DNA from: Stentor roeselii
Lineage: Eukaryota; Ciliophora; Heterotrichea; Heterotrichida; Stentoridae
NCBI GenBank assembly: GCA_006503475.1
Contig: RSEH01000275.1
Location: forward strand, 1 to 61,349
Length of the DNA stretch: 61,349 bases
Direction: 5' to 3'
Shown: piece by piece, positions 1-61,349 of the stretch
How the letters are laid out: each line of letters opens with the position of its first letter
How positions within the stretch are numbered: position 1 is the stretch's first letter
Position numbers and translations under genes: made by a program
Notes under the pieces: generated by a model
What the model saw: only the letters and a program-made list of their open reading frames with translations
Databases searched by the model: none
What the model was told of the DNA's origin: nothing

Positions 1-1530
1 TTTCAAATTTTTCATAATTTGAGTTTTTTCATAAGTAATCAAGTCTAAGAAACAAAATTTTGAGTCTTTATCTTTAAGAAGGATGAATTTATGTCCGAAA
101 ACAAAATATAATTGATAAAAGTTTAAATGAATTATCTTAACAATTTTTTCAAATTTATCGTAAATATATACATCACTGTTCATGTCAGAAAACACAAAAA
201 AATTGATGAAAACTTTCCTGTTTTTATTCTGTAGTTCAAACTTAAAATTGTTTTATTAAATTTTAATACAACAAAACTTGATTTATTTTCAGTTGGGTAG
301 CACATCAACTTAAAATAATTGAATACACTCAGGAAAAAGACTCGATCTTTAGCATTAACCAGAAAAATATTTCCATTCATTGTTCCACACAGTAAAATCG
401 ACTTCACAAAACATAAAGATTCCATCTAACTAAAAAAGGAAATTGATTTAATGTTCTTCAACTATTTAAAACAGAAGAAGTTAAGATTATCATAATCATA
501 AGAAATTAACTTCAGTTTTAAAGACACTGACAAACAAAATTCCTTATTTTTCCAAGTTTGTTGTTTTATTATTCAAACTAGCATTTGGCAGTTATTTCCT
601 CCGAAATAAATTCTCATTTTTGATATTTTAACACAACAGATTGCATCACCCAATCACGAAAAACTTTTAGAACTGCCAAATTTTTTGAGGACCATAATTT
701 TATAGAATGATCATTCGAGCAAGTTGCAAACCTTTCATAAACTTTGCAATAATCAATAGAGCTTACTCGTTCAGAATGAGCTTTTGAAGAACTTAATAAG
801 CGAAGAGTATTAATATCTATAAATTGTACATAACCTTCGAAAATTCCAGTCATCAAAATATTACTTTCTTCAGCAAACGCACAACATAGTATCCCTTGTT
901 TCAGATTTTTTTTATCATACGATTTGATGGGTTTAAATGAAACTTTTGAATGATTCCATTCACAAAAACAACAACGAGTTTTTTGGTTTCATTTATTAAT
1001 TATATATTTGAGATTGTACAGTATGTGTGAATCGAATAAATAAGTGAAGCCTTATCAAATTTCCAGATTTTAAAAGAGTTATCAGTGGATCCGCTAAAAA
1101 ACACATTTGCGTCTTCAGAAAACTTTAATGATAAAATTACATCTTGATGTCCTAAGAATATATTTTTTAGCTTTGTGGTTTTCAGATTCCATAAACATAT
1201 TGACGAGTCGCATGACCCTGAAAGTGCGAAATTTGAAGATTCTTAATATCAAGGCACAAAATTTTTGATTTGTGATAAGACAGACAAGCGATTTGGTCAA
1301 GTGCTTGTGCATCCCAAAACCTCACTTTGGAGTCAAACCTCCGCTGATGAGAATGAGTTTTTCTTTTGAGAGACAGAGTGAAAAAAGAGAGCAAGTTTTC
1401 TTTTGAAAGAAATTTTTAAATCTAAAATTATTATTTTGTTTAAGATGATAAAATTTTGTAATTTCTTTTATAACAGCTTGATTGAAAAACTTTATTATTT
1501 GGTTTTTAAGGGTTGGCTTACTATTTGAGT
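1..1530 (-). pseudogene. Decayed WD40-repeat protein gene, running off the left edge
   Basis: WD40-like blades can be followed on the minus strand from about 1530 down to the window edge, but only by changing frame repeatedly. Recognisable pieces include FDSKVRFWDAQALDQIACL (about 1350-1290), SGSCDSSICLWNLKT (about 1225-1180), FFSGSTDNSFKIWKF (about 1110-1060) and CSNDHSIKLWSSKN (about 725-680). At least three frame changes (near 1335, 1240 and 915) are each explained by one missing base beside a T or A run, and in-frame stops lie near 1000 and 620. No 15-nt GT...AG intron removes these breaks. I infer a decayed gene. Several independent one-base assembly errors are the alternative, but the extra stops argue against that. 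Confidence 0.6.
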
Positions 1531-1599
1531 TGATATGTATACTTAATGAAGTTTGAGTCAAAATTTTAAGATTTACTCTTGACTTGTTTTGTAAATGTT

Positions 1600-3500
1600 C
1601 AGCATTAATGTGTTAGCAACTGAGTAAATTTTATAAATAGCAAAATTTGTACTTTCAAAGGTTTGGCCTGACTTAATGATTCCAATCCTTTTAAGTCTTT
1701 TTCTGTGGTTTTTTTATTTTTTTTCAAATTTGTTTATTCTTTTTAGAATATGTTTAGATGAATTATTTTTTATGTTCTTTTTGAGTTAGGATAATGAAAA
1801 TAGTCTAATCTCGCACGAGCAAATGAATTTTTTAATTTCAGACATCAGATTTTGCATATTTATTGTATCTAATATCGAAATATGAAATTAGTACTTTTTA
1901 CTAATATAGGAATCAGTTGTTTTAAATTTTATTGTTAGTTATGATCTAATAATTTTTTATGCACTATAAAATTTTTTGATTTTCCTCCAATATAAACTAA
2001 AAACATAAACTCAAAAAATATATAAGTAATATTGTCCAGTTTATTATCCTTCAAAAAATTAAACTTCAAAAATGAAAACATTTAAAATCAATTTACAGTG
2101 ATATCTATATATAAACTAGTAGATCAAAACAAGCTTTTAAATCTTTTATAAAATAAATAACCTAGAGACTGGAGTTTCAAGAAAGCCTAAAAATTATGTG
2201 TTTGAAAAATGATTCTTTATGTTTAAAATTTTAAATATAGAATTGCTTGCTGATTTTTCACTCTTAGCCCAAAAAATTGGTTATCTTTTATTTATCTCTA
2301 TAACTTATTTCACTTATAGATAACTTCACAAAAACTCGATGATAATTAGTTAATTGAACTAAATTTGTAAAACTACAAAAGATGTCTTGATATTTAAATC
2401 AAATTACTACACAGATACCTTTATATTTAAAAAGAAATAAGCCCTATAATATTTTCTATCAAATTACTTGTAATTAATAAAATAAGTCTTAGGAAAAGAC
2501 AATTTATAACTGTAAAGTCAATCCAAATACTCGAATCATGTATTACTCAAATTTAACTTAATCTTTATAAAAAATCTCTGAAAAAATAAACCAAATAAAC
2601 CATGGATTAAAATAGTATTGTTATAAAAGAACTTTAAGAGTCAAACTTTAGGCAAAAACAATTAACTTATACAAGACTATTTGTTTTATTATAAGGACTT
2701 AATTAAGAATTATTAATTGAACTTCCTATCTAAGCATAATATTTTAATCTAAGCTAGAAGAAATATAAAATAATTTTAGGATTATTGAATTATTTTTCGA
2801 AAACTCTGTGGGTGTAAGTCTCATCAGTTGAGCATGCTAATATTTTATTAATTTTATGCTTATAAACTATATATAGCAAGCAACTGGTATAATTCCTCTT
2901 GAGAAGCACTTATTATAGTCTATTCTATTAAAAATAAACTAAATTATCTAAGTTGATCTAAATACATTTCAAATTTTAGTGGATAATTATATTAAATTAT
3001 CCTATGATCAGATCATGAAAACTTTATTATTTTAGAGAATAAAATCATTAAAAGAGTCATTCTATTATCATAGCAGAATAGAGAAATACTCAATCATCAA
3101 TAACTTACCTTATCTGTATTAATTTATAGCGAAAACAGATATTTCAAGTTGAATAAAAAATATCTAAAACAAATTTGAAATTTTCGGAATTTTTCTCATG
3201 CTTTTAGTTGTCTTTATTATTAGGTTATAATACATAGATTTTCTTTAATTTTCACGATTTAAGAAGAGAGGATATTTTAAATATTGGTTCGATTCTCTTT
3301 TAATTAGTGTTTTACTTTGTTTATATAGCATTTTGTATCAGGATCTGATAAACTTAACTATTTAAATTAGATAGACGATGTTTCTAGTGATTCTCTGTCT
3401 TGATTTTAATATTTTTAAATATACACCTTAATAATTTAGCTGTCTAATATCGAAATTTTTACAATTTAGTTTAAGTGAACCCTGCTAAATATACTTATAA
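1600..3500. other. Non-coding AT-rich stretch
   Basis: About 1.9 kb with no convincing reading frame on either strand and stops in all frames. I see no RNA gene, repeat or hairpin that stands out. It includes the 5' flank of the ubiquitin-like gene, whose start is preceded directly by TTATAA. Confidence 0.6.
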
Positions 3501-5185
3501 ATGGAAAGTGTAGTCTATGATCAAGATCTCTGTCAAAAAATGATGCTCTACATAAATGAGAAATCAGGAATGCAATATACTTTGGAGATTTACCCTTCAG
3601 ACCTTATCAGACAAGTAAAGGAAAAGCTTTATGAATTATCAAAAATTCATCCATCCTATCAAACTTTAAAATTCAATAATGAAGAACTAGAAGATAGCAA
3701 AGCTCTCAGTTTTTATTCAATTAAACCCCATCAAGGTCTTGATCTATATATTATCGAAGATTGTCTCAAAAATATGAAAATAAGTGATCCAAGTGAGACT
3801 GACAATTTAATCACTTTGAACATTATGAAGCCAAATAAAAACACATTAGTGTTTAGATGTAGCAGATTTGATACTGTAAAAATTCTCAAAAACAAGATTT
3901 TTGAAATAGAAAATATTCAAGATTTTAAACAGAGATTAATTTTTGGAACAAAACAACTTGAGGATGAAAAAATAGTTGATGATTATGGGATGAATAATAA
4001 TGATACAGTTAATCTTACAGTACTAAAAAATTTTGAGAATGATGGTCATGTAATCATAAAAACTTCCTTGGGTCAAGTTTTGTCATTGAGAAATATTCAA
4101 GGACTAACCATAAGAATGCTAAAAATAAACATTGAGAAGGTTTTATTAATACCAAAAACAAGTCAGCAACTTTTTTTGAATGAAATAGAACTTAGAAATT
4201 TTAAAAACCTTACAGATTATGGAGTACAAAATGAGGATATACTTTTCCTATTAGCAGAACCAAAGAATGATATTATAAACTTTTTTGTTAAACTCCCATC
4301 AAATATTTTATTATCATTAAATTGTCCTGGCTCTACAAAAATATCAAAAATTTTTAAAACAATAGAAGAAATTGAAGGAATACCTTCTGAAAAACAATTT
4401 TTTATACAAAAGAATTGTTTGATAAAGAATATGAAATAGAAGATTATCCAATAAATGATGGAGATACAATAGATTTAGCCGTAAAGATAAATTATGATCC
4501 ACTGGCTGAAAATAATATAAAAATCTTTCTTAAAACTTTAGCAGGTCAAACTTTTGACATTTATCTTAATTCACTTTCGAAAATTATAGAAATTAATATC
4601 GCCCTCGAAGAAGCTGAAGGAATTCCATCCAATCAACAGAAAATCATATTCGCTGGCAGAGTACTTGAACTTTGGAAAACACTTGCTGATTATAATATTC
4701 AAAAAGAATCAATCTTACATCTCCTACTTAAGCTGAGAAGAGAAGTAACTGGTCCGGTGCTAGTTCTTCTTCCAGAAATCATTTTTAATGAGGTGAATTT
4801 AATAGAGCAACTTGATTTCGGATCAAATTGTCCTCCATGGGCTGATGTTGGATATGGACTGATTATTAATGGAATATGCAGCAACTCTTTATGTCTTGCT
4901 TTCAATCAGTTGGTCTACAAGACCCTTGGGTATGGTCAGTTTGATTTGAGGAATATCTTGAATAATTTGTCTATCTGCCCTGCTTGTGATCAAAAAATCG
5001 AGTGCAGAAATATGATATTCATCAGATCCTTGTGGTATTATAAGGCTGTGCTTGAAGATGGAACTAAAGTTACTACGAAAGACAATCCTAGCTTCACACA
5101 TAAAAATAAATATGCGGCTTATTTGAAAGGAGATGATAATAAATATCAATCAATAAGAGTTTTTGTTAAAGACCACATTGAATAA
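3501..5185 (+). CDS. Penta-ubiquitin-like protein with C-terminal Cys-rich domain (one frame break)
   Basis: Five ubiquitin-like domains in tandem: residues about 12-86, 100-175, 180-252, 258-330 (across the break) and a fifth after it. The fifth is closest to ubiquitin, with [48 protein letters not shown]. It is followed by RE, not GG, and no diGly processing site separates the units, so this looks like a scaffold rather than a ubiquitin precursor. After it comes a Cys-rich domain with GICSNSLC and CPACDQKI pairs, probably zinc binding. The frame breaks near 4410: the first frame stops at 4439 and the second is open from at least 4415. Alignment to ubiquitin is exactly one residue short there, as expected for one lost base. 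The start is preceded by TTATAA. Whether the break is real or an assembly error cannot be told here. Confidence 0.8.
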
Positions 5186-6192
5186 ATATAGCTTAATCAT
5201 ATTATCAATAAATATTGTTGTTAAAGATGAATTTTTAGAGAATTTCGATATTAAATAAAGGCTATTAACTATTCTTCCTTTAACCACTTAATGAATTTAA
5301 GTATCATATTCCTTATCCATCCATCACTTGACTAAATACAATGATTACCTCATAGTCCTATCCTCGGTTCATAGGAATAATCAAAGTTCAGGAATTACAA
5401 AATAAAGCAGCTTCTTCAATAAATAGAAATTGATATCTTCATGCAGATATTAAAATTTAGCTAAAGTCTAGATTTAATCACTATTATTGAACTTTAAAAC
5501 CGTTATCTAATATGATTTAATTATAATGACCGCATATTAAGTTGCGAAAACAAATAATATCGAGTTTCGGTAAATTTCAGGATTAAAATTTTAATTTAAT
5601 TATGTTTTAATTATTGTAGGCTTGACCCAGTATGCTTAAATTATTCTTAAATTAGAGACTCAGGCTACGAGAATTTTATATTTTTTGAGAAGAATAGTTT
5701 GTTTTCGATTTTATATAAAATTTTTTTATGTTATTTCAATTTTATATCTTATTCGACTATTCCAAATTAGTTTCTTGCAGTGATTGAATGAACTGCTGGT
5801 TCAAAATATAAGATTATATCTAAAAGTGAAAGGATTATTGTTCTTTTGATGATTACAGTGTGATCTTCTATAAATGAGCCTTTATTTTATTCTGAAACTA
5901 TCGTAATCTTTACTGTTTGTGTATGGCGCGTTGAGGCATTTGTTATTAGGTGCATTTTAATCTTGGGGTTATTTTTGGTAGAACTTAAGCATTTACACTT
6001 GATATCATCATATATTTTCAGTTGAATAATTTGTTAACACTAAATAAAATGTTAAATTAAAATTTGACTTGAAAATAATTTTTCACCTTTTATAGCTAAT
6101 CAACATCACTAGCCTATTAAGATAATCCAGTCTTAAACTACCTAAAACTTTAAGTTTACAAACATTAATCCTTATATTGAACCTTTATAATA
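5186..6192. other. Non-coding AT-rich spacer
   Basis: About 1 kb without a supported gene or RNA. It holds the 3' flank of the ubiquitin-like gene and the upstream region of the B-box-like gene, where TTTATAATA abuts the start codon. Confidence 0.6.
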
Positions 6193-8096
6193 ATGGAAAG
6201 CATCTGCTCAGGCAGTGGCTGTGACGGAAAGCCAAAAAAAAGATGTTCATGCGACCCTTCGCTTCAATTCTGCGAGAAACACTCCCACAAGCACTTCTCC
6301 GAACCAGGAGCGCACAACCTCTCCTCATTCATAGCAGAGAAAGACTTATCAGCTTCAACAAAAATCTCTAAAGAAATGAGGACTTTATCATCAACAATCT
6401 CAAAAGTGATGAAAACAGGCAAAAGTATGTTTGAAGAGGTTTCCCGAAAAATTTGCGAAATCACTGAACAACTGACTGACCGTCAAGACACTCTAATCAG
6501 CATCGCCTCAAATCTCGACTCAGACAATCAACAGTCCGAGGCCTTCACAGGTCTCGGGGATCTGGGAATCAAGTTTAAAAGTTGTGAAGAATTCAAGAAA
6601 ATGCTTGATGATTATTTCTCAAAAGAAAGTGTTTCAGTTGATTTTTCAATCTTCAATCAAGACATTAAAAATATCCTGAATCACATTCAAACTAGTAACA
6701 AGGTTTTAGAAGAAGTCAAAAAACAGTCAAAAAATGATAAACAAAGCAGAGAAGACTTCAAGAAAAAATTGAAAGAAATTGAAAAATCTTCTGAATTTAA
6801 TGAAAAAAAAAATCAAGAATTTTTCCTTGAAAGAGAAAAAAAATTTGCTACATGTGCGAAAATGACTGAACTTGAAAAGCGAGTTGAAAATCTTGAGAAA
6901 CAAGTGAAAAGTGGAAATATTTCAATTGAGGAGCTAAAAAAATCTCATGGTTACTTGAACTATATCTTAAATTCTCAGTTCAGTGAAAAAATAGATGCTA
7001 TTGAGGAAAATTCCAATGATCTTGATCAGCAGATCAGTTTCAACAAGAAGTCCATCGACGACTTGAACAAAAAAATAGCGGCTTTCGATAAAGAACTAGC
7101 TGAAAAAAATACTATCATTGAACGTCAGAAGAAAATAATTGAAGATTTCTATCATCGACAGAGTGTTTATGAGAAGACTATTGATGGCTTTTCTCGGAAG
7201 CTCGATTCCCAAGAGACACAAATAAACGTTCATTTTATTCGATTTTTTGATAAAATTGATAAAAAAATCGCGAAAGTAGCTTCAATCTTTGACACTCCCC
7301 ACATCCAAGAATCTCCTCAGGAAGAACGGCCTCATATTGCCCCCTTGACAACTGTGAACATTTCTACGATATCTTCAAGAATTCGAAGTTCTGTGGGTCT
7401 TTTTCAAGGGATTGGATCTAGACAAGTGATTCAACGGATTAGACCTGCACAAGAGTCTCAAGCTGATCATTATTCAAGAAATTTCCCTGCTATTGGAGAA
7501 CCTGCTAAAAAAAGCAAAGACATCTGGAGTCATTTGGATGATAAACTTGAAAAACTCTTTGATAATTTACTTGGATTATTCAATAGGTTCAAATACGAAA
7601 TTCATGAACGATTGCAAGAATTTAGACCAGAAACTATTTCAAGTACAATTGATGTGCAAAGAATTAATCATGGCTTAAGACTACCGGCTGAAAGACAACT
7701 CGTTATGTAAAGAAAATTAGAATAAGAGAACAAGAAGTCAATAATGAAAGGAGAAGACAACAAGAATTAGAGATTATAGAAGAAAACAAGAAAAGACAAG
7801 AGGATATTCGCCGTCAGCAAGAACAGCAGAGACTTGAAAATGAAAAGTAAAATTCAAGAAGGCTAATAGAAATGCTACAAAGACAACGAGAACTAACGCT
7901 TGAACGATTACAAAATGAAAGAGAGTTCAAAGGAATGGCTTATCATGAGTTTGAAAGCCTGAGCTTCGAGATGAAATATCTGAAGTTAAAGGAATGGTTT
8001 AATCTTGCGATCAAAAGAATAGAGCTAATCAAGAGTATCAAGCTTTCTCATGACTCAAGATTTTTATATGTTTGTATAAACCATCCAGGTATATGA
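6193..8096 (+). CDS. B-box-like zinc finger and coiled-coil protein with damaged 3' end
   Basis: The first 505 codons (6193-7710) are open. Residues 5-41 carry a B-box-like cluster (CSGSGC, CSCDPSLQFCEKHSHKH, then H41). Long heptad coiled coils follow, about residues 50-380, then a less regular segment. At 7708 the frame meets TAA. Coding continues in another frame as a charged helix (IREQEVNNERRRQQELEI). This join needs either a 14-nt GT...AG removal (7707-7720) or one added base. A 15-nt intron at 7847-7861 then removes the next stop and leads to SHDSRFLYVC, which resembles the start of a WD40/NHL-type propeller, before a stop at 8096. Further propeller-like scraps lie to about 8467. I infer a TRIM-like architecture whose propeller has been lost. 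The product and 3' end are uncertain. Confidence 0.6.
7847..7861 (+). other. 15-nt intron in the B-box-like gene
   Basis: The sequence GTAAAATTCAAGAAG contains an in-frame TAA. Removing it joins ENEK to LIEML with the downstream helix in frame. GT...AG ends and an A at position 10 match the other three introns of the window. Confidence 0.75.
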
Positions 8097-8816
8097 AAAA
8101 AAGATCGTATTTAAAGCGAAGCAGGTTAAAACTAAGCAGGTAATTTTTATGAAGGTAGAAAAAAATAGGATATTGGATTCAAGCAAGTGTATTAATAATA
8201 CAGAAGAATGATTTAGAGAAGTAAATTTCAGCAAGATTGTAAACAAAACTTTCAGCCTTATTTGGTAAATAGCATTCAGCAAGTATTATTTATTAGAAAT
8301 CTGTAGATCTTATGAAGGTTCGAGGTATTTCAAAAGAAGATAATTAGTGCTTACAGTGATTAACATCCAATCAAGTCAATTTGAGTTGAGTGGCTATCCA
8401 GTTAACATCAGAGAGGCTATTATGTGGATGAATACTTACCCTGAATGTGTGTTCCTAACTGGGATTTAAGATAGATTAGTTAACTTAGTTTAGATATAGA
8501 ATGTTTTCAAGTTCATTAAAGTATAATGCGTCTACTTGAATTTTTAAAAGTGATTTTATTTATAAGAGATAGATTTTAAATTTATCCTTATCACACAAAC
8601 TCCATCCTAATTATAACAATAAAAATTGAATTTCGGCTGATTCAAATCGATTTGATCAATTAATGAAATAGAAAAGAACGATTTTGTCAATCAATTCCAA
8701 CTTATATATTCAGTTTTTATTTTATGTGCTTTTAAGGTAAGTTTTATTATTCAAATCTCATAGATAATATCATAATATATCTTATCTAGAATCTATAATC
8801 TATATTAATTAACTAA
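8097..8816. other. Spacer with decayed coding scraps
   Basis: The plus strand keeps short propeller-like pieces out of frame with each other, for example around 8105-8210 and 8360-8467. The latter ends in PECVFLTGI, a stop, then DRLVN, which is reminiscent of a WD40 blade. These are probably the lost 3' part of the upstream gene. From about 8470 to 8816 nothing is seen. Confidence 0.35.
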
Positions 8817-10025
8817 CTAAACTATAAAATTTTCATTATAATTTCTATATTTTATTGAATTTTCGAGATTCTTTGATAACAATTTGAATTTCGGATCAAG
8901 AGCACTTTCACTATCTGATGATTGATTAAACTTTAATTGCAAGTTTAGACTTAGCCAATTAGTTTGTAAAACAGCTTTAAAAATCTTTATATAATCCCTC
9001 AGCACAATTCTGAAATCATCTCTTGGTTCATCAATTTTTCGATAAATTAAATTCAATGGGTAAAAGCAATTTAGAGACAAATACTGAATAAGATCTAGCC
9101 ATTTTAACCTATTTTGATCTATATCAAAAACATCAATAAATTCATATTTTCCAAATTTTTTAGTTACAATTGTTCTTAATTCATATCTAGCAAGATTTCT
9201 TCCGAATATATTTCCGAGATCCAAATATCTGCTGATAGAAGATAGTATAATAAAAGTGTCTAAACAACTAACTCCTGTTTTCCAAATAAATTCAATTATA
9301 AATATATCTAAAATATTAGATATTCCAACTTTATTTTTAGGTTGATTGCAAGAAGAACAATCTCTGCCTGTTATGTATTCTGGCATCATTTTAAGTGATT
9401 CTAAAAATCTTTCTTTATGCTGAGAGATTATTCTGCATATTATTTGAACATCAACATATCCAGGAGACTTTGCAATGAATTCATATTCTTCATTATAACC
9501 TTCATTAAGTATAAAATTTGTATCGAAATATTGACAGATACTAAATGCGATATTTTTTCTCTCAGATTTATCCAAACATTTTTTGCATAAGGTATCAAAT
9601 TCTTGCATATAAAAATTTTGATGTAGAATGCAATTTTTAGAGCATTCACAATTCAATGCATTGAAAATCTTAACATAAATCATACAATCATAACTATGGA
9701 AATAGGCCAAAAGTACTCGAAGCATGTCTATCGGTTGAATATTTTCTGAAATTTTTGATCCGAATGACATTGAATCTTCGAAAATAAACGATTCTAACTC
9801 TACGTAGCATTTATTTGATTCAGTGATGTTCTGATCTAAAATATTTTCAATTAATTCAATAAATTTAGGAAAAGCTTCGATCTTTGTATTTTTTTCTAGC
9901 TTTTGTTTTATTTTATTTATCTGTTCTCTGACCTTTTCCTTTAGAATCAGTAAAATTCTTAGTGAAACTTCAAGAGTTGAGCATTCAAAGACACTAGTTT
10001 TCCATACATTTTTCAAGGAAGCCAT
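8817..10025 (-). CDS. Inactive USP53/54-like pseudo-deubiquitinase, paralogue 1
   Basis: 402 residues. The order of features follows the USP53/54 type of peptidase-C19 domain. An N-terminal helix (LKNVWKTSVFECSTLEVSL) sits where the catalytic-Cys motif would be. A zinc-finger-like region follows, with CSKNCILHQNF then CKKC, then GRDCSSCNQP and a beta-rich block (DIFIIEFIW, LDLGNIFG). The end pattern KWLDLIQYLSLNCFYPLNLIYRK corresponds to the region preceding the C-terminal strand. The canonical Asn-x-Gly-x-x-Cys and His-Tyr-Ser motifs are absent, so hydrolase activity is not expected. It may bind ubiquitin or act as a scaffold, which is inference. It is the last of three same-strand paralogues. 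Upstream of the start, TTTATAATAAATA precedes ATG. Confidence 0.6.
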   Translation of the reverse strand: MASLKNVWKTSVFECSTLEVSLRILLILKEKVREQINKIKQKLEKNTKIEAFPKFIELIENILDQNITESNKCYVELESFIFEDSMSFGSKISENIQPIDMLRVLLAYFHSYDCMIYVKIFNALNCECSKNCILHQNFYMQEFDTLCKKCLDKSERKNIAFSICQYFDTNFILNEGYNEEYEFIAKSPGYVDVQIICRIISQHKERFLESLKMMPEYITGRDCSSCNQPKNKVGISNILDIFIIEFIWKTGVSCLDTFIILSSISRYLDLGNIFGRNLARYELRTIVTKKFGKYEFIDVFDIDQNRLKWLDLIQYLSLNCFYPLNLIYRKIDEPRDDFRIVLRDYIKIFKAVLQTNWLSLNLQLKFNQSSDSESALDPKFKLLSKNLENSIKYRNYNENFIV

Positions 10026-10150
10026 TATTTATTATAAAGATGAATTTATAGGAAAATTTAGAAGGAAGTAAAGAAGGGTGCTTTGAATTTACTGTTTAGC
10101 CTTTCTAATATTCTTATTAGACTCGAATCTAATATTGATTATTGATAAAT

Positions 10151-11593
10151 TTATTTCTTATGTTTTAATGTTCTAGAATTTATGCTGGTTGTTGATGATT
10201 GGTTAACTCTGGTCTTTGATTTTACTTCTTCTTGTTTAACTTTATCATTTTCTTCTTTTTTTGATAATTCATCTTCTGATACCTTCTCTTTTTGTTTGAT
10301 CTCTGTATTAATTTGAACTTTTTCTGAATTAATATTATTATTGGTCTGTCTATTTATAGGTTTGCTTGAAATCGACTTTGAATTATTTTCCGTATTCGAT
10401 TTTTTATCTTCAACGCAAGCATTTTGATTTTTGCGAATTGGAAGACTAACCTGATTATTAAAAGTTTCATCAGCAGCGTTTTTTTTTGTATTATTTTTCT
10501 CTGGAATTTTTGGTAAATTCGGTTTTCCAGTGTTCTTGTTAATTATAGTTGATTTAGTCCTGGAAATAGGCAAGCTAGTTGTGGCTGAAGCATGTGATTC
10601 GAAATGCCGTTCAAGGGGCTTTGGCTTTAAATTGCTTTGATCGATAATAAAATCTAACTGAATGGCGAGCTTCTGAAGTTTCAGAATATCCCTCTCATCG
10701 AGAAGTAAATGAGACATACCTACCTCCTTTTGGGTGTAAATAAGAGTAACTGGATGCGACAAATCAACAAGTATTGATGTTATTCTATCTACCCAGGTTT
10801 CTTTGTTTAAATCCCCAGTTACTTCAAAGTACCTTAACTGATCACTGCATTTAATAATGATTCCTTTCAGTGAATATTGTAGGTTTTTACCTAAATATCC
10901 AAAATCTTCTGCTGAAAAAGAAAAATTTATTGAGAGGAGAACGATCAAAGTGCAAATCCTTGAAGGATTCTGATTTTTCCAGTTTAGGTTCACAAAAAGA
11001 TGCATCGGGACATTGACTGTACGATCTATCGGATCAATCAAACTAACCTTCATGCTCGAAATGATTTTTTTCACCTGCTCCAAATCTCTATCGAAATTCT
11101 CAATTTTCAAGAAAATCCCTGGAATGCAGCTTATTCGGTTAAAAGTCCCAAAATCGATTTTTCTTAGATGTTTATAAAGATCAAAGTTTGCAAAAAAAGC
11201 ACTTTCTGACTTTTTTTCTTCTGGTTTGATTATCTGATTATTAAATTTTTTTGTAGAATAAGTTTTTGTAGGAGTTTTGGATCTGTTTGATATCTCGTCC
11301 TTTTTCTGTTTCTTGTCGAGTTCTTGACATTCAAAAATGATCAATTTTAAGAGATCCATGTGAGTGAAACTTGGTTTTGAATGAATTGTTTTTATGTATT
11401 GGGCTAAATTTTTGATTTTTTCTCGATATGAAGCCTGCTGATTTACCACTGAAGATGCTGAGTTTATAGAAAATAAAAGTTTTGAACTGAACAAGGGGAG
11501 TTTTTTTTTCCCATCCCAGAGCCCTAGTTTAGAGACAATCTCAAGAATGACTTTTAGGTTTAGAGAGAGAAACTTTGAGAACTCAGATTCCAT
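10151..11593 (-). CDS. Inactive USP-like protein, paralogue 2, with basic low-complexity tail
   Basis: 480 residues. Residues about 1-310 follow the same plan as the neighbouring paralogues. The alignable pieces are a beta block with VPMHLFVNLNW and FGYLGKNLQYSLKG, and the terminal pattern ETWVDRITSILVDLSHPVTLIYTQKE. The zinc-finger cysteines seen in the other two are missing, and no catalytic Cys or His motif is visible. From about residue 330 the protein becomes Ser-, Asn- and Lys-rich (many EEK, KSK and NNN runs) and probably disordered. It is the most diverged of the three. Membership rests mainly on synteny and the C-terminal strand pattern. Confidence 0.5.
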   Translation of the reverse strand: MESEFSKFLSLNLKVILEIVSKLGLWDGKKKLPLFSSKLLFSINSASSVVNQQASYREKIKNLAQYIKTIHSKPSFTHMDLLKLIIFECQELDKKQKKDEISNRSKTPTKTYSTKKFNNQIIKPEEKKSESAFFANFDLYKHLRKIDFGTFNRISCIPGIFLKIENFDRDLEQVKKIISSMKVSLIDPIDRTVNVPMHLFVNLNWKNQNPSRICTLIVLLSINFSFSAEDFGYLGKNLQYSLKGIIIKCSDQLRYFEVTGDLNKETWVDRITSILVDLSHPVTLIYTQKEVGMSHLLLDERDILKLQKLAIQLDFIIDQSNLKPKPLERHFESHASATTSLPISRTKSTIINKNTGKPNLPKIPEKNNTKKNAADETFNNQVSLPIRKNQNACVEDKKSNTENNSKSISSKPINRQTNNNINSEKVQINTEIKQKEKVSEDELSKKEENDKVKQEEVKSKTRVNQSSTTSINSRTLKHKK

Positions 11594-11913
11594 TTATTGG
11601 TCTACTTTTAGGTAATGTTAAGATGATTGATAAGTTTGAATATTAGGTAGTTTAACATTTGGATTTAAATAAGCTTGCTGTATAAATAAAATTATCAATT
11701 TTATAATCATATTCTATTGAACAGAAAAACCCTCAACTTAAAAGTTCAGCTGAGCCAATAATCTGATTCAATTAAACCTAATATAATCATAAATTTATTA
11801 TAATTAATCTAAATTAGTCTTTGATCAAGACTTAGAAAATTTTTAATTAAACCCTCTAAATCTTAAGTAAAAATTCACTATTAACTCACCTCAAACATTC
11901 CTTATTGATTATT
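11594..11913. other. Short spacer between USP-like paralogues
   Basis: 320 bp of AT-rich DNA with no supported gene, between the stop of paralogue 3 and the start of paralogue 2. Confidence 0.6.
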
Positions 11914-13230
11914 CTACTCCTGAAAATCAATCCCATCAGCAATCTTCTTATTAAACTCATATTCCTCATCTAAATCAGCACTCATTTTTACAGCCTCTTC
12001 TAGCTCTTTAGCAGTAGTTTGTATAAGATCTTTACTTGCCCAGTCCGCCTGAACTGCAACCTGTTCTAAAAAATGCAAAACTGACTCCTGAGGCCAAGAA
12101 AAAGAATCATCATCTGATCTTTGATAGACTACAATAGAAGGAACAAGTTTCATCAGCATCACAATTTCAAGAAACTTTCTCGAATCAAGAGACTCTGAAA
12201 GTCCTTCAATTTTCCACATTTTTCCATTGAACCAAGCAGAAAATACCCTTGTTCCTTGAGCGAAAACTATTTGAAACAACTGATACTTGCACTGATGAGG
12301 GTGCGAGTAAACTTCATTCAAATTCAATGAATGACTGATGCTTAGAGTACTAAGAAGTGATATAAGATGTGAAATTTGATCTTTCGTTGAATTTATCTGA
12401 AGAAGGAAGTAGTTTGGTTGATTATACATGATCACTGAGAAGTTTTGATTATTTAGTTCACAGGCTGGGTTGGCACAAGGTGAGTCTGTTTCAGGTCTTA
12501 GCGAATCTTTAATCAAAGCGCCGATTCTGTCCTTATAAATTAACACATTGCTCTCTAGTCTAACACTTTTAACAGAATAAATCTCAGCCATTCTTAGCAC
12601 TTGCTCAGAAATACATCCTGATTCTAATTGCTGTTTCAGTTCAAATATAAAAGGAGGGTACCCAGCAATATCTTGGCTCCTGCTGATGTCCAGGTCCTGA
12701 AAAAGTAAATTAATATGAAAGAACTGACAAATGGTATTTTTTTCCCAAACATTATAAACTTGAGCTTGGTTCGGCGAACAATTATGACTTTCATAGACCA
12801 TCAATGAAAAAAAATTATGCATCGGGCACTTTTCCACGCACTGGTTGAAGTAATGTGAATAGTCCAACTGGTTGCAGTCCCAGTCTAGTTGATTGCAGTT
12901 CTTGTTCCTGAAGGCTGAGTGCAGATGAATCAGCAGGACTTTTAACAACTCAATTATGTCTTGTTTCATTTCTGAACTTTCATCGGTATAATAAGTGTTT
13001 AGGAATTTGGAGACTGACCAATCAACTGATGAAAATTTGTTGTTTTCTGGGAAACTACCCTTCGCGATGCCAATCAAATGATGAGTTAAGCAATAATTTG
13101 TCTCAGAACATCTAAAATCCAATTCAGCTATCACATTGATCACATCTTCTCTCAAAAAAAGTAAATTCATAGCAGTTCTCAGTTTTTGATACTCCGGAAA
13201 GTGTTCGTCGTCAAATTTCGCGTTTTCCAT
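11914..13230 (-). CDS. Inactive USP53/54-like pseudo-deubiquitinase, paralogue 3
   Basis: 438 residues. The USP-like core is recognisable: HHLIGIAKGSF and SVDWSVSKFLNTYY, then ELLKVLLIHLHSAF (the helix that in USP53/54 precedes the zinc finger). The finger-like C-x3-CPMHNFF follows, then CANPACELN, a beta block around FLLQINSTK, and near the end FSAWFNGKMWKIEG followed by VPSIVVYQRSDD. In active enzymes the FSAWF position carries the catalytic His in an HYSAF-type motif, and the N-terminal Cys box is absent too, so this should be catalytically dead. It is the first gene of the tandem set in transcription order. Binding to ubiquitin chains is only inferred. Confidence 0.6.
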   Translation of the reverse strand: MENAKFDDEHFPEYQKLRTAMNLLFLREDVINVIAELDFRCSETNYCLTHHLIGIAKGSFPENNKFSSVDWSVSKFLNTYYTDESSEMKQDIIELLKVLLIHLHSAFRNKNCNQLDWDCNQLDYSHYFNQCVEKCPMHNFFSLMVYESHNCSPNQAQVYNVWEKNTICQFFHINLLFQDLDISRSQDIAGYPPFIFELKQQLESGCISEQVLRMAEIYSVKSVRLESNVLIYKDRIGALIKDSLRPETDSPCANPACELNNQNFSVIMYNQPNYFLLQINSTKDQISHLISLLSTLSISHSLNLNEVYSHPHQCKYQLFQIVFAQGTRVFSAWFNGKMWKIEGLSESLDSRKFLEIVMLMKLVPSIVVYQRSDDDSFSWPQESVLHFLEQVAVQADWASKDLIQTTAKELEEAVKMSADLDEEYEFNKKIADGIDFQE

Positions 13231-13774
13231 AATAATAAAGACTTAAAATTCTATATTTCCTTTGCATCGCCATAATACTTAAGTATTTAACTAAGTTTAT
13301 AATCATTCCATGGATTTATCTAATGGTACAACGAATCACATCTAGTTCCTGGGAATCTTTATGCCCTGGGCCAGACTGTGTGAGACATCTAAACTTAAAT
13401 CATTCATTAGTTTCTATTGGTAGTTCTAGATGACTGCACTTTTAGCTTCTCCTTGAAGAAAAGGCAATCACATGGAAGTCAGAGACTTTCTCAGCTAGAT
13501 GAGCTTTAAAAAACTCTAGAAACTCTAAAAAGTCTCTTTTTGTACTCGCAGATGAAACTTTTGATAAAAAGCCTGGGGTATGAAATTCTGGCTGAAATTC
13601 AATGAATTTCCTAAAAACAAAACCAAACCCAAAGATATCCTAATCAATCTCCTAAAAAACCTGATGAGTCTACAACGTTTGTGACATCCAAGATATTTTT
13701 CATATCTTTTATTAATAAATCATCGATAAATAAACCTTTCATTAATATTCCCGAAAATATAGACAATAAACCGT
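13231..13774. other. Spacer holding a coding remnant
   Basis: 544 bp between the USP-like gene and the RAD54B-type gene. Nothing is seen except the minus-strand remnant at 13442-13740, listed separately. Confidence 0.5.
13442..13740 (-). pseudogene. Possible decayed gene fragment
   Basis: A minus-strand frame of 65 codons without ATG (13639 to 13442) begins DIFGFGFVFRKFIEFQPEF and ends in a stop. An adjacent frame just upstream reads IKDMKNILDVTNVVDSSGFLGD before a TGA. Joined across one shift, the DI-G-FG pattern is reminiscent of subdomain IX of a protein kinase. Codon use resembles the flanking genes more than the spacers. It could equally be chance, and no kinase hallmark residues precede it. 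Confidence 0.3.
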
Positions 13775-16480
13775 TTACATATCTTTAGTTTTCTTTTCCG
13801 CTCTGTCCTCTTCCCAGATCCACTGCCCGACGCCATCAGGCACGTCTTGTTTAGCCTCAGTGAAGTCCATGGGTTCTTCCTTTACCAGTTCGGTCTGTCC
13901 AAGCGCTCTTTTGGCGACTTCAACAAATTCCAAAGGCATGTTTAAAAACGATCCAGAGTCTTCAAAGACATCACCTTTATCAAAAGTGGTGCATTTAGGA
14001 AACAACTTAAAAATTTCTCTGATATCATCTCTTGAAAACTTGCTAACTCCTTCTTTAGCATCAACAACAGTAGAGCTGAGGTTTTCCTTGACAGTTTGCC
14101 TCTGATATATTTTTTCTTCAATAGTTCCAGACAAAAAAAGCCTATAAATGTGAACCGGGAGTTTCTGCCCGTCTCTCCAAACCCTTCCCATGGCTTGTTT
14201 GTCATTGCTGGGGTTCCAGTCAGCGTCAAACAAGATGAGTCGATTTGCAGCAACAAGATTAAGTCCACATCCACCCGCCTTAGAGCTGAGCAGGAAAACG
14301 AAATGTCCAAAAACAGAACTAAACTCATTAACGATCTGCATTCTTCGACTCGCAGGGGTCGACCCATCAAGGCGAAAGACTCCAGATCCAAGAACCTCGC
14401 AAAACTCTTCCAAAAGGTCTAAAGTTTTCGTGAAAGAACTGACAATGACCACTTTTTCACTTCTTTCTCTTGCTCGAAGTAGGACCTCTTGAGTAAAGCG
14501 AAATTTATTAGAATGCATGAAGCGGTCTGAATTTTTATAATAATTTTCAGGTTTGCACTTTTCTGCAATTGAAAGGAGTTCTTTAGTCTCTTCACTTTTT
14601 CCTGAAGTTCGGTAGACCAGGTCAGGGTGATTCACCAGTTTTCGAAGTAACAGACAGATGCTCAGTGCGAAGGAGTTGTTTCCAGTTTCGAGAACCATGT
14701 TGGCTGACTTGGACGATAAGAACTTCTCGTATATCAGGGTCTGGAGGGGTGAAGGCGGGGAAAAGATGAGGTATTCGTTTCTGGGCGGAAGAAGGGCTTC
14801 GAGGATTGAGCCTGTCCTGCGGAGGATGAAAAGTTCAGTCACTCGCCAGAGCTCTTTGGAACGCGCTTGAGCCACTTCTCGAATTGAGAGTGATGATTGA
14901 GGCTCTTGAGCTTTTAATATCGGACTCGCGTATACTTTGTTGAATGTGGAAAGATCACCCAGAACACCTGGGTTCACCAGGCTTACGCAAGCGTAGAACT
15001 CGGTTAGGTTGTTTTGAAGCGGAGTACCTGTTAGTAGGATTCGTCGACGGCAGGATAGGCTGCTTATTGATGTGTTTTTTCTTGTTATGCAGTTTTTTAA
15101 GATGTGTCCTTCGTCGCAGATCACGATTTGGCAGACTCGGCCTAATGAATTTGCATGCTTAACAAAAGTATCATAGCTAATAATAAGCAAGCTTGACATT
15201 CCCTGTTCAAAAATCTTTAAAAGATTTTCCTTTTCCTTTCCATTTCCAACACAGACGACAGGGCAAAGTCGTGTAGGTCCAAGCCATTTGGTGACTTCCT
15301 GTTTCCAATTTCCAACAAGTGTTGCCGGTGCAACAATAATACCTTTCCTTGCATAAGTCTTATAAGGTGCATCTTTTCTCAGCAAGGTATACAAAAGACT
15401 GACAGCCTGCAACGACTTGCCAAGTCCCATCGAATCAGCCAAAATGCATCCATAGCACTCTTCAATTCTTTTCCCAGCAAGACACTCATACATGAACTTG
15501 ACGCCTTCCTTCTGATGAGGTCTAAGCTTTTCCGCCAAAGCCGGGTCAACAAAGACCTGATTTTCTTCATCTAATAAAAAAGCGCCTTGAGGGACTTCAA
15601 AGACTTTCAAAGGCTTTTGAACAGGTTCTGGCTTCGCCGCCTCGACAAGTGAATGTTGCATGAAACAACGACCGGACATGTAGTCAGCTCTGGAAATCTT
15701 TGAAAGGACTTCGACTTTCCGGTTGTTGCCCATTGTAAGCACGTCTCCCGGGCGAAGACTTGTCGCGTTCAGCTTGTTGGGAGACTCTGAAAGTTTGTTG
15801 CCCTTGTCGTCCAACAGAAGAAGTTTCTTCAAAGAGAGGATCAAAATCCCGTCTTCGGATTTGGTCTTTTTCCGGTTCGTGCCTGAGTAAATCACTTCGT
15901 AGTACAGTTCATCGAACTTTCGCTCGTTGTTTAAAAAGACTCCTGCTGAAGGTTTTAACACAGGCTCTGTTTTTTGGTTCTCTTTTTCTTCTGGTTTTAG
16001 TTTATTCACTGGCGAATGACAGTCGCTTTTTGAATGTTTTTCTTCTGTCGGGAAGTCGGGTTTTAGGGGTTTAGGAAAATTGAAGTCTTTTTTTTTTAGA
16101 GGATTTGATGGAGAAATACTTGGATTTGTTGAGATCTGGTTTTTTTCTTCTGGTTTGATCAGATTTGGACTTTTTGAAGGATTTTCAGGTGAATTCGGGA
16201 GTTTTATTTGAGATTGGTTTTCTTTTGGTTTTAATTGAGAAATGTTGTCGAAATGTGAAGATGCTTCTTTTTTTTCTTCAGTTGTAGAAAGTTCTAATGA
16301 GTTTTCACTTTTTTGCAAATGTTTTCCGACAGTGATCCCTGAAGGAAAGATGCAGCCATTTCTTGAGCCCATGTAAAGAAGAGACTTTTCTGCTTTTTGC
16401 TGAAAAGGAGTCTTATAAGGCTGACCAGAAGAGTTATTCGTAAGTAAAGGCGAGACGAACTTCGAAGTAAGAGGATTCAT
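13775..16480 (-). CDS. RAD54B: RAD54B/RDH54-type SNF2 DNA translocase
   Basis: 901 residues. Homologues remodel Rad51-DNA filaments and act in meiotic and mitotic homologous recombination in the nucleus. Residues 1-185 are Ser/Pro/Lys-rich and likely disordered. Residues about 190-275 match the RAD54B N-terminal domain (YYEVIYSG, then RPGDVLTMGNNRKVEVLS and DYMSGRCF). The SNF2 core starts at LRPHQKEGVKFMYE (319). Walker A is DSMGLGKS (349-356) and the DEAH-type box is DEGH (456-459). LTGTPLQNN follows, and the helicase C lobe ends with QAMGRVWRDGQ and HIYRLF. The N-terminal domain favours RAD54B/RDH54 over RAD54 proper. TATAAATG forms the start context. No intron is needed. The final 90 residues are acidic. 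Confidence 0.9.
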   Translation of the reverse strand: MNPLTSKFVSPLLTNNSSGQPYKTPFQQKAEKSLLYMGSRNGCIFPSGITVGKHLQKSENSLELSTTEEKKEASSHFDNISQLKPKENQSQIKLPNSPENPSKSPNLIKPEEKNQISTNPSISPSNPLKKKDFNFPKPLKPDFPTEEKHSKSDCHSPVNKLKPEEKENQKTEPVLKPSAGVFLNNERKFDELYYEVIYSGTNRKKTKSEDGILILSLKKLLLLDDKGNKLSESPNKLNATSLRPGDVLTMGNNRKVEVLSKISRADYMSGRCFMQHSLVEAAKPEPVQKPLKVFEVPQGAFLLDEENQVFVDPALAEKLRPHQKEGVKFMYECLAGKRIEECYGCILADSMGLGKSLQAVSLLYTLLRKDAPYKTYARKGIIVAPATLVGNWKQEVTKWLGPTRLCPVVCVGNGKEKENLLKIFEQGMSSLLIISYDTFVKHANSLGRVCQIVICDEGHILKNCITRKNTSISSLSCRRRILLTGTPLQNNLTEFYACVSLVNPGVLGDLSTFNKVYASPILKAQEPQSSLSIREVAQARSKELWRVTELFILRRTGSILEALLPPRNEYLIFSPPSPLQTLIYEKFLSSKSANMVLETGNNSFALSICLLLRKLVNHPDLVYRTSGKSEETKELLSIAEKCKPENYYKNSDRFMHSNKFRFTQEVLLRARERSEKVVIVSSFTKTLDLLEEFCEVLGSGVFRLDGSTPASRRMQIVNEFSSVFGHFVFLLSSKAGGCGLNLVAANRLILFDADWNPSNDKQAMGRVWRDGQKLPVHIYRLFLSGTIEEKIYQRQTVKENLSSTVVDAKEGVSKFSRDDIREIFKLFPKCTTFDKGDVFEDSGSFLNMPLEFVEVAKRALGQTELVKEEPMDFTEAKQDVPDGVGQWIWEEDRAEKKTKDM

Positions 16481-16549
16481 TTATACCGCCATGCTAAAAC
16501 TTTAGATTCCTATATAAGACAGTTAATTACCTAACTTTACCGAAACTTA

Positions 16550-19500
16550 TTAAAACATTTCTTTGATGTCAATCAGAGAGTTTTCAAAGACAATCGCGAC
16601 CAAACTTCTCACTTTCACAGTTTTCACCAGTCGGTCCTCAGCGAGTTTCTGCAAATTCGAAAACTTCTCAAAAAGCTTTCCTTCAGCCTCAGGACCAAGT
16701 GCGAATTGTTTGACCCAATCAAAAAACTCTTCCTCACTCAGAGTTTTTTCATCATCATCGAATTTCCAAAGCTTTTCCTTGATTTTCACCCGACATCGAA
16801 CATACATCTCAAGACAAGCCGTTAAAAATTCATCTAAATTCACATTTTCAACTATTTTAAAAGTTGAGGTCCTTTTATACCCAAGGTTATTCGCCACCTT
16901 CATTTTAATCACTTGGCTTTGAAGTGTTTCCAGGACTTTTTCAGGAACTTTTCCTGAAAATATATTTGACACTGTTTGAAGAGCGCTTGGAAGTGAACAA
17001 AACACTTCAATGGCCCCATCGTCGAGAAGGACTTTGCTGAATGCGACTGACTCGACGGTTTCAAGGGCGAAGGTCCAGAAGTTCCAGTCTTCGAGGCGGG
17101 AGGTTTCGCTTTCACTTGTCAGGAACTGCGAAAAGACCTGGACTCGGAAGCAGGTCGGTCGGAAGGCGAGAGTCGATTTTATTACTTGCAAGAAGTGACG
17201 CTCGGCTACGTTTTTCAAACCGTATTTTTTCATCAGCAGGTCGTATAAAATCATTGAAGCCTCTGATTTGAAGTTTATTGGGTTTTCTTTGCAGAGGAAG
17301 ATTTTTTCTTGGTATACTGAGGAGATTATTTTCATTAAGGACTTTAGGCTCAGTTTTAATTGACCCTCTGGACGGATTGAACTTAGGATTGAGGAGAGCA
17401 GTTTTGGACCTGGATGGTTGGCTTGAATTTTTTTACTTACTTGTCCAAGCGCAAATTCCTCAGTAATCAAAACTCCAGCCCTTCTAATCCTTTCAGTTCT
17501 AGGTACTTTATTATCAAGCGCACTAACAGAAGGAAGATTTCCTATCGGAGGAACTTCTTTTTTCCCTTTCAATTTTGAAAGAGTTCTATTTCTTGTCCTT
17601 TTATTTTTCAAGTTCTTCAGTGATTCACTAGAAGGTATTAAAGTCCCAGCATCACGATTTGTACTCTGCAAGTCTTCCAAGTCAGTTTGAATGCATTGAT
17701 GACTGAAAGAAGAGGGCTCTTTATAAGTCTTTAGAATTTTGATCAAATCTTTTAAAGACTCTAAAGACTTCAAATTTTTTAATGACTCGACGAGAGACAA
17801 GTCTTGGCCTTGGCTCAGAAGAAATAAAGATAATTCAGATGAAATTACTTCATTTTCTTTATAATCATTAAATGGGGGATTTTCACATAGTTCAGAATTT
17901 TCTTTGAGCAAGGCGATTGGATTAGTGGCGAAGTGTTTTGAATTTGAAGAGTTTTTACTTGAACAGGAAGATTTCGAACTAGATGAACTGGAACTTTGAT
18001 TTGATTTAATCGCTGCAAAGTTTTTTCTTGGTTTTTTTTTTGCTAGTTGAGGTTTTTCTCTTAGTTTTGATTTATGTGAATAATGACTGATCGAATTTGA
18101 AGAGTTGCTGATACTTGATACAGAGCGAGAAATTTCTTTATTAGATCCTTCTACCGACTCCTGCATACATTCACTTGTTTTGACTCGATAGACTCTGGAG
18201 TTCCTGCTTGGTACTTGAAGAGTATGATGCTCAGCATTACAAGACCTTCTTTCCTCTCCCTGAGACTTTTTCTTATTTTTACTCTCAAAATTTCCATCAA
18301 AACTTTTTTCTGAAACTCTGCTAATATTCAAACTTTTATATTCCAAAAAGTTTTTATTAATGGCAGCTGAAGACCTGTTAACGATTTTTGATTTTTTCAG
18401 AACTTTTTTGTTTTTTTTGTGATTTTCTGTGAGTTTGCAAGTAGAACTTCTGACTCTTTTCCTTCTTCCCTGAAATATTTCAGAGTTTTTAAATAAAGGT
18501 AAAATATTCAAATCATTTTCTCTACAAATTTCAAGAGGTATAAAAGTTTGACTATATTGATTTTGGTTTTGTTTTACGTGAGTTTGACTTTCCTGTGAAA
18601 TAGTTTCCACAAAAGAAACGACTTGATCCAAATTATCTTCAGTGACTTTAGCGCCGTGGACTTCTTGAATCACTTTAACCTTATGAAAAAACCCTAACTT
18701 ATCAAAGTACCCAAGCATCACGACAGGATTCAAAGCCTTTAAGTAAGTTTTCCTTATTTTGCTCTGGTCCTGTCTTCTCTCGCTGAGATCATTCGAGTCT
18801 TTTCCCTCCCCATTCAAATTAGCAACAGCAGCAATAATTCTCTGCCGATCATGAAGAAACTGCACTTTTAAGTCATCAATTTTCCTATTCAAAAAGTTGA
18901 TTTTATTATCTTTCCCATCAAAAATTTCTTTCATTTCCTTTTCCCTCTTTTCAATTACTTTCTCAAGTTCACCTATTTTTTCATCCTTTTGTTTAATTTT
19001 CTTATTCATTTTCTCTAAAACCAAGCGAATTTGAGTATCTTTATGATTATCTTGACTGTCATAAATATCAATCTGTGCATTCCAGATCTTCTGCAGCAGC
19101 ATTCCCCGTTCTAAGCAGTGACTGCTGACTTGTCGAATGACTTCTTTAAGACAAACGGTGTTAATCAATGAAGCTCTTCTGATTCGCTCCTCTGAGGACA
19201 GGTCCAAAGGCGAACTGACGAAAGTAGTCATCATATTTTCAAGCCAAACTATAATCACCTCGACCTGCTTCCGGCCTGAAGGCCTGCCGAGGTCGAGGTC
19301 TGCCCTGCAGGTCGAGTTGTTACTTTTTCTGCGACTTGTGAAGTGCTCGTACATTGAACTCAGCTGCGGAAGGATCAGGCCTGATTGAGTTTTGTAAAGA
19401 AACCCGCCTTGTTCTGCGACTTTTTTCAAGTACTTTTCATTGTTTTTATTTAAAAGTTGCTTCAAGGTCTCCAAGTTGGGCAACTCGTTCTTTGGCGTTA

Positions 19501-19798
19501 GAAGAGTTTTTGCTTCTTTTTCGAGGTCTTCCAGGTTTGATGGAAGAAAATGATTTCTTGTTGGAAGACCTAGAATCTCGTGAAGCTTCTGCTCTGAGGA
19601 TGAGTGGTTTGAGTGAAGAGGATTTGGAGTGTCGAATCGATGGGAAATGTCTTTTGGGATCAGCTCTGTTTTACTTCGGTTGTGATTTGAAGGGTTTTTT
19701 GAGACTTGATGATGCTTTTGACCTCGCGAGGTCTCACGGGATTGAGATAGCTTGAAACGTAGGGAATCGAGAAGAGTCGTTGAGGGATTTGATTCCAT
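16550..19798 (-). CDS. Large coiled-coil protein, possibly cytoskeletal or ciliary
   Basis: 1082 residues, not confidently assigned. Residues 1-150 are basic and Ser-rich. Residues about 175-245 form a helical block with SSEERIRRASLIN and LKEVIRQVSSHCLERGMLL. This recalls the ELIRQV...C.ERG.LL signature of axonemal dynein light chain p28-type domains. Residues 255-325 are a strong coiled coil. A long Ser/Lys-rich linker follows (a poly-Ser run near 18000-17930). The C-terminal 260 residues are helical and more ordered, with YDLLMKKYGLKNVAERHFLQV. The linker is probably disordered. A cilia or cortex role would be unsurprising in a ciliate, but this is inference. It ends 69 bp upstream of the RAD54B-type gene start. 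Confidence 0.75.
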   Translation of the reverse strand: MESNPSTTLLDSLRFKLSQSRETSRGQKHHQVSKNPSNHNRSKTELIPKDISHRFDTPNPLHSNHSSSEQKLHEILGLPTRNHFLPSNLEDLEKEAKTLLTPKNELPNLETLKQLLNKNNEKYLKKVAEQGGFLYKTQSGLILPQLSSMYEHFTSRRKSNNSTCRADLDLGRPSGRKQVEVIIVWLENMMTTFVSSPLDLSSEERIRRASLINTVCLKEVIRQVSSHCLERGMLLQKIWNAQIDIYDSQDNHKDTQIRLVLEKMNKKIKQKDEKIGELEKVIEKREKEMKEIFDGKDNKINFLNRKIDDLKVQFLHDRQRIIAAVANLNGEGKDSNDLSERRQDQSKIRKTYLKALNPVVMLGYFDKLGFFHKVKVIQEVHGAKVTEDNLDQVVSFVETISQESQTHVKQNQNQYSQTFIPLEICRENDLNILPLFKNSEIFQGRRKRVRSSTCKLTENHKKNKKVLKKSKIVNRSSAAINKNFLEYKSLNISRVSEKSFDGNFESKNKKKSQGEERRSCNAEHHTLQVPSRNSRVYRVKTSECMQESVEGSNKEISRSVSSISNSSNSISHYSHKSKLREKPQLAKKKPRKNFAAIKSNQSSSSSSSKSSCSSKNSSNSKHFATNPIALLKENSELCENPPFNDYKENEVISSELSLFLLSQGQDLSLVESLKNLKSLESLKDLIKILKTYKEPSSFSHQCIQTDLEDLQSTNRDAGTLIPSSESLKNLKNKRTRNRTLSKLKGKKEVPPIGNLPSVSALDNKVPRTERIRRAGVLITEEFALGQVSKKIQANHPGPKLLSSILSSIRPEGQLKLSLKSLMKIISSVYQEKIFLCKENPINFKSEASMILYDLLMKKYGLKNVAERHFLQVIKSTLAFRPTCFRVQVFSQFLTSESETSRLEDWNFWTFALETVESVAFSKVLLDDGAIEVFCSLPSALQTVSNIFSGKVPEKVLETLQSQVIKMKVANNLGYKRTSTFKIVENVNLDEFLTACLEMYVRCRVKIKEKLWKFDDDEKTLSEEEFFDWVKQFALGPEAEGKLFEKFSNLQKLAEDRLVKTVKVRSLVAIVFENSLIDIKEMF
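19258..19316. repeat. Inverted repeat with two alternative right arms inside coding sequence
   Basis: The left arm CCTCGACCT (19258-19266) pairs with AGGTCGAGG (19290-19298). The overlapping arm CTCGACCTGC (19259-19268) also pairs perfectly over 10 bp with GCAGGTCGAG (19307-19316). A smaller GGCCT/AGGCC stem sits between them. The region lies in the frame of the coiled-coil gene. Confidence 0.6.
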
Positions 19799-20949
19799 TT
19801 GGATTAATTGAGGATATCGAATTTTAGCTGTGATTAAGAGATTTTTTTTATGTTAATTTTAGGGAATTTTTGATATCAGGAAGTGTAGAAGATTTATCAA
19901 TAAATTTTCTCAAATATTTAACGATTGTCCAAAGAAATGAATATAAAACCAAGAATCTTTTCTGATAAAACTATAGATCTTTATATGAATTTTCACCTAA
20001 GTAATGGAAAGACTAATAATTAATATTAAACAGATTTCATATTTACAAATTATACCTCCAGTTATCTTCTGATACATTATCCAAACAGAACTACTTAGAA
20101 AATCTTATTATCCTTATGAATATTCTCTAATAAATTAGAAACTTCAGTATTTTGAGCTGAATATAAAATATTATGGTTAAACATAGTTAAATTTATACTT
20201 AAGTATATAGCTTCCAATAGAAAAATTGCAAATAAAAAATATGTATATAGGAAACAAAAAGATTATGATTAAAATTATATAAGGAATGAAGTATGATTAT
20301 TACTTTAATCCTAAAATAGTTTGTTAATCACACTACTCTTGTTTAGAAGATATGAAAAAAATTGAATTTTTTTAAATATTACCTTCTTTCAGGTATATTC
20401 TTTAACTATTTGATTTTATCCTCAGAGATCTGAAAAATTTAAGTTTTAATATATAGACATGACAGACATTAAAAAAAATATTTTGAAAAGTTCAAATATT
20501 AAAATTTCCTTTCAAGGCATCTCTTAGACCAAATCATCCATATTCCCATAAGAAATAAATTCGCCCACTCATAAATTAACTAGAAAATTCGGTAGCTATT
20601 CTTATAAATAAGAGAAATCAGATCAAACCATTTGATGAGTGATCTCAAAAATGAATCATTTAATTAGTTTTCTTATAATATTTCAAGATTTAAGAAGTAT
20701 AGAGAGGAAACCTCAGAAGTTTAAACCTTCAAAACATTAAAATCAAGAAATTCATAAACTCATCATGAAATCCTTCTAGAAAATTTCACGATATACTCTC
20801 AAAAAAAGATATTTAACATCACTCCACAACTATTCATTGATAAAACCCTCCTTCTTCTTGATTCCTTAAAATCCATTCTAAAAGTTATAATTATAATATT
20901 CCAAACCTATATGATTATTGTCAAATAGTGGCCACATTTATAATATTCG
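19799..20949. other. Divergent AT-rich spacer
   Basis: About 1.15 kb between two divergently oriented starts. No gene or RNA is seen. TTTATAATATTCG sits just before the start at 20950. Confidence 0.6.
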
Positions 20950-21639
20950 ATGTGCAATTTCAATCTTTCATGCAGTGTATTCGACGGGACCTGCGAATGC
21001 GAACTTAACCAATGCTCTCCTGAAAAACCCTTTGCAATTCAGTTCCCGATATCAAACAGGAATGACTTTTATCTCTCTTCAGTAATTCAGCTTGTAACAA
21101 GGCAACAGCATCTGATTCAAAACATTTCCCAAAACATGTCAGTCATCCAATCAAAACTTTCACTTCTAACCCCTCAGAACGATGAACTGACAACACCTTC
21201 TCAGCTTCTTTTAACACTCACAGGGCCAGAAGCCTCTTATCCCTACGTCCTTCGTTTAATTGACCCCATTCCAAAGCCTGTCTACAAAGAAAGAGCCTTT
21301 TCCTTTTCTGTTGATGTCGTCGATAGTTCAGGTAAAAATATCATTTTTATGGAAAGTCTCATTCTTGATATTTTTCTTTACACTGCTGACAACCCTTCGA
21401 AGAGAGTCGAAATCAGCACAGCTGGTGAAAAGATTATCAGGTTCATTTGTGAGAACTTTGATGGGACTTTGCTGAAATTTCGCAAAGTTTGTGTTCAAGA
21501 AGTCACTTCTCATTATCGGAATGGGTCTTTACTTCTAGTTGTCACTTGCAAAAATAATCGATTGATAAAACCATTGATTATTGAAGATTTCATCGTAAAA
21601 GCTAGGAAAATACCCAGTAAAAAATTGGAAAAAAAGTAA
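20950..21639 (+). CDS. Uncharacterised 229-residue protein with a beta-rich C-terminal half
   Basis: Not recognised with confidence. Residues 1-25 hold five Cys (CNFNLSC, CECELNQC), perhaps a small metal site. Residues 40-75 are helical (VIQLVTRQQHLIQ, MSVIQSKLS). Residues about 85-220 alternate hydrophobic strands (LLLTLTGP, YVLRLIDPIPKPVYKERAFSFSV, LLKFRKVCVQEV, SLLLVVTC). That pattern recalls the immunoglobulin-like DNA-binding fold of plant CBP60 or STAT-type proteins. This is a fold-level impression only, without a diagnostic motif. The C-terminus is basic (KKLEKK). It stands alone between two long spacers, with no close neighbour to suggest a role. Confidence 0.6.
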   Translation: MCNFNLSCSVFDGTCECELNQCSPEKPFAIQFPISNRNDFYLSSVIQLVTRQQHLIQNISQNMSVIQSKLSLLTPQNDELTTPSQLLLTLTGPEASYPYVLRLIDPIPKPVYKERAFSFSVDVVDSSGKNIIFMESLILDIFLYTADNPSKRVEISTAGEKIIRFICENFDGTLLKFRKVCVQEVTSHYRNGSLLLVVTCKNNRLIKPLIIEDFIVKARKIPSKKLEKK

Positions 21640-23655
21640 AGATTTAATATTTATTTTTAGAATTAAGTGGAATTAGTGTGGGGTGGTTTGGTAGATTAGG
21701 ATTTTAAAATATTTTAGTTTTTGTTGTGGAAGTGGTTTCATTTTGGATTTTTTGGAAAGGCTTTGGAACTTCATATTTATTATATAGACTTGATTTTGAA
21801 TATTTTGAAATAATTGCATTAAAATATTATATCTGGATTTGGTTAACTTGATTTATTGTTTTGAAATGATATAATAGGTTTGATTATCATTTCGTAAATA
21901 AAAATGAAAAGTTTTAATTGCTTAAAATAAAGGACAACACCCAAATCTTGCTTTTAGTCCTTTTTGATAAATTTTCAAAAACTTTTTAATAATATATACT
22001 AAATTTCAATATATTTTTTTCTGATAAGGGGATTTAACTTCAGAACTTGATGTAATAAATCATTCTGGAAGTTTTATTGGTATTGAGATCATTAAAGAAA
22101 CACGATCTGAGAGACTGTCTTGACTCTTTCAATAAAAAATAAAAATTATATCAGAACTTTTTATTTAAATTTTGATTCTATGACTTTTTATCATAATAAA
22201 AGCTAGTTTTTATAGCATACCTTGGTCAGATTAGACGAAAGGGCTCTAAAATCACACAAACCTTCAAATTTTTATTATAAAATACCTGTATTGAGAATGG
22301 AATACTTGTTCAAATTATTTTGGATTCGATGATAGGTCAACCTACTTTTTTCATCTTTCAAATATTTGCAGATGATTAGGTATTTACTTAGAAATACTCT
22401 CCATCTATACCAATTCTTGAGTTCAATCTGCATCGATATCATATTATCCAAATAGAAATTTTGATCATATTAAAATAATGAGACATGTTTCAAGAGTTTA
22501 ATTAATGTTTGGTGTAAGATTCTTCACCTTGGAAGTATTTTTTAAGGACTAAATCAATTCTCAAAACTTGATTTTTATATGAGCCACCTTTTACTTCGGA
22601 CCTAAGTATGCAAATTTATATGATTCTTTTATATTTTTTAATGATAACATTAATGTTCAACCTTCAGTCAAGAACTACCTCTCAAAAAATATTATAATCG
22701 TTGATAGCAGAATTAAAAAAATAATCGAAATCCTTTGTTTCATATCTATCAAGAGTATTCTTTTTCATATTCCCTTCAGAATATGTCTGATTAATCAAAT
22801 TCAACATAAATCGGTTTTAATCATTCTAATAAATGTCTTTTTGAATAACTCTTAGAAAATTCAATAAAATTCCCTTAAAAATATTAAGGTTCTTCAATAG
22901 CTATAACATTTATAATATAGTGGCCTTAATTCACTCTTTGGTGTAGATGATGGTTTTTATAACTGCACATATATGAAATTCCTAAAGCAGTAACAGAAAT
23001 GGCTATATTTTTCAAATCTTTTAAACTTAAATTCAATTTTATGTCTTCGATTATTCAATGATCACCAGTCAAACGAATTTTAAATGAATTTGGATTAATA
23101 ATATCCAGTATCTCTATAATATTACTTATGAATGATTAAATGATAATTAATTCGAACTTTTGAATATTAGAAGATGAAGAAAAACTATACTTACTCTATC
23201 AATCTTCTGGATGCAATCCGAGACTGTTGTATGCAGATTCTTGAAATTTTGGTTAATATCTGAATTTGTAATATTTTCAATTAGTTTATAGTCTAATAAT
23301 GATTATCATTTATATTTGAATAATTAGACAATCCACCTATAACTTTCGCTATTTTCCATAAAATTATTCCTATCAAATTTCTCTATAGTTTTTTATATCT
23401 TAAAAACTATAACCACAAATCCATCATTTACAGTCACCACTATATCAATAAAATCATCATTATTTCAACCCTATCTTCTTAAAATTCTTAAAATCTTCAA
23501 AAATCTGTATCATATTAATCCTCAATTATTTCTTTAAAACAATAAAAAATATTAAATCTTTTCTTTCCACTCCTTTTCTTCATCAATCTAAATCCCAAGT
23601 TTCACCTGTCATAAAAGAACTTGAATCGTCAATCTAATTTCCTCATCATCTAAAA
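21640..23655. other. Non-coding AT-rich stretch
   Basis: About 2 kb with no supported gene, RNA gene or repeat on either strand. Confidence 0.55.
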
Positions 23656-24405
23656 ATGGACGTATCACCTAGCAAAGAGAGAATCAAGCAGTTGTCCGAA
23701 CGTTTTCTCAACCTCCAGTCGGGCGTCGAAGATGAAAAAAACACTCGAGCAGAACATTTTGAGTCTTACCTTCGGAACTTCGACCATAAAATAGATGCGA
23801 CCAGCTCCTCGTTCGAGTCCAAGTTCCGACTGGCCAAAGAAACTCTGGCCAAACTGAATGAAAATCTCAACAATGAACGCACAGCTCGAGAAATTTTGGA
23901 TGAAAAGAAGTCAAAAGAACTGAAAGTCGCTGAAAACAACCTAAATATCGAGTTGAATCTCCTAAAACAGTCTCGAAAAGAATATGAAATCAGAGTCAAT
24001 AAAGTACTTGATGAGAAACTTTTCAATTTGAAACTTGAGCTTGCAAAAGAAAAGAAAGTAAGAGAAGAAGTGAGCGAGATGCAGAGTCAGCACCTAGACG
24101 ACAACCTAAACAGCTTAACAGCAACAGTCGAAAACGAGAGTTCAAACCGAGAAGAAAGCGCAGAGAAGTTAAACCAGCACATCCAAGAAGAGTTCAGCAA
24201 GTTCGAAGACGAGCTGTTCGCAAACAAGAAAGACCGAGACGAGACAAACGACTCAATGGTGAAGATCATTGAAGACATGCAGAACCGTCTCTTCCTCGAA
24301 ATAACAACCGAGCGTCAAATCCGTCAAAGAACCGAAGAAACCCTTTTAAAGCTTCTAGAAGAGACCTGCAACCGAGTAGAAAACAGTCTAAGAACGGCAT
24401 TTTAA
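23656..24405 (+). CDS. SF-assemblin (striated fibre protein)
   Basis: 249 residues, near the family length. SF-assemblins build the striated fibres attached to basal bodies. The protein has the usual short non-helical head with MDVSPSKERIKQLSERF, then LNLQSGVEDEKNTRAEHFE, and an almost uninterrupted segmented coiled coil to the end. Recurrent charged signatures are ERTAREILDEK, KKVREEVSE, SSNREESAEK and ERQIRQRTEETLLKLLE. It ends 14 bp before the stop of the convergent gene at 24420. In a ciliate the expected place is kinetodesmal or other basal-body fibres. No intron is needed. Confidence 0.93.
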   Translation: MDVSPSKERIKQLSERFLNLQSGVEDEKNTRAEHFESYLRNFDHKIDATSSSFESKFRLAKETLAKLNENLNNERTAREILDEKKSKELKVAENNLNIELNLLKQSRKEYEIRVNKVLDEKLFNLKLELAKEKKVREEVSEMQSQHLDDNLNSLTATVENESSNREESAEKLNQHIQEEFSKFEDELFANKKDRDETNDSMVKIIEDMQNRLFLEITTERQIRQRTEETLLKLLEETCNRVENSLRTAF

Positions 24406-24419
24406 CTAAATAGGCTCAT

Positions 24420-24779
24420 TTAGTCCCTATGTATATCTTTTTTGATCTTTCTCGATAGTCTCGACGAGTCGACTTTAATTTTCTGGGAATCCTTTTCCAT
24501 TACTTTCCTTTCAATCAACTTCTGAATAGCTGCACGGCTGATGTTTTCTGATTTATGCAAAAGGTCTTCCTTATGAATTGGTTTGATATCGTTTTTGCGA
24601 GTCGTGAAAGTGATCGGGTGGGTCAAGTTATCATCGCAGAGAAGTTTTTCGTCGATTTTTATCTCGTCCTCGTCAGGTACCGTGTTTTGGTGAATAATCA
24701 ACACTGACGTCCGATGTGGCTTCGCTTTGTCGAAGTTCATTTCCATGGCTTGAGCAACTGAAGACTCGATGCAGCCCAT
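24420..24779 (-). CDS. Small protein with predicted N-myristoyl/palmitoyl signal (MGCIESS)
   Basis: 119 residues, no recognised domain. The N-terminus MGCIESSVAQ fits an N-myristoylation site (Gly2, Ser6), with Cys3 as a likely palmitoylation site, so membrane attachment is expected. The rest is charged, with a helical basic C-terminus (LIERKVMEKDSQK, SRLSRKIKKD). Its ATG lies only 5 bp after the stop of the upstream same-strand RING gene, so it may be co-transcribed with it. Its stop is 14 bp from the SF-assemblin stop on the other strand. Confidence 0.75.
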   Translation of the reverse strand: MGCIESSVAQAMEMNFDKAKPHRTSVLIIHQNTVPDEDEIKIDEKLLCDDNLTHPITFTTRKNDIKPIHKEDLLHKSENISRAAIQKLIERKVMEKDSQKIKVDSSRLSRKIKKDIHRD

Positions 24780-24784
24780 TTTTA

Positions 24785-26824
24785 TTAAATATCTACTGCT
24801 TTTGAGATAAGCACACCGAATAAAGGACTTGAAAGTGATGCTGAAATAACTTCAGGAGTTTTTTTTACTTTTAACAGTTCCAAGTCGGGAAGCTTTAACC
24901 TGGAAAAGGCTTTTGTTGTGAAATAATGACCTGGATTCATTTCTATGATGAACTCGTGAAGGACATGGTTGGACTCAAGGTAGATCAATGAAGGAAATTC
25001 GAGATTTCTTGCTTTATTTGAAAAATCTTCGACTTTTTGAAGATTTTCTGTTGTTTTTAAAGGAAAACTGCAGAAAGTGTTGAAAATTTCAGAAGAAATG
25101 CAAGAATTGTCTGATAAAAGAAGTTTTTGATAAGTGATTCTTGATGGTGGCACTGACAGTGGGTGGAAAGGAGGCTTGTAAGGCACGTAGCAGTACCCAA
25201 GGATCAGTCCTTTGCAGAGCAGGTCTATATCGCACTTGAATCTGAGGACTACCTTAAAACTCTTCTCAGATTTAAACAAATTTCTCGCTCCTAAGTTACT
25301 ACAAGACGAAGAAGCGAAAAAATAAAAAGGTCTCGTCGCTATTGAAGTGCATTGTGACCGCAAGGACTCAACAAGGCAAAAAGCTTTAAAAATCTCAGAT
25401 AATCTCCTAACCCCCATATTTGAAATCAGTTTCAATGCTTTGTTTTCTAGTTTTCTATTTGAAACGTCGTCGTATTGAAGCATCTGAAGTCGATCTGATA
25501 TCAGGTCTTCTATCGGCTTCACTGATAAATCGTGAATGCCGAACAAATTACCTTTCATTTCTAAACACTTCTCGCATTGCAGGGCGAAAGGGCGACTACC
25601 GATATTTGTGATGGGCAAATTGTGTATCAAGCACTTTATCTTGAGAAAGTCTAAAAGACTTCGGGCATAAGAACTTTCTTTGATTTTTTCCTTCCATTTT
25701 CGGCAGTCGAAACCACATTCATAACAGGTTTGAAGATTTAGGTGGTCTTGACAGGAGTAGTGGAAACAAGGAAGACGCCAAATGGGTTGATCGTTGAACT
25801 CATGGGTTGCATGGCAAGTTGGAATTGTTAAGTATTTCCAGCTGTAGTATTGGGAATAATTCAATTCTCTTCGGTCAAGTGGGCATTCACGACAATGACC
25901 ACTGGAGAGACACTTATAGCAAATGACGTGATCGCATTCTAGGATAATGCCTCGGCTAGAGCCGAGGCTGATTTTATTGCAGCACTCGACGCATCTTACA
26001 TCTTTGAATTGATCTTCAGATAAAAGACTTCTGCCCTCTAAGACCAGCAAAGCCAGATCTCTTGGACTTGACAGGGTAATACTGCGCTTTAAAACCTGTA
26101 TCATAAACTGATTAAGACACCTTGCATCTACTTGATTGGCCTTTTGTCTTAAAACATCAACCACAGCAGAAACTGTATCTTTCACAGAAGACAGCGAAAG
26201 ACAACCCTGGCCAGAAGAACAACGTCTACAAAGTCCTTCAAGATTCAAATTAATCGACTCAGCCTTAATATTCTTATGTTCCCTGCAGAAAAGTCCAGAA
26301 TCCACCTGTGACAACCACCGACAATCTTCTAAAAGTTCTCGAGTCGATTTGGAAATCAACAGTTTTAAACGATCCTTACATAAAAAGTCACTGTTTCGCG
26401 ATAGCAGCTCGAAAAATGCCTTTTCAACATCTGAATAGCTAAGAAGAGCAGGTCTTTCACGAGGTTCACAAAGACCGATGCAGTTTCTACATAGTGGGAT
26501 AAAAGAATCTATTAAAAAGTGTGTTGATTCTGAATCATCATTTGAACAAGGCACCAGGTAGAAGTTCTTAACAGAATTGACTATTTTAACTGCCAGGTCT
26601 TCACATTCCTCATTAAAACAAATACACTTTAAAGTCTGTTTCTGGTAACATTCTCTACAAAACGTTAAAAAGCCCTGGACCTGGTCCTCTATTCGAGAAA
26701 GGCAAAAATTTGACCTGCTTTGAGAAGGGTCAGTCTTCAGTTCCCTTCTGCACTTGGAACACTGAAGCCTTGACCTTGACTTTTCTTCATCATTTCGAAG
26801 GGTGGGTACAACAATTAAAGACAT
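24785..26824 (-). CDS. D8-type RING protein, tandem paralogue A
   Basis: 679 residues, probably an E3 ubiquitin ligase. An N-terminal zinc module (CSKC at 22-25, CREC at 56-59) is followed by CRNC (112-115) and a FC-x2-H/LC-x2-C pair (180-202). The RING uses C278, C281, C297, H299, C302, C305, C314 and D317. The last ligand is Asp in CPLD, as in RBX1. Next comes a module shared by all five paralogues: CHATHEF, LPCFHYSCQDH, CYECGF. A later CLIH/CEKC pair is B-box-like. The final 180 residues are beta-rich (FKVVLRFKCDIDLLCKGLILG, GHYFTTKAFSRLKL) and loosely resemble a PHR sandwich. That last comparison is inference. It diverges from the 26873 gene over 48 bp. Confidence 0.8.
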   Translation of the reverse strand: MSLIVVPTLRNDEEKSRSRLQCSKCRRELKTDPSQSRSNFCLSRIEDQVQGFLTFCRECYQKQTLKCICFNEECEDLAVKIVNSVKNFYLVPCSNDDSESTHFLIDSFIPLCRNCIGLCEPRERPALLSYSDVEKAFFELLSRNSDFLCKDRLKLLISKSTRELLEDCRWLSQVDSGLFCREHKNIKAESINLNLEGLCRRCSSGQGCLSLSSVKDTVSAVVDVLRQKANQVDARCLNQFMIQVLKRSITLSSPRDLALLVLEGRSLLSEDQFKDVRCVECCNKISLGSSRGIILECDHVICYKCLSSGHCRECPLDRRELNYSQYYSWKYLTIPTCHATHEFNDQPIWRLPCFHYSCQDHLNLQTCYECGFDCRKWKEKIKESSYARSLLDFLKIKCLIHNLPITNIGSRPFALQCEKCLEMKGNLFGIHDLSVKPIEDLISDRLQMLQYDDVSNRKLENKALKLISNMGVRRLSEIFKAFCLVESLRSQCTSIATRPFYFFASSSCSNLGARNLFKSEKSFKVVLRFKCDIDLLCKGLILGYCYVPYKPPFHPLSVPPSRITYQKLLLSDNSCISSEIFNTFCSFPLKTTENLQKVEDFSNKARNLEFPSLIYLESNHVLHEFIIEMNPGHYFTTKAFSRLKLPDLELLKVKKTPEVISASLSSPLFGVLISKAVDI
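25949..25968. repeat. Perfect hairpin inside RING of paralogue A
   Basis: GCCTCGGCT, two-base loop AG, AGCCGAGGC: a 9-bp perfect stem. It encodes the loop between RING cysteines 2 and 3 without changing its length relative to the paralogues. Confidence 0.85.
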
Positions 26825-26872
26825 GTTTATAACTTTCTAAAATAATTCTCTCTGAATCTCTAAATAATCTAC
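26825..26872. promoter_or_regulatory. 48-bp divergent intergenic region
   Basis: The ATG codons of the RING A gene (minus) and the 26873 gene (plus) are 48 bp apart. Any promoters and both 5' UTRs must fit here or reach into coding sequence. TTATAAAC precedes the minus-strand ATG. Confidence 0.4.
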
Positions 26873-27922
26873 ATGGCAGATGACCGAAAACAACTCGAAA
26901 TCACTCAAGACTTCCTGGAAAAACACAGAAGTAACACTAGAAAATACATGCATCTTCTTTCAAAACCCAACGAAAAACCAACAAGCATTCAAGAAACCCT
27001 CACAAGAATCGAGTCTAAGTTCGGACTCAGCATAAAACGATCAAATTCTTCAGAAGTCCCTCAAATTCCTAGTATTCCTGAAAAAACTACGGAAAACGAC
27101 TCGATTCAAGACTTTATCAAGCAAATACGTGCAAAGTACCTCGCTTCAAATGACTCTGGACAAGAGTCGCTTTTGAAGCCAGATGAAAAAAAGGAAGATG
27201 AGACTTTAGAACTGAGAAGAAATAAAAGTGAAGTCATTCCTGAAATTTTAGGCCTTGAGGCGAGTTTTCCAGAAGAGAAAAAATCGACAGTTGTTCAAGT
27301 AGAGTCCTTTTCTCTTAGCGAAAAAAGTGAAAAAAGGGTAAATTTAGAGAAATCTGTTCAAAAAACAAGAAAATCTGAAAAATCATTTGAAAAAGTTAAT
27401 TTTTTCCATGAAAAACGTGAAGAAAATTTTGAAAAATTAGGGAAAAGTGAGCAGTTGACAATTGAAGATAATGCTTTGCTGTTGAGTGACTTGATCTCAG
27501 AGGTTCCTTCAGTCCATTCTCCTCTCAGTCGCCCTCCAAGGTCAAAAGTCTCTGAAGAAGGACACGAAGAGCACTGCAAAGAAGACATAAATCGAAGTCT
27601 TCACGAAAATTCAATGAGCATGTCTTTTCGAAGGGTCCATACAGAGCAACTCCTAAACTCCGCCATCAGCGAAGTGATCACATCACGCTTAGGCATCAGA
27701 AAAAAGCCTCAAAGTAACCCAGGAGTCTTTTCTTTTGAATCTTTTCTGAATGCGGGAAAGTTAAAATTCGCTCCTTTGAAAAAAGTCGTCAATTTTGACC
27801 TGGTTTTCAAAAATGATGAAATTTTGAAAGGATTGATGATGAGAAAGGAAAAAGTTTTAAAGGAACTTGAAAGACTTGAAGATGAAAAAGTAAAAGTTTT
27901 GGAATTAATGAATAAGGTTTAA
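26873..27922 (+). CDS. Uncharacterised Ser/Glu/Lys-rich protein inserted in the RING array
   Basis: 349 residues with no recognised domain. It is strongly charged and Ser-rich (KSEKSFEKVNFFHEKREE) with a predicted helical C-terminus (FKNDEILKGLMMRKEKVLKE) likely to form a coiled coil. Two short IQ-like or amphipathic helices are suggested at ETLTRIESKFGLSI and SIQDFIKQIRAKYLA, which repeat a similar pattern. It lies on the opposite strand to the RING genes around it. Its start is 48 bp from RING A and its stop is 6 bp from the stop of RING B, so it splits the array. Function unknown. Confidence 0.75.
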   Translation: MADDRKQLEITQDFLEKHRSNTRKYMHLLSKPNEKPTSIQETLTRIESKFGLSIKRSNSSEVPQIPSIPEKTTENDSIQDFIKQIRAKYLASNDSGQESLLKPDEKKEDETLELRRNKSEVIPEILGLEASFPEEKKSTVVQVESFSLSEKSEKRVNLEKSVQKTRKSEKSFEKVNFFHEKREENFEKLGKSEQLTIEDNALLLSDLISEVPSVHSPLSRPPRSKVSEEGHEEHCKEDINRSLHENSMSMSFRRVHTEQLLNSAISEVITSRLGIRKKPQSNPGVFSFESFLNAGKLKFAPLKKVVNFDLVFKNDEILKGLMMRKEKVLKELERLEDEKVKVLELMNKV

Positions 27923-27928
27923 TGGTTT

Positions 27929-30031
27929 TTAGAGGATTTCTTCTGTTGTGAGAAGATGGTTTACTGGCGTTAGAGATATTCCGAGGACTGGACTGGAGAT
28001 CATCGCGTTTAAAGCGCCGGATTTTTTAGGTGGAAGAGTCCATTCAATGAAGTCATTCTTGAACCTGGTGAAAGCTTTTGAGTAGTAATAAAACCCTTCC
28101 TTTAAAACCACCCAAAATTCAAACCTTGCTCGTTCCGCATTTAAATAAATCAAATGCTCGAATTCACAGAGATATAAAATTTCACAGTTTTTTTCCATGA
28201 TTTTTTCGATTGTTTCTAGTCCTTCAACGTGTTTAACTGGAGATACTTTGAACTGGTTAAATTTTTTTTCAATAATTTGGACTTCATTGCCAAATCTGTC
28301 AAGTTCTATTGTTTTCTGAAGGATTTCAAATGGACTGGAAAAGTAAAGATTTTCTGAAGAATACGGCAGATAACAAGCAGAAATAATAAAACCTTTCAAC
28401 AAAACGTCTTTTTTCACTGAAAAACTCAAAACGACTTTAGTGTTATTCACGAATTTCACTGCTTTCGTCGACCAGTAAAACTTAGGGTAAAAACTTCTGA
28501 AAAAAAGAAAGTTTTTCCAGCTGGTACTTGAAAAAACCTCTTGAATTGCGTCTAGCACAAGACAAGTCTTGTGCTGGAGATTTAGTGTCATCAAGTTAAA
28601 ATAAGAAATCGACTTCAAAAAGGTATTGCAGTAAAAAATATCTTTAAAGTAACGCAAACCTCTTCCTGGGGCTTTTTGAGTCTCAACTTGAATCCGATCC
28701 TCAAAACTCTTCCTAAAAATTCCCAAACACGCCATTTCTTTCCCTTCAATAAAAAAAGTCTTCTCACCTTCACAATCCTCACAAAGCAGTTCAAAAGGCT
28801 GCATTTGAAAAAATTTAACTTTTTTTCGATGTTTCTGACAATTTACCTGAAAAAACTTTAAAAACCCTTCAATTTTTTCACTTCTTTTTGTACTCCAAGG
28901 CCACAAATCAACTGAAAATCCGCATTGAAAACAGCAAAAGCCTTTTAAGTGATTCAAGCACGAGTAATGAAAACAAGGAAGTTTCCAGACTTCAGGTCCT
29001 TGAAGGTCATGTCCGAAGTGGCATTGAGCATTGAATTCTTGAGTTCTTTTAAAGAACTTCTCGTAAACTAGAGGCTCGCTGTCCAGGATGCAGCGTCCAG
29101 AGTAGTCTTGATTAAGACACTTGAAGCATATTAAGTGCCCACATTTAAGTTCTATTAAAATTCCTTGCGCAAGGCTTGCCTTGCGCAGACAAAACACACA
29201 ACGGGCCAGGGGGTACTCGAAACCAATGAGAAAGTCTTGGACTTCTAGGATCAGAAGGTTTAAAGTTGAAGAAGAGTCGATTTTTATTAGTTTGGGCAAG
29301 TGAAGCACTTGAAGGATGAACTTGTTTAGGCTTAGAGGATTGAAGGATTTGTGTATTGCTCGAAGTGACTCGATTATTGTGCTTGATGATGCTTCTTGAT
29401 AGGATAAGTCGATTAGTGAGCGAGACTCGGGTGAGTGACTTGAACAGATTGAACATAAAGGACGGAGTTGCTTGTCTAGCATTGATGCTCGGGACTTCGG
29501 GTGGAATTGGCAGAAGACTCCGTTTTGCAATTGGTCTAACCATCGGCAGGATGAGAGTAAAGAGGACAGAGAGTGTGATATTAAACGCTTTATTCGATCG
29601 GAACTTAGAATTGAAGAATTTTTTTTAAGTAAATTGAAAAATAATGATTCTACTGTGGAATAGTTCAGTTCAACTGATTTGGTTTGGGTTATGTCACACT
29701 CGAAATTTTTGCATATTGGTAATAATGAGATTAAATCGATTGATTTCGCTGGAAGTGAGCTGTGTTCGAAACAGCTTACATCATAAAAAAAGTAAACCTT
29801 TCTCCTATTCTCATCATTTTCTTCAATAAACCTTCCCTGATCTCCACTTTCTTCAATCTCATCTTTACACTCTTGACACACAATATTAAATCCTTGCAAA
29901 TCTCTATCAAATCCCTCAGACTGATACTGAAACAAAACAAAAGACTTAGAAAACTCCTGACAACGCTTACAAGAAACAATTTTTTTCAATGAAGTCTCTT
30001 GTTGCCTAAGTAAAGGATGAGTTCTCATCAT
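27929..30031 (-). CDS. D8-type RING protein, tandem paralogue B
   Basis: 700 residues, collinear with paralogue A over its length. N-terminal zinc pairs are CKRC (21-24) and CQEC (52-55). GVFCQFH/LCSIC lies at about 171-196. The RING is C278, C281, C297, H299, C302, C305, C314 and D317, the same numbering as in A, with CILD as the terminal Cys-x-x-Asp. The shared second module reads CHFGHDL, LPCFHYSCLNH, CFQCGF. The beta-rich C-terminus has KVVLSFSVKKDVLLKGFII and EGFYYYSKAFTRFK. Probable E3 ligase. Two perfect 10-bp hairpins lie in this gene. The ATG follows the RING C stop by 13 bp, with TTATAAT in the spacer. Confidence 0.8.
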   Translation of the reverse strand: MMRTHPLLRQQETSLKKIVSCKRCQEFSKSFVLFQYQSEGFDRDLQGFNIVCQECKDEIEESGDQGRFIEENDENRRKVYFFYDVSCFEHSSLPAKSIDLISLLPICKNFECDITQTKSVELNYSTVESLFFNLLKKNSSILSSDRIKRLISHSLSSLLSSCRWLDQLQNGVFCQFHPKSRASMLDKQLRPLCSICSSHSPESRSLIDLSYQEASSSTIIESLRAIHKSFNPLSLNKFILQVLHLPKLIKIDSSSTLNLLILEVQDFLIGFEYPLARCVFCLRKASLAQGILIELKCGHLICFKCLNQDYSGRCILDSEPLVYEKFFKRTQEFNAQCHFGHDLQGPEVWKLPCFHYSCLNHLKGFCCFQCGFSVDLWPWSTKRSEKIEGFLKFFQVNCQKHRKKVKFFQMQPFELLCEDCEGEKTFFIEGKEMACLGIFRKSFEDRIQVETQKAPGRGLRYFKDIFYCNTFLKSISYFNLMTLNLQHKTCLVLDAIQEVFSSTSWKNFLFFRSFYPKFYWSTKAVKFVNNTKVVLSFSVKKDVLLKGFIISACYLPYSSENLYFSSPFEILQKTIELDRFGNEVQIIEKKFNQFKVSPVKHVEGLETIEKIMEKNCEILYLCEFEHLIYLNAERARFEFWVVLKEGFYYYSKAFTRFKNDFIEWTLPPKKSGALNAMISSPVLGISLTPVNHLLTTEEIL
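28554..28575. repeat. Perfect hairpin in RING paralogue B (C-terminal part)
   Basis: AGCACAAGAC, loop AA, GTCTTGTGCT: a 10-bp perfect stem in frame in the coding sequence. Confidence 0.85.
29166..29187. repeat. Perfect hairpin inside RING of paralogue B
   Basis: TGCGCAAGGC, loop TT, GCCTTGCGCA: a 10-bp perfect stem at the same position in the RING as the hairpin of paralogue A, but with unrelated sequence. Confidence 0.85.
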
Positions 30032-30044
30032 TATTCTATTATAA

Positions 30045-31934
30045 TTAATCTCCTACAAGCATACTAAAATCAAAAAGACCCAGTCCAACGATGGGTCCCG
30101 CAAAAGACAACTTTTTCGAAGTCTGTCTTATTTTTCCAAACTTAATCTCCGAGAAGTATTTTTCTTTGTTTCGAGAAAAAGGAACTCCATGAAAATATCT
30201 CCCTTTATTCACCTTGACAGTGATTTCATACCTGTTCTTATCAGTCATATAAAGTGACTTACTCAAGATATAAACTCGAGAATTTTTCAACAATTTCGAA
30301 TTATCTGAGTTTAACTCAGAAACTTCACAATAAGCCAAAAGTCTCACAACTGACAAGACAGTCCCATCTTCCTTTTTCACAGCTTTAACCTCGACTTCAT
30401 CTAGGACAACAGGCAAGTTAAACACTGGAAGTGCGATAAACTGATCTGCAATGATCAAACTCGTAAGAATCAAGTCATTCCTCGGCACCAAGTGAATGTA
30501 AAATTCAGTCATTTCCTCTAAAATCAACTCCCTTGAAGAATCTGAGAGACTCGGGTAAAGTTTATTAAAAAACTTTAAAAAAACATTAGAATCAACTTGA
30601 TGATTCCCTTGAAAACTTCTAACAAGAGCTAAAAATAACTGACGGCTTTTCATAGAGACGATTCCTAAACAAACTGCAAGTTTTAGAAGGTTTTCTTGAT
30701 AAAGATTAGAAAAAATTGAAAGATTTTGCCATTGTTCAGGGCATAGAGCATGGTAGTAAATTTTTTGCATTAAAAAATTATCAAATTTCTTGTTTTCTGA
30801 GATTTCAAATGAAACTTTTTCATTTGAGATGCAGGAGTTGCATTGAAGTTCAAGAGGAAATAACTGAACTTTCGTCACTTTTAAGCTGTGCCTGGGGCAA
30901 ACGAATGACGTGAAATTCAGAAAATTTTCAATTTTTTTTGAATTTTTAAAAGATTTCGGGAAATTTATCAGAAAAAATCCGCATTTTTCGCAGAATTCTG
31001 AAGATTCATGAATTTTGCATGAATAATGAAAGCAGGGCAGGCGAGTGATGATTTTTTCTTCTGAAATTAGATGGTTTTGATGACATTCGTAACCAGGGCT
31101 GAATTGGTGCATTTCACAGTTGTTGTAAATAATTTTTTTATAGTCGATTGGACAATTTTCTGCGTATTCTGAGTTGATACAAGAAAAGCACATCGTATGG
31201 CCACATTGAAGTTCAACAGGAAGTTTATTCCCGACACTAGTGGTTCTACTGCAAGCGACACATCGTTTTTTCTTTAACTTTTCGCTGCCTGCAGCGAAAA
31301 AATCTTTCGTTTCCATTAAATAAAGAATCAAAGTGTCCTTATCCTTGGGAATCTCCTGTCTTCTAATAGCTCCTTTTTCAATCATGAACCTATTCAAGTT
31401 TTTTTCAGTCTTTACCTTGGTTTTAATGAAATCCATTAAAAAAACTCCTGTTTTTTCAATATTTCTCAGATCTTTAAATTCATTTTTTTGTTCAGTCCTG
31501 TTGAAGCACTCTTCACAAAACACTTCTAAACCACTATCAATAAAAAAACCCTCAGTCCAAGGATGATTAAAGCAAGAAGGTCCATTAAACAAAGCACAAA
31601 GCCATCTACAACTTTCTAACAATTCTTGAAAATCTTCTGAAATTAACCTCCTGATTCGATCAGAGTCAATTTTTTCTTGAAATTTTTGAAGTAAACAGAA
31701 AAACTCTCTTTCAATATCTTTATAAATAAGTAACTTCACATTCAACTCAGAAGGAATGAAGCAAAGTTTGCAAATTGGTGTGAAAGAAAAGGGAATATAA
31801 CGAGATGCCTGTTCATTTGGATGAAACTTGCAAAGAACTCTTAAAAAAATTGACTGTTCTTGTGAAAGATGAGATTCAGGTGCTGGGTATGTTTGATTCA
31901 AGGCTTCTTGCCTCAATTTACAAATGCCGTTCAT
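30045..31934 (-). CDS. D8-type RING protein, tandem paralogue C (short N-terminus)
   Basis: 629 residues. It lacks the N-terminal paired-Cys zinc module of the other four and begins near CKFH/CKLC (35-58). CFNH and CEEC lie at 121-143. The RING is C225, C228, C244, H246, C249, C252, C261 and D264 (CPID). The second module reads CHQNHLI, LPCFHYSCKIH, CEKCGF, followed by CPRH/CNSC. The C-terminal beta region has LVPRNDLILTSLIIADQF and KGRYFHGVPFSRNKEKY. Probable E3 ligase. It starts 10 bp after the stop of paralogue D with TTATAA exactly in that spacer. Confidence 0.8.
   Translation of the reverse strand: MNGICKLRQEALNQTYPAPESHLSQEQSIFLRVLCKFHPNEQASRYIPFSFTPICKLCFIPSELNVKLLIYKDIEREFFCLLQKFQEKIDSDRIRRLISEDFQELLESCRWLCALFNGPSCFNHPWTEGFFIDSGLEVFCEECFNRTEQKNEFKDLRNIEKTGVFLMDFIKTKVKTEKNLNRFMIEKGAIRRQEIPKDKDTLILYLMETKDFFAAGSEKLKKKRCVACSRTTSVGNKLPVELQCGHTMCFSCINSEYAENCPIDYKKIIYNNCEMHQFSPGYECHQNHLISEEKIITRLPCFHYSCKIHESSEFCEKCGFFLINFPKSFKNSKKIENFLNFTSFVCPRHSLKVTKVQLFPLELQCNSCISNEKVSFEISENKKFDNFLMQKIYYHALCPEQWQNLSIFSNLYQENLLKLAVCLGIVSMKSRQLFLALVRSFQGNHQVDSNVFLKFFNKLYPSLSDSSRELILEEMTEFYIHLVPRNDLILTSLIIADQFIALPVFNLPVVLDEVEVKAVKKEDGTVLSVVRLLAYCEVSELNSDNSKLLKNSRVYILSKSLYMTDKNRYEITVKVNKGRYFHGVPFSRNKEKYFSEIKFGKIRQTSKKLSFAGPIVGLGLFDFSMLVGD
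31279..31300. repeat. Perfect hairpin in RING paralogue C
   Basis: TTTTCGCTGC, loop CT, GCAGCGAAAA: a 10-bp perfect stem, encoding the FFAAGSEK stretch about ten residues before the RING. Confidence 0.85.
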
Positions 31935-31944
31935 TTATAAGAAA

Positions 31945-33963
31945 TTAACCTGCTAAAAATTCATTTATTTCTACTGCGCAAATCCCTGAAAACACTCCAC
32001 CTTGACATGCCTGCAACACCCTCGACACTCCAATGATTTTTCCTTTAAACTTCTCAAGTCCTGCAAGTTGAAATGCCAGTCTTTCAAAAGCCTTCGAAGT
32101 CTTCACCTGCAGTCCAGGTTCAAGTCGATAGATAAAAACATAAACCAGTCCTGAAGAAGCATAAACCGGTTGATGTAAAGCGAAAACTTTTCCATCTTTT
32201 AAACTTGTCACCACTGGTCTTTCATCGAATCCACTTTCAAGAATTTCTTCTTCTTTAGAGAAAACTCGAAGTTCAACTGATTTTATTAAAAGTCGGAAAA
32301 GTGTTTTTCTTGATTTGAAAAAACTTAAGTTAAAAATACTTCCAGTCAAGATAAAGTCGACTTTTGGTGATAGTGACAGGACTAAGGCTGTCGGATCTTC
32401 TATGCTGAAGTCTTTGAAGTTTTCTTGGGGCTTGAATAGTTCGAAGGACTTATAAGGAAACCTTGCGTAATGCATTAAAGGGTCTTGGTTAAGGATTCGA
32501 GAACAGAGAATGTATTTCAAAAGTTGCTGTAAACTTATTATTCCAAGGTATTGAGAAAGTTTTAAAAAAGTTAATCCTGGAATTGAAAGCTTTTTGAATG
32601 ACTTTGAAGTTGAACGGGAAAGTTTTGATGGGTTTAGATGGCTTTTTATTATCTTGTGCAGAAGAGATGTCGTGAAAGATACTTTAGAAAGATTTATCTC
32701 GTGAATAGAAGAGGAATTTTCGCGGATTTCGCAAAATTCACAGTAAAAAAAATGGGTTTTTAAGGAAAATTTTGAGATTGGTTGTTGGTGAAACAAGCAG
32801 GTGAGAGTTGTGAAATTTATCAAGTTTGATGTTTTAGAGGAGAGCTTTGAAGGGAATTTTGATGATTTCAGGTTGAAGCCGCATTGAAGGCACGTTGAGG
32901 ACTTGCTGTGGTCTTCGCAGGAGTAGTGGAAACATGGAAGTTTTAATATTGGAGATTTTGGATTGAGTTCATGAATGAAGTGACATTGAGGGATTTCTAG
33001 ATTGCTTGGGGATAAATACTCGATTGGGTCCACAGGCTGATTATCAATCAAACAATTTTTCACATTATTAACTTTATAGCAACTGAAGCACAAAAGATGT
33101 CCACAACTTAAAATAATTCCTTTCCTCATGCCAACCAGAAGATTTCCAAGACACCCGACACACCTTTTACAATCCTTCCTAAAATTTTTTAAATCAACCA
33201 CCTCCAACAACAAAATATTTCTCAGTTCATTATTTTTAAAATTGATTCTCTCATTAATCCAGCAAAATTCAATTAAAAACTTGCTGAGTCTATTTGAAAA
33301 TTCAGAGTTTTCCTTAATTTTTTCTTTAATAAACCTTTTTAAGTTCAAAAAATCATTTTGAATACTAAAACCATTCAAATTTTCACAATTTTCACACAAA
33401 GGTGTAAAATTTTCACTGAAAAAAGTCGCTATTTTTGCATGATTAACACAAAAAATTCCTGATTTGACCTGCATCATCCATCGAGTCTGAATGATTAGAT
33501 CACTGAGAGACCTGGTCATGACCCTTCTCTTCTGATCATTATTTAACATAGAAAAAAGACTATTGTAAAGGTCAAAGTAAGTATTTTCAATAGTGCAGTA
33601 GTCAATCTTTTCCAGTTCTGACTTGTGAAAAGGTTTCAAGCAGTCCGAACATAAAGGTCTGAAAGTCATTTTATGCAAAGTATCAGCTGCTGAATCCTTA
33701 TGTTCAAAGCAAGTCACTGAAAAAAATGATGAAAGAATTTCAAGTTTTTTTGAAGGCAAGTCGCAAGACTTGCTGCAGACTTCACAGGTCGGGACATGAG
33801 ATGAACAGAAAAGTTTTACAGGTTGTTTTGGTTCCAAAAGCAAGCAATCCGAACACCTGTCTTCATGTCCTTCAAACGACCTGAGCTTCGCTTTACATTG
33901 AAAGCATTCTAAAGAGTCAAGATAAGAATGTCCTTCTTTTCGAAGTTTTCCAAGTCCAGCCAT
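31945..33963 (-). CDS. D8-type RING protein, tandem paralogue D
   Basis: 672 residues. The N-terminal zinc module is CFQC (20-23) with CSDC (37-40), then CSSH and CEVC. CSDC is at 105-108 and FCVNH/LCENC at 172-193. The RING is C268, C271, C287, H289, C292, C295, C304 and D307 (CLID). The second module reads CHFIHEL, LPCFHYSCEDH, CLQCGF, then CLFH/CEFC. The C-terminal part has SLSPKVDFILTGSIFNLSFF and PGLQVKTSKAFERLAF. Probable E3 ligase. It starts 8 bp after the stop of paralogue E. An imperfect hairpin lies at 33756-33773. Confidence 0.8.
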   Translation of the reverse strand: MAGLGKLRKEGHSYLDSLECFQCKAKLRSFEGHEDRCSDCLLLEPKQPVKLFCSSHVPTCEVCSKSCDLPSKKLEILSSFFSVTCFEHKDSAADTLHKMTFRPLCSDCLKPFHKSELEKIDYCTIENTYFDLYNSLFSMLNNDQKRRVMTRSLSDLIIQTRWMMQVKSGIFCVNHAKIATFFSENFTPLCENCENLNGFSIQNDFLNLKRFIKEKIKENSEFSNRLSKFLIEFCWINERINFKNNELRNILLLEVVDLKNFRKDCKRCVGCLGNLLVGMRKGIILSCGHLLCFSCYKVNNVKNCLIDNQPVDPIEYLSPSNLEIPQCHFIHELNPKSPILKLPCFHYSCEDHSKSSTCLQCGFNLKSSKFPSKLSSKTSNLINFTTLTCLFHQQPISKFSLKTHFFYCEFCEIRENSSSIHEINLSKVSFTTSLLHKIIKSHLNPSKLSRSTSKSFKKLSIPGLTFLKLSQYLGIISLQQLLKYILCSRILNQDPLMHYARFPYKSFELFKPQENFKDFSIEDPTALVLSLSPKVDFILTGSIFNLSFFKSRKTLFRLLIKSVELRVFSKEEEILESGFDERPVVTSLKDGKVFALHQPVYASSGLVYVFIYRLEPGLQVKTSKAFERLAFQLAGLEKFKGKIIGVSRVLQACQGGVFSGICAVEINEFLAG
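33756..33773. repeat. Hairpin in RING paralogue D
   Basis: GCAAGTC, GCAA, GACTTGC: a 7-bp stem. The flanks suggest an eroded longer version of the type seen in the sister genes. Confidence 0.6.
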
Positions 33964-33971
33964 AATTTAAT

Positions 33972-35993
33972 TTAATCTGTTCTCTGAAGAATTTTCCTAA
34001 CAACTCCGAATTCAAGTCCATAAACATATCCTCCAAATCGAGCATCTAGAACAGTGACCTCGCTTTCATCATAACTTTTCAAAGGTTTCTCAAGTTGAAT
34101 AAAACTTTTTTGTCTGTAAAAAATTTTAGTCATTATCCAATAAAGTTCCTCTTCGAACTCAAAACAAAATTCTAAAAGATTTGACTCTTTTGCATAAATT
34201 TCTGTGGAAAATTTAATTGCAATCATTTCATCGTTACTTTCAGTTTTCCACGATTCAAAGTAAAAATTTACTTCAATGTTATCGATTTCCTTTTGTTCTT
34301 TGTTAAAAACAACGAGTTTTATTCGTTTCGGGATGTTATGAACGGGCCCTGGACTGTCAAATATCAGTGCAGGAGAAAGAGTAAAAAATCCTGTCAAAAT
34401 CACGTCTTCACCTGGTCTTAAAGCAAGAATCACTCTGACTTTACCTTCAAAAATCCTGAACTTCTGAAAGTGGTACTTAGGAAGTTTTGGTTTATGTATA
34501 AAAAACTTCTCAACTTCACAAAAAGTACGAAATTGACTAGGGTACTTCCCCAAAACCTTTAAAATCTGAAGCAAAGACAGTTGTTTTTGCATTGAAATGA
34601 CTGAAAAGTACTTGTAAGACTTCAAAACAACGGTGCTCAATTCAGCCTGTTGGTCATACTTTGGATGAAGAAACTCTAAGACTTTGTTTAAAACCCGATG
34701 AATGAAATTCACATTAATTTCGATGACCCCGTCATATTTTCCGTTATTTATTGAAACTTGTAGTTTGCAGTCTTCACATCCAAAGCTTTCCAGATGATAA
34801 GAGTAAAATTTTGCTTGTTTTTTATGAAGTCTGCATTCAAGGTAAACGAATTTCAGCAAGTCAGTGAAAGTCTCTGAGGACTTTCCTTGTATATTCCAGA
34901 AAGAGTGAAAAAAGCCGCATTTCATGCAATAGTCAAGTTTTCGATGGTCGATACAAGTGAGATGTCCACAAGGTTGTTTAAAGACTTCAGATTTTCCTTT
35001 TATTTTATGGTAAAAGTGACACCATAACTCAGGAAGATCGAGAGGTTGAACATTGACAACTGATATCTGGGACTTATCAATACAACAGTACAAATCTATG
35101 TTTAACGAGCAGGTAAAACAGACTAAATGACTACATTTCATGATGTAACCTCTTCTTCCTCCAACAAGGATTTTCTTCAAACAGGCCACACAACGCAAAG
35201 GACCTGGTCTTGCCTTTTGAGTTAAATTTTCATATTCCAGAAGAAGAAAATTGTTAAAGTTTCCCTTTTTCTGAGGACTTGGCCAGTCTTTAAATAACTT
35301 CAATAAAAACTTATTCAAAAAACGATTTTCTGCTGTTTTCGCTGTTTCAAAGACTTTTGATATTATCTCAGAATCTGATGTTTTCAGGTATTTTTTTGAG
35401 ACCTGTTTGCATTTCTCGCAGTAACAACTGAGAAGGTTGTCGTTTAAGTCGATGAACTTCGCTGGTCTTTCTTGATGTTTGATGCAACTTGGGCCGATTT
35501 CGAGTCTTGTGAGCCAGTTCAGAGCTTTTAACATCCCTGAAAGACTTTCAGTTACCAAAAAAGTCTTTTGTTCCCTGCTGAGAAGATGAAAATATTTGTT
35601 GATGAGGTCTTTGAATAAATTTTCAAGGCTTTTGTAGTCAAGTTGTTTTAATTTAGAGATTTTATTTATTTCTTTGCAGTCTTTGCAGATTGGGATGAAA
35701 TAAGGCTCCAGGTAATGAGAACATTTTTTTAGGTGCTTTGGGCAGGAGACTATGAAGAAAGACTTTAAAATTGGAGAGAAAGTATTTGGAAGAGGATTAA
35801 GTTTGTTGCAGTTTTTGCAGTTTTCTGGCTTGCATGAGGAACAAAATTTTTTTAGGTTGGGTATGTTAGGAGATATACAAGAGTCGCAAAAATCACTGAA
35901 AAACTCGAAGGTTTGGGTAAGTGACTGGGAGCAAGTCGCACATATCAACAATGAGAGATAATCATCAGTTCGTAGTCGAGAAATCCCAAGCAT
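33972..35993 (-). CDS. D8-type RING protein, tandem paralogue E
   Basis: 673 residues, first in transcription order. N-terminal zinc pairs are CATC (18-21) and CDSC (36-39), then CSSC and CKNC. CKDC is at 103-106 and CIKH/CEKC at 170-195. The RING is C268, C271, C287, H289, C292, C295, C303 and D306 (CCID). The second module has changed to CHFYHKI, QPCGHLTCIDH, CMKCGF, the most diverged of the five. The C-terminal beta region has KVRVILALRPGEDVILTGFF and ELYWIMTKIFYRQKSF. Probable E3 ligase. It diverges from the 36227 gene across 233 bp, so a promoter for the downstream array may lie there. Confidence 0.8.
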   Translation of the reverse strand: MLGISRLRTDDYLSLLICATCSQSLTQTFEFFSDFCDSCISPNIPNLKKFCSSCKPENCKNCNKLNPLPNTFSPILKSFFIVSCPKHLKKCSHYLEPYFIPICKDCKEINKISKLKQLDYKSLENLFKDLINKYFHLLSREQKTFLVTESLSGMLKALNWLTRLEIGPSCIKHQERPAKFIDLNDNLLSCYCEKCKQVSKKYLKTSDSEIISKVFETAKTAENRFLNKFLLKLFKDWPSPQKKGNFNNFLLLEYENLTQKARPGPLRCVACLKKILVGGRRGYIMKCSHLVCFTCSLNIDLYCCIDKSQISVVNVQPLDLPELWCHFYHKIKGKSEVFKQPCGHLTCIDHRKLDYCMKCGFFHSFWNIQGKSSETFTDLLKFVYLECRLHKKQAKFYSYHLESFGCEDCKLQVSINNGKYDGVIEINVNFIHRVLNKVLEFLHPKYDQQAELSTVVLKSYKYFSVISMQKQLSLLQILKVLGKYPSQFRTFCEVEKFFIHKPKLPKYHFQKFRIFEGKVRVILALRPGEDVILTGFFTLSPALIFDSPGPVHNIPKRIKLVVFNKEQKEIDNIEVNFYFESWKTESNDEMIAIKFSTEIYAKESNLLEFCFEFEEELYWIMTKIFYRQKSFIQLEKPLKSYDESEVTVLDARFGGYVYGLEFGVVRKILQRTD

Positions 35994-36226
35994 TAATTCA
36001 AGATCTAATAAGATAATATAAAGATAAAGCGATAAAGCAATTCGTAAAATCTATAGAATATTTAATTTCTCAAAAAACAAAAAAAATTTCAGGTTTTCCA
36101 AAAAAAAGCAAATCTCAATAATCCTCTCTAAACCTAAAAAAAAATCCTCTATTTCCAACTTAATTTCCAGAAAACTCTCTCTTTTTCATATAATATAACA
36201 ATTTGTAAAATTTAAAAATTACTTAC

Positions 36227-37297
36227 ATGATTCATTTCCTCATAGAAGTGCTTTCAGACTTTATCCCAAATGATTTTTTACCTTTCAAAAATTCAATTAT
36301 TCTCATCAACGAATCTTGTTACATTTCTGAAGATCAATCAAAAAAATTCAGAGGCATTAGCAATTTGGAAAATTTACCAAAATCTGATTATTTTTATATG
36401 AGAATCGTTTCCGACCTCCACAAAGGATTAATTATTGGAAAAATTTTGAACAAGTTCAAAATCACCTGTTTTTTCACAATTTCAGTTGAAAAATACTCAT
36501 CAATTATTCCGAATAAACAAATAATTCAATTCCCAGGTTTAAGTCAAACAGGACCATCATTGCAAGTCACTAATACTGGAGACTGTAACCCGAAAAAGCT
36601 GAAATTAACAAAAAAACCTTATGACCTAGAAGAAGTTTATCAAAATATCGAATATTTTCCATCACAAAGCAAAAAATTCCATCAGAAGTCTAAAAGGAAC
36701 TATTCTGACCTAAACCACAATCAAAAAAATTCTGAATTAAGACAAGATCCTTCAATAAAAAACTTTTCAAGGCCTTTCAAATCAAAAAATCCTCCAAACT
36801 GCGAAGCTCGACCCCCTCATCATTGCAAAGAAATTCGAGAAAAGCCCCCAGAAGTCATAAGGTTTATTTTCAATCAAGAAAAAGAACAGCTCGAAAAAAC
36901 CCAACACCCGAAAAATCAGGTCGTTCCTCAAGTTTCACCTCAAATAACTCTTCAAGATTCACCTCAAGTCCTTCCACAAAAAACTCTTCAAGATTCACCT
37001 CAAGTCCTTCCACAAAAAACTCTTCAAGTTCCAGAACAAAAAAATTCTGAGTATTTTCAGCTTCTCCAACTGGTAAAAAATGCAGAAATCGAGAAATGTT
37101 TTACTTTTTTTGAAGTCTTCTCAGCCCTTTTTTCACACTTTTTCAGAGAAACTGGGAAAAAAAGCCATGAAAAAGTGGAAAAATGCATTTTAAAGATGTT
37201 TGAATTCAACATCTTGTCATTGACCTGTCCTGACCGAAGTCCTTACAAAGACTTCAAGAGTTACTCAATGAAAGACAAAATTAAAGTAAAATTATAG
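36227..37297 (+). CDS. Uncharacterised protein with 12-residue repeats
   Basis: 356 residues, no recognised family. Residues 1-100 look ordered (IEVLSDFIPNDFLPF, FYMRIVSDLHKGLIIGKI). The middle is basic and Asn/Gln/Pro-rich, ending in a 12-residue tandem repeat (SPQVLPQKTLQD, about 2.3 copies). The last 80 residues form a helical, possibly winged-helix-like block (KCFTFFEVFSALFSHFF, KVEKCILKMFEFNIL). Its stop is 19 bp before the next gene on the same strand. It diverges from RING E. Function unknown. Confidence 0.75.
   Translation: MIHFLIEVLSDFIPNDFLPFKNSIILINESCYISEDQSKKFRGISNLENLPKSDYFYMRIVSDLHKGLIIGKILNKFKITCFFTISVEKYSSIIPNKQIIQFPGLSQTGPSLQVTNTGDCNPKKLKLTKKPYDLEEVYQNIEYFPSQSKKFHQKSKRNYSDLNHNQKNSELRQDPSIKNFSRPFKSKNPPNCEARPPHHCKEIREKPPEVIRFIFNQEKEQLEKTQHPKNQVVPQVSPQITLQDSPQVLPQKTLQDSPQVLPQKTLQVPEQKNSEYFQLLQLVKNAEIEKCFTFFEVFSALFSHFFRETGKKSHEKVEKCILKMFEFNILSLTCPDRSPYKDFKSYSMKDKIKVKL
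36946..37028 (+). repeat. 36-bp in-frame tandem repeat
   Basis: Two full copies and a partial third of a 36-bp unit starting AACTCTTCAAGATTCACCTC, at 36946, 36982 and 37018. Each encodes 12 residues, so copy number can change without a frameshift. Confidence 0.9.
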
Positions 37298-37316
37298 AAT
37301 TTTTAATAAATATAGA

Positions 37317-38348
37317 ATGTCAGGAAAGAAATCAGGGAACCCAACAATAGATACTCAAAATACAGTGATTTCTTATCTTATAGATATAATCAGTCACAGC
37401 TATCAAAATCGTCATCCTATAATGAAACCCGAAGTAGAGAAATGGTTAGAATCGACCTTAGCAGGGCTAAACAACGCTGACATAAACATGAGGTTCCAAA
37501 ATCTCACAACTTTAACCAAATGTCACAAGTGTCTATTAAATCTTTCGAACTACCGACTGAACTGCAGCCATCTTATCTGTGAGTCTTGTTTACAGCAGTC
37601 ATTAGATGTACTTAAGCAGAATTTAATCGAGACGTCTTATTCTTACCCTTGCCCAGTATGTTCTTACAGTCATTCATTAAAAGAGATAGAAAATCTTACT
37701 CCAACTTTATCAGAACAAATATCATCATCATTAAAAACTTATAAAACCACAAGAGTTAAAAAAAACATTGATTTAGTTTGTTCAACTTGCAAATATCAAT
37801 TAAATAAAAGTTACTTTCCTCAGCCACCTCCCTGTGCACATCATAATTGCTGCAAAGAGTGCTTAGCTACTTCTTACACCCAAGGGAAATACGAGTGTCA
37901 ACACTGTGGAAAAAAGGAAAAGTTCAAAAGTGACCCAACAAGGGACAAAGGCGTCTGTAATGGATGTTTCCAGGAAGTTTACTATATCGGAGACTGTTTA
38001 ACACGTGCCTGTCAAGACCATTTCCATTGTTATGAATGTTTGAAGTTCGATCTCGATTATTTAAAATGCAAAACATGTTCCAGTTCTTTAACAGAAGAAA
38101 GACTTAATCATATTAGACGAAAAACAAGTAAAATTTGCTCAAATTGCAATAATACTTATCTTTACTGTCTTTTCGTGAATAAGTCTTGTTGTTCATTTCC
38201 TATTTGTGCATTTTGCCAGGCGAACATTGACAACAACTTCATGATTTGCAAGGGATGCAATAACAACTTCCTTGATCCTGCGTCGATAGAGCTGGTATTA
38301 GAAGTGCAAGCCTCAGCAGAAGATTTATCACACGTTAAGTCTAGTTAA
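37317..38348 (+). CDS. Multi-zinc protein with N-terminal C3HC4 RING
   Basis: 343 residues. A classical RING uses C69, C72, C83, H85, C88, C91, C112 and C115 (KCHKCLLNL, LNCSHLICESC, PCPVC). Further Cys pairs continue to the end: CSTC, CAHHNCCKEC, CQHC, CNGC, CQDHFHCYEC, CKTC, CSNC, CCSFPICAFC, CKGC. The whole protein thus appears as three or more consecutive zinc modules, a layout that recalls RBR or TRIAD ligases. The canonical RBR RING2 Cys is not assignable by eye. Probable E3 ligase, not a close relative of the five tandem RING genes. It follows the 36227 gene by 19 bp. Confidence 0.75.
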   Translation: MSGKKSGNPTIDTQNTVISYLIDIISHSYQNRHPIMKPEVEKWLESTLAGLNNADINMRFQNLTTLTKCHKCLLNLSNYRLNCSHLICESCLQQSLDVLKQNLIETSYSYPCPVCSYSHSLKEIENLTPTLSEQISSSLKTYKTTRVKKNIDLVCSTCKYQLNKSYFPQPPPCAHHNCCKECLATSYTQGKYECQHCGKKEKFKSDPTRDKGVCNGCFQEVYYIGDCLTRACQDHFHCYECLKFDLDYLKCKTCSSSLTEERLNHIRRKTSKICSNCNNTYLYCLFVNKSCCSFPICAFCQANIDNNFMICKGCNNNFLDPASIELVLEVQASAEDLSHVKSS

Positions 38349-38371
38349 CCCTTTAATCCATTTTCATAATA

Positions 38372-39163
38372 ATGGGCTGTAGCAACTGTAAAGCTGAAAA
38401 AGAACTGTCGCCTGAAGAAAAAGTCTTAAAAGCCTTTGAGTTGTCTTTGAACTTCAGTCAATTAGATACTATTCATATGGATCGAGTGCTTCATCGGTAC
38501 TCGTTCAATGGAGGAATGTCGATTTCACAACTTGAAAGAGCCTTTGGAGAGCTTAACTTGAAATTTTGTGATTTCTCGGATTTCTGGTATAAGTTTTATG
38601 ATTCTTATTCGTATAATATGAAAAGAATCAATTGTTTAGGAATTTTACTTGCGAATGAACCTGCTAGTAAGAAATTAAAGATTTTGTTTCAAAATTATGA
38701 TATTAATACGGTTGGATTTCTTTCGAGGGAACAGTTAAATTGTATGATTGATGATTTGATGGTGGTTGCTTGTGAAATTATTCCTAAAGGAGCTTTGAAG
38801 TACCAGGGCAGCTCAATTAATCTGAAGAACTACGCCCGTAACATCAAAAGTGTACGAAAGTCAATCATCAGACAACTCGTTTCATCTGTTATGGAGAGCA
38901 GGACAAGTATAAACGAAAGACAATTTAATTTAAGTTACCAACAAGACGAAGGTATCAGAAACTTACTTGATTCTCGAGCAATGAGAGAATATTGCCACTC
39001 GGTTAAAACGAATTTAATTGGCTCAGTTGATAACATTTTGAGCCAAATAAACGAAAAGAACAAAGACCAGATAATCAACATAATAAATCGAAATTCAGAA
39101 AAAAAATCAATTAGAAGAAGAACTTCAAATGTTTACAGAGAGGTGGGAGAAATTATTAATTAA
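38372..39163 (+). CDS. Acylated EF-hand-like protein (MGCSNCK), paralogue of the 46137 gene
   Basis: 263 residues. MGCSNCK is a likely N-myristoylation plus palmitoylation signal. The fold resembles neuronal calcium sensor or calcineurin-B type proteins: AFELSLNFSQLDTIHMDRVL, then ISQLERAFGELNL, then FQNYDINTVGFLSREQL. That last loop (D110, N112, V114, G115, Q121) lacks the usual acidic residues at positions 5 and 12, so Ca2+ binding is doubtful. The C-terminal 100 residues are basic and helical. The 46137 gene product is clearly homologous over its first 200 residues and keeps a better loop. The stop is only 7 bp from the convergent stop at 39171. Confidence 0.75.
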   Translation: MGCSNCKAEKELSPEEKVLKAFELSLNFSQLDTIHMDRVLHRYSFNGGMSISQLERAFGELNLKFCDFSDFWYKFYDSYSYNMKRINCLGILLANEPASKKLKILFQNYDINTVGFLSREQLNCMIDDLMVVACEIIPKGALKYQGSSINLKNYARNIKSVRKSIIRQLVSSVMESRTSINERQFNLSYQQDEGIRNLLDSRAMREYCHSVKTNLIGSVDNILSQINEKNKDQIINIINRNSEKKSIRRRTSNVYREVGEIIN

Positions 39164-39170
39164 TAGAAAA

Positions 39171-40067
39171 CTAAAAAACTCCAAATTTTTGTTTTAAAAT
39201 TTCTAAAGCATGCTCTGAAAACCTTTCAATTGTTAAGTTTTCTTTTATTTTCACCTTTTGAAGCTGAGGAGTGAAAAAGTTTATTACTTGATGCTCTGAA
39301 TGACTTGTGTCAGTTTTCTGAGATTCTCTTTTTAGGTTAAATAAAGAATTTTCATCTTTTTCTCTTTCGATGATTTCTTCAGTTTGTTTAAATAGTTCCA
39401 GTTTCTCAAGACCAGGATTTTTTTTTTCTTTATTTTGGCTGCTTTTTTTAGATTCAAAATAATCATCTTGATTTTCTTCCACCAAAGACAACTCAAAAGA
39501 CTTTCTACTTTCTTCAATCTTTATTCCAACATTCCTCTCAAGTTTATCAACAATATTCTCTAACCTGTTAACAAAAAGTTCAGAATTTTCAGTTTTTTGT
39601 GAATTTTCTTCAAATTTTTCAAATTCCTTGCGAAGTTTATTGAATCTGAATCGTTTTACCCAAAAAAAAACAGCAGGGTTATAGTCAATAGGGACCAAAG
39701 CAGTAGATTTAAATGCTGAAATATCTGGAATGACCTCAGCTGAAAGGACCAGCAATGTAAAACAAGAAGGTCTGGTGATGAAGGCAGATACAAAAGGCTC
39801 TTCTTTGTTGTAAGACAAGGACCACTCAGTCACCAGAAGGCTGCAGCGGCTTGGAAAGGCTTTAAAGGTCTTCGCTCTTATTACGTAGCTATGGTCGTGG
39901 AGAAGTGAGTCTTCTAAATTCGCCCGGAAGGGGGGTTGAGGATTTTCTTGATTTAAGAGAAATGGGATCTTGGTGTCTGGCTCTGGAGTGAAAGAAGGGG
40001 CTTCACATTCCCAGTCTGATTGAATGGTGTTTATGATCAGAGATGGCAAACGGGAAAAATTTGACAT
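39171..40067 (-). CDS. Uncharacterised protein with C-terminal charged region
   Basis: 298 residues. Residues 45-150 look folded and beta-rich (SYVIRAKTFKAFPSRCSLLVTEW, FVSAFITRPSCFTLLVLSAEVI). The rest is Glu/Lys-rich with likely coiled coil (FNKLRKEFEKFEENSQK, ENIVDKLERNVGI) and ends in a short helix (ERFSEHALEILKQKFG). No family recognised. Convergent with the 38372 gene, with only 7 bp between stop codons. Confidence 0.7.
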   Translation of the reverse strand: MSNFSRLPSLIINTIQSDWECEAPSFTPEPDTKIPFLLNQENPQPPFRANLEDSLLHDHSYVIRAKTFKAFPSRCSLLVTEWSLSYNKEEPFVSAFITRPSCFTLLVLSAEVIPDISAFKSTALVPIDYNPAVFFWVKRFRFNKLRKEFEKFEENSQKTENSELFVNRLENIVDKLERNVGIKIEESRKSFELSLVEENQDDYFESKKSSQNKEKKNPGLEKLELFKQTEEIIEREKDENSLFNLKRESQKTDTSHSEHQVINFFTPQLQKVKIKENLTIERFSEHALEILKQKFGVF

Positions 40068-42622
40068 GGATTAAAAGGGAGAAATTTATAGATTGAATGG
40101 ATTTTTTGAAAAATTTTAGAAGGTTTAAGGGTTTTTGAATTTTAAAGGGATTTTTTTGAAATTTTAAGTGGTTTGGTGATGAGTGTTCTTAGAGTTTCTT
40201 TAATTTTTTTTTCTTTTTCAGGTTGGAGGTGTTTTCGATTTTATTATTGAAAAGCTTTTAATTTAGAAAAAATTTTTCAGAGTCTTTTGACATCTTCCAA
40301 AGACCTCCTGATGATTATTTAAATAATGATTGGATTATTATTCATTCTTTCCATAAATTTCTTCATTTTTTTGCAGTATTTTAGGAGTTTATCACGTTAC
40401 CATTCGAAAAGATACATATATTGGAATATATTTTTAAGCGATATGGAAGAAATTCTCCATCATAAGAACAAACTATTTGACAGCTATTTAATCCGAGAAC
40501 ATAAATTCATTTGAAAAATAAAATTTTTGTTTAAGCTTGGAGAGATGAACGTTATTAAGGAGGTTTAGTAGTTTTATTTCATTGAATTGGTATTTCTTGA
40601 ATTACATGAAAATCTGAAAATTTAAATGAAATTTACATGCGTTTTGTTTTAATTATAGAATTGAAAGTTTGTTTCAGACTGCTAGATATTTAGTGAGTCT
40701 TTCTAGTGATGCTTGCAGTATCTAAGTTTTTTAGTTTTTTAAAATCCAGTTGGGTTTTCTTGAAATGCCGCAACCTGTATCGTATTATAAATCAAATTGG
40801 AAATCATAAACTTCTTAGTTAATTGCATTTTTAATAAATTATTAAATTTTATTATTAATAATGTTTAGGTAGGATTTGAGCAGTAGTAAAATTCAAATGT
40901 GAGGGTTTTGACTGTTTTAGTAATTCAATTTTAATCATGTGATAAAGGGTTGAGTTATTTCTATTTTAAATAATTTTTCTTAGAAACTGATATGCTATAA
41001 GTATAATTGATTTTATTTTAAGAATATTTGGATTGGATATTAATAAATTATCTCATTCATATATTCAAGCTTTTTTTCTATTTTTAAGGATTTGCAATTT
41101 TATTGTTGAGTTTAGATTTTGGGTATTATTTGGTGTAATTATATCAGAATTATTGAATGAGATTGTGAAAATATTTGTTGATAATACAAAAAACTGAAAT
41201 ATGAGTGCAATTTTAAGAGTTAAATTATGTTTGGTTTTAATTCATTGTTCATAGTTACCTTCGCAATTTTTCTAACATAAAAACTGAATAATACAAAAAT
41301 TTTATTCATAATAGGCTATAATTCAAAATTGGTTAACTATATTCTTTTCGATTAATTGTTCTTGGGGTTTGAAGTTTTGTCATTGATTACTCAAAAATAA
41401 CACTTTCAAGTCCTTCATTAGTGTATTCGATATCACTGATTACCAAAACAATAACCTCATTTTATACTCAATTTTTAATTTTAACAAAAATTATATATCA
41501 AATTTGATTTTCTCATTCAAATTAATAAGTATTTATCCCAATCATCAATTGAGGCAACTATGACTTTAGTGTTTCAAAATTATCATTCATGAATTTTTCA
41601 TTCTCATCTAGGATTTAATGATCTTACATGCATTTCGAAGCCATTTCAGTTATCATTCAATTATTTTGAGAATTTTTCTCAAAATTTACAAACAAAAATT
41701 CAGATATATATTCACAATTTTTAATTTCTATCACTTTGAAAAATATAAATAAGTTTTCATTATATCATTGAATAAATTGCATATTTTAGTTGATTCTATA
41801 AAAGCAAAACCGAAATTCGCTTTTGGATGAGTATTTATAGACTATTTTCAAATATTGGAAAACTCAAATTCAAAGTTGGATGACAATTCACATGAGAAAT
41901 AATTGCTTCACAATAAAAGCACTAAATATCTATAAATTGGAATGATTGAATGTTTTTGCAATTAAAAACTAAATAAAAAATACTTGAAAAGTTCAAAAGT
42001 CGTCTCTATAAATAATATTCCTTGTCGAACATAAATTATTCAGCCTGAATCCATTATTAAAAAATCAATCTATCCGATCTCTATTTTATGTTCAACGAAG
42101 GAAATATATGATTCTGAAGCACTATTCCAAGACCATCCAAACTGAGTTTTCATTAATTAAAATTTCTTTTATTCATATAGCTTCGAAGGTAAATCTTTTC
42201 AACTGAATATGATCTTCGACATTCTGAAAAATCAGAATTAACGGTTTGATGAATACAGGGCAGTAGTCCTTACGTTAAAGTCAAACTTGATTGTCGCTAC
42301 CAATGAAGACTGATGATCTACTTCAAACTTTTTTAATTTTCTACTCTGAGTACTTGAAAAAAGTTCAAAGATGATGTCATATTAGTCATTTCTTGGTAAA
42401 AGAACAATTGTCTATCATGTAATTGTTATTTACTTAACCTGCACAGTGCTGAAGGTTATTTCTTTTAAGAACTTTAAGATAATTGAATTTTGATTTGCTC
42501 TTCGAGAAGCTGTCTAAAAAAACTGAATTCTTCTGTTCAGTTTTGGTGTAGCACTGACTGTTAAATGAAAAAAGGATGATTTTCTAGTTTCATGATTTAA
42601 ATCATACAAATTCTTTCCTCAG
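40068..42622. other. Non-coding AT-rich stretch with possible minus-strand remnant
   Basis: About 2.5 kb. A 62-codon hydrophobic plus-strand frame near 40326 looks accidental. On the minus strand, about 42540-42240, several short adjacent frames have gene-like composition (SVFLDSFSKSKSKFNYL, FEVDHQSSLVATIKFDF) but need several shifts. They may be traces of a lost gene. Otherwise nothing is seen. Confidence 0.4.
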
Positions 42623-42814
42623 ATGAAAAATCAAAATAGTCCTAAAAAAACTATCAATATTACAAGTCATCAGATTGGATATTTAAAGGATAGAACAGAA
42701 TCTAATAAAGTTTCGCTTAATCTGAAAGATTGTCAAAAAAAATCTAAAGATTTTAAATTTGTCGAATTCGAATTATTTGAAAGGAACTGGCAAAGTTTTC
42801 TGTATGCATCTTAA
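42623..42814 (+). CDS. Possible small protein upstream of copine
   Basis: 63 codons with ATG, basic then acidic (NSPKKTINITSHQIGYLK). The stop is 15 bp before the copine start. No domain, and no intron joins it to copine. It may be real given the tight spacing in the window, or chance. Confidence 0.25.
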   Translation: MKNQNSPKKTINITSHQIGYLKDRTESNKVSLNLKDCQKKSKDFKFVEFELFERNWQSFLYAS

Positions 42815-42829
42815 ATTAGTTTTAATATA

Positions 42830-44401
42830 ATGGTGGAAATTCAGCCTCAGACTAAAATCGAGCTTCATTTATCATGTGAAGGACTATTGAACAAAGACAC
42901 TTTCAGTAAAAGCGATCCCTATTGCATAATTTTAACCCAAGACCGAATCACTCAAAAGCTTCAGGAGATTGAAAGGACTGAAGTAGTGAAAAATAATCTC
43001 AGTCCTGTTTGGCGTCAAGGAGTGATTCTTGATTTTCACTTCGAGATTAAACAGATACTTTGGTTTAAGGTAAGAGATTTAGACGAATCAGGAAAGTCCC
43101 ACTTGGGTAAAGCGATGACCACTCTTGGCGAAATTGTAAGCCTCGGAAAAATAACCCTAAACCTCACAAAGCAGGGTAAAATAACAATAAAAGCAGAAGT
43201 AGTAAGCAACACTAACAATTCTCTCGAATTCCACTTCCGAGGTATAAACCTAGAAAACAAAGGACTATGTTGCTTCAAAAACGATCCCTTTTTAGTCCTA
43301 TCCAAGAAAATCGACGGAAGCTGGGTGCAAACCTGCGAGACCAACGTGTGCAAAAGCACATTAAACCCCAAATGGCAAGTCCTAAAAACGACCAGTCAAA
43401 AGCTCTGCAACAACGACGAGTCCCGTGAAATCCGCTTCGATTGTTTCGACAAAAAAATGATAGGCCGGGCAAAATTGATTGGATCCGAAGAGCAGATCTT
43501 GGAAAATCTTTTAAAAAATTCATTTGAGTTCCAGATTTTCGAGCCAAATGATAAAAAATCACTGATAAAAAGCTCTGGAACTATTCGGGTTGATAAAGTT
43601 ATTTCAACACCCATTCTTTCTTTTGTTGATTACTTGAGAGCTGGGGTTAATATCTCTTGTGCTGTTGCTATTGACTTCACTGGAAGTAATGGTGACCCTC
43701 ATAATTCAGAGTCTTTGCATTATTTTCATAGGGACTTCAAGAATCAGTATGAAAAGGCTATTGGTGAAATTGGGGGGGTTTTAGAAAGTTATGACTCGGA
43801 TAAGAAATTCGCGGTTTATGGATTTGGAGCCCTTGTTGATGGGTCTGTCAGTCATTCTTTTTCGCTTACTGGAAGTAGGGAAAATCCCTATGTTAATGGA
43901 GTTTCAGGTATTCTTGATCATTATCACGCTGCTCTCAGTAAAGTAACTCTATCAGGTCCTACTTATTTTCAAGAAATAATCAACACTTATTGCAATACTT
44001 TCAAAGCCTCTGACCCAAAAAAACAATACAACATTCTCTTAATTCTCACAGATGGAGCCATCATGGACATGCCAGATACAATCAAAAGCATCATCAAAGC
44101 TTCAAGGCAGCCTCTTAGTATTATCATAGTCGGTGTCGGAAATGCTGATTTTACGAGTATGAATGTTTTAGATGGTGATAATGGAACTTTAGTATCTGAA
44201 AATGGAGAAAAGGCTGTGAGAGATATTGTTCAATTTGTACCTTTCAATAGGTTTTCTGGAGATGCTATCGCTTTAGCAGCAGAAGTCTTGAAAGAAGTTC
44301 CGAAGCAATTAACTAGCTTTATGGAAATGATAAAGTTAAGCCCGACCGTTAATCATGAGAATGCTCCTTCAATACTATCAGGAACAGTACATCCAATTTA
44401 A
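42830..44401 (+). CDS. Copine (C2-C2-vWA phospholipid-binding protein)
   Basis: 523 residues, the normal copine size. Copines bind membranes in response to Ca2+ through tandem C2 domains. C2A spans about 8-125 (FSKSDPYCIIL, D23, D29, D83, D85). C2B spans about 130-258 (D152 and KSTLNPKW). The copine vWA domain begins near 263 (PILSFVDYLRAGVNISCAVAI) with the DxTxS metal site D282-T284-S286 and continues with FAVYGFGA, ILLILTDGAI and PLSIIIVGVGNADF. The C-terminus QFVPFNRF is typical. The C2B loops look short of acidic residues, so C2A may do most Ca2+ binding. No intron needed. Confidence 0.96.
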   Translation: MVEIQPQTKIELHLSCEGLLNKDTFSKSDPYCIILTQDRITQKLQEIERTEVVKNNLSPVWRQGVILDFHFEIKQILWFKVRDLDESGKSHLGKAMTTLGEIVSLGKITLNLTKQGKITIKAEVVSNTNNSLEFHFRGINLENKGLCCFKNDPFLVLSKKIDGSWVQTCETNVCKSTLNPKWQVLKTTSQKLCNNDESREIRFDCFDKKMIGRAKLIGSEEQILENLLKNSFEFQIFEPNDKKSLIKSSGTIRVDKVISTPILSFVDYLRAGVNISCAVAIDFTGSNGDPHNSESLHYFHRDFKNQYEKAIGEIGGVLESYDSDKKFAVYGFGALVDGSVSHSFSLTGSRENPYVNGVSGILDHYHAALSKVTLSGPTYFQEIINTYCNTFKASDPKKQYNILLILTDGAIMDMPDTIKSIIKASRQPLSIIIVGVGNADFTSMNVLDGDNGTLVSENGEKAVRDIVQFVPFNRFSGDAIALAAEVLKEVPKQLTSFMEMIKLSPTVNHENAPSILSGTVHPI

Positions 44402-46136
44402 GATAATTCATGATACGTAAGCACTCTTAATCAAATTTTATTTCCCAAATTCATCAGTTGAAATAGTGCCTTGATCTTTAAATTTTTTTCAAATAGTAAT
44501 CTTAGCTATCTCGTTAAAATTTAGAAACTTTATTCTAATAGCTGAAGCACTAAATCAAGTCAGCTCACCTGATATCTAGTATCAATCTCCGATTATTTAA
44601 TTAGACTTATAAAATAGAAATATGTGATTTTTTAATCAAGGTTAATTAAGTGCATATCTAGGATAAATCATCTTAACAGAACATCAGCCAGTATTATGTT
44701 TAAGTTTTACAAAAAGTGAGTTTGGATTAGAAATTTTAGCTTTCTGACTAACCAAACCTATTAAAATATATTCAGTTTTGCAGGCAGATACTTGAAAGAA
44801 TCCACCCAGTACTGACTAATTTCAACCTAATTTTTTTATCCAGAAAATTATCTCAATATCAAAACAGATTTAGATAGAAAACCAAAGACCAAATCTTGGA
44901 TGAAGATTCCGGCTTATAAATTCAAATCAATTCATTCAAGATGAAAACTATAAACCCAAAAAGGCCTAATATCCTAATCAGCAGCTAATCGAAACATAAA
45001 AATTATTATTAATTTAATTGAAAACTTAACTTATGTCTTTAATTGAACACTAAGCTACTAGATACCCAAATTTATATTGAAAGTAAAGAGCTTTATTATT
45101 ATTTCTAGTTAAAGTGGATTTCAGATCATTCACAATCCTTAATACTATTTACTTGAAAAAATAGATTTCCAAATAAAATTCCAATTAATTGGTATTCAAA
45201 AAGAAATACTGGAGTATCATTTTAGTACTAGTCCATAAATTTTCATGTAATAAGATCTTTAATGATAAACAAAGAATTAATGAAATTCATGTTAATCATG
45301 AAATTATGAAATTAGGTAATCTAGAAACTTCGAAGGTCTTTTACTGATTCTGTTAATTAATAAGCCAAACCACTTACTTATCTAAAAAATTTATACTTTT
45401 TTTAATAAATATGTAACTAAAAATATTAACTTAACAAAAGATAAGAGTTTAGATTATTCCAAATTTTACAGAAATATTAAAATTAAAATGTATCATGATA
45501 TTAACTGAAATAGTTTCACTATTATTTAAAACTTTCGAGCATTTAACTCTGCTACATTTTTCAAATAATACTTATAAACCTCAAAGCAACTCATTAAATT
45601 CATATTAAAATACTAAAAAAACTCTTCATCGGGTCTTATAAACTTCTAATATCGCGAAGTATAAATTCTAAGATAGATTACTTTAACAAAATCCGAACCA
45701 ATGCTGTAAGTTTCTCGCGAAACAAGGGAACTACAAGAATCTTGGCCATATTTCTCAAAAAAACCGAAAATTTTCCAATTAGAGAGTCTTCTCCTAAAAA
45801 AAATCTAGAGTTATGAGTAGTTCTTCTTAAAATGATTTCTTTAAACCTCTTGAAATTAATAGCTATATCATTATAAACAACTTAAGTTCTTTGAACTTCC
45901 ACCAAACAGTTTCTTTGAATTTCTATGTAAAATTTGTTGATTTCGTGACATGGTTTTGCTGAAGCCATGAAAGTCCTCTATAGAAAAAAAATCTACCTAA
46001 TCTGATGAAGTCTTTCTCATATCAGTCATTATCAGAATTTATTGGTATAAAATTTTAGTGTAAGAAAAGTGAAAAGAAGTCCGAATATCTTTAAAATTTA
46101 ATCGAAAGATAAGGATAAACGACTCTAATTAAACTA
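44402..46136. other. Non-coding AT-rich stretch
   Basis: About 1.7 kb between the convergent copine and EF-hand genes. No gene, RNA or repeat was seen. Confidence 0.55.
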
Positions 46137-46949
46137 TCAACCTTTAGTTTTCATTCTTTTTAAAGCTGTTCTTTCAGGTGAGTTATTCCTAACTATACTG
46201 CTTCTTCTGATAGCTTCATGTGTGCTTGCCATGGTGCAGAACCGATGAAGGATCTTATTTTCACTTAAAACTAAATTTTCGTATTTCTTAAACACTTCTT
46301 CATAAGGTTTGATATTTTTATTATACATCAAACAACATCGATGCCTATTTGTGTGAGTCTCAAGAAAACCTTGACAAGACCTTTCAATAGTTTCAATAAA
46401 TTTTTTCTTTGTGATACTTTCAGACACTCCAATAATTTCTTCAAATAAATCAACAGACAAGCAATTCAAGGCCAACTTCGTTTTATTTAAGGTTTTTTTC
46501 AGATCTTCATTGCTTCTGTGAATGAAACTTACATGTTGAGGGATGTAAAAACAAGAAATTTCAAGAACGTCTTGAATAATCTCTTTGATTTCAAGTGACT
46601 CTAAGGAATTCGACTGGTCATCATCGTAGTTATCAAATAAAATCGCACTTTTTTCAGTCATTGAGCCACTTCCAAGAAGTACTCCAAGAGTGCTGAGCTT
46701 TTTAGCTGAGTACCTCCCATCTTTCAAGAAGAAGTTGAAGAAATCATGGTGCATTTTCAATGAAAGGGATAAATTTGAGCATGCTCTTTCAAATTGAAAA
46801 ATGCTTAAAAATTTTTGGGTTGAAAAACGATAAATGGCTCTGTCGATTTCTTTGCAGGACATCTTGTGTAGGTTTAAAGATAATTCAAATGGCTCCAGGA
46901 AATCTTCTTCTACTGTTGACAATTCGCGTCTTGCACAGGAGCAGCCCAT
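46137..46949 (-). CDS. Acylated EF-hand protein (MGCSCAR)
   Basis: 270 residues. MGCSCARRE is a probable myristoyl/palmitoyl signal followed by basic residues. EF-hand-like helices follow (PFELSLNLHKMSCKEIDRAI, LSIFQFERACSNLSL). One good Ca2+ loop, DDDQSNSLESLE, has D109, D111, S113, L116 and E120 in the canonical positions, with Asn in place of the usual Gly. The C-terminal 130 residues are helical and basic and not recognised. Homologous to the 38372 gene, 7 kb away on the other strand; the pair probably arose by duplication. A calcium-responsive membrane-associated regulator is the likely role. Confidence 0.8.
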   Translation of the reverse strand: MGCSCARRELSTVEEDFLEPFELSLNLHKMSCKEIDRAIYRFSTQKFLSIFQFERACSNLSLSLKMHHDFFNFFLKDGRYSAKKLSTLGVLLGSGSMTEKSAILFDNYDDDQSNSLESLEIKEIIQDVLEISCFYIPQHVSFIHRSNEDLKKTLNKTKLALNCLSVDLFEEIIGVSESITKKKFIETIERSCQGFLETHTNRHRCCLMYNKNIKPYEEVFKKYENLVLSENKILHRFCTMASTHEAIRRSSIVRNNSPERTALKRMKTKG

Positions 46950-48374
46950 TATTATTAGTGATTTAATATTTTTATGAATTTATTGGGATTTTTTAGGTTG
47001 GAACGAAATAATCCTAGATGGTTGAGGATGGTTTAATTTTGGGTAAATTTAAAAAGGTTGAGATGATTTCGCTTTTTGCTGAATAAATTTGTTGAAATAG
47101 TTTTTTTATCATTTGATTGCACTTATTTCGAATATCAAAAATAATTATATTTGAGTAAAATGTCTAAATTTTATAGGAAAGATAAATTAGAGTCGATACT
47201 TGAACTTCGAAGTATTCTTAGTTGACTTTAATCAAGGATGAAGTGAAACTATAAATTTGGCATAGTTTTTAAAAATTACCTAAGATTATTAATCAATTTA
47301 AAATCCTGTCTTAAGTTACTTAAGTTCATTAGTTTAGTCACAATATTTCATCACACTTCAATCATTTTGCTTATTTTTTATTATATTTTCGTCTTTCTTA
47401 GAATCAGTATTAAGCTTTCAAATATAATTCAATAAATTATTCATATATAATCAATATACATTATCATTCAGACCTAATAGAATAATATCTCTAAGCACAT
47501 TATTTCCAACTTTTCAGATTGATTATGTTAGGAGATAACAAGTCAACTAATCATGAATCTTCCCAGCAAGATTGAAATATTTTTTAATTTGAATGATTTA
47601 TCAGATTTTTTCGGGCACACAAAGAAAATCAGAAAATTTTTATCAACATTAAAACTTACTTTAAACAATTTTTAATCAAACATGACAACTTCGATGATTA
47701 AAATAGCCATGAATGCGATATTTCTCATTTGAACATAAAAACAAAGATCATGGTAATGAATATAGTTTTAAAAAAGTAATTTAAATGATTTCTTAAGAAA
47801 TTATTACGATACCTTCTGCATCTTCAAAATACCTTTATTAAACTAATTCAACAAATTATTCAAAAGTTCTAAAAAATCATTGAAATTTTCTAAATCGAAG
47901 CGTTTCCTAGACAAAACTCCCAAAGTTTTCAGTAGTTTACTCAAATTATAATTTTTGAAGGTATCGAAAATCTCAAAAAGTTTAGTCTATGATGGTTAGG
48001 TATTTACAGCATCCTTTTACTCAGTAATAAAGAACTACTTTGTTTGAGTTTCTTTTGAAAATCAACTAATCTTTAAAATTTAGCTTCTAGAAGCAAATGA
48101 TTGCTTGAAATGTAGAAAGTAGACCATGTCCAATAGTTTCTGTCTTTTCTATATCAGAGCATTCAATTTACTATAAGTAATTATCACATGATAGAGTAAA
48201 GATATATCATCAACGATATTAAACATCTATAAAAATCCCACAATCCATAATGTTCCACTTACATATACAATAGTCTAAATAAAATCTCAAATATCTCAAA
48301 AATTAATTTCTCATCCCCTAAAACCTCTATACTCCAACCACCCTCCAAACACTAAACTCCATCACTTATCTAAT
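46950..48374. other. Divergent AT-rich spacer
   Basis: About 1.4 kb between the starts of the EF-hand gene (minus) and the TPR gene (plus). Nothing recognisable. Confidence 0.55.
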
Positions 48375-49754
48375 ATGGATCTTCTAAACAAGAAAGCCCT
48401 AACCTCCACTTCATCCACTTTGAAATCCTCTCTCTCAACTCCAATCCAAACAACCGATTTCCTAAACCCACCTCGTTCAGACCCCTTAGAACTTGCAGTA
48501 TGCATGAGTCTTTGCAACGACTACAAAAATCTTTACTCATTCATAAAGTCCGTATACATAAAAGAGCAATCAAACGACTTCCTGGAGTACCTGACAATAA
48601 TCTCAGCATACGCATCAGGTGAGTACCGTGAGTCCTTATTCCTTGCACAAGACCTTCTTTATTCAAGTCCGACTCGTGAGGTATTTCTGATAATTCTAAA
48701 AATTTCAGTGAATCACCTTGACCTGCCTGACACAGCGAATCATTTCAGCAGACTTGCATTGGAACATCACATTTCTGACAGTATCTTAACAACGGCAAGA
48801 GCTGTGGTTTGCCTTTCTTTACTTAAGACTTCTACTTATCATTCTGACCGGGTGGCTTTGCTTGAAGAAGCTCGAGGACTTCTTGATTCGAGTGAAAGTA
48901 CTGGAAAGAATGTGTTGTTTTATAGAGCTTTGACTTATGCACATTTGGGAATGCTTAATGAAGCCTTGAATTTCGCAAGTGAAGGAATGAAGGTCTTCAT
49001 GACTGGAGGGTATTCAGCTTTAGTCGCTCTTGTCATGATGGCGAAAGAGGACTTCACAGGAAGTCTCGATGTTATTAAAAGGGGACTCAAGGCTAATCCT
49101 GGAAATTTCTTACTTTACGCGGTTAAGTAAAAAGTATGCAGACTTTATTGCAAGTTCTTGATGTTTGAACATACCAGGGATAAGGAGTCTATCAAAAAAG
49201 CTATCAGGGCATTGTTAAAAGCTTGTAAAGATTGCCCTGAAGATGAAAACTCAAGCGTCGCTGGAGCTATTAAAGAAGAAAGCTCTAATATCGACTCTGA
49301 GTACTACGAAGATATTTTCAAGGATATCGAGATAAAAATCACTGAAAATTCTCAGCAAGCTTTAAAACTTTCTTTTAAAATCGCAGTTGATATTGAAGAT
49401 AACGATTTAGCTTATTCAATCTTCGACAAAATAAAAGAAAATAAGTTAGAATCAGCGATTCTTTCCTTTATTCGAGATAAAAAGACTGAAGAACTTGAAG
49501 ATTTCTGTGAAAATATATGGGCCTGTGAGTTGTTATCACAGTCAAAATACGACCAGGGTGATAAAAGCATGTCAGTGACTCTTTCAAAACAAGCGATTCG
49601 ATTAAACCAAAATTCAAAAAAATCCTGGAGTCTTCTAGGAAAGATCTACAAAGAACAAGACATGCTGGAAGAAGCGATGGAGGCTTATCTCAGCGCTTTA
49701 CGTTCAGTCGACATAAACTTCTCATTAATCCCAGTCTATTTAGAAGACATCTAA
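48375..49754 (+). CDS. TTC7/YPP1-like TPR protein (PI4KA complex subunit), two exons
   Basis: Exons 48375-49126 and 49142-49754 give 454 residues. TTC7 joins EFR3 and PI4KA at the plasma membrane to make PI4P. The C-terminal half of TTC7 is recognisable. Matching elements are a helical pair VFLIILKISVNHLDLPDTAN, then LYAVKLYCKFLMFE reached only by splicing, and the final TPR SWSLLGKIYKEQDMLEEAM with YLSALRS and FSLIPVYLE. The family ends with a similar ALELE...PFSIIP motif. Animal TTC7 is roughly twice as long, so the N-terminal half is missing or carried elsewhere. The BAR-protein gene follows after 8 bp. Confidence 0.75.
49127..49141 (+). other. 15-nt intron in the TTC7-like gene
   Basis: GTAAAAAGTATGCAG splits a Lys codon (AA|A). 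Without removal the frame ends in TAA; with removal the TPR helix continues. A at position 10. Confidence 0.9.
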
Positions 49755-49762
49755 TAAGTGTA

Positions 49763-50395
49763 ATGGAAAGAACTATAAGATTCGACAACAAGGCGCGAGA
49801 CTACAAAGACCTACTTGATATTGTCAAGAAAATCATTAAAACTGAAGAAAATATCATTCAAACTCGCATTAACTTCAAGAAAAAGTGGCTGGAAATTGCA
49901 AATATCGAGGCTAATCAAGATCTGTCAACCGGGCTGCAGGGGTATTCAAAAGCTTTAGATGAAATCGAGAATACTCAAAGAGAACTTCTTGTTGTTATGA
50001 AGACTAATGTACTTGAAAACATTAAAAAGTACCCTGAAAGACTTAAAGAACAGAGAAGGTCGCTTTCTGCTTGTAGCAAGGTTGAGAAGGATATGAGAGA
50101 TAGTAAAGCGAAACTTGAAAGAATTCAAACTACTAGGGATCAAAGGAAAATTGATACTCGAGAATTGGATGAAATTGCTAAAGAAGTGCAGGAAAAAGAA
50201 ATGATTTTTAAGAAAAAGTATGAAACTTGTGATAAGGAAATTGATGAAAAAAATAAGTTTCATCAGGATGATGTTAAGAATTTGATTATGTTGTTGGCAC
50301 ATGGAAGGATTAGGTATCATGCTGCTGCTATTCAAAATTTCACTGAAGCGTATAAGGAAATTTTAAATATTAATGATGATAAAGCTGGTAGTTAA
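49763..50395 (+). CDS. CIBAR/FAM92-like BAR-domain protein
   Basis: 210 residues, almost entirely long helices as in a BAR domain. The spacing and motifs match FAM92/CIBAR1, which bends membrane and works at the basal body and ciliary base. Matching elements are YSKALDEIENTQRELL, VLENIKKYPERLKEQRRSL, the linker TTRDQRKIDTRELDEIAKEV, and the last helix VKNLIMLLAHGRIRYHAAAI with NFTEAYKEILNIND. The tail beyond the BAR domain, present in animal CIBAR, is absent. The ATG is 8 bp after the TTC7-like stop. Confidence 0.75.
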   Translation: MERTIRFDNKARDYKDLLDIVKKIIKTEENIIQTRINFKKKWLEIANIEANQDLSTGLQGYSKALDEIENTQRELLVVMKTNVLENIKKYPERLKEQRRSLSACSKVEKDMRDSKAKLERIQTTRDQRKIDTRELDEIAKEVQEKEMIFKKKYETCDKEIDEKNKFHQDDVKNLIMLLAHGRIRYHAAAIQNFTEAYKEILNINDDKAGS

Positions 50396-50726
50396 ATGGA
50401 GTTGGTTATAGGATTAGATTGGGTTGTTTTAGTTAAGGTGCTTTTGGTTGAAAGATTTTTTTTGGCTTGGAAAGAGGTTGAATGGCTAGAGACTTATTTA
50501 TCATATAATGATAACTTTCTAAGTTTCATGAAAGGATATGATTGATATTCAAATCAAAATGATTGATATTCAAATCAAATGATTGATATTCAAATCAAAT
50601 GATTGATATTAATTTCTCTCCACCTAAAATCAATAAATCAACTTCTAACCCTTTCCTTCCATCCACCTGAAAATATCCTAAAATATCAATAATCCTTCTC
50701 ATCCTCCAAATCACTCTAAAACCCTC
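50396..50726. other. Spacer with short tandem repeat
   Basis: 331 bp between convergent genes. It contains the 20-bp tandem repeat listed separately; otherwise AT-rich without genes. Confidence 0.6.
50538..50610. repeat. 20-bp tandem repeat, about 3.6 copies
   Basis: The unit ATGATTGATATTCAAATCAA starts at 50538, 50559, 50579 and 50599 (first copy 21 bp, last partial). It lies between two convergent gene ends. Confidence 0.9.
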
Positions 50727-53210
50727 TCAACCAACCATTTTAATTTTACGTTCTCTCACCTCAATCCTTCCATCAAGTTTCGAATACTTAAGTCCCTCAG
50801 CAATCAATTTACAATCTCCTAAACAAATACCAGCCAACACACAAAACTCAAACATTTCCTCTTTAACCGCCAAATAAAAAACTTTTTCCAAGAACCTTTT
50901 ATTCTCCTTATTCTCCAAAACAAGTTTCTTAAGTTGTTCCTTTTTCTCAAAAACAAGTTTTGTCTACTTAATCCTTACAACATCAAACTCAATTCCAGCT
51001 TTCACCGCAATTTTAAGTCTTTTCCAATACGAGATTCCATCTAATCCAATAGCATTTTCCGGAAATCCCTGAAAAACCAAGACTTGAGCAGCGAGACAAT
51101 GAAGATTATCCTGCATTCTCGAAGTAAGACCAATTGCTTCAACGACAAATCCACTTCCAACAAGTAGACAAAACCTTAAAAAACTAGAAACGATAGGAAA
51201 AGTAATAACACGATACCCTGCAGTGACAACAACTAAATTTCCCTGAAAGATTCCAGAAACTGTGCAGTACTCATGCGGCTTTCTATAAACCTTCTGACTT
51301 ATCTGGTCCTCTTTGATATTCACCTCGTCTTCCTGCGGGTTATCAACCGCATGAGAAGCAAATAAAAATACAGAGTCAATGCAAGGCACAAGCCAATAGA
51401 CTTCAGCATCAGTCGTAAAAAAAAAAACAGAAAAGCTCCAAAGTCCAGTTCTAACAGAAGCGTTGATTTTGTATCTAAAGTCTAAAGTTTTCAAGTAACT
51501 ATAAACAAAAAACTCTTGTTTATAACAAATCACGCAAGCTGAGTCAGTCCAATAAACTTCTACCGGTCTAGGAATCGACCCAGAAATAGGCTTTAAACTT
51601 TCCCAGGAATAAAAAATCGTCTCTTGTCCTGGGTCTTCTGATACACCCAAAGCACGTCCTCCGAAGAGGCAAAGAGGTTTGGCCATACTGTCTCCACGAA
51701 AGATTAGGCAAACTTTGTTGTTGTTTACTTCGTAGACTAGTAAAAGGATTTTAAAGTAGCTTCCTACAAAGGAACCTGGAGTTTCGTCTTCGTTTAAAGG
51801 ACAGATGCAGGCGAAACGGTCGGAAGAATGGTCCCAGACAAGGTGAGAACTGTAACCGGACTTTAAACGATCGGGAACTTTTGAAGGGTCATTTGAAATT
51901 GAGTAGATGTCGAATAGACCGGATGATGAGGAGAGGCAGGATAGGTAATGACCTGATGGAGATACTTTTAGTTGGACTTTGTTTCCTATTGGACGGGTTA
52001 ATAAGGGCAAGGATTGACTTTCACTTGATGAGGAAAAGATTAAAGTTGATAGGGTGTCTTTTTGGTAGTAGTAAAAAAAATGAAATTCATTTGAAATTCC
52101 TGGGTTTATAGTTGATGAAAGTAAATCAGAGTATCCTAAAGATTGAGGCAAGTTTCTCTCTAGGTATATAGGAAAAACTCCTTCTTCACTAGTAGCAAAA
52201 ATTAAATAAGGTAACAAAGGATGCACCTTCAAAGAAATAAGTTTAGCCCCAGGTAACTCCACTAAAACACTAACATTTTGTGCATCTTTCGCAAAGCCAA
52301 ACATCAAACTATCAAAGTAAAACACTACATTATTCCCAGTATGCACTAAAACATTAGAACCTGCAAGAACAGGATGATTAAAAAAACATCCTCCCAATAC
52401 CTTTCTTTTTCCAGCTTTCAAATTTTTATATCTATGAACCAAAGTTGAATTACTGATGTTCCAAACAGTTAAACAACTGTCACTTCCCGATACAAACAAC
52501 TGAGCAGTTTCAATATTTAAAGACATGCTGTAAATCAAGCCACTGTGAGCACTTGAAGACCCTGACTGGATAAGAAAAGCGGGAATGTCAGTACAAGTAT
52601 CAACATTCCACACTGCGATACTCCCTTCGCCACTTGCGCTGATTAACAGGCTTCTTTGGCTGAGGTTTTTCGAGTAGCTTAAAAGATGAGTGATGGTCTT
52701 GCTATGAGTGCCTCGAGGAAAGACTTTTACTACTTCCCAGTCTTCAAGGTCGAATAACCTGATACTGCCGTCGGCGAAGCCGACGGCCAAATAACTTGAA
52801 TCAACTACTTCTATGCAAGAAGCTGCTTTGTTTTCAAATAAAAGATAAGAAATTGACTTCTTTTCACCTGTTCTGTAGTCAATAAAGAGAAGTTTGTAGT
52901 CCATCACGATTATTATCCAGTACTTTTCTCGACCCTTTCCTTGAAATGCAGTACCTGATAAGTCTTGGCTTCGAAGCCACTTCCAACGAAGAACATGAGG
53001 GTCGAGAAACTTGGCAGTCTTTAAAGAACCTCCGTCTTTATCATCTGAATCCTTTAAAGAAAGAGCGAAAATCACTGTTTTTACAGAATAGTCCCAGATC
53101 TGAATGGATCTTTCTTCATCAGTCACCAGAAGCCAGGAATGAACAGGGTGGATCTCTGAGTCAATTATTTTGAAAGCTGCTGGAATATTGAAAGGAATAG
53201 AAAAATTCAT
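50727..53210 (-). CDS. TWD40-2/TTRAY-like WD40 subunit of the TSET (TPLATE) coat, two exons
   Basis: Exons 53210-50979 and 50963-50727 give 822 residues. TSET/TPLATE is an ancient clathrin-adaptor-like coat that acts at the plasma membrane in plants and Dictyostelium. Two propellers are apparent. The first (1-370) has SEIHPVHSWLLVTDEERS, LAVGFADGSIRLFDLEDW and FVSGSDSCLTVWNIS. The second (400-650) has LVWDHSSDRFACICPL, then ETIFYSWESLKPISGSIPRP and YWTDSACVICYKQEFFVYSY, the stretch most like plant TWD40-2 as I recall it. A helical solenoid follows (LHCLAAQVLVFQGFPENAIGL, GISYWKRLKIAV), as in that family. It could be another coatomer-like WD40 protein. TTTATAATG is the start context. Confidence 0.7.
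50964..50978 (-). other. 15-nt intron in the TWD40-2-like gene
   Basis: On the minus strand GTAAGGATTAAGTAG, phase 0 after GAT GTT. It contains an in-frame TAG; removal adds an 78-residue helical C-terminus. A at position 10. Confidence 0.9.
52767..52787. repeat. Perfect hairpin in the TWD40-2-like gene
   Basis: GCCGTCGGC, loop GAA, GCCGACGGC: a 9-bp perfect stem, GC-rich against an AT-rich background, encoding AVGFADG of a WD40 blade. Confidence 0.85.
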
Positions 53211-53334
53211 TATAAATAAAATATTTTCTTAAAATTTTCAGTTCTTTTTCTTGAAAAACATCAGGAAAGGTGGTTTTGTTAAATTTTTTCTTGATAAGTT
53301 TAAAGATTTTTTTTTTACTGGGTGTTAAAAAAGT

Positions 53335-53406
53335 GCGGCTTGTGAGGCTCGAACTCACGACCTCGAGATTATGAGACTCGCGCTCTACCGACTGAGCCAA
53401 AGCCGC
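53335..53406 (-). tRNA. Elongator tRNA-Met (CAT)
   Basis: 72-nt cloverleaf on the minus strand. The acceptor is GCGGCTT/AAGCCGC, the D stem GCTC/GAGC, the anticodon loop CTCATAA (anticodon CAT), and the T arm GTGAG-TTCGAGC-CTCAC. All stems pair except a T-T at the base of the anticodon loop, as also seen in other elongator Met tRNAs. There is no intron and no encoded CCA. A T6 run follows directly at the 3' side, a good Pol III terminator. The elongator-type anticodon context CTCATAATCT argues against the initiator. Confidence 0.97.
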
Positions 53407-53451
53407 TGGTCTTTGCCTGAACGCGAGGACTTAATACATTTCTTGTCTAAT

Positions 53452-53829
53452 ATGAAGAAACTACAACCTCCGAAGCCTCAACAGTCCCGGTCGTCATCAT
53501 TTCCAAGTCTTCAGATCAGGTCAGAGTCATCAAAATCTCCAGTTTATTCTAAAGCTTTTCTGAATATTGTGCAAAAACGCTCGGTTCCTAACAATGACTT
53601 TTACTTTCAGGCTAAACCTTCTATGGTTTTTAAAGTTTTTACTAAAAATATCATCAGCAACTCGATGGTTCTGGAAAAGCCGAAAATTATTGAAAAACAA
53701 GGAAAAAAACAGGTTTTTTTTTGTAATTTCATAATTCCGAAAAGAAATTTGAATGGGATTATTGTGAATGGGTTTCAGAAGGAAAAAGTTATGAGAATTG
53801 GAAGTAGAATTGGGAATGAGAAGGTTTAA
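53452..53829 (+). CDS. Small uncharacterised basic protein
   Basis: 125 residues from the ATG at 53452. An upstream ATG at 53371 lies inside the tRNA and is rejected as start. Pro- and Ser-rich N-terminus (KLQPPKPQQSRSSSFPS), then a possible folded C-terminal part (PSMVFKVFTKNIISNSMVL, KQVFFCNFIIPKRNLNG). No family recognised. It sits 45 bp from the tRNA gene and 20 bp before the calpain-like start. Confidence 0.6.
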   Translation: MKKLQPPKPQQSRSSSFPSLQIRSESSKSPVYSKAFLNIVQKRSVPNNDFYFQAKPSMVFKVFTKNIISNSMVLEKPKIIEKQGKKQVFFCNFIIPKRNLNGIIVNGFQKEKVMRIGSRIGNEKV

Positions 53830-53849
53830 TAGATGATAAGAGGTTATAA

Positions 53850-56312
53850 ATGGCAGATAAAACTCTTGTTACGAAAAAAGAACTCAATCCTGGAATTGTT
53901 TTGCATAAGGTTATTTTTCCTGCGAAGGAAGAAGGGGTTGAGTGTATCTATGAATTTAAAGTTGAGTTGCAGAGACTTAATACTATCGACTTTACTGTGG
54001 ATTTCACTGGCTCGAAAAACGTTACTTTAGATGACTGTTCTGGACTGGTTAAAACTACTGTCATTCAAGCTTTCGAAACTACAACCGTAGGCATCCTAAA
54101 GATGACCCGTCACTGGACTCTAAAAAGTAAATTCCGATTTACAATAAAAAGCGCTCCAAAAGCTTTACAAGAGCAATACCTAAAAAAAGAATACCAAGAC
54201 CTAATGCAAAAATACGAGAAAGCCAAAACAATCCTAAGCAAGATCCCAGTAAGTTTAAGTACTTTAATAGAGCTAGAGAACCAAATCGCGACTCAGAAAA
54301 TCGATTTCATCGACATCGAGTTCCCTCCACTAGACTCATCAATATACAAAGAAATGAACAAAGAAGCTTTTAGTCAATTGCTTCACTGGCGACGGCCACA
54401 CGAGTTTCTACGAGTTGACTACGCTGAAGGTTTAAAAGAGCCGATGGTCTTCAGCGACGATATTCAACCAACAGACATCCACCAAGGTCAACTTGGAGAC
54501 ACTTGGTTCGCAAGTGCTTTAGCCGCATTGACAGAGCGTCCAGGGCTAATCGAGCGTCTTTTCGTGACAAAAGACATAACAAAAAGCGGGATTTACCGAG
54601 TAAAGCTCTGTAAAAATGGAGAGTGGGTAAGCATCACAATAGACGATTACTTCCCCTGCTACCCCATGGGCGCTCCTGTCTTCTGTCGAAATGAAGCAAA
54701 TGAAATCTGGGTCATGGCCTTGGAAAAAGCTTACGCAAAGATCCACGGTCATTATTACCTCCTCAAAGGAGGAACCGTTGCTGAAGCCCTTCTTGACTTA
54801 ACAGGTTGTCCTACAATCACTTATTGTTTCAGTGATGAAGTCACTCAACAAGAAATAGAAAAAGGAATCATGTGGCTTAATATCAAAGACCACTTCGATG
54901 ACGGGTACTTGTTATGCGCTTCTACTGCTGGTGAAGAAAGGTGGAACGAAGTCAACTATTCAGAGTCTCTTCCTGCTGGACTACTCCCAGGCCACGGGTA
55001 CACCGTGATCGCTTGTAAAGAGTTCTCAGGGCACAAGCTTCTGAACCTGAGGAACCCTTGGGGAAAACTGCTCTGGACTGGGGACTGGTCAGCGTCTTCT
55101 TCACTTTGGACATCAGACCTGAAACGTTATATGAATCCCAGTTTCGATGAAGACGATTTGAACTTTTGGATGAGTCTTGAAGACTTCTGCACTCACTTCA
55201 GTTCTCTTCACGTCTGTCGTGTGAAGAACTGGGATGAAGTCAGGATCAAGGGAAAGTTTATCAGGGTGCAAGATGTGGAAGATACGAATTTAGAAGTCGT
55301 TGTAAGCAAATGGTTTTACTCGATTGACTTACCTGAAAGAGTTAGACTTTTCATTGGAGTGCATCAGGAGGATGAACGACAAGTGGGCGTTGCTACAAAA
55401 AGACAGTATTTAGATATCGGCATCGTTGTTTTGAAAAGGTTGAATGATGGAACTATCACTGTTATTGGAAAACAGGATTTTGAAATTGCCCGGCAAGCTG
55501 AACTTGAAATAGTTTTAGAGCCTGGAAGTTATATTGTCTTGCCGAAGACCTCAGGGTGTCTGCTGAAGAGACCTCATGACGCCCCCATGGAAAGAATCAA
55601 GCTACTCACTGCTAAAGGCGAGTTGACTGACCTGGCAGACAGTACTTTATCTGACATTTTCCGTAAGTTCGACATGCTACTTAACCGTGAATTGAGTTAT
55701 ACGGAATTCAAAGGATTTTACGAGTGCATCAACAGATCACTCACAGAAGTCGAGTTCAAACAAAAAGTACTTAAAAGGTACTGCTCAAATGAAAATGGAC
55801 TTTCATTGAAAGGCTTTAAAGACTTCTTTGTTGATAATATTCGAAGTCTTGGAGAAGAGGCTATTTGGGGTTGGCTTGAAAATTTAGGATATGATCGAGA
55901 GCTTTACTCAGTCAGGTCCAGATGTTTTATCCTTACTTTTCACAGTGAAACTGAAATCTCAGTAACTGTTCGAGACGCTATTCAAACTGACCTAGACGCT
56001 CGAACAAATGTGCAGTTTATTGAAAAAGCTGGAAAAGAACTAGAAAGTAAACAGGGTGTTAAATGTTTTTACTACTTTTCCAATAAGACTCACTGTTACA
56101 CTTATGGAATTTATAATGAAAAACACGTCGCAATAGAAGCCACTCTTGACTGCTCCGGTTCAAGTTCAATGGTCTTCAGTAGTAAAAATCCAGTCGTTAA
56201 GAAAAGAGTTGAACCAGGCCAAATGGAGTTTTTCATGCACGCAATGGCAGTTCCCAAGGTGGATAATTACGTCAGGACCGCGAAATGCACTTGGAATGAG
56301 TTTAAAGTTTAA
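53850..56312 (+). CDS. Calpain-like protein with catalytic Cys replaced by Thr
   Basis: 820 residues. The calpain protease core is at about 175-430, with HQGQLGDTWFASALAALTER where active calpains read Q-G-x-x-G-D-C-W-F. The nucleophile position is Thr218. His382 (GHGYTVI) and Asn402 (LRNPWG) are kept. Loss of Cys implies a pseudoprotease, with regulation or scaffolding the likely role. Residues 1-105 and 720-820 are similar beta-rich domains (IDFTVDFTGSKNVTL; VAIEATLDCSGSSSM) flanking the core, a duplication seen in ciliate calpains as far as I recall. A C2-like domain (SYIVLPKTSG) and degenerate EF-like helices (LSDIFRKFDMLLNRELSYTEF) follow the core. TTATAAATG is the start context. Confidence 0.9.
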   Translation: MADKTLVTKKELNPGIVLHKVIFPAKEEGVECIYEFKVELQRLNTIDFTVDFTGSKNVTLDDCSGLVKTTVIQAFETTTVGILKMTRHWTLKSKFRFTIKSAPKALQEQYLKKEYQDLMQKYEKAKTILSKIPVSLSTLIELENQIATQKIDFIDIEFPPLDSSIYKEMNKEAFSQLLHWRRPHEFLRVDYAEGLKEPMVFSDDIQPTDIHQGQLGDTWFASALAALTERPGLIERLFVTKDITKSGIYRVKLCKNGEWVSITIDDYFPCYPMGAPVFCRNEANEIWVMALEKAYAKIHGHYYLLKGGTVAEALLDLTGCPTITYCFSDEVTQQEIEKGIMWLNIKDHFDDGYLLCASTAGEERWNEVNYSESLPAGLLPGHGYTVIACKEFSGHKLLNLRNPWGKLLWTGDWSASSSLWTSDLKRYMNPSFDEDDLNFWMSLEDFCTHFSSLHVCRVKNWDEVRIKGKFIRVQDVEDTNLEVVVSKWFYSIDLPERVRLFIGVHQEDERQVGVATKRQYLDIGIVVLKRLNDGTITVIGKQDFEIARQAELEIVLEPGSYIVLPKTSGCLLKRPHDAPMERIKLLTAKGELTDLADSTLSDIFRKFDMLLNRELSYTEFKGFYECINRSLTEVEFKQKVLKRYCSNENGLSLKGFKDFFVDNIRSLGEEAIWGWLENLGYDRELYSVRSRCFILTFHSETEISVTVRDAIQTDLDARTNVQFIEKAGKELESKQGVKCFYYFSNKTHCYTYGIYNEKHVAIEATLDCSGSSSMVFSSKNPVVKKRVEPGQMEFFMHAMAVPKVDNYVRTAKCTWNEFKV

Positions 56313-56344
56313 TTTAATTCTTGATATCTGAAAGCTAATAATAA

Positions 56345-58519
56345 ATGTCCTACTACAAGATGTATACTCGAATGCACTGGTGGCCACAGTTCTTGGCACA
56401 CAAGGAAAGAGGTATGTTAGATCCTTCAAACATCCATGAACTGGTATTTTTTAGCTAGTTTTTAATCTACCCTCCAGAAGACCGAGGGATAAGCCAGCCT
56501 CATTTCCCCATCAAACATGCTTTTGACTACACTATTGCAGTTCGAGATCTTCTTAATCGTCGGCCAGAGTTACGAGAAACCATCGGAAAAGTTGATGGAC
56601 GAATACATCAATTCGTTAGAAGACTACAGTTCTGGGTTAATAAAGGGTACATTTATAAGGTCGCTTTTGACAAAACTGAGAAAGAAATGGCTGAAAATTT
56701 ACAAGAGGTTAAAGTTTACTCTGCAATGCAGTCAGCTATTGGGTCAAGTAGTAATATTCGCAGCTTTTACGACTTTTATCAAGCTACAGCGGAGTATGAA
56801 GGAAATGTGAAGGTGAAAAGACTTCAGGAAAATCTGCCTAAGTATAAAAGAAGCATTGAAGGGGTAAGTATTTTTAGTGATATTCCTTATGTGAATGAAT
56901 GGGAACATTTGAATGCTGATTTGGTTAACTCGACAACACCAGATGATTATGATCCTATTAGTTTTCAGGAAAAAGCAAGTCAACTTGTGAAAATTCATCA
57001 TGAAAAAGTTAACAACTTTGATGGTCTCTCAGGATTATCTGAACATCTCTCAACATGGATTTTTGATTCGAAACGTTCAGATCTTGAAAAGCAGAAAAAT
57101 GATATTGTAGAGTCTTTAGTTAAGCTTGGGGTAACCCTTGGACCTGACAATCAACTCGACTTGTCCGCAGTTAAAAATCAGGCACTTATCGATTCTTTGA
57201 AGAACAATGAAATGATTCGTCTAATGTTCGTCAATGATTATAAAGACCCGATAGTGAAGCTTGATCATATTGAAGAAACTGTTGGTGAGTTGCCTCCAGA
57301 AGGAGATTTGCTTCCTCCTCCTATACATTACCCAACAATTAACCCTTATTACCAGATCTACGGACGACTCCCAACTGAGTACTATGAACCTCATGAAGAC
57401 CGAATCGAGAGGCTTAAGCGAATTTGGAACTCAAATAAAATAAAGACTCAAGAAGAGCAACTCGACTTACAACAAGCAGCAGTTGAGGCAATGAGAAAAG
57501 TAAGAATGAGACTTGATCAGTGTTTGGTCAATCATGGCAAAACAGCTGTTTTTCCTTTGAATCAGAAACTTTCACAATCAGACTTAATGCTTACTTATAA
57601 GTTTGATATTGATAAAATGAACATGTTTCTTGATAATATTTTCGATTTGAAGTTTGATCAAGAACATGAAAAAATGGAAGATGCTGAAATCACGAAATTG
57701 TTGATTCGAAAAAAAATTGATGAAGAAATTGAACCTTATACTTTATATGAAGGGAAAAGAAGCGATTTAGTAGGGTTAAATGATATTACTGAAGAAAACT
57801 ATATTGATGATCCTACACTTGATTATGATCCTATTGATTCAGAACATAAGATGGAATCCGAAATGGATGGAAAGGAACGTTCTAATGATAAGGAATTAGC
57901 TGATGAAAAGAATGATGAAAAGGATGATGAAGAGGATGATGAATTTAGAGATTATGGTGAAGATGATAGGAATTATGATTATACAGTTGATGGGGATATT
58001 GATGAAGATGAAATGGATATTCATGAATATGAAGATGATTTTATAGATGAAAATGAAAGGGGTATTGATGAACATGATGCTTTAACACTCTCTAGATTGA
58101 AATCCTCAAAGAAATCGGAAAGGGCACCTGTCGTAAAGACACCCAAATACTTTGAAAACAATGAGATTATTGATATGACAGATTCAGATGAAATTGAAGA
58201 TCCTCACGTAAGATTTTTTTCTCAAGATACACAAAAGAAAAAAAGTTTCAAACCCAAAATGAAAAATGATAATTTAATGAGAGATCGATTTGGATTTAAT
58301 GGCCGACCGAACACAATGTTTGAATTCGAGCCCACCATTGAACAACAAAAGTACATGAGACCTCATTTGCTTAAAGGTTTAAAATCAAACGAAAACATGG
58401 AAAATTTCCAAGTCAGGGAAGACGATGATGACGACAACAATTCCAATAGAAACTTTACGAAAAAAGAAAGGTATTACATGATGAAAGATCGACGAAAAAA
58501 TAGACCAAAACGAAGTTAA
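56345..58519 (+). CDS. Uncharacterised protein with conserved-looking N-terminus and acidic C-terminus, two exons
   Basis: Exons 56345-56443 and 56459-58519 give 719 residues. The start is supported by the spliced reading MSYYKMYTRMHWWPQF joined to FLIYPPEDRGISQPHF. Residues 1-125 are aromatic and basic and look ordered (AFDYTIAVRDLLNRRPELRE, QFVRRLQFWVNKGYIYKV), as in some mitochondrial or ribosomal proteins. The middle is helical. Residues about 480-580 are very acidic (many DDE runs), then a basic end (DRRKNRPKRS). No family recognised. A mitochondrial or ribosome-associated role is a guess only. It follows the calpain gene by 32 bp and precedes the kinase by 18 bp. Confidence 0.75.
56444..56458 (+). 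other. 15-nt intron in the 56345 gene
   Basis: GTATTTTTTAGCTAG, phase 0 after GAA CTG. It contains an in-frame TAG; removal joins 33 codons to the long downstream frame. A at position 10. Confidence 0.9.
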
Positions 58520-58537
58520 TTTAGATTAGTTACAATA

Positions 58538-60358
58538 ATGGATCAAAAGTTTCTCATTGAAATCAGAAAACTATTTGAAAAACTCGTCTGTTGTAAAGTC
58601 AATTTTTTACTGTCAACAGAAGGATCCGTGCCTATGTTGACTGGAGAAGATGCTTTGGAAATCAGATCTGTGAATTCTCAGTCGTTCTCTAATGCTCTGT
58701 ACTCAACGCAGGAGCTGCAGCCGATAAGAAGGCAAAAGTCCATAGATACAGTGAGAAAGGTGCTGCCAGTGCTAATAGACGCATCTACAGACCACAAAGC
58801 AAGTTCCATCTACAACAAAACTCTAGAAATGTCTCCAAGTTTAACTGACCGAATACTAGCAGCAGAGCCGACTTCCCCCAACTTTTCAAAATCCGTAAAC
58901 GACCACTTATTCCGTGCAGTAGAAAGCAACGATGAAGAGATGGTCCGTCTTCTAAGCGACAAGCAACAAAGCGCTTTTAAAATAGATCTGAACTGTCAAA
59001 AAAACGATGGAAGCATGCCTTTACATATAGCATCTCGTCTCGGTTATGACAGAATTTGCAGTCTTTTAGCGAAGCACGGCGCTGACGTAGATGCATTAGA
59101 TGGAACTGGCAAGACAGCTCTTCATTTAGCTACTCGCAATGGTCATTATAAAACAGTTCAGGCACTTGTCAGGGCAGGGGCGAGGCTTCATGTTCAAGAC
59201 GAACTGGGAAACACGTCTCTTCACTACGCAGTCGCCGGGCAAGACGCGAGGATCATCAAGTACTTCATGGATCGTTTTCCTGATGTAGGAATAAGCAACT
59301 GTGACGGAATCACTGCACAAGACCTTATTTCCTTACATGGTGTCTCTATTCGCAAAGAAAGCTTTTCAGTTGCTGAGAGTTTGCCAAGTGATGAAAAAGA
59401 TGAAAAACTCTGTCAAAATGACTTTGAAGCGATTCAGGTCCTTGGAAGAGGAAGCTTTGCTGAAGTCTATCTGGTCAAAATGATATCATCTGGAATGCTA
59501 TTCGCTATGAAAGTGCTTAGAAAGGAAAAGATGCTTAAACAGAACGTGGTGCGATACGCGATCACTGAAAGAAATGTACTGACTCGTGTCACGCATCCTT
59601 TCATCGCAAAGCTGAACTACGCGTTTCAATCAGAAGACAAGCTGTACCTGGTACTTGACTACTACTCTGGAGGACCTCTGACTTATTACATATCAAAAGA
59701 AAAGCACTTCACGGAAGACATTTCGCGTTTTTATTTATCTGAACTGGTCCTCGCATTGGAAGAGCTGCATAAAAATCAAGTGATTTATAGAGACCTCAAA
59801 CCAGACAACGTCCTCATCGACGCCAATGGACATGCAGTGCTCACTGACTTCGGCCTGGCGAAACAACACGTCGGCGACGATGACCTTGCAAGTTCTTTCT
59901 GTGGAAGTCTTGCTTATCTCGCTCCTGAAATGGTGAAAAGGACTGGACATGGAAGGACTGTTGACTGGTACTTGCTTGGAGTGCTTTTTTATGAAATGCT
60001 TGTCGGATTTCCACCTTTTTACTCGGTTAATAGAGAACAAATGTTTAAAAATATTGAAAATGCCAAAGTCAGGGTACCTGCTCGAGTCTCCGCTATTGCA
60101 AGGGATTTAATTAAAAATTTGATGAAAAAGAACCCGGATAAAAGACTTGGAGCTTTAAAAGATGCTGAAGAAGTCAAAGCTCATCCTTTTTTTGCTGATG
60201 TGAACTGGGATGATGTGATTAGGAAAAATAAGGATGGACCTTTAGTACCGAAGAATAGAATTGATCCTGGGTTTGTTCCGAAATTTCATATGAAAGAAAA
60301 AGCTCCTGAAGAGAGTGATTTGAGGTATTTGTCGAATTGGACGTTTATTAAGAATTAG
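58538..60358 (+). CDS. Ankyrin-repeat AGC-family protein kinase
   Basis: 606 residues. Residues 118-270 hold four ankyrin repeats (GSMPLHIASRLGYDRICSLL, GKTALHLATRNGHYKTVQAL, GNTSLHYAVAGQDARI). The kinase domain spans 297-552. The glycine loop GRGSFAEV (303-310) has Ala for the third Gly. Catalytic Lys is K325, HRD-like YRDLKPDN has D419, DFG is 437-439, and APE is 462-464. The activation loop SSFCGSLAYLAPE resembles the AGC PDK1 site. The tail DPGFVPKFH belongs to the AGC C-terminal extension, but no FxxF hydrophobic motif is seen. The kinase looks active. Ankyrin plus AGC kinase in one chain recalls ciliate and Dictyostelium-type fusions. Substrate unknown. Confidence 0.92.
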   Translation: MDQKFLIEIRKLFEKLVCCKVNFLLSTEGSVPMLTGEDALEIRSVNSQSFSNALYSTQELQPIRRQKSIDTVRKVLPVLIDASTDHKASSIYNKTLEMSPSLTDRILAAEPTSPNFSKSVNDHLFRAVESNDEEMVRLLSDKQQSAFKIDLNCQKNDGSMPLHIASRLGYDRICSLLAKHGADVDALDGTGKTALHLATRNGHYKTVQALVRAGARLHVQDELGNTSLHYAVAGQDARIIKYFMDRFPDVGISNCDGITAQDLISLHGVSIRKESFSVAESLPSDEKDEKLCQNDFEAIQVLGRGSFAEVYLVKMISSGMLFAMKVLRKEKMLKQNVVRYAITERNVLTRVTHPFIAKLNYAFQSEDKLYLVLDYYSGGPLTYYISKEKHFTEDISRFYLSELVLALEELHKNQVIYRDLKPDNVLIDANGHAVLTDFGLAKQHVGDDDLASSFCGSLAYLAPEMVKRTGHGRTVDWYLLGVLFYEMLVGFPPFYSVNREQMFKNIENAKVRVPARVSAIARDLIKNLMKKNPDKRLGALKDAEEVKAHPFFADVNWDDVIRKNKDGPLVPKNRIDPGFVPKFHMKEKAPEESDLRYLSNWTFIKN

Positions 60359-60744
60359 AAATGTTATTTTTATGGTTATGGATTTGAAGGTTTTAATTTT
60401 TATAGGGTGAATTGTTGGAGGTTTTAGGATTGAGATTGGGTTTTAGTGATTTTGATTTAAGTGATATTTTTGTTGAGTTAATCTAGGTTATAATCAAAGG
60501 TTTATTGATTAGGTAAATTAATGTGTGATGCATTCCAGACTTCATTAATCTGAATCAACTCTAACAGTGCTTTATCTCTACATCAAAAGTTTCTACACGA
60601 TACAAATTAATCGTTAATCAATAAAAATTACATTTAAATTTCACACCTTAATAAAAAACCTCACAATTCAATCAAAAACCTTTATTTTTACTCATTAATA
60701 ACTTAAAGTAACCAAAAACCTTAACCTAAATATCAATCAACCCG
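60359..60744. other. Spacer between convergent genes
   Basis: 386 bp, AT-rich, no gene or RNA seen. Confidence 0.6.
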
Positions 60745-61191
60745 TTAATCCTTAACTGAAAGAATTTTCCTCAAAAACTCTCTATCAGTATCAGGAATAT
60801 AATCAATAATCGACTCATCAAAAGAATTTTTCCCTCGAGTCTTAGCTCCAGCTTTCAAAAGTATCCTAACACAATCTCTGGAATCTTTTTGAACAGCAAG
60901 CATCAAAGGTGTGATCTTAAAAGGATCTCTTGCATTAACATTCGCTCCAGAACTGACAAGCAAGTTCAAACAATCGACACTTCCGTGCTCGGCAGCTAAA
61001 TGCAAAGGTGTCCTGTTTTTGAAACTTTTCATCGGAAGGTTGATTAAAAAACCGCACTCAATGAATGGCTTGAGTGATTTGTAGTCGTCTTTGATCAGAG
61101 CAGCGTAAACTTCGAATTGATGTTCAAAGGTATATTGCATAAAAGTGATTTTTTCTAGTTTAGGCTCTGGTTGTGAATAACAGCAACCCAT
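60745..61191 (-). CDS. Acylated ankyrin-repeat protein (MGCCYSQ)
   Basis: 148 residues. MGCCYSQPEPK is a strong predicted N-myristoylation site with two Cys for palmitoylation. Residues 40-125 form about three ankyrin repeats (NRTPLHLAAEHGSVDCLNLL, KITPLMLAVQKDSRDCVRIL). A membrane-tethered protein-binding adaptor is the likely role. The ankyrin fold is shared with the neighbouring kinase, but the two look only distantly related. The start is followed upstream by 158 bp to the window edge. Confidence 0.85.
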   Translation of the reverse strand: MGCCYSQPEPKLEKITFMQYTFEHQFEVYAALIKDDYKSLKPFIECGFLINLPMKSFKNRTPLHLAAEHGSVDCLNLLVSSGANVNARDPFKITPLMLAVQKDSRDCVRILLKAGAKTRGKNSFDESIIDYIPDTDREFLRKILSVKD

Positions 61192-61349
61192 TAATGATTG
61201 ATTATTGAATTGTTGATAGGATTAGAATGTTAGAAGACTTTTAGATTTTTTTATATGAAATAAGATCTGTTAAAGATGAAAAGTTTCAGAATAAAACGGA
61301 CTATTTGGGGATAGTTGATTTGATAAAAAGATTTAAACAGTAGTTTCTA

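Follow-up and report, generated by a model that had tools for sequence, protein, structure and literature searches.

Polycistronic operons, as known from kinetoplastids and nematodes, have short same-strand spacers between their genes. For ciliates, no report of nuclear operons was found in the titles and abstract openings of the part of the literature surveyed. Among heterotrich ciliates, Blepharisma stoltei is described as having a gene-dense genome of 66% AT, with introns of 15–16 nt and with short intergenic regions and UTRs (PMC9942806), and heterotrich 3′ UTRs are given medians of 21–23 nt, some Condylostoma transcripts having no 3′ UTR at all (PMC4967479). Features of compact heterotrich genomes such as those of B. 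stoltei and Condylostoma magnum are found here as well: AT-richness, gene density, tiny introns, short intergenic regions and the telomere repeat. Outside ciliates, transcripts that begin inside a neighbouring gene or extend into one are described for the microsporidia Encephalitozoon cuniculi and Antonospora locustae (PMC3629993); the compactness is alike, but theirs are reduced parasite genomes, whereas the genome treated here is a large ciliate genome. It differs from the kinetoplastid and nematode operon systems in showing no strand bias and no detectable tandem-specific compaction, and in having opposite-strand pairs that are equally tight.

The window analysed is the whole of one contig (C202, 61,349 bp, 33.5% GC) from an assembly of 44.4 Mb in 522 contigs, and it fits an extremely compact, somatic genome of heterotrich type. 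The telomere repeat CCCTAACA gives 547 exact, overlapping three-repeat matches in the assembly, as compared to 0 for the reversed control. We predicted genes ab initio with our own gene finder, a 3-periodic Markov model that permits tiny introns and in which start codons are the ATGs picked by coding score. Applied to the window and 20 other 10-kb stretches (261 kb of the 44.4 Mb), it yielded 165 genes and 144 neighbour pairs. Counted over 116 genes, in-frame TGA occurs 9 times (e.g. in 46134–46949) and TGG 484 times, and four of the nine TGA codons lie in the final 2% of their ORF; because of this scarcity and this position, UGA may be a rare stop, a rare Trp codon being the alternative. The meaning of TGA does not touch the genes of interest below, whose reading frames stay open in the standard code and terminate at TAA.

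The initial annotation had described positions 24420–35993 as an operon-like series of five tandem RING paralogues with spacings of 8, 10, 13 and 5 bp. Sequence and ORFs bear out all four spacings (Table 1), and the five proteins are indeed paralogous, but they are not contiguous: a plus-strand gene splits B from A, and the real layout is an E-D-C-B array plus a separate A–MGC pair. The ORF of this intervening gene has a coding score of +110 in its own frame, as compared to −119 to +14 in the other five frames; its stop lies 6 bp from the stop of B and its start 48 bp from the start of A, and a search of the genome with its protein gave no further match. Each of the four spacers is preceded by TAA and followed by ATG. 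The gene finder's model starts B at the second of two adjacent ATGs, by which the C–B spacer becomes 16 bp. On the flanks, the MGC gene lies 14 bp from a convergent gene (23656–24405), and E is separated by 233 bp from a divergent gene (36227–37297).

Table 1. Features of the array region (positions in the window) and divergent start codons 5–15 bp apart (positions in the stretch named).
Feature	Position	Strand	Description	Basis
Paralogue E	33972..35993	−	673 aa; RING + PHR-like protein; heads array	ORF, family alignment
Spacer E–D	33964..33971	−	8 bp, ATTAAATT	
Paralogue D	31945..33963	−	672 aa	ORF; AlphaFold model, predicted C-terminal PHR-like domain at residues 497–666
Spacer D–C	31935..31944	−	10 bp, TTTCTTATAA	
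Paralogue C	30045..31934	−	629 aa	ORF, family alignment
Spacer C–B	30032..30044	−	13 bp, TTATAATAGAATA	
Paralogue B	27929..30031	−	700 aa	ORF; AlphaFold model, predicted PHR-like domain at residues 501–690
Intervening gene between B and A	26873..27922	+	349 aa; breaks array	ORF, coding score
Paralogue A	24785..26824	−	679 aa	ORF, family alignment
Spacer A–MGC	24780..24784	−	5 bp, TAAAA	
MGC protein	24420..24779	−	119 aa, begins MGC	ORF; C77 relative; spacing
Divergent starts, L015	4617/4633			
Divergent starts, L018	7647/7663			
Divergent starts, L020	5819/5825			
Divergent starts, L022	3521/3537			
Divergent starts, L028	8437/8445			

Similar spacing had been claimed for three other pairs in the window. 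It holds for the pair named TTC7/BAR (49754/49763, 8 bp) and for 53829/53850 (20 bp). The pair 58519/58538 may instead be one gene: a candidate 15-nt GT-AG intron, GTTAATTTAGATTAG, which would hold the apparent stop, joins the two frames, and this is the model that the gene finder prefers. The pair consists of the two ORFs of 56687–60358, of which the second encodes ankyrin repeats and a protein kinase.

The predicted start codons of the array genes are well supported. In the alignment of all five paralogues the initial M and the subsequent LR are invariant, and the next in-frame ATG lies 240 codons downstream in A, 166 in C and 98 in D; in B, the in-frame ATG that follows the two adjacent ones is 182 codons on. 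For the MGC protein, the alignment with a relative on contig C77 (35% identity) begins at residue 1.

Such narrow same-strand spacing could point to polycistronic transcription, with a promoter upstream of E and one mRNA for E-D-C-B (and similarly for A–MGC), read by reinitiation over 5–13 nt or processed internally. Besides the spacers of merely 5–13 bp, this would be favoured by the 233-bp gap upstream of the first gene, and by E-D-C-B being the sole run of three tandem spacers ≤20 bp, and thus the longest short-spacer run, in 261 kb, where the other runs comprise one or two. We nevertheless consider it improbable. Opposite-strand pairs are packed similarly. With the window included, spacers ≤13 bp separate the genes in 16 of 76 tandem as compared to 16 of 68 opposite-strand pairs (Fisher test for an excess among tandem pairs, p = 0.71), counts that barely shift when TGA is treated as a stop (18/80 and 15/69). 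Outside the window, the corresponding fractions are 12/62 for tandem, 12/28 for convergent and 2/25 for divergent pairs, and at ≤15 bp they are 14/62, 12/28 and 5/25. Nor are co-oriented neighbours in excess, at 76 of 144 pairs in the 261-kb sample (p = 0.56). The window alone, with the array counted in, has spacers ≤25 bp in 8 of 14 tandem as compared to 3 of 15 other pairs (p = 0.05). Each single short spacer of the array is ordinary for this genome. The tandem counts keep three further pairs ≤40 bp apart that have candidate introns of 15–16 nt, two on L020 and one on L025; on L020, the two short (≤13 bp) tandem cases may in fact each be one gene interrupted by a 16-nt intron.

A formal comparison comes from a transform test: if 3′ and 5′ flanks are independent, the tandem mean of exp(−d/s) is the geometric mean of the convergent and divergent means. 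Outside the window, the tandem value at s = 10 bp is 0.130 against a predicted 0.130 (with a 95% interval for the difference from −0.09 to +0.10), and at s = 20 bp it is 0.192 against 0.210 (95% interval about ±0.1). The intervals also cover zero when the window is added, when only longer genes are used and when TGA is taken as a stop. Tandem spacers are therefore not detectably shorter than independent flanks predict, although, with samples this small, the broad intervals leave room for a modest excess among tandem pairs. This test replaced a half-spacer simulation, whose outcome runs against separate transcripts (short tandem fraction predicted 0.084 and observed 0.194 outside the window, 0.061 and 0.211 with the window included); we rejected that simulation as a null because half a convergent spacer is not distributed like one flank.

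Further observations stand against one mRNA for the array. The opposite-strand gene between B and A leaves E-D-C-B alone unbroken, and three relatives elsewhere in the genome (on C502, C91 and C145) stand as single copies within the ∼1.5 kb viewed on either side. The four spacers all shift the frame, so that simple stop read-through would yield no fusion protein, and a polyprotein made in this way was rejected. The internal genes also have a normal start context: by a leave-one-out score, genes behind tandem spacers ≤16 bp average 1.00 (n = 16, 3 of them array genes), those with far neighbours 0.77 (n = 75), those of short divergent pairs 1.41 (n = 10) and internal ATGs −1.47 (n = 271). Genes behind short tandem spacers thus share the AT-rich start context of genes with far neighbours. 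An earlier score that was not leave-one-out does count against separate transcripts: genes behind spacers ≤23 bp, the array excluded, scored lower (mean 0.01, n = 24) than far-neighbour genes (1.47, n = 62, its own training set), yet above internal ATGs (−2.43, n = 834). With opposite-strand pairs equally tight, no excess of co-orientation and a plus-strand gene within the series, the operon-like reading finds no support here.

Importantly, the strongest control for the operon question is provided by divergent pairs whose start codons are 5–15 bp apart (Table 1), since genes read in opposite directions do not share one mRNA. Pfam matches above the cut-off were obtained on both sides for Kelch and Piwi/PAZ proteins (15 bp), for a PSMD8-like and a cNMP-binding protein (5 bp), and for an Arm-repeat protein and COP9 subunit 3 (CSN3; 7 bp). 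Another pair at 15 bp joins a Rab gene to one whose protein has no Pfam match, and in the last, also at 15 bp, the one partner searched is TBC-like and below the cut-off; altogether nine of the ten proteins were searched and eight matched, counting the TBC-like one. The Rab start is fixed because the gene has no second in-frame ATG, and the next in-frame ATG lies 52 codons in for CSN3, 65 for Kelch and 102 for Piwi. Conserved genes placed in this way imply that a working promoter either fits the space of 5–15 bp or sits in coding sequence. Among the 32 divergent pairs, window included, none is between 16 and 43 bp apart, a gap that might point to two classes of 5′ flank.

These pairs could also be accommodated in a mixed system, in which some ultra-short tandem pairs, E-D-C-B included, would be co-transcribed with reinitiation over 5–13 nt and the close divergent pairs would share a bidirectional initiator of 5–15 bp. 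If true, this would mean operons and minimal promoters together in a ciliate; we hold it to be highly improbable.

The initial annotation had also pointed to TTATAA in two of the spacers. The word is present in two of the four, as claimed (probability 0.011 by letter shuffling), but we rejected it as a special spacer signal, for it is enriched ahead of genes generally: it occurs ≤13 bp before the start in 12 of 127 other genes, as compared to a mean of 4.5 and a maximum of 11 in 200 shuffles, and TATAA directly abuts the ATG in 14 of the other genes. TTATAA looks like a general, mild start context.

We think it very likely that the region is typical of its extremely compact genome, that the array goes back to an ancient tandem duplication of a RING + PHR-like gene, and that each gene has its own mRNA. 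Each array gene would produce a short-ended mRNA; transcription would start either within the coding sequence of the neighbour or in the few AT-rich bases immediately upstream of the ATG, while polyadenylation would take place ∼0–25 nt past the stop, in the spacer or within the next gene. We infer these RNA end positions and the independence of the transcripts from the spacings, the similar packing in three orientations, the absence of a co-orientation excess, the out-of-frame spacers and the lack of a fusion intron (below). Because heterotrich 3′ UTRs are ultra-short and sometimes absent, hardly any spacer is required for the 3′ ends, and because divergent starts sit 5–15 bp apart, 5′ ends manage with few intergenic bases. 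Where the initial annotation saw no room for a 3′ end plus a promoter, a 3′ end could be accommodated in a spacer. Its second option, by which promoters or poly(A) sites lie inside neighbouring coding sequence, is consistent with the data, though no AT or TATA signal appears there: neither AT content nor TATA-like words are raised in the neighbouring coding ends of short tandem pairs (19 tails vs 86 others) or in the coding heads of short divergent pairs (10 vs 117 others). A minority of co-transcribed, read-through pairs is possible.

A special form of this explanation, and not exclusive of it, is that the transcripts are separate but usually overlap, beginning within the upstream gene or finishing within the downstream one; some molecules would then cover portions of two ORFs, with only one of these translated, as in microsporidia. 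The spacers are below the published median 3′ UTR of 21–23 nt, by which typical transcripts would enter the neighbour, and E. cuniculi offers a precedent in which initiation is described as often lying in upstream genes (PMC3629993). Overlap is not compulsory, however, given the Condylostoma transcripts described without any 3′ UTR (PMC4967479), and the missing promoter signal in neighbouring coding ends also speaks against it; we give this form a little less than an even chance. The apparent case for a ciliate operon is weakened and replaced by a sharper question, whether promoters lie within 5–15 bp or in coding sequence. The array itself is of modest overall interest, and follow-up would best be directed at the close divergent pairs.

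Tiny introns raise one further reading, that the array is a single long gene with the ORFs as its exons. Introns of 15 nt are the rule here (28 of the 33 predicted, and 30 of 33 at 15 or 16 nt, in a finder set to favour these lengths), and 58519/58538 may be such a case. Yet every paralogue has its own RING, C-terminal region and conserved start, and none of the four junctions has a frame-keeping GT-AG intron of 13–30 nt whose donor lies at most 24 nt ahead of the last base of the stop codon. For introns of such length and location we rejected this reading, to which we give practically no credence.

Regarding the proteins themselves, the five window members are true paralogues, with 23–30% identity to E and 57 invariant columns, and belong to a family of which we found at least eight members. 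Seven zinc ligands (C268, C271, C287, H289, C292, C295 and C304) are invariant in 8/8 members; at the position of the last ligand, 7/8 have D and 1/8 has C. The family profile matches RNF4 (E = 5e-6). The Pfam RING matches of the five window members all fall under the curated cut-off, and the best among all eight members has E = 1.2e-4. The proteins are divergent RING paralogues to which predicted structure assigns a C-terminal PHR-type domain, a region of ∼170 residues (modelled for D and B) that is predicted to adopt a beta-sandwich fold. Foldseek additionally returned matches to many unrelated beta-rich proteins, which had poor scores and were set aside. As compared to the PHR proteins (MYCBP2/Highwire/RPM-1) and BTBD2, the family members here are only ∼630–700 aa, and none of the eight has a Pfam PHR or RCC1-like match at E ≤ 1; moreover, in contrast to the PHR proteins, the PHR-like domain is C-terminal, behind several Cys/His modules. 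We thus report a small RING + PHR-like family whose predicted PHR-like part escapes Pfam. In a tree of the eight paralogues, D+E is the sole join with moderate support (89/92), and it is flagged as potentially due to long branches; the order of duplication is therefore not fixed.

Two observations concern other genes of the window. A plus-strand gene near the array (37317–38348) matches zf-RING_5 weakly, at E = 1.6e-4 and below the cut-off. Aside from the MGC protein at 24420–24779, a second window protein (38372–39163) also begins with MGC, a start that we take in both to be a possible N-terminal lipid-attachment signal.
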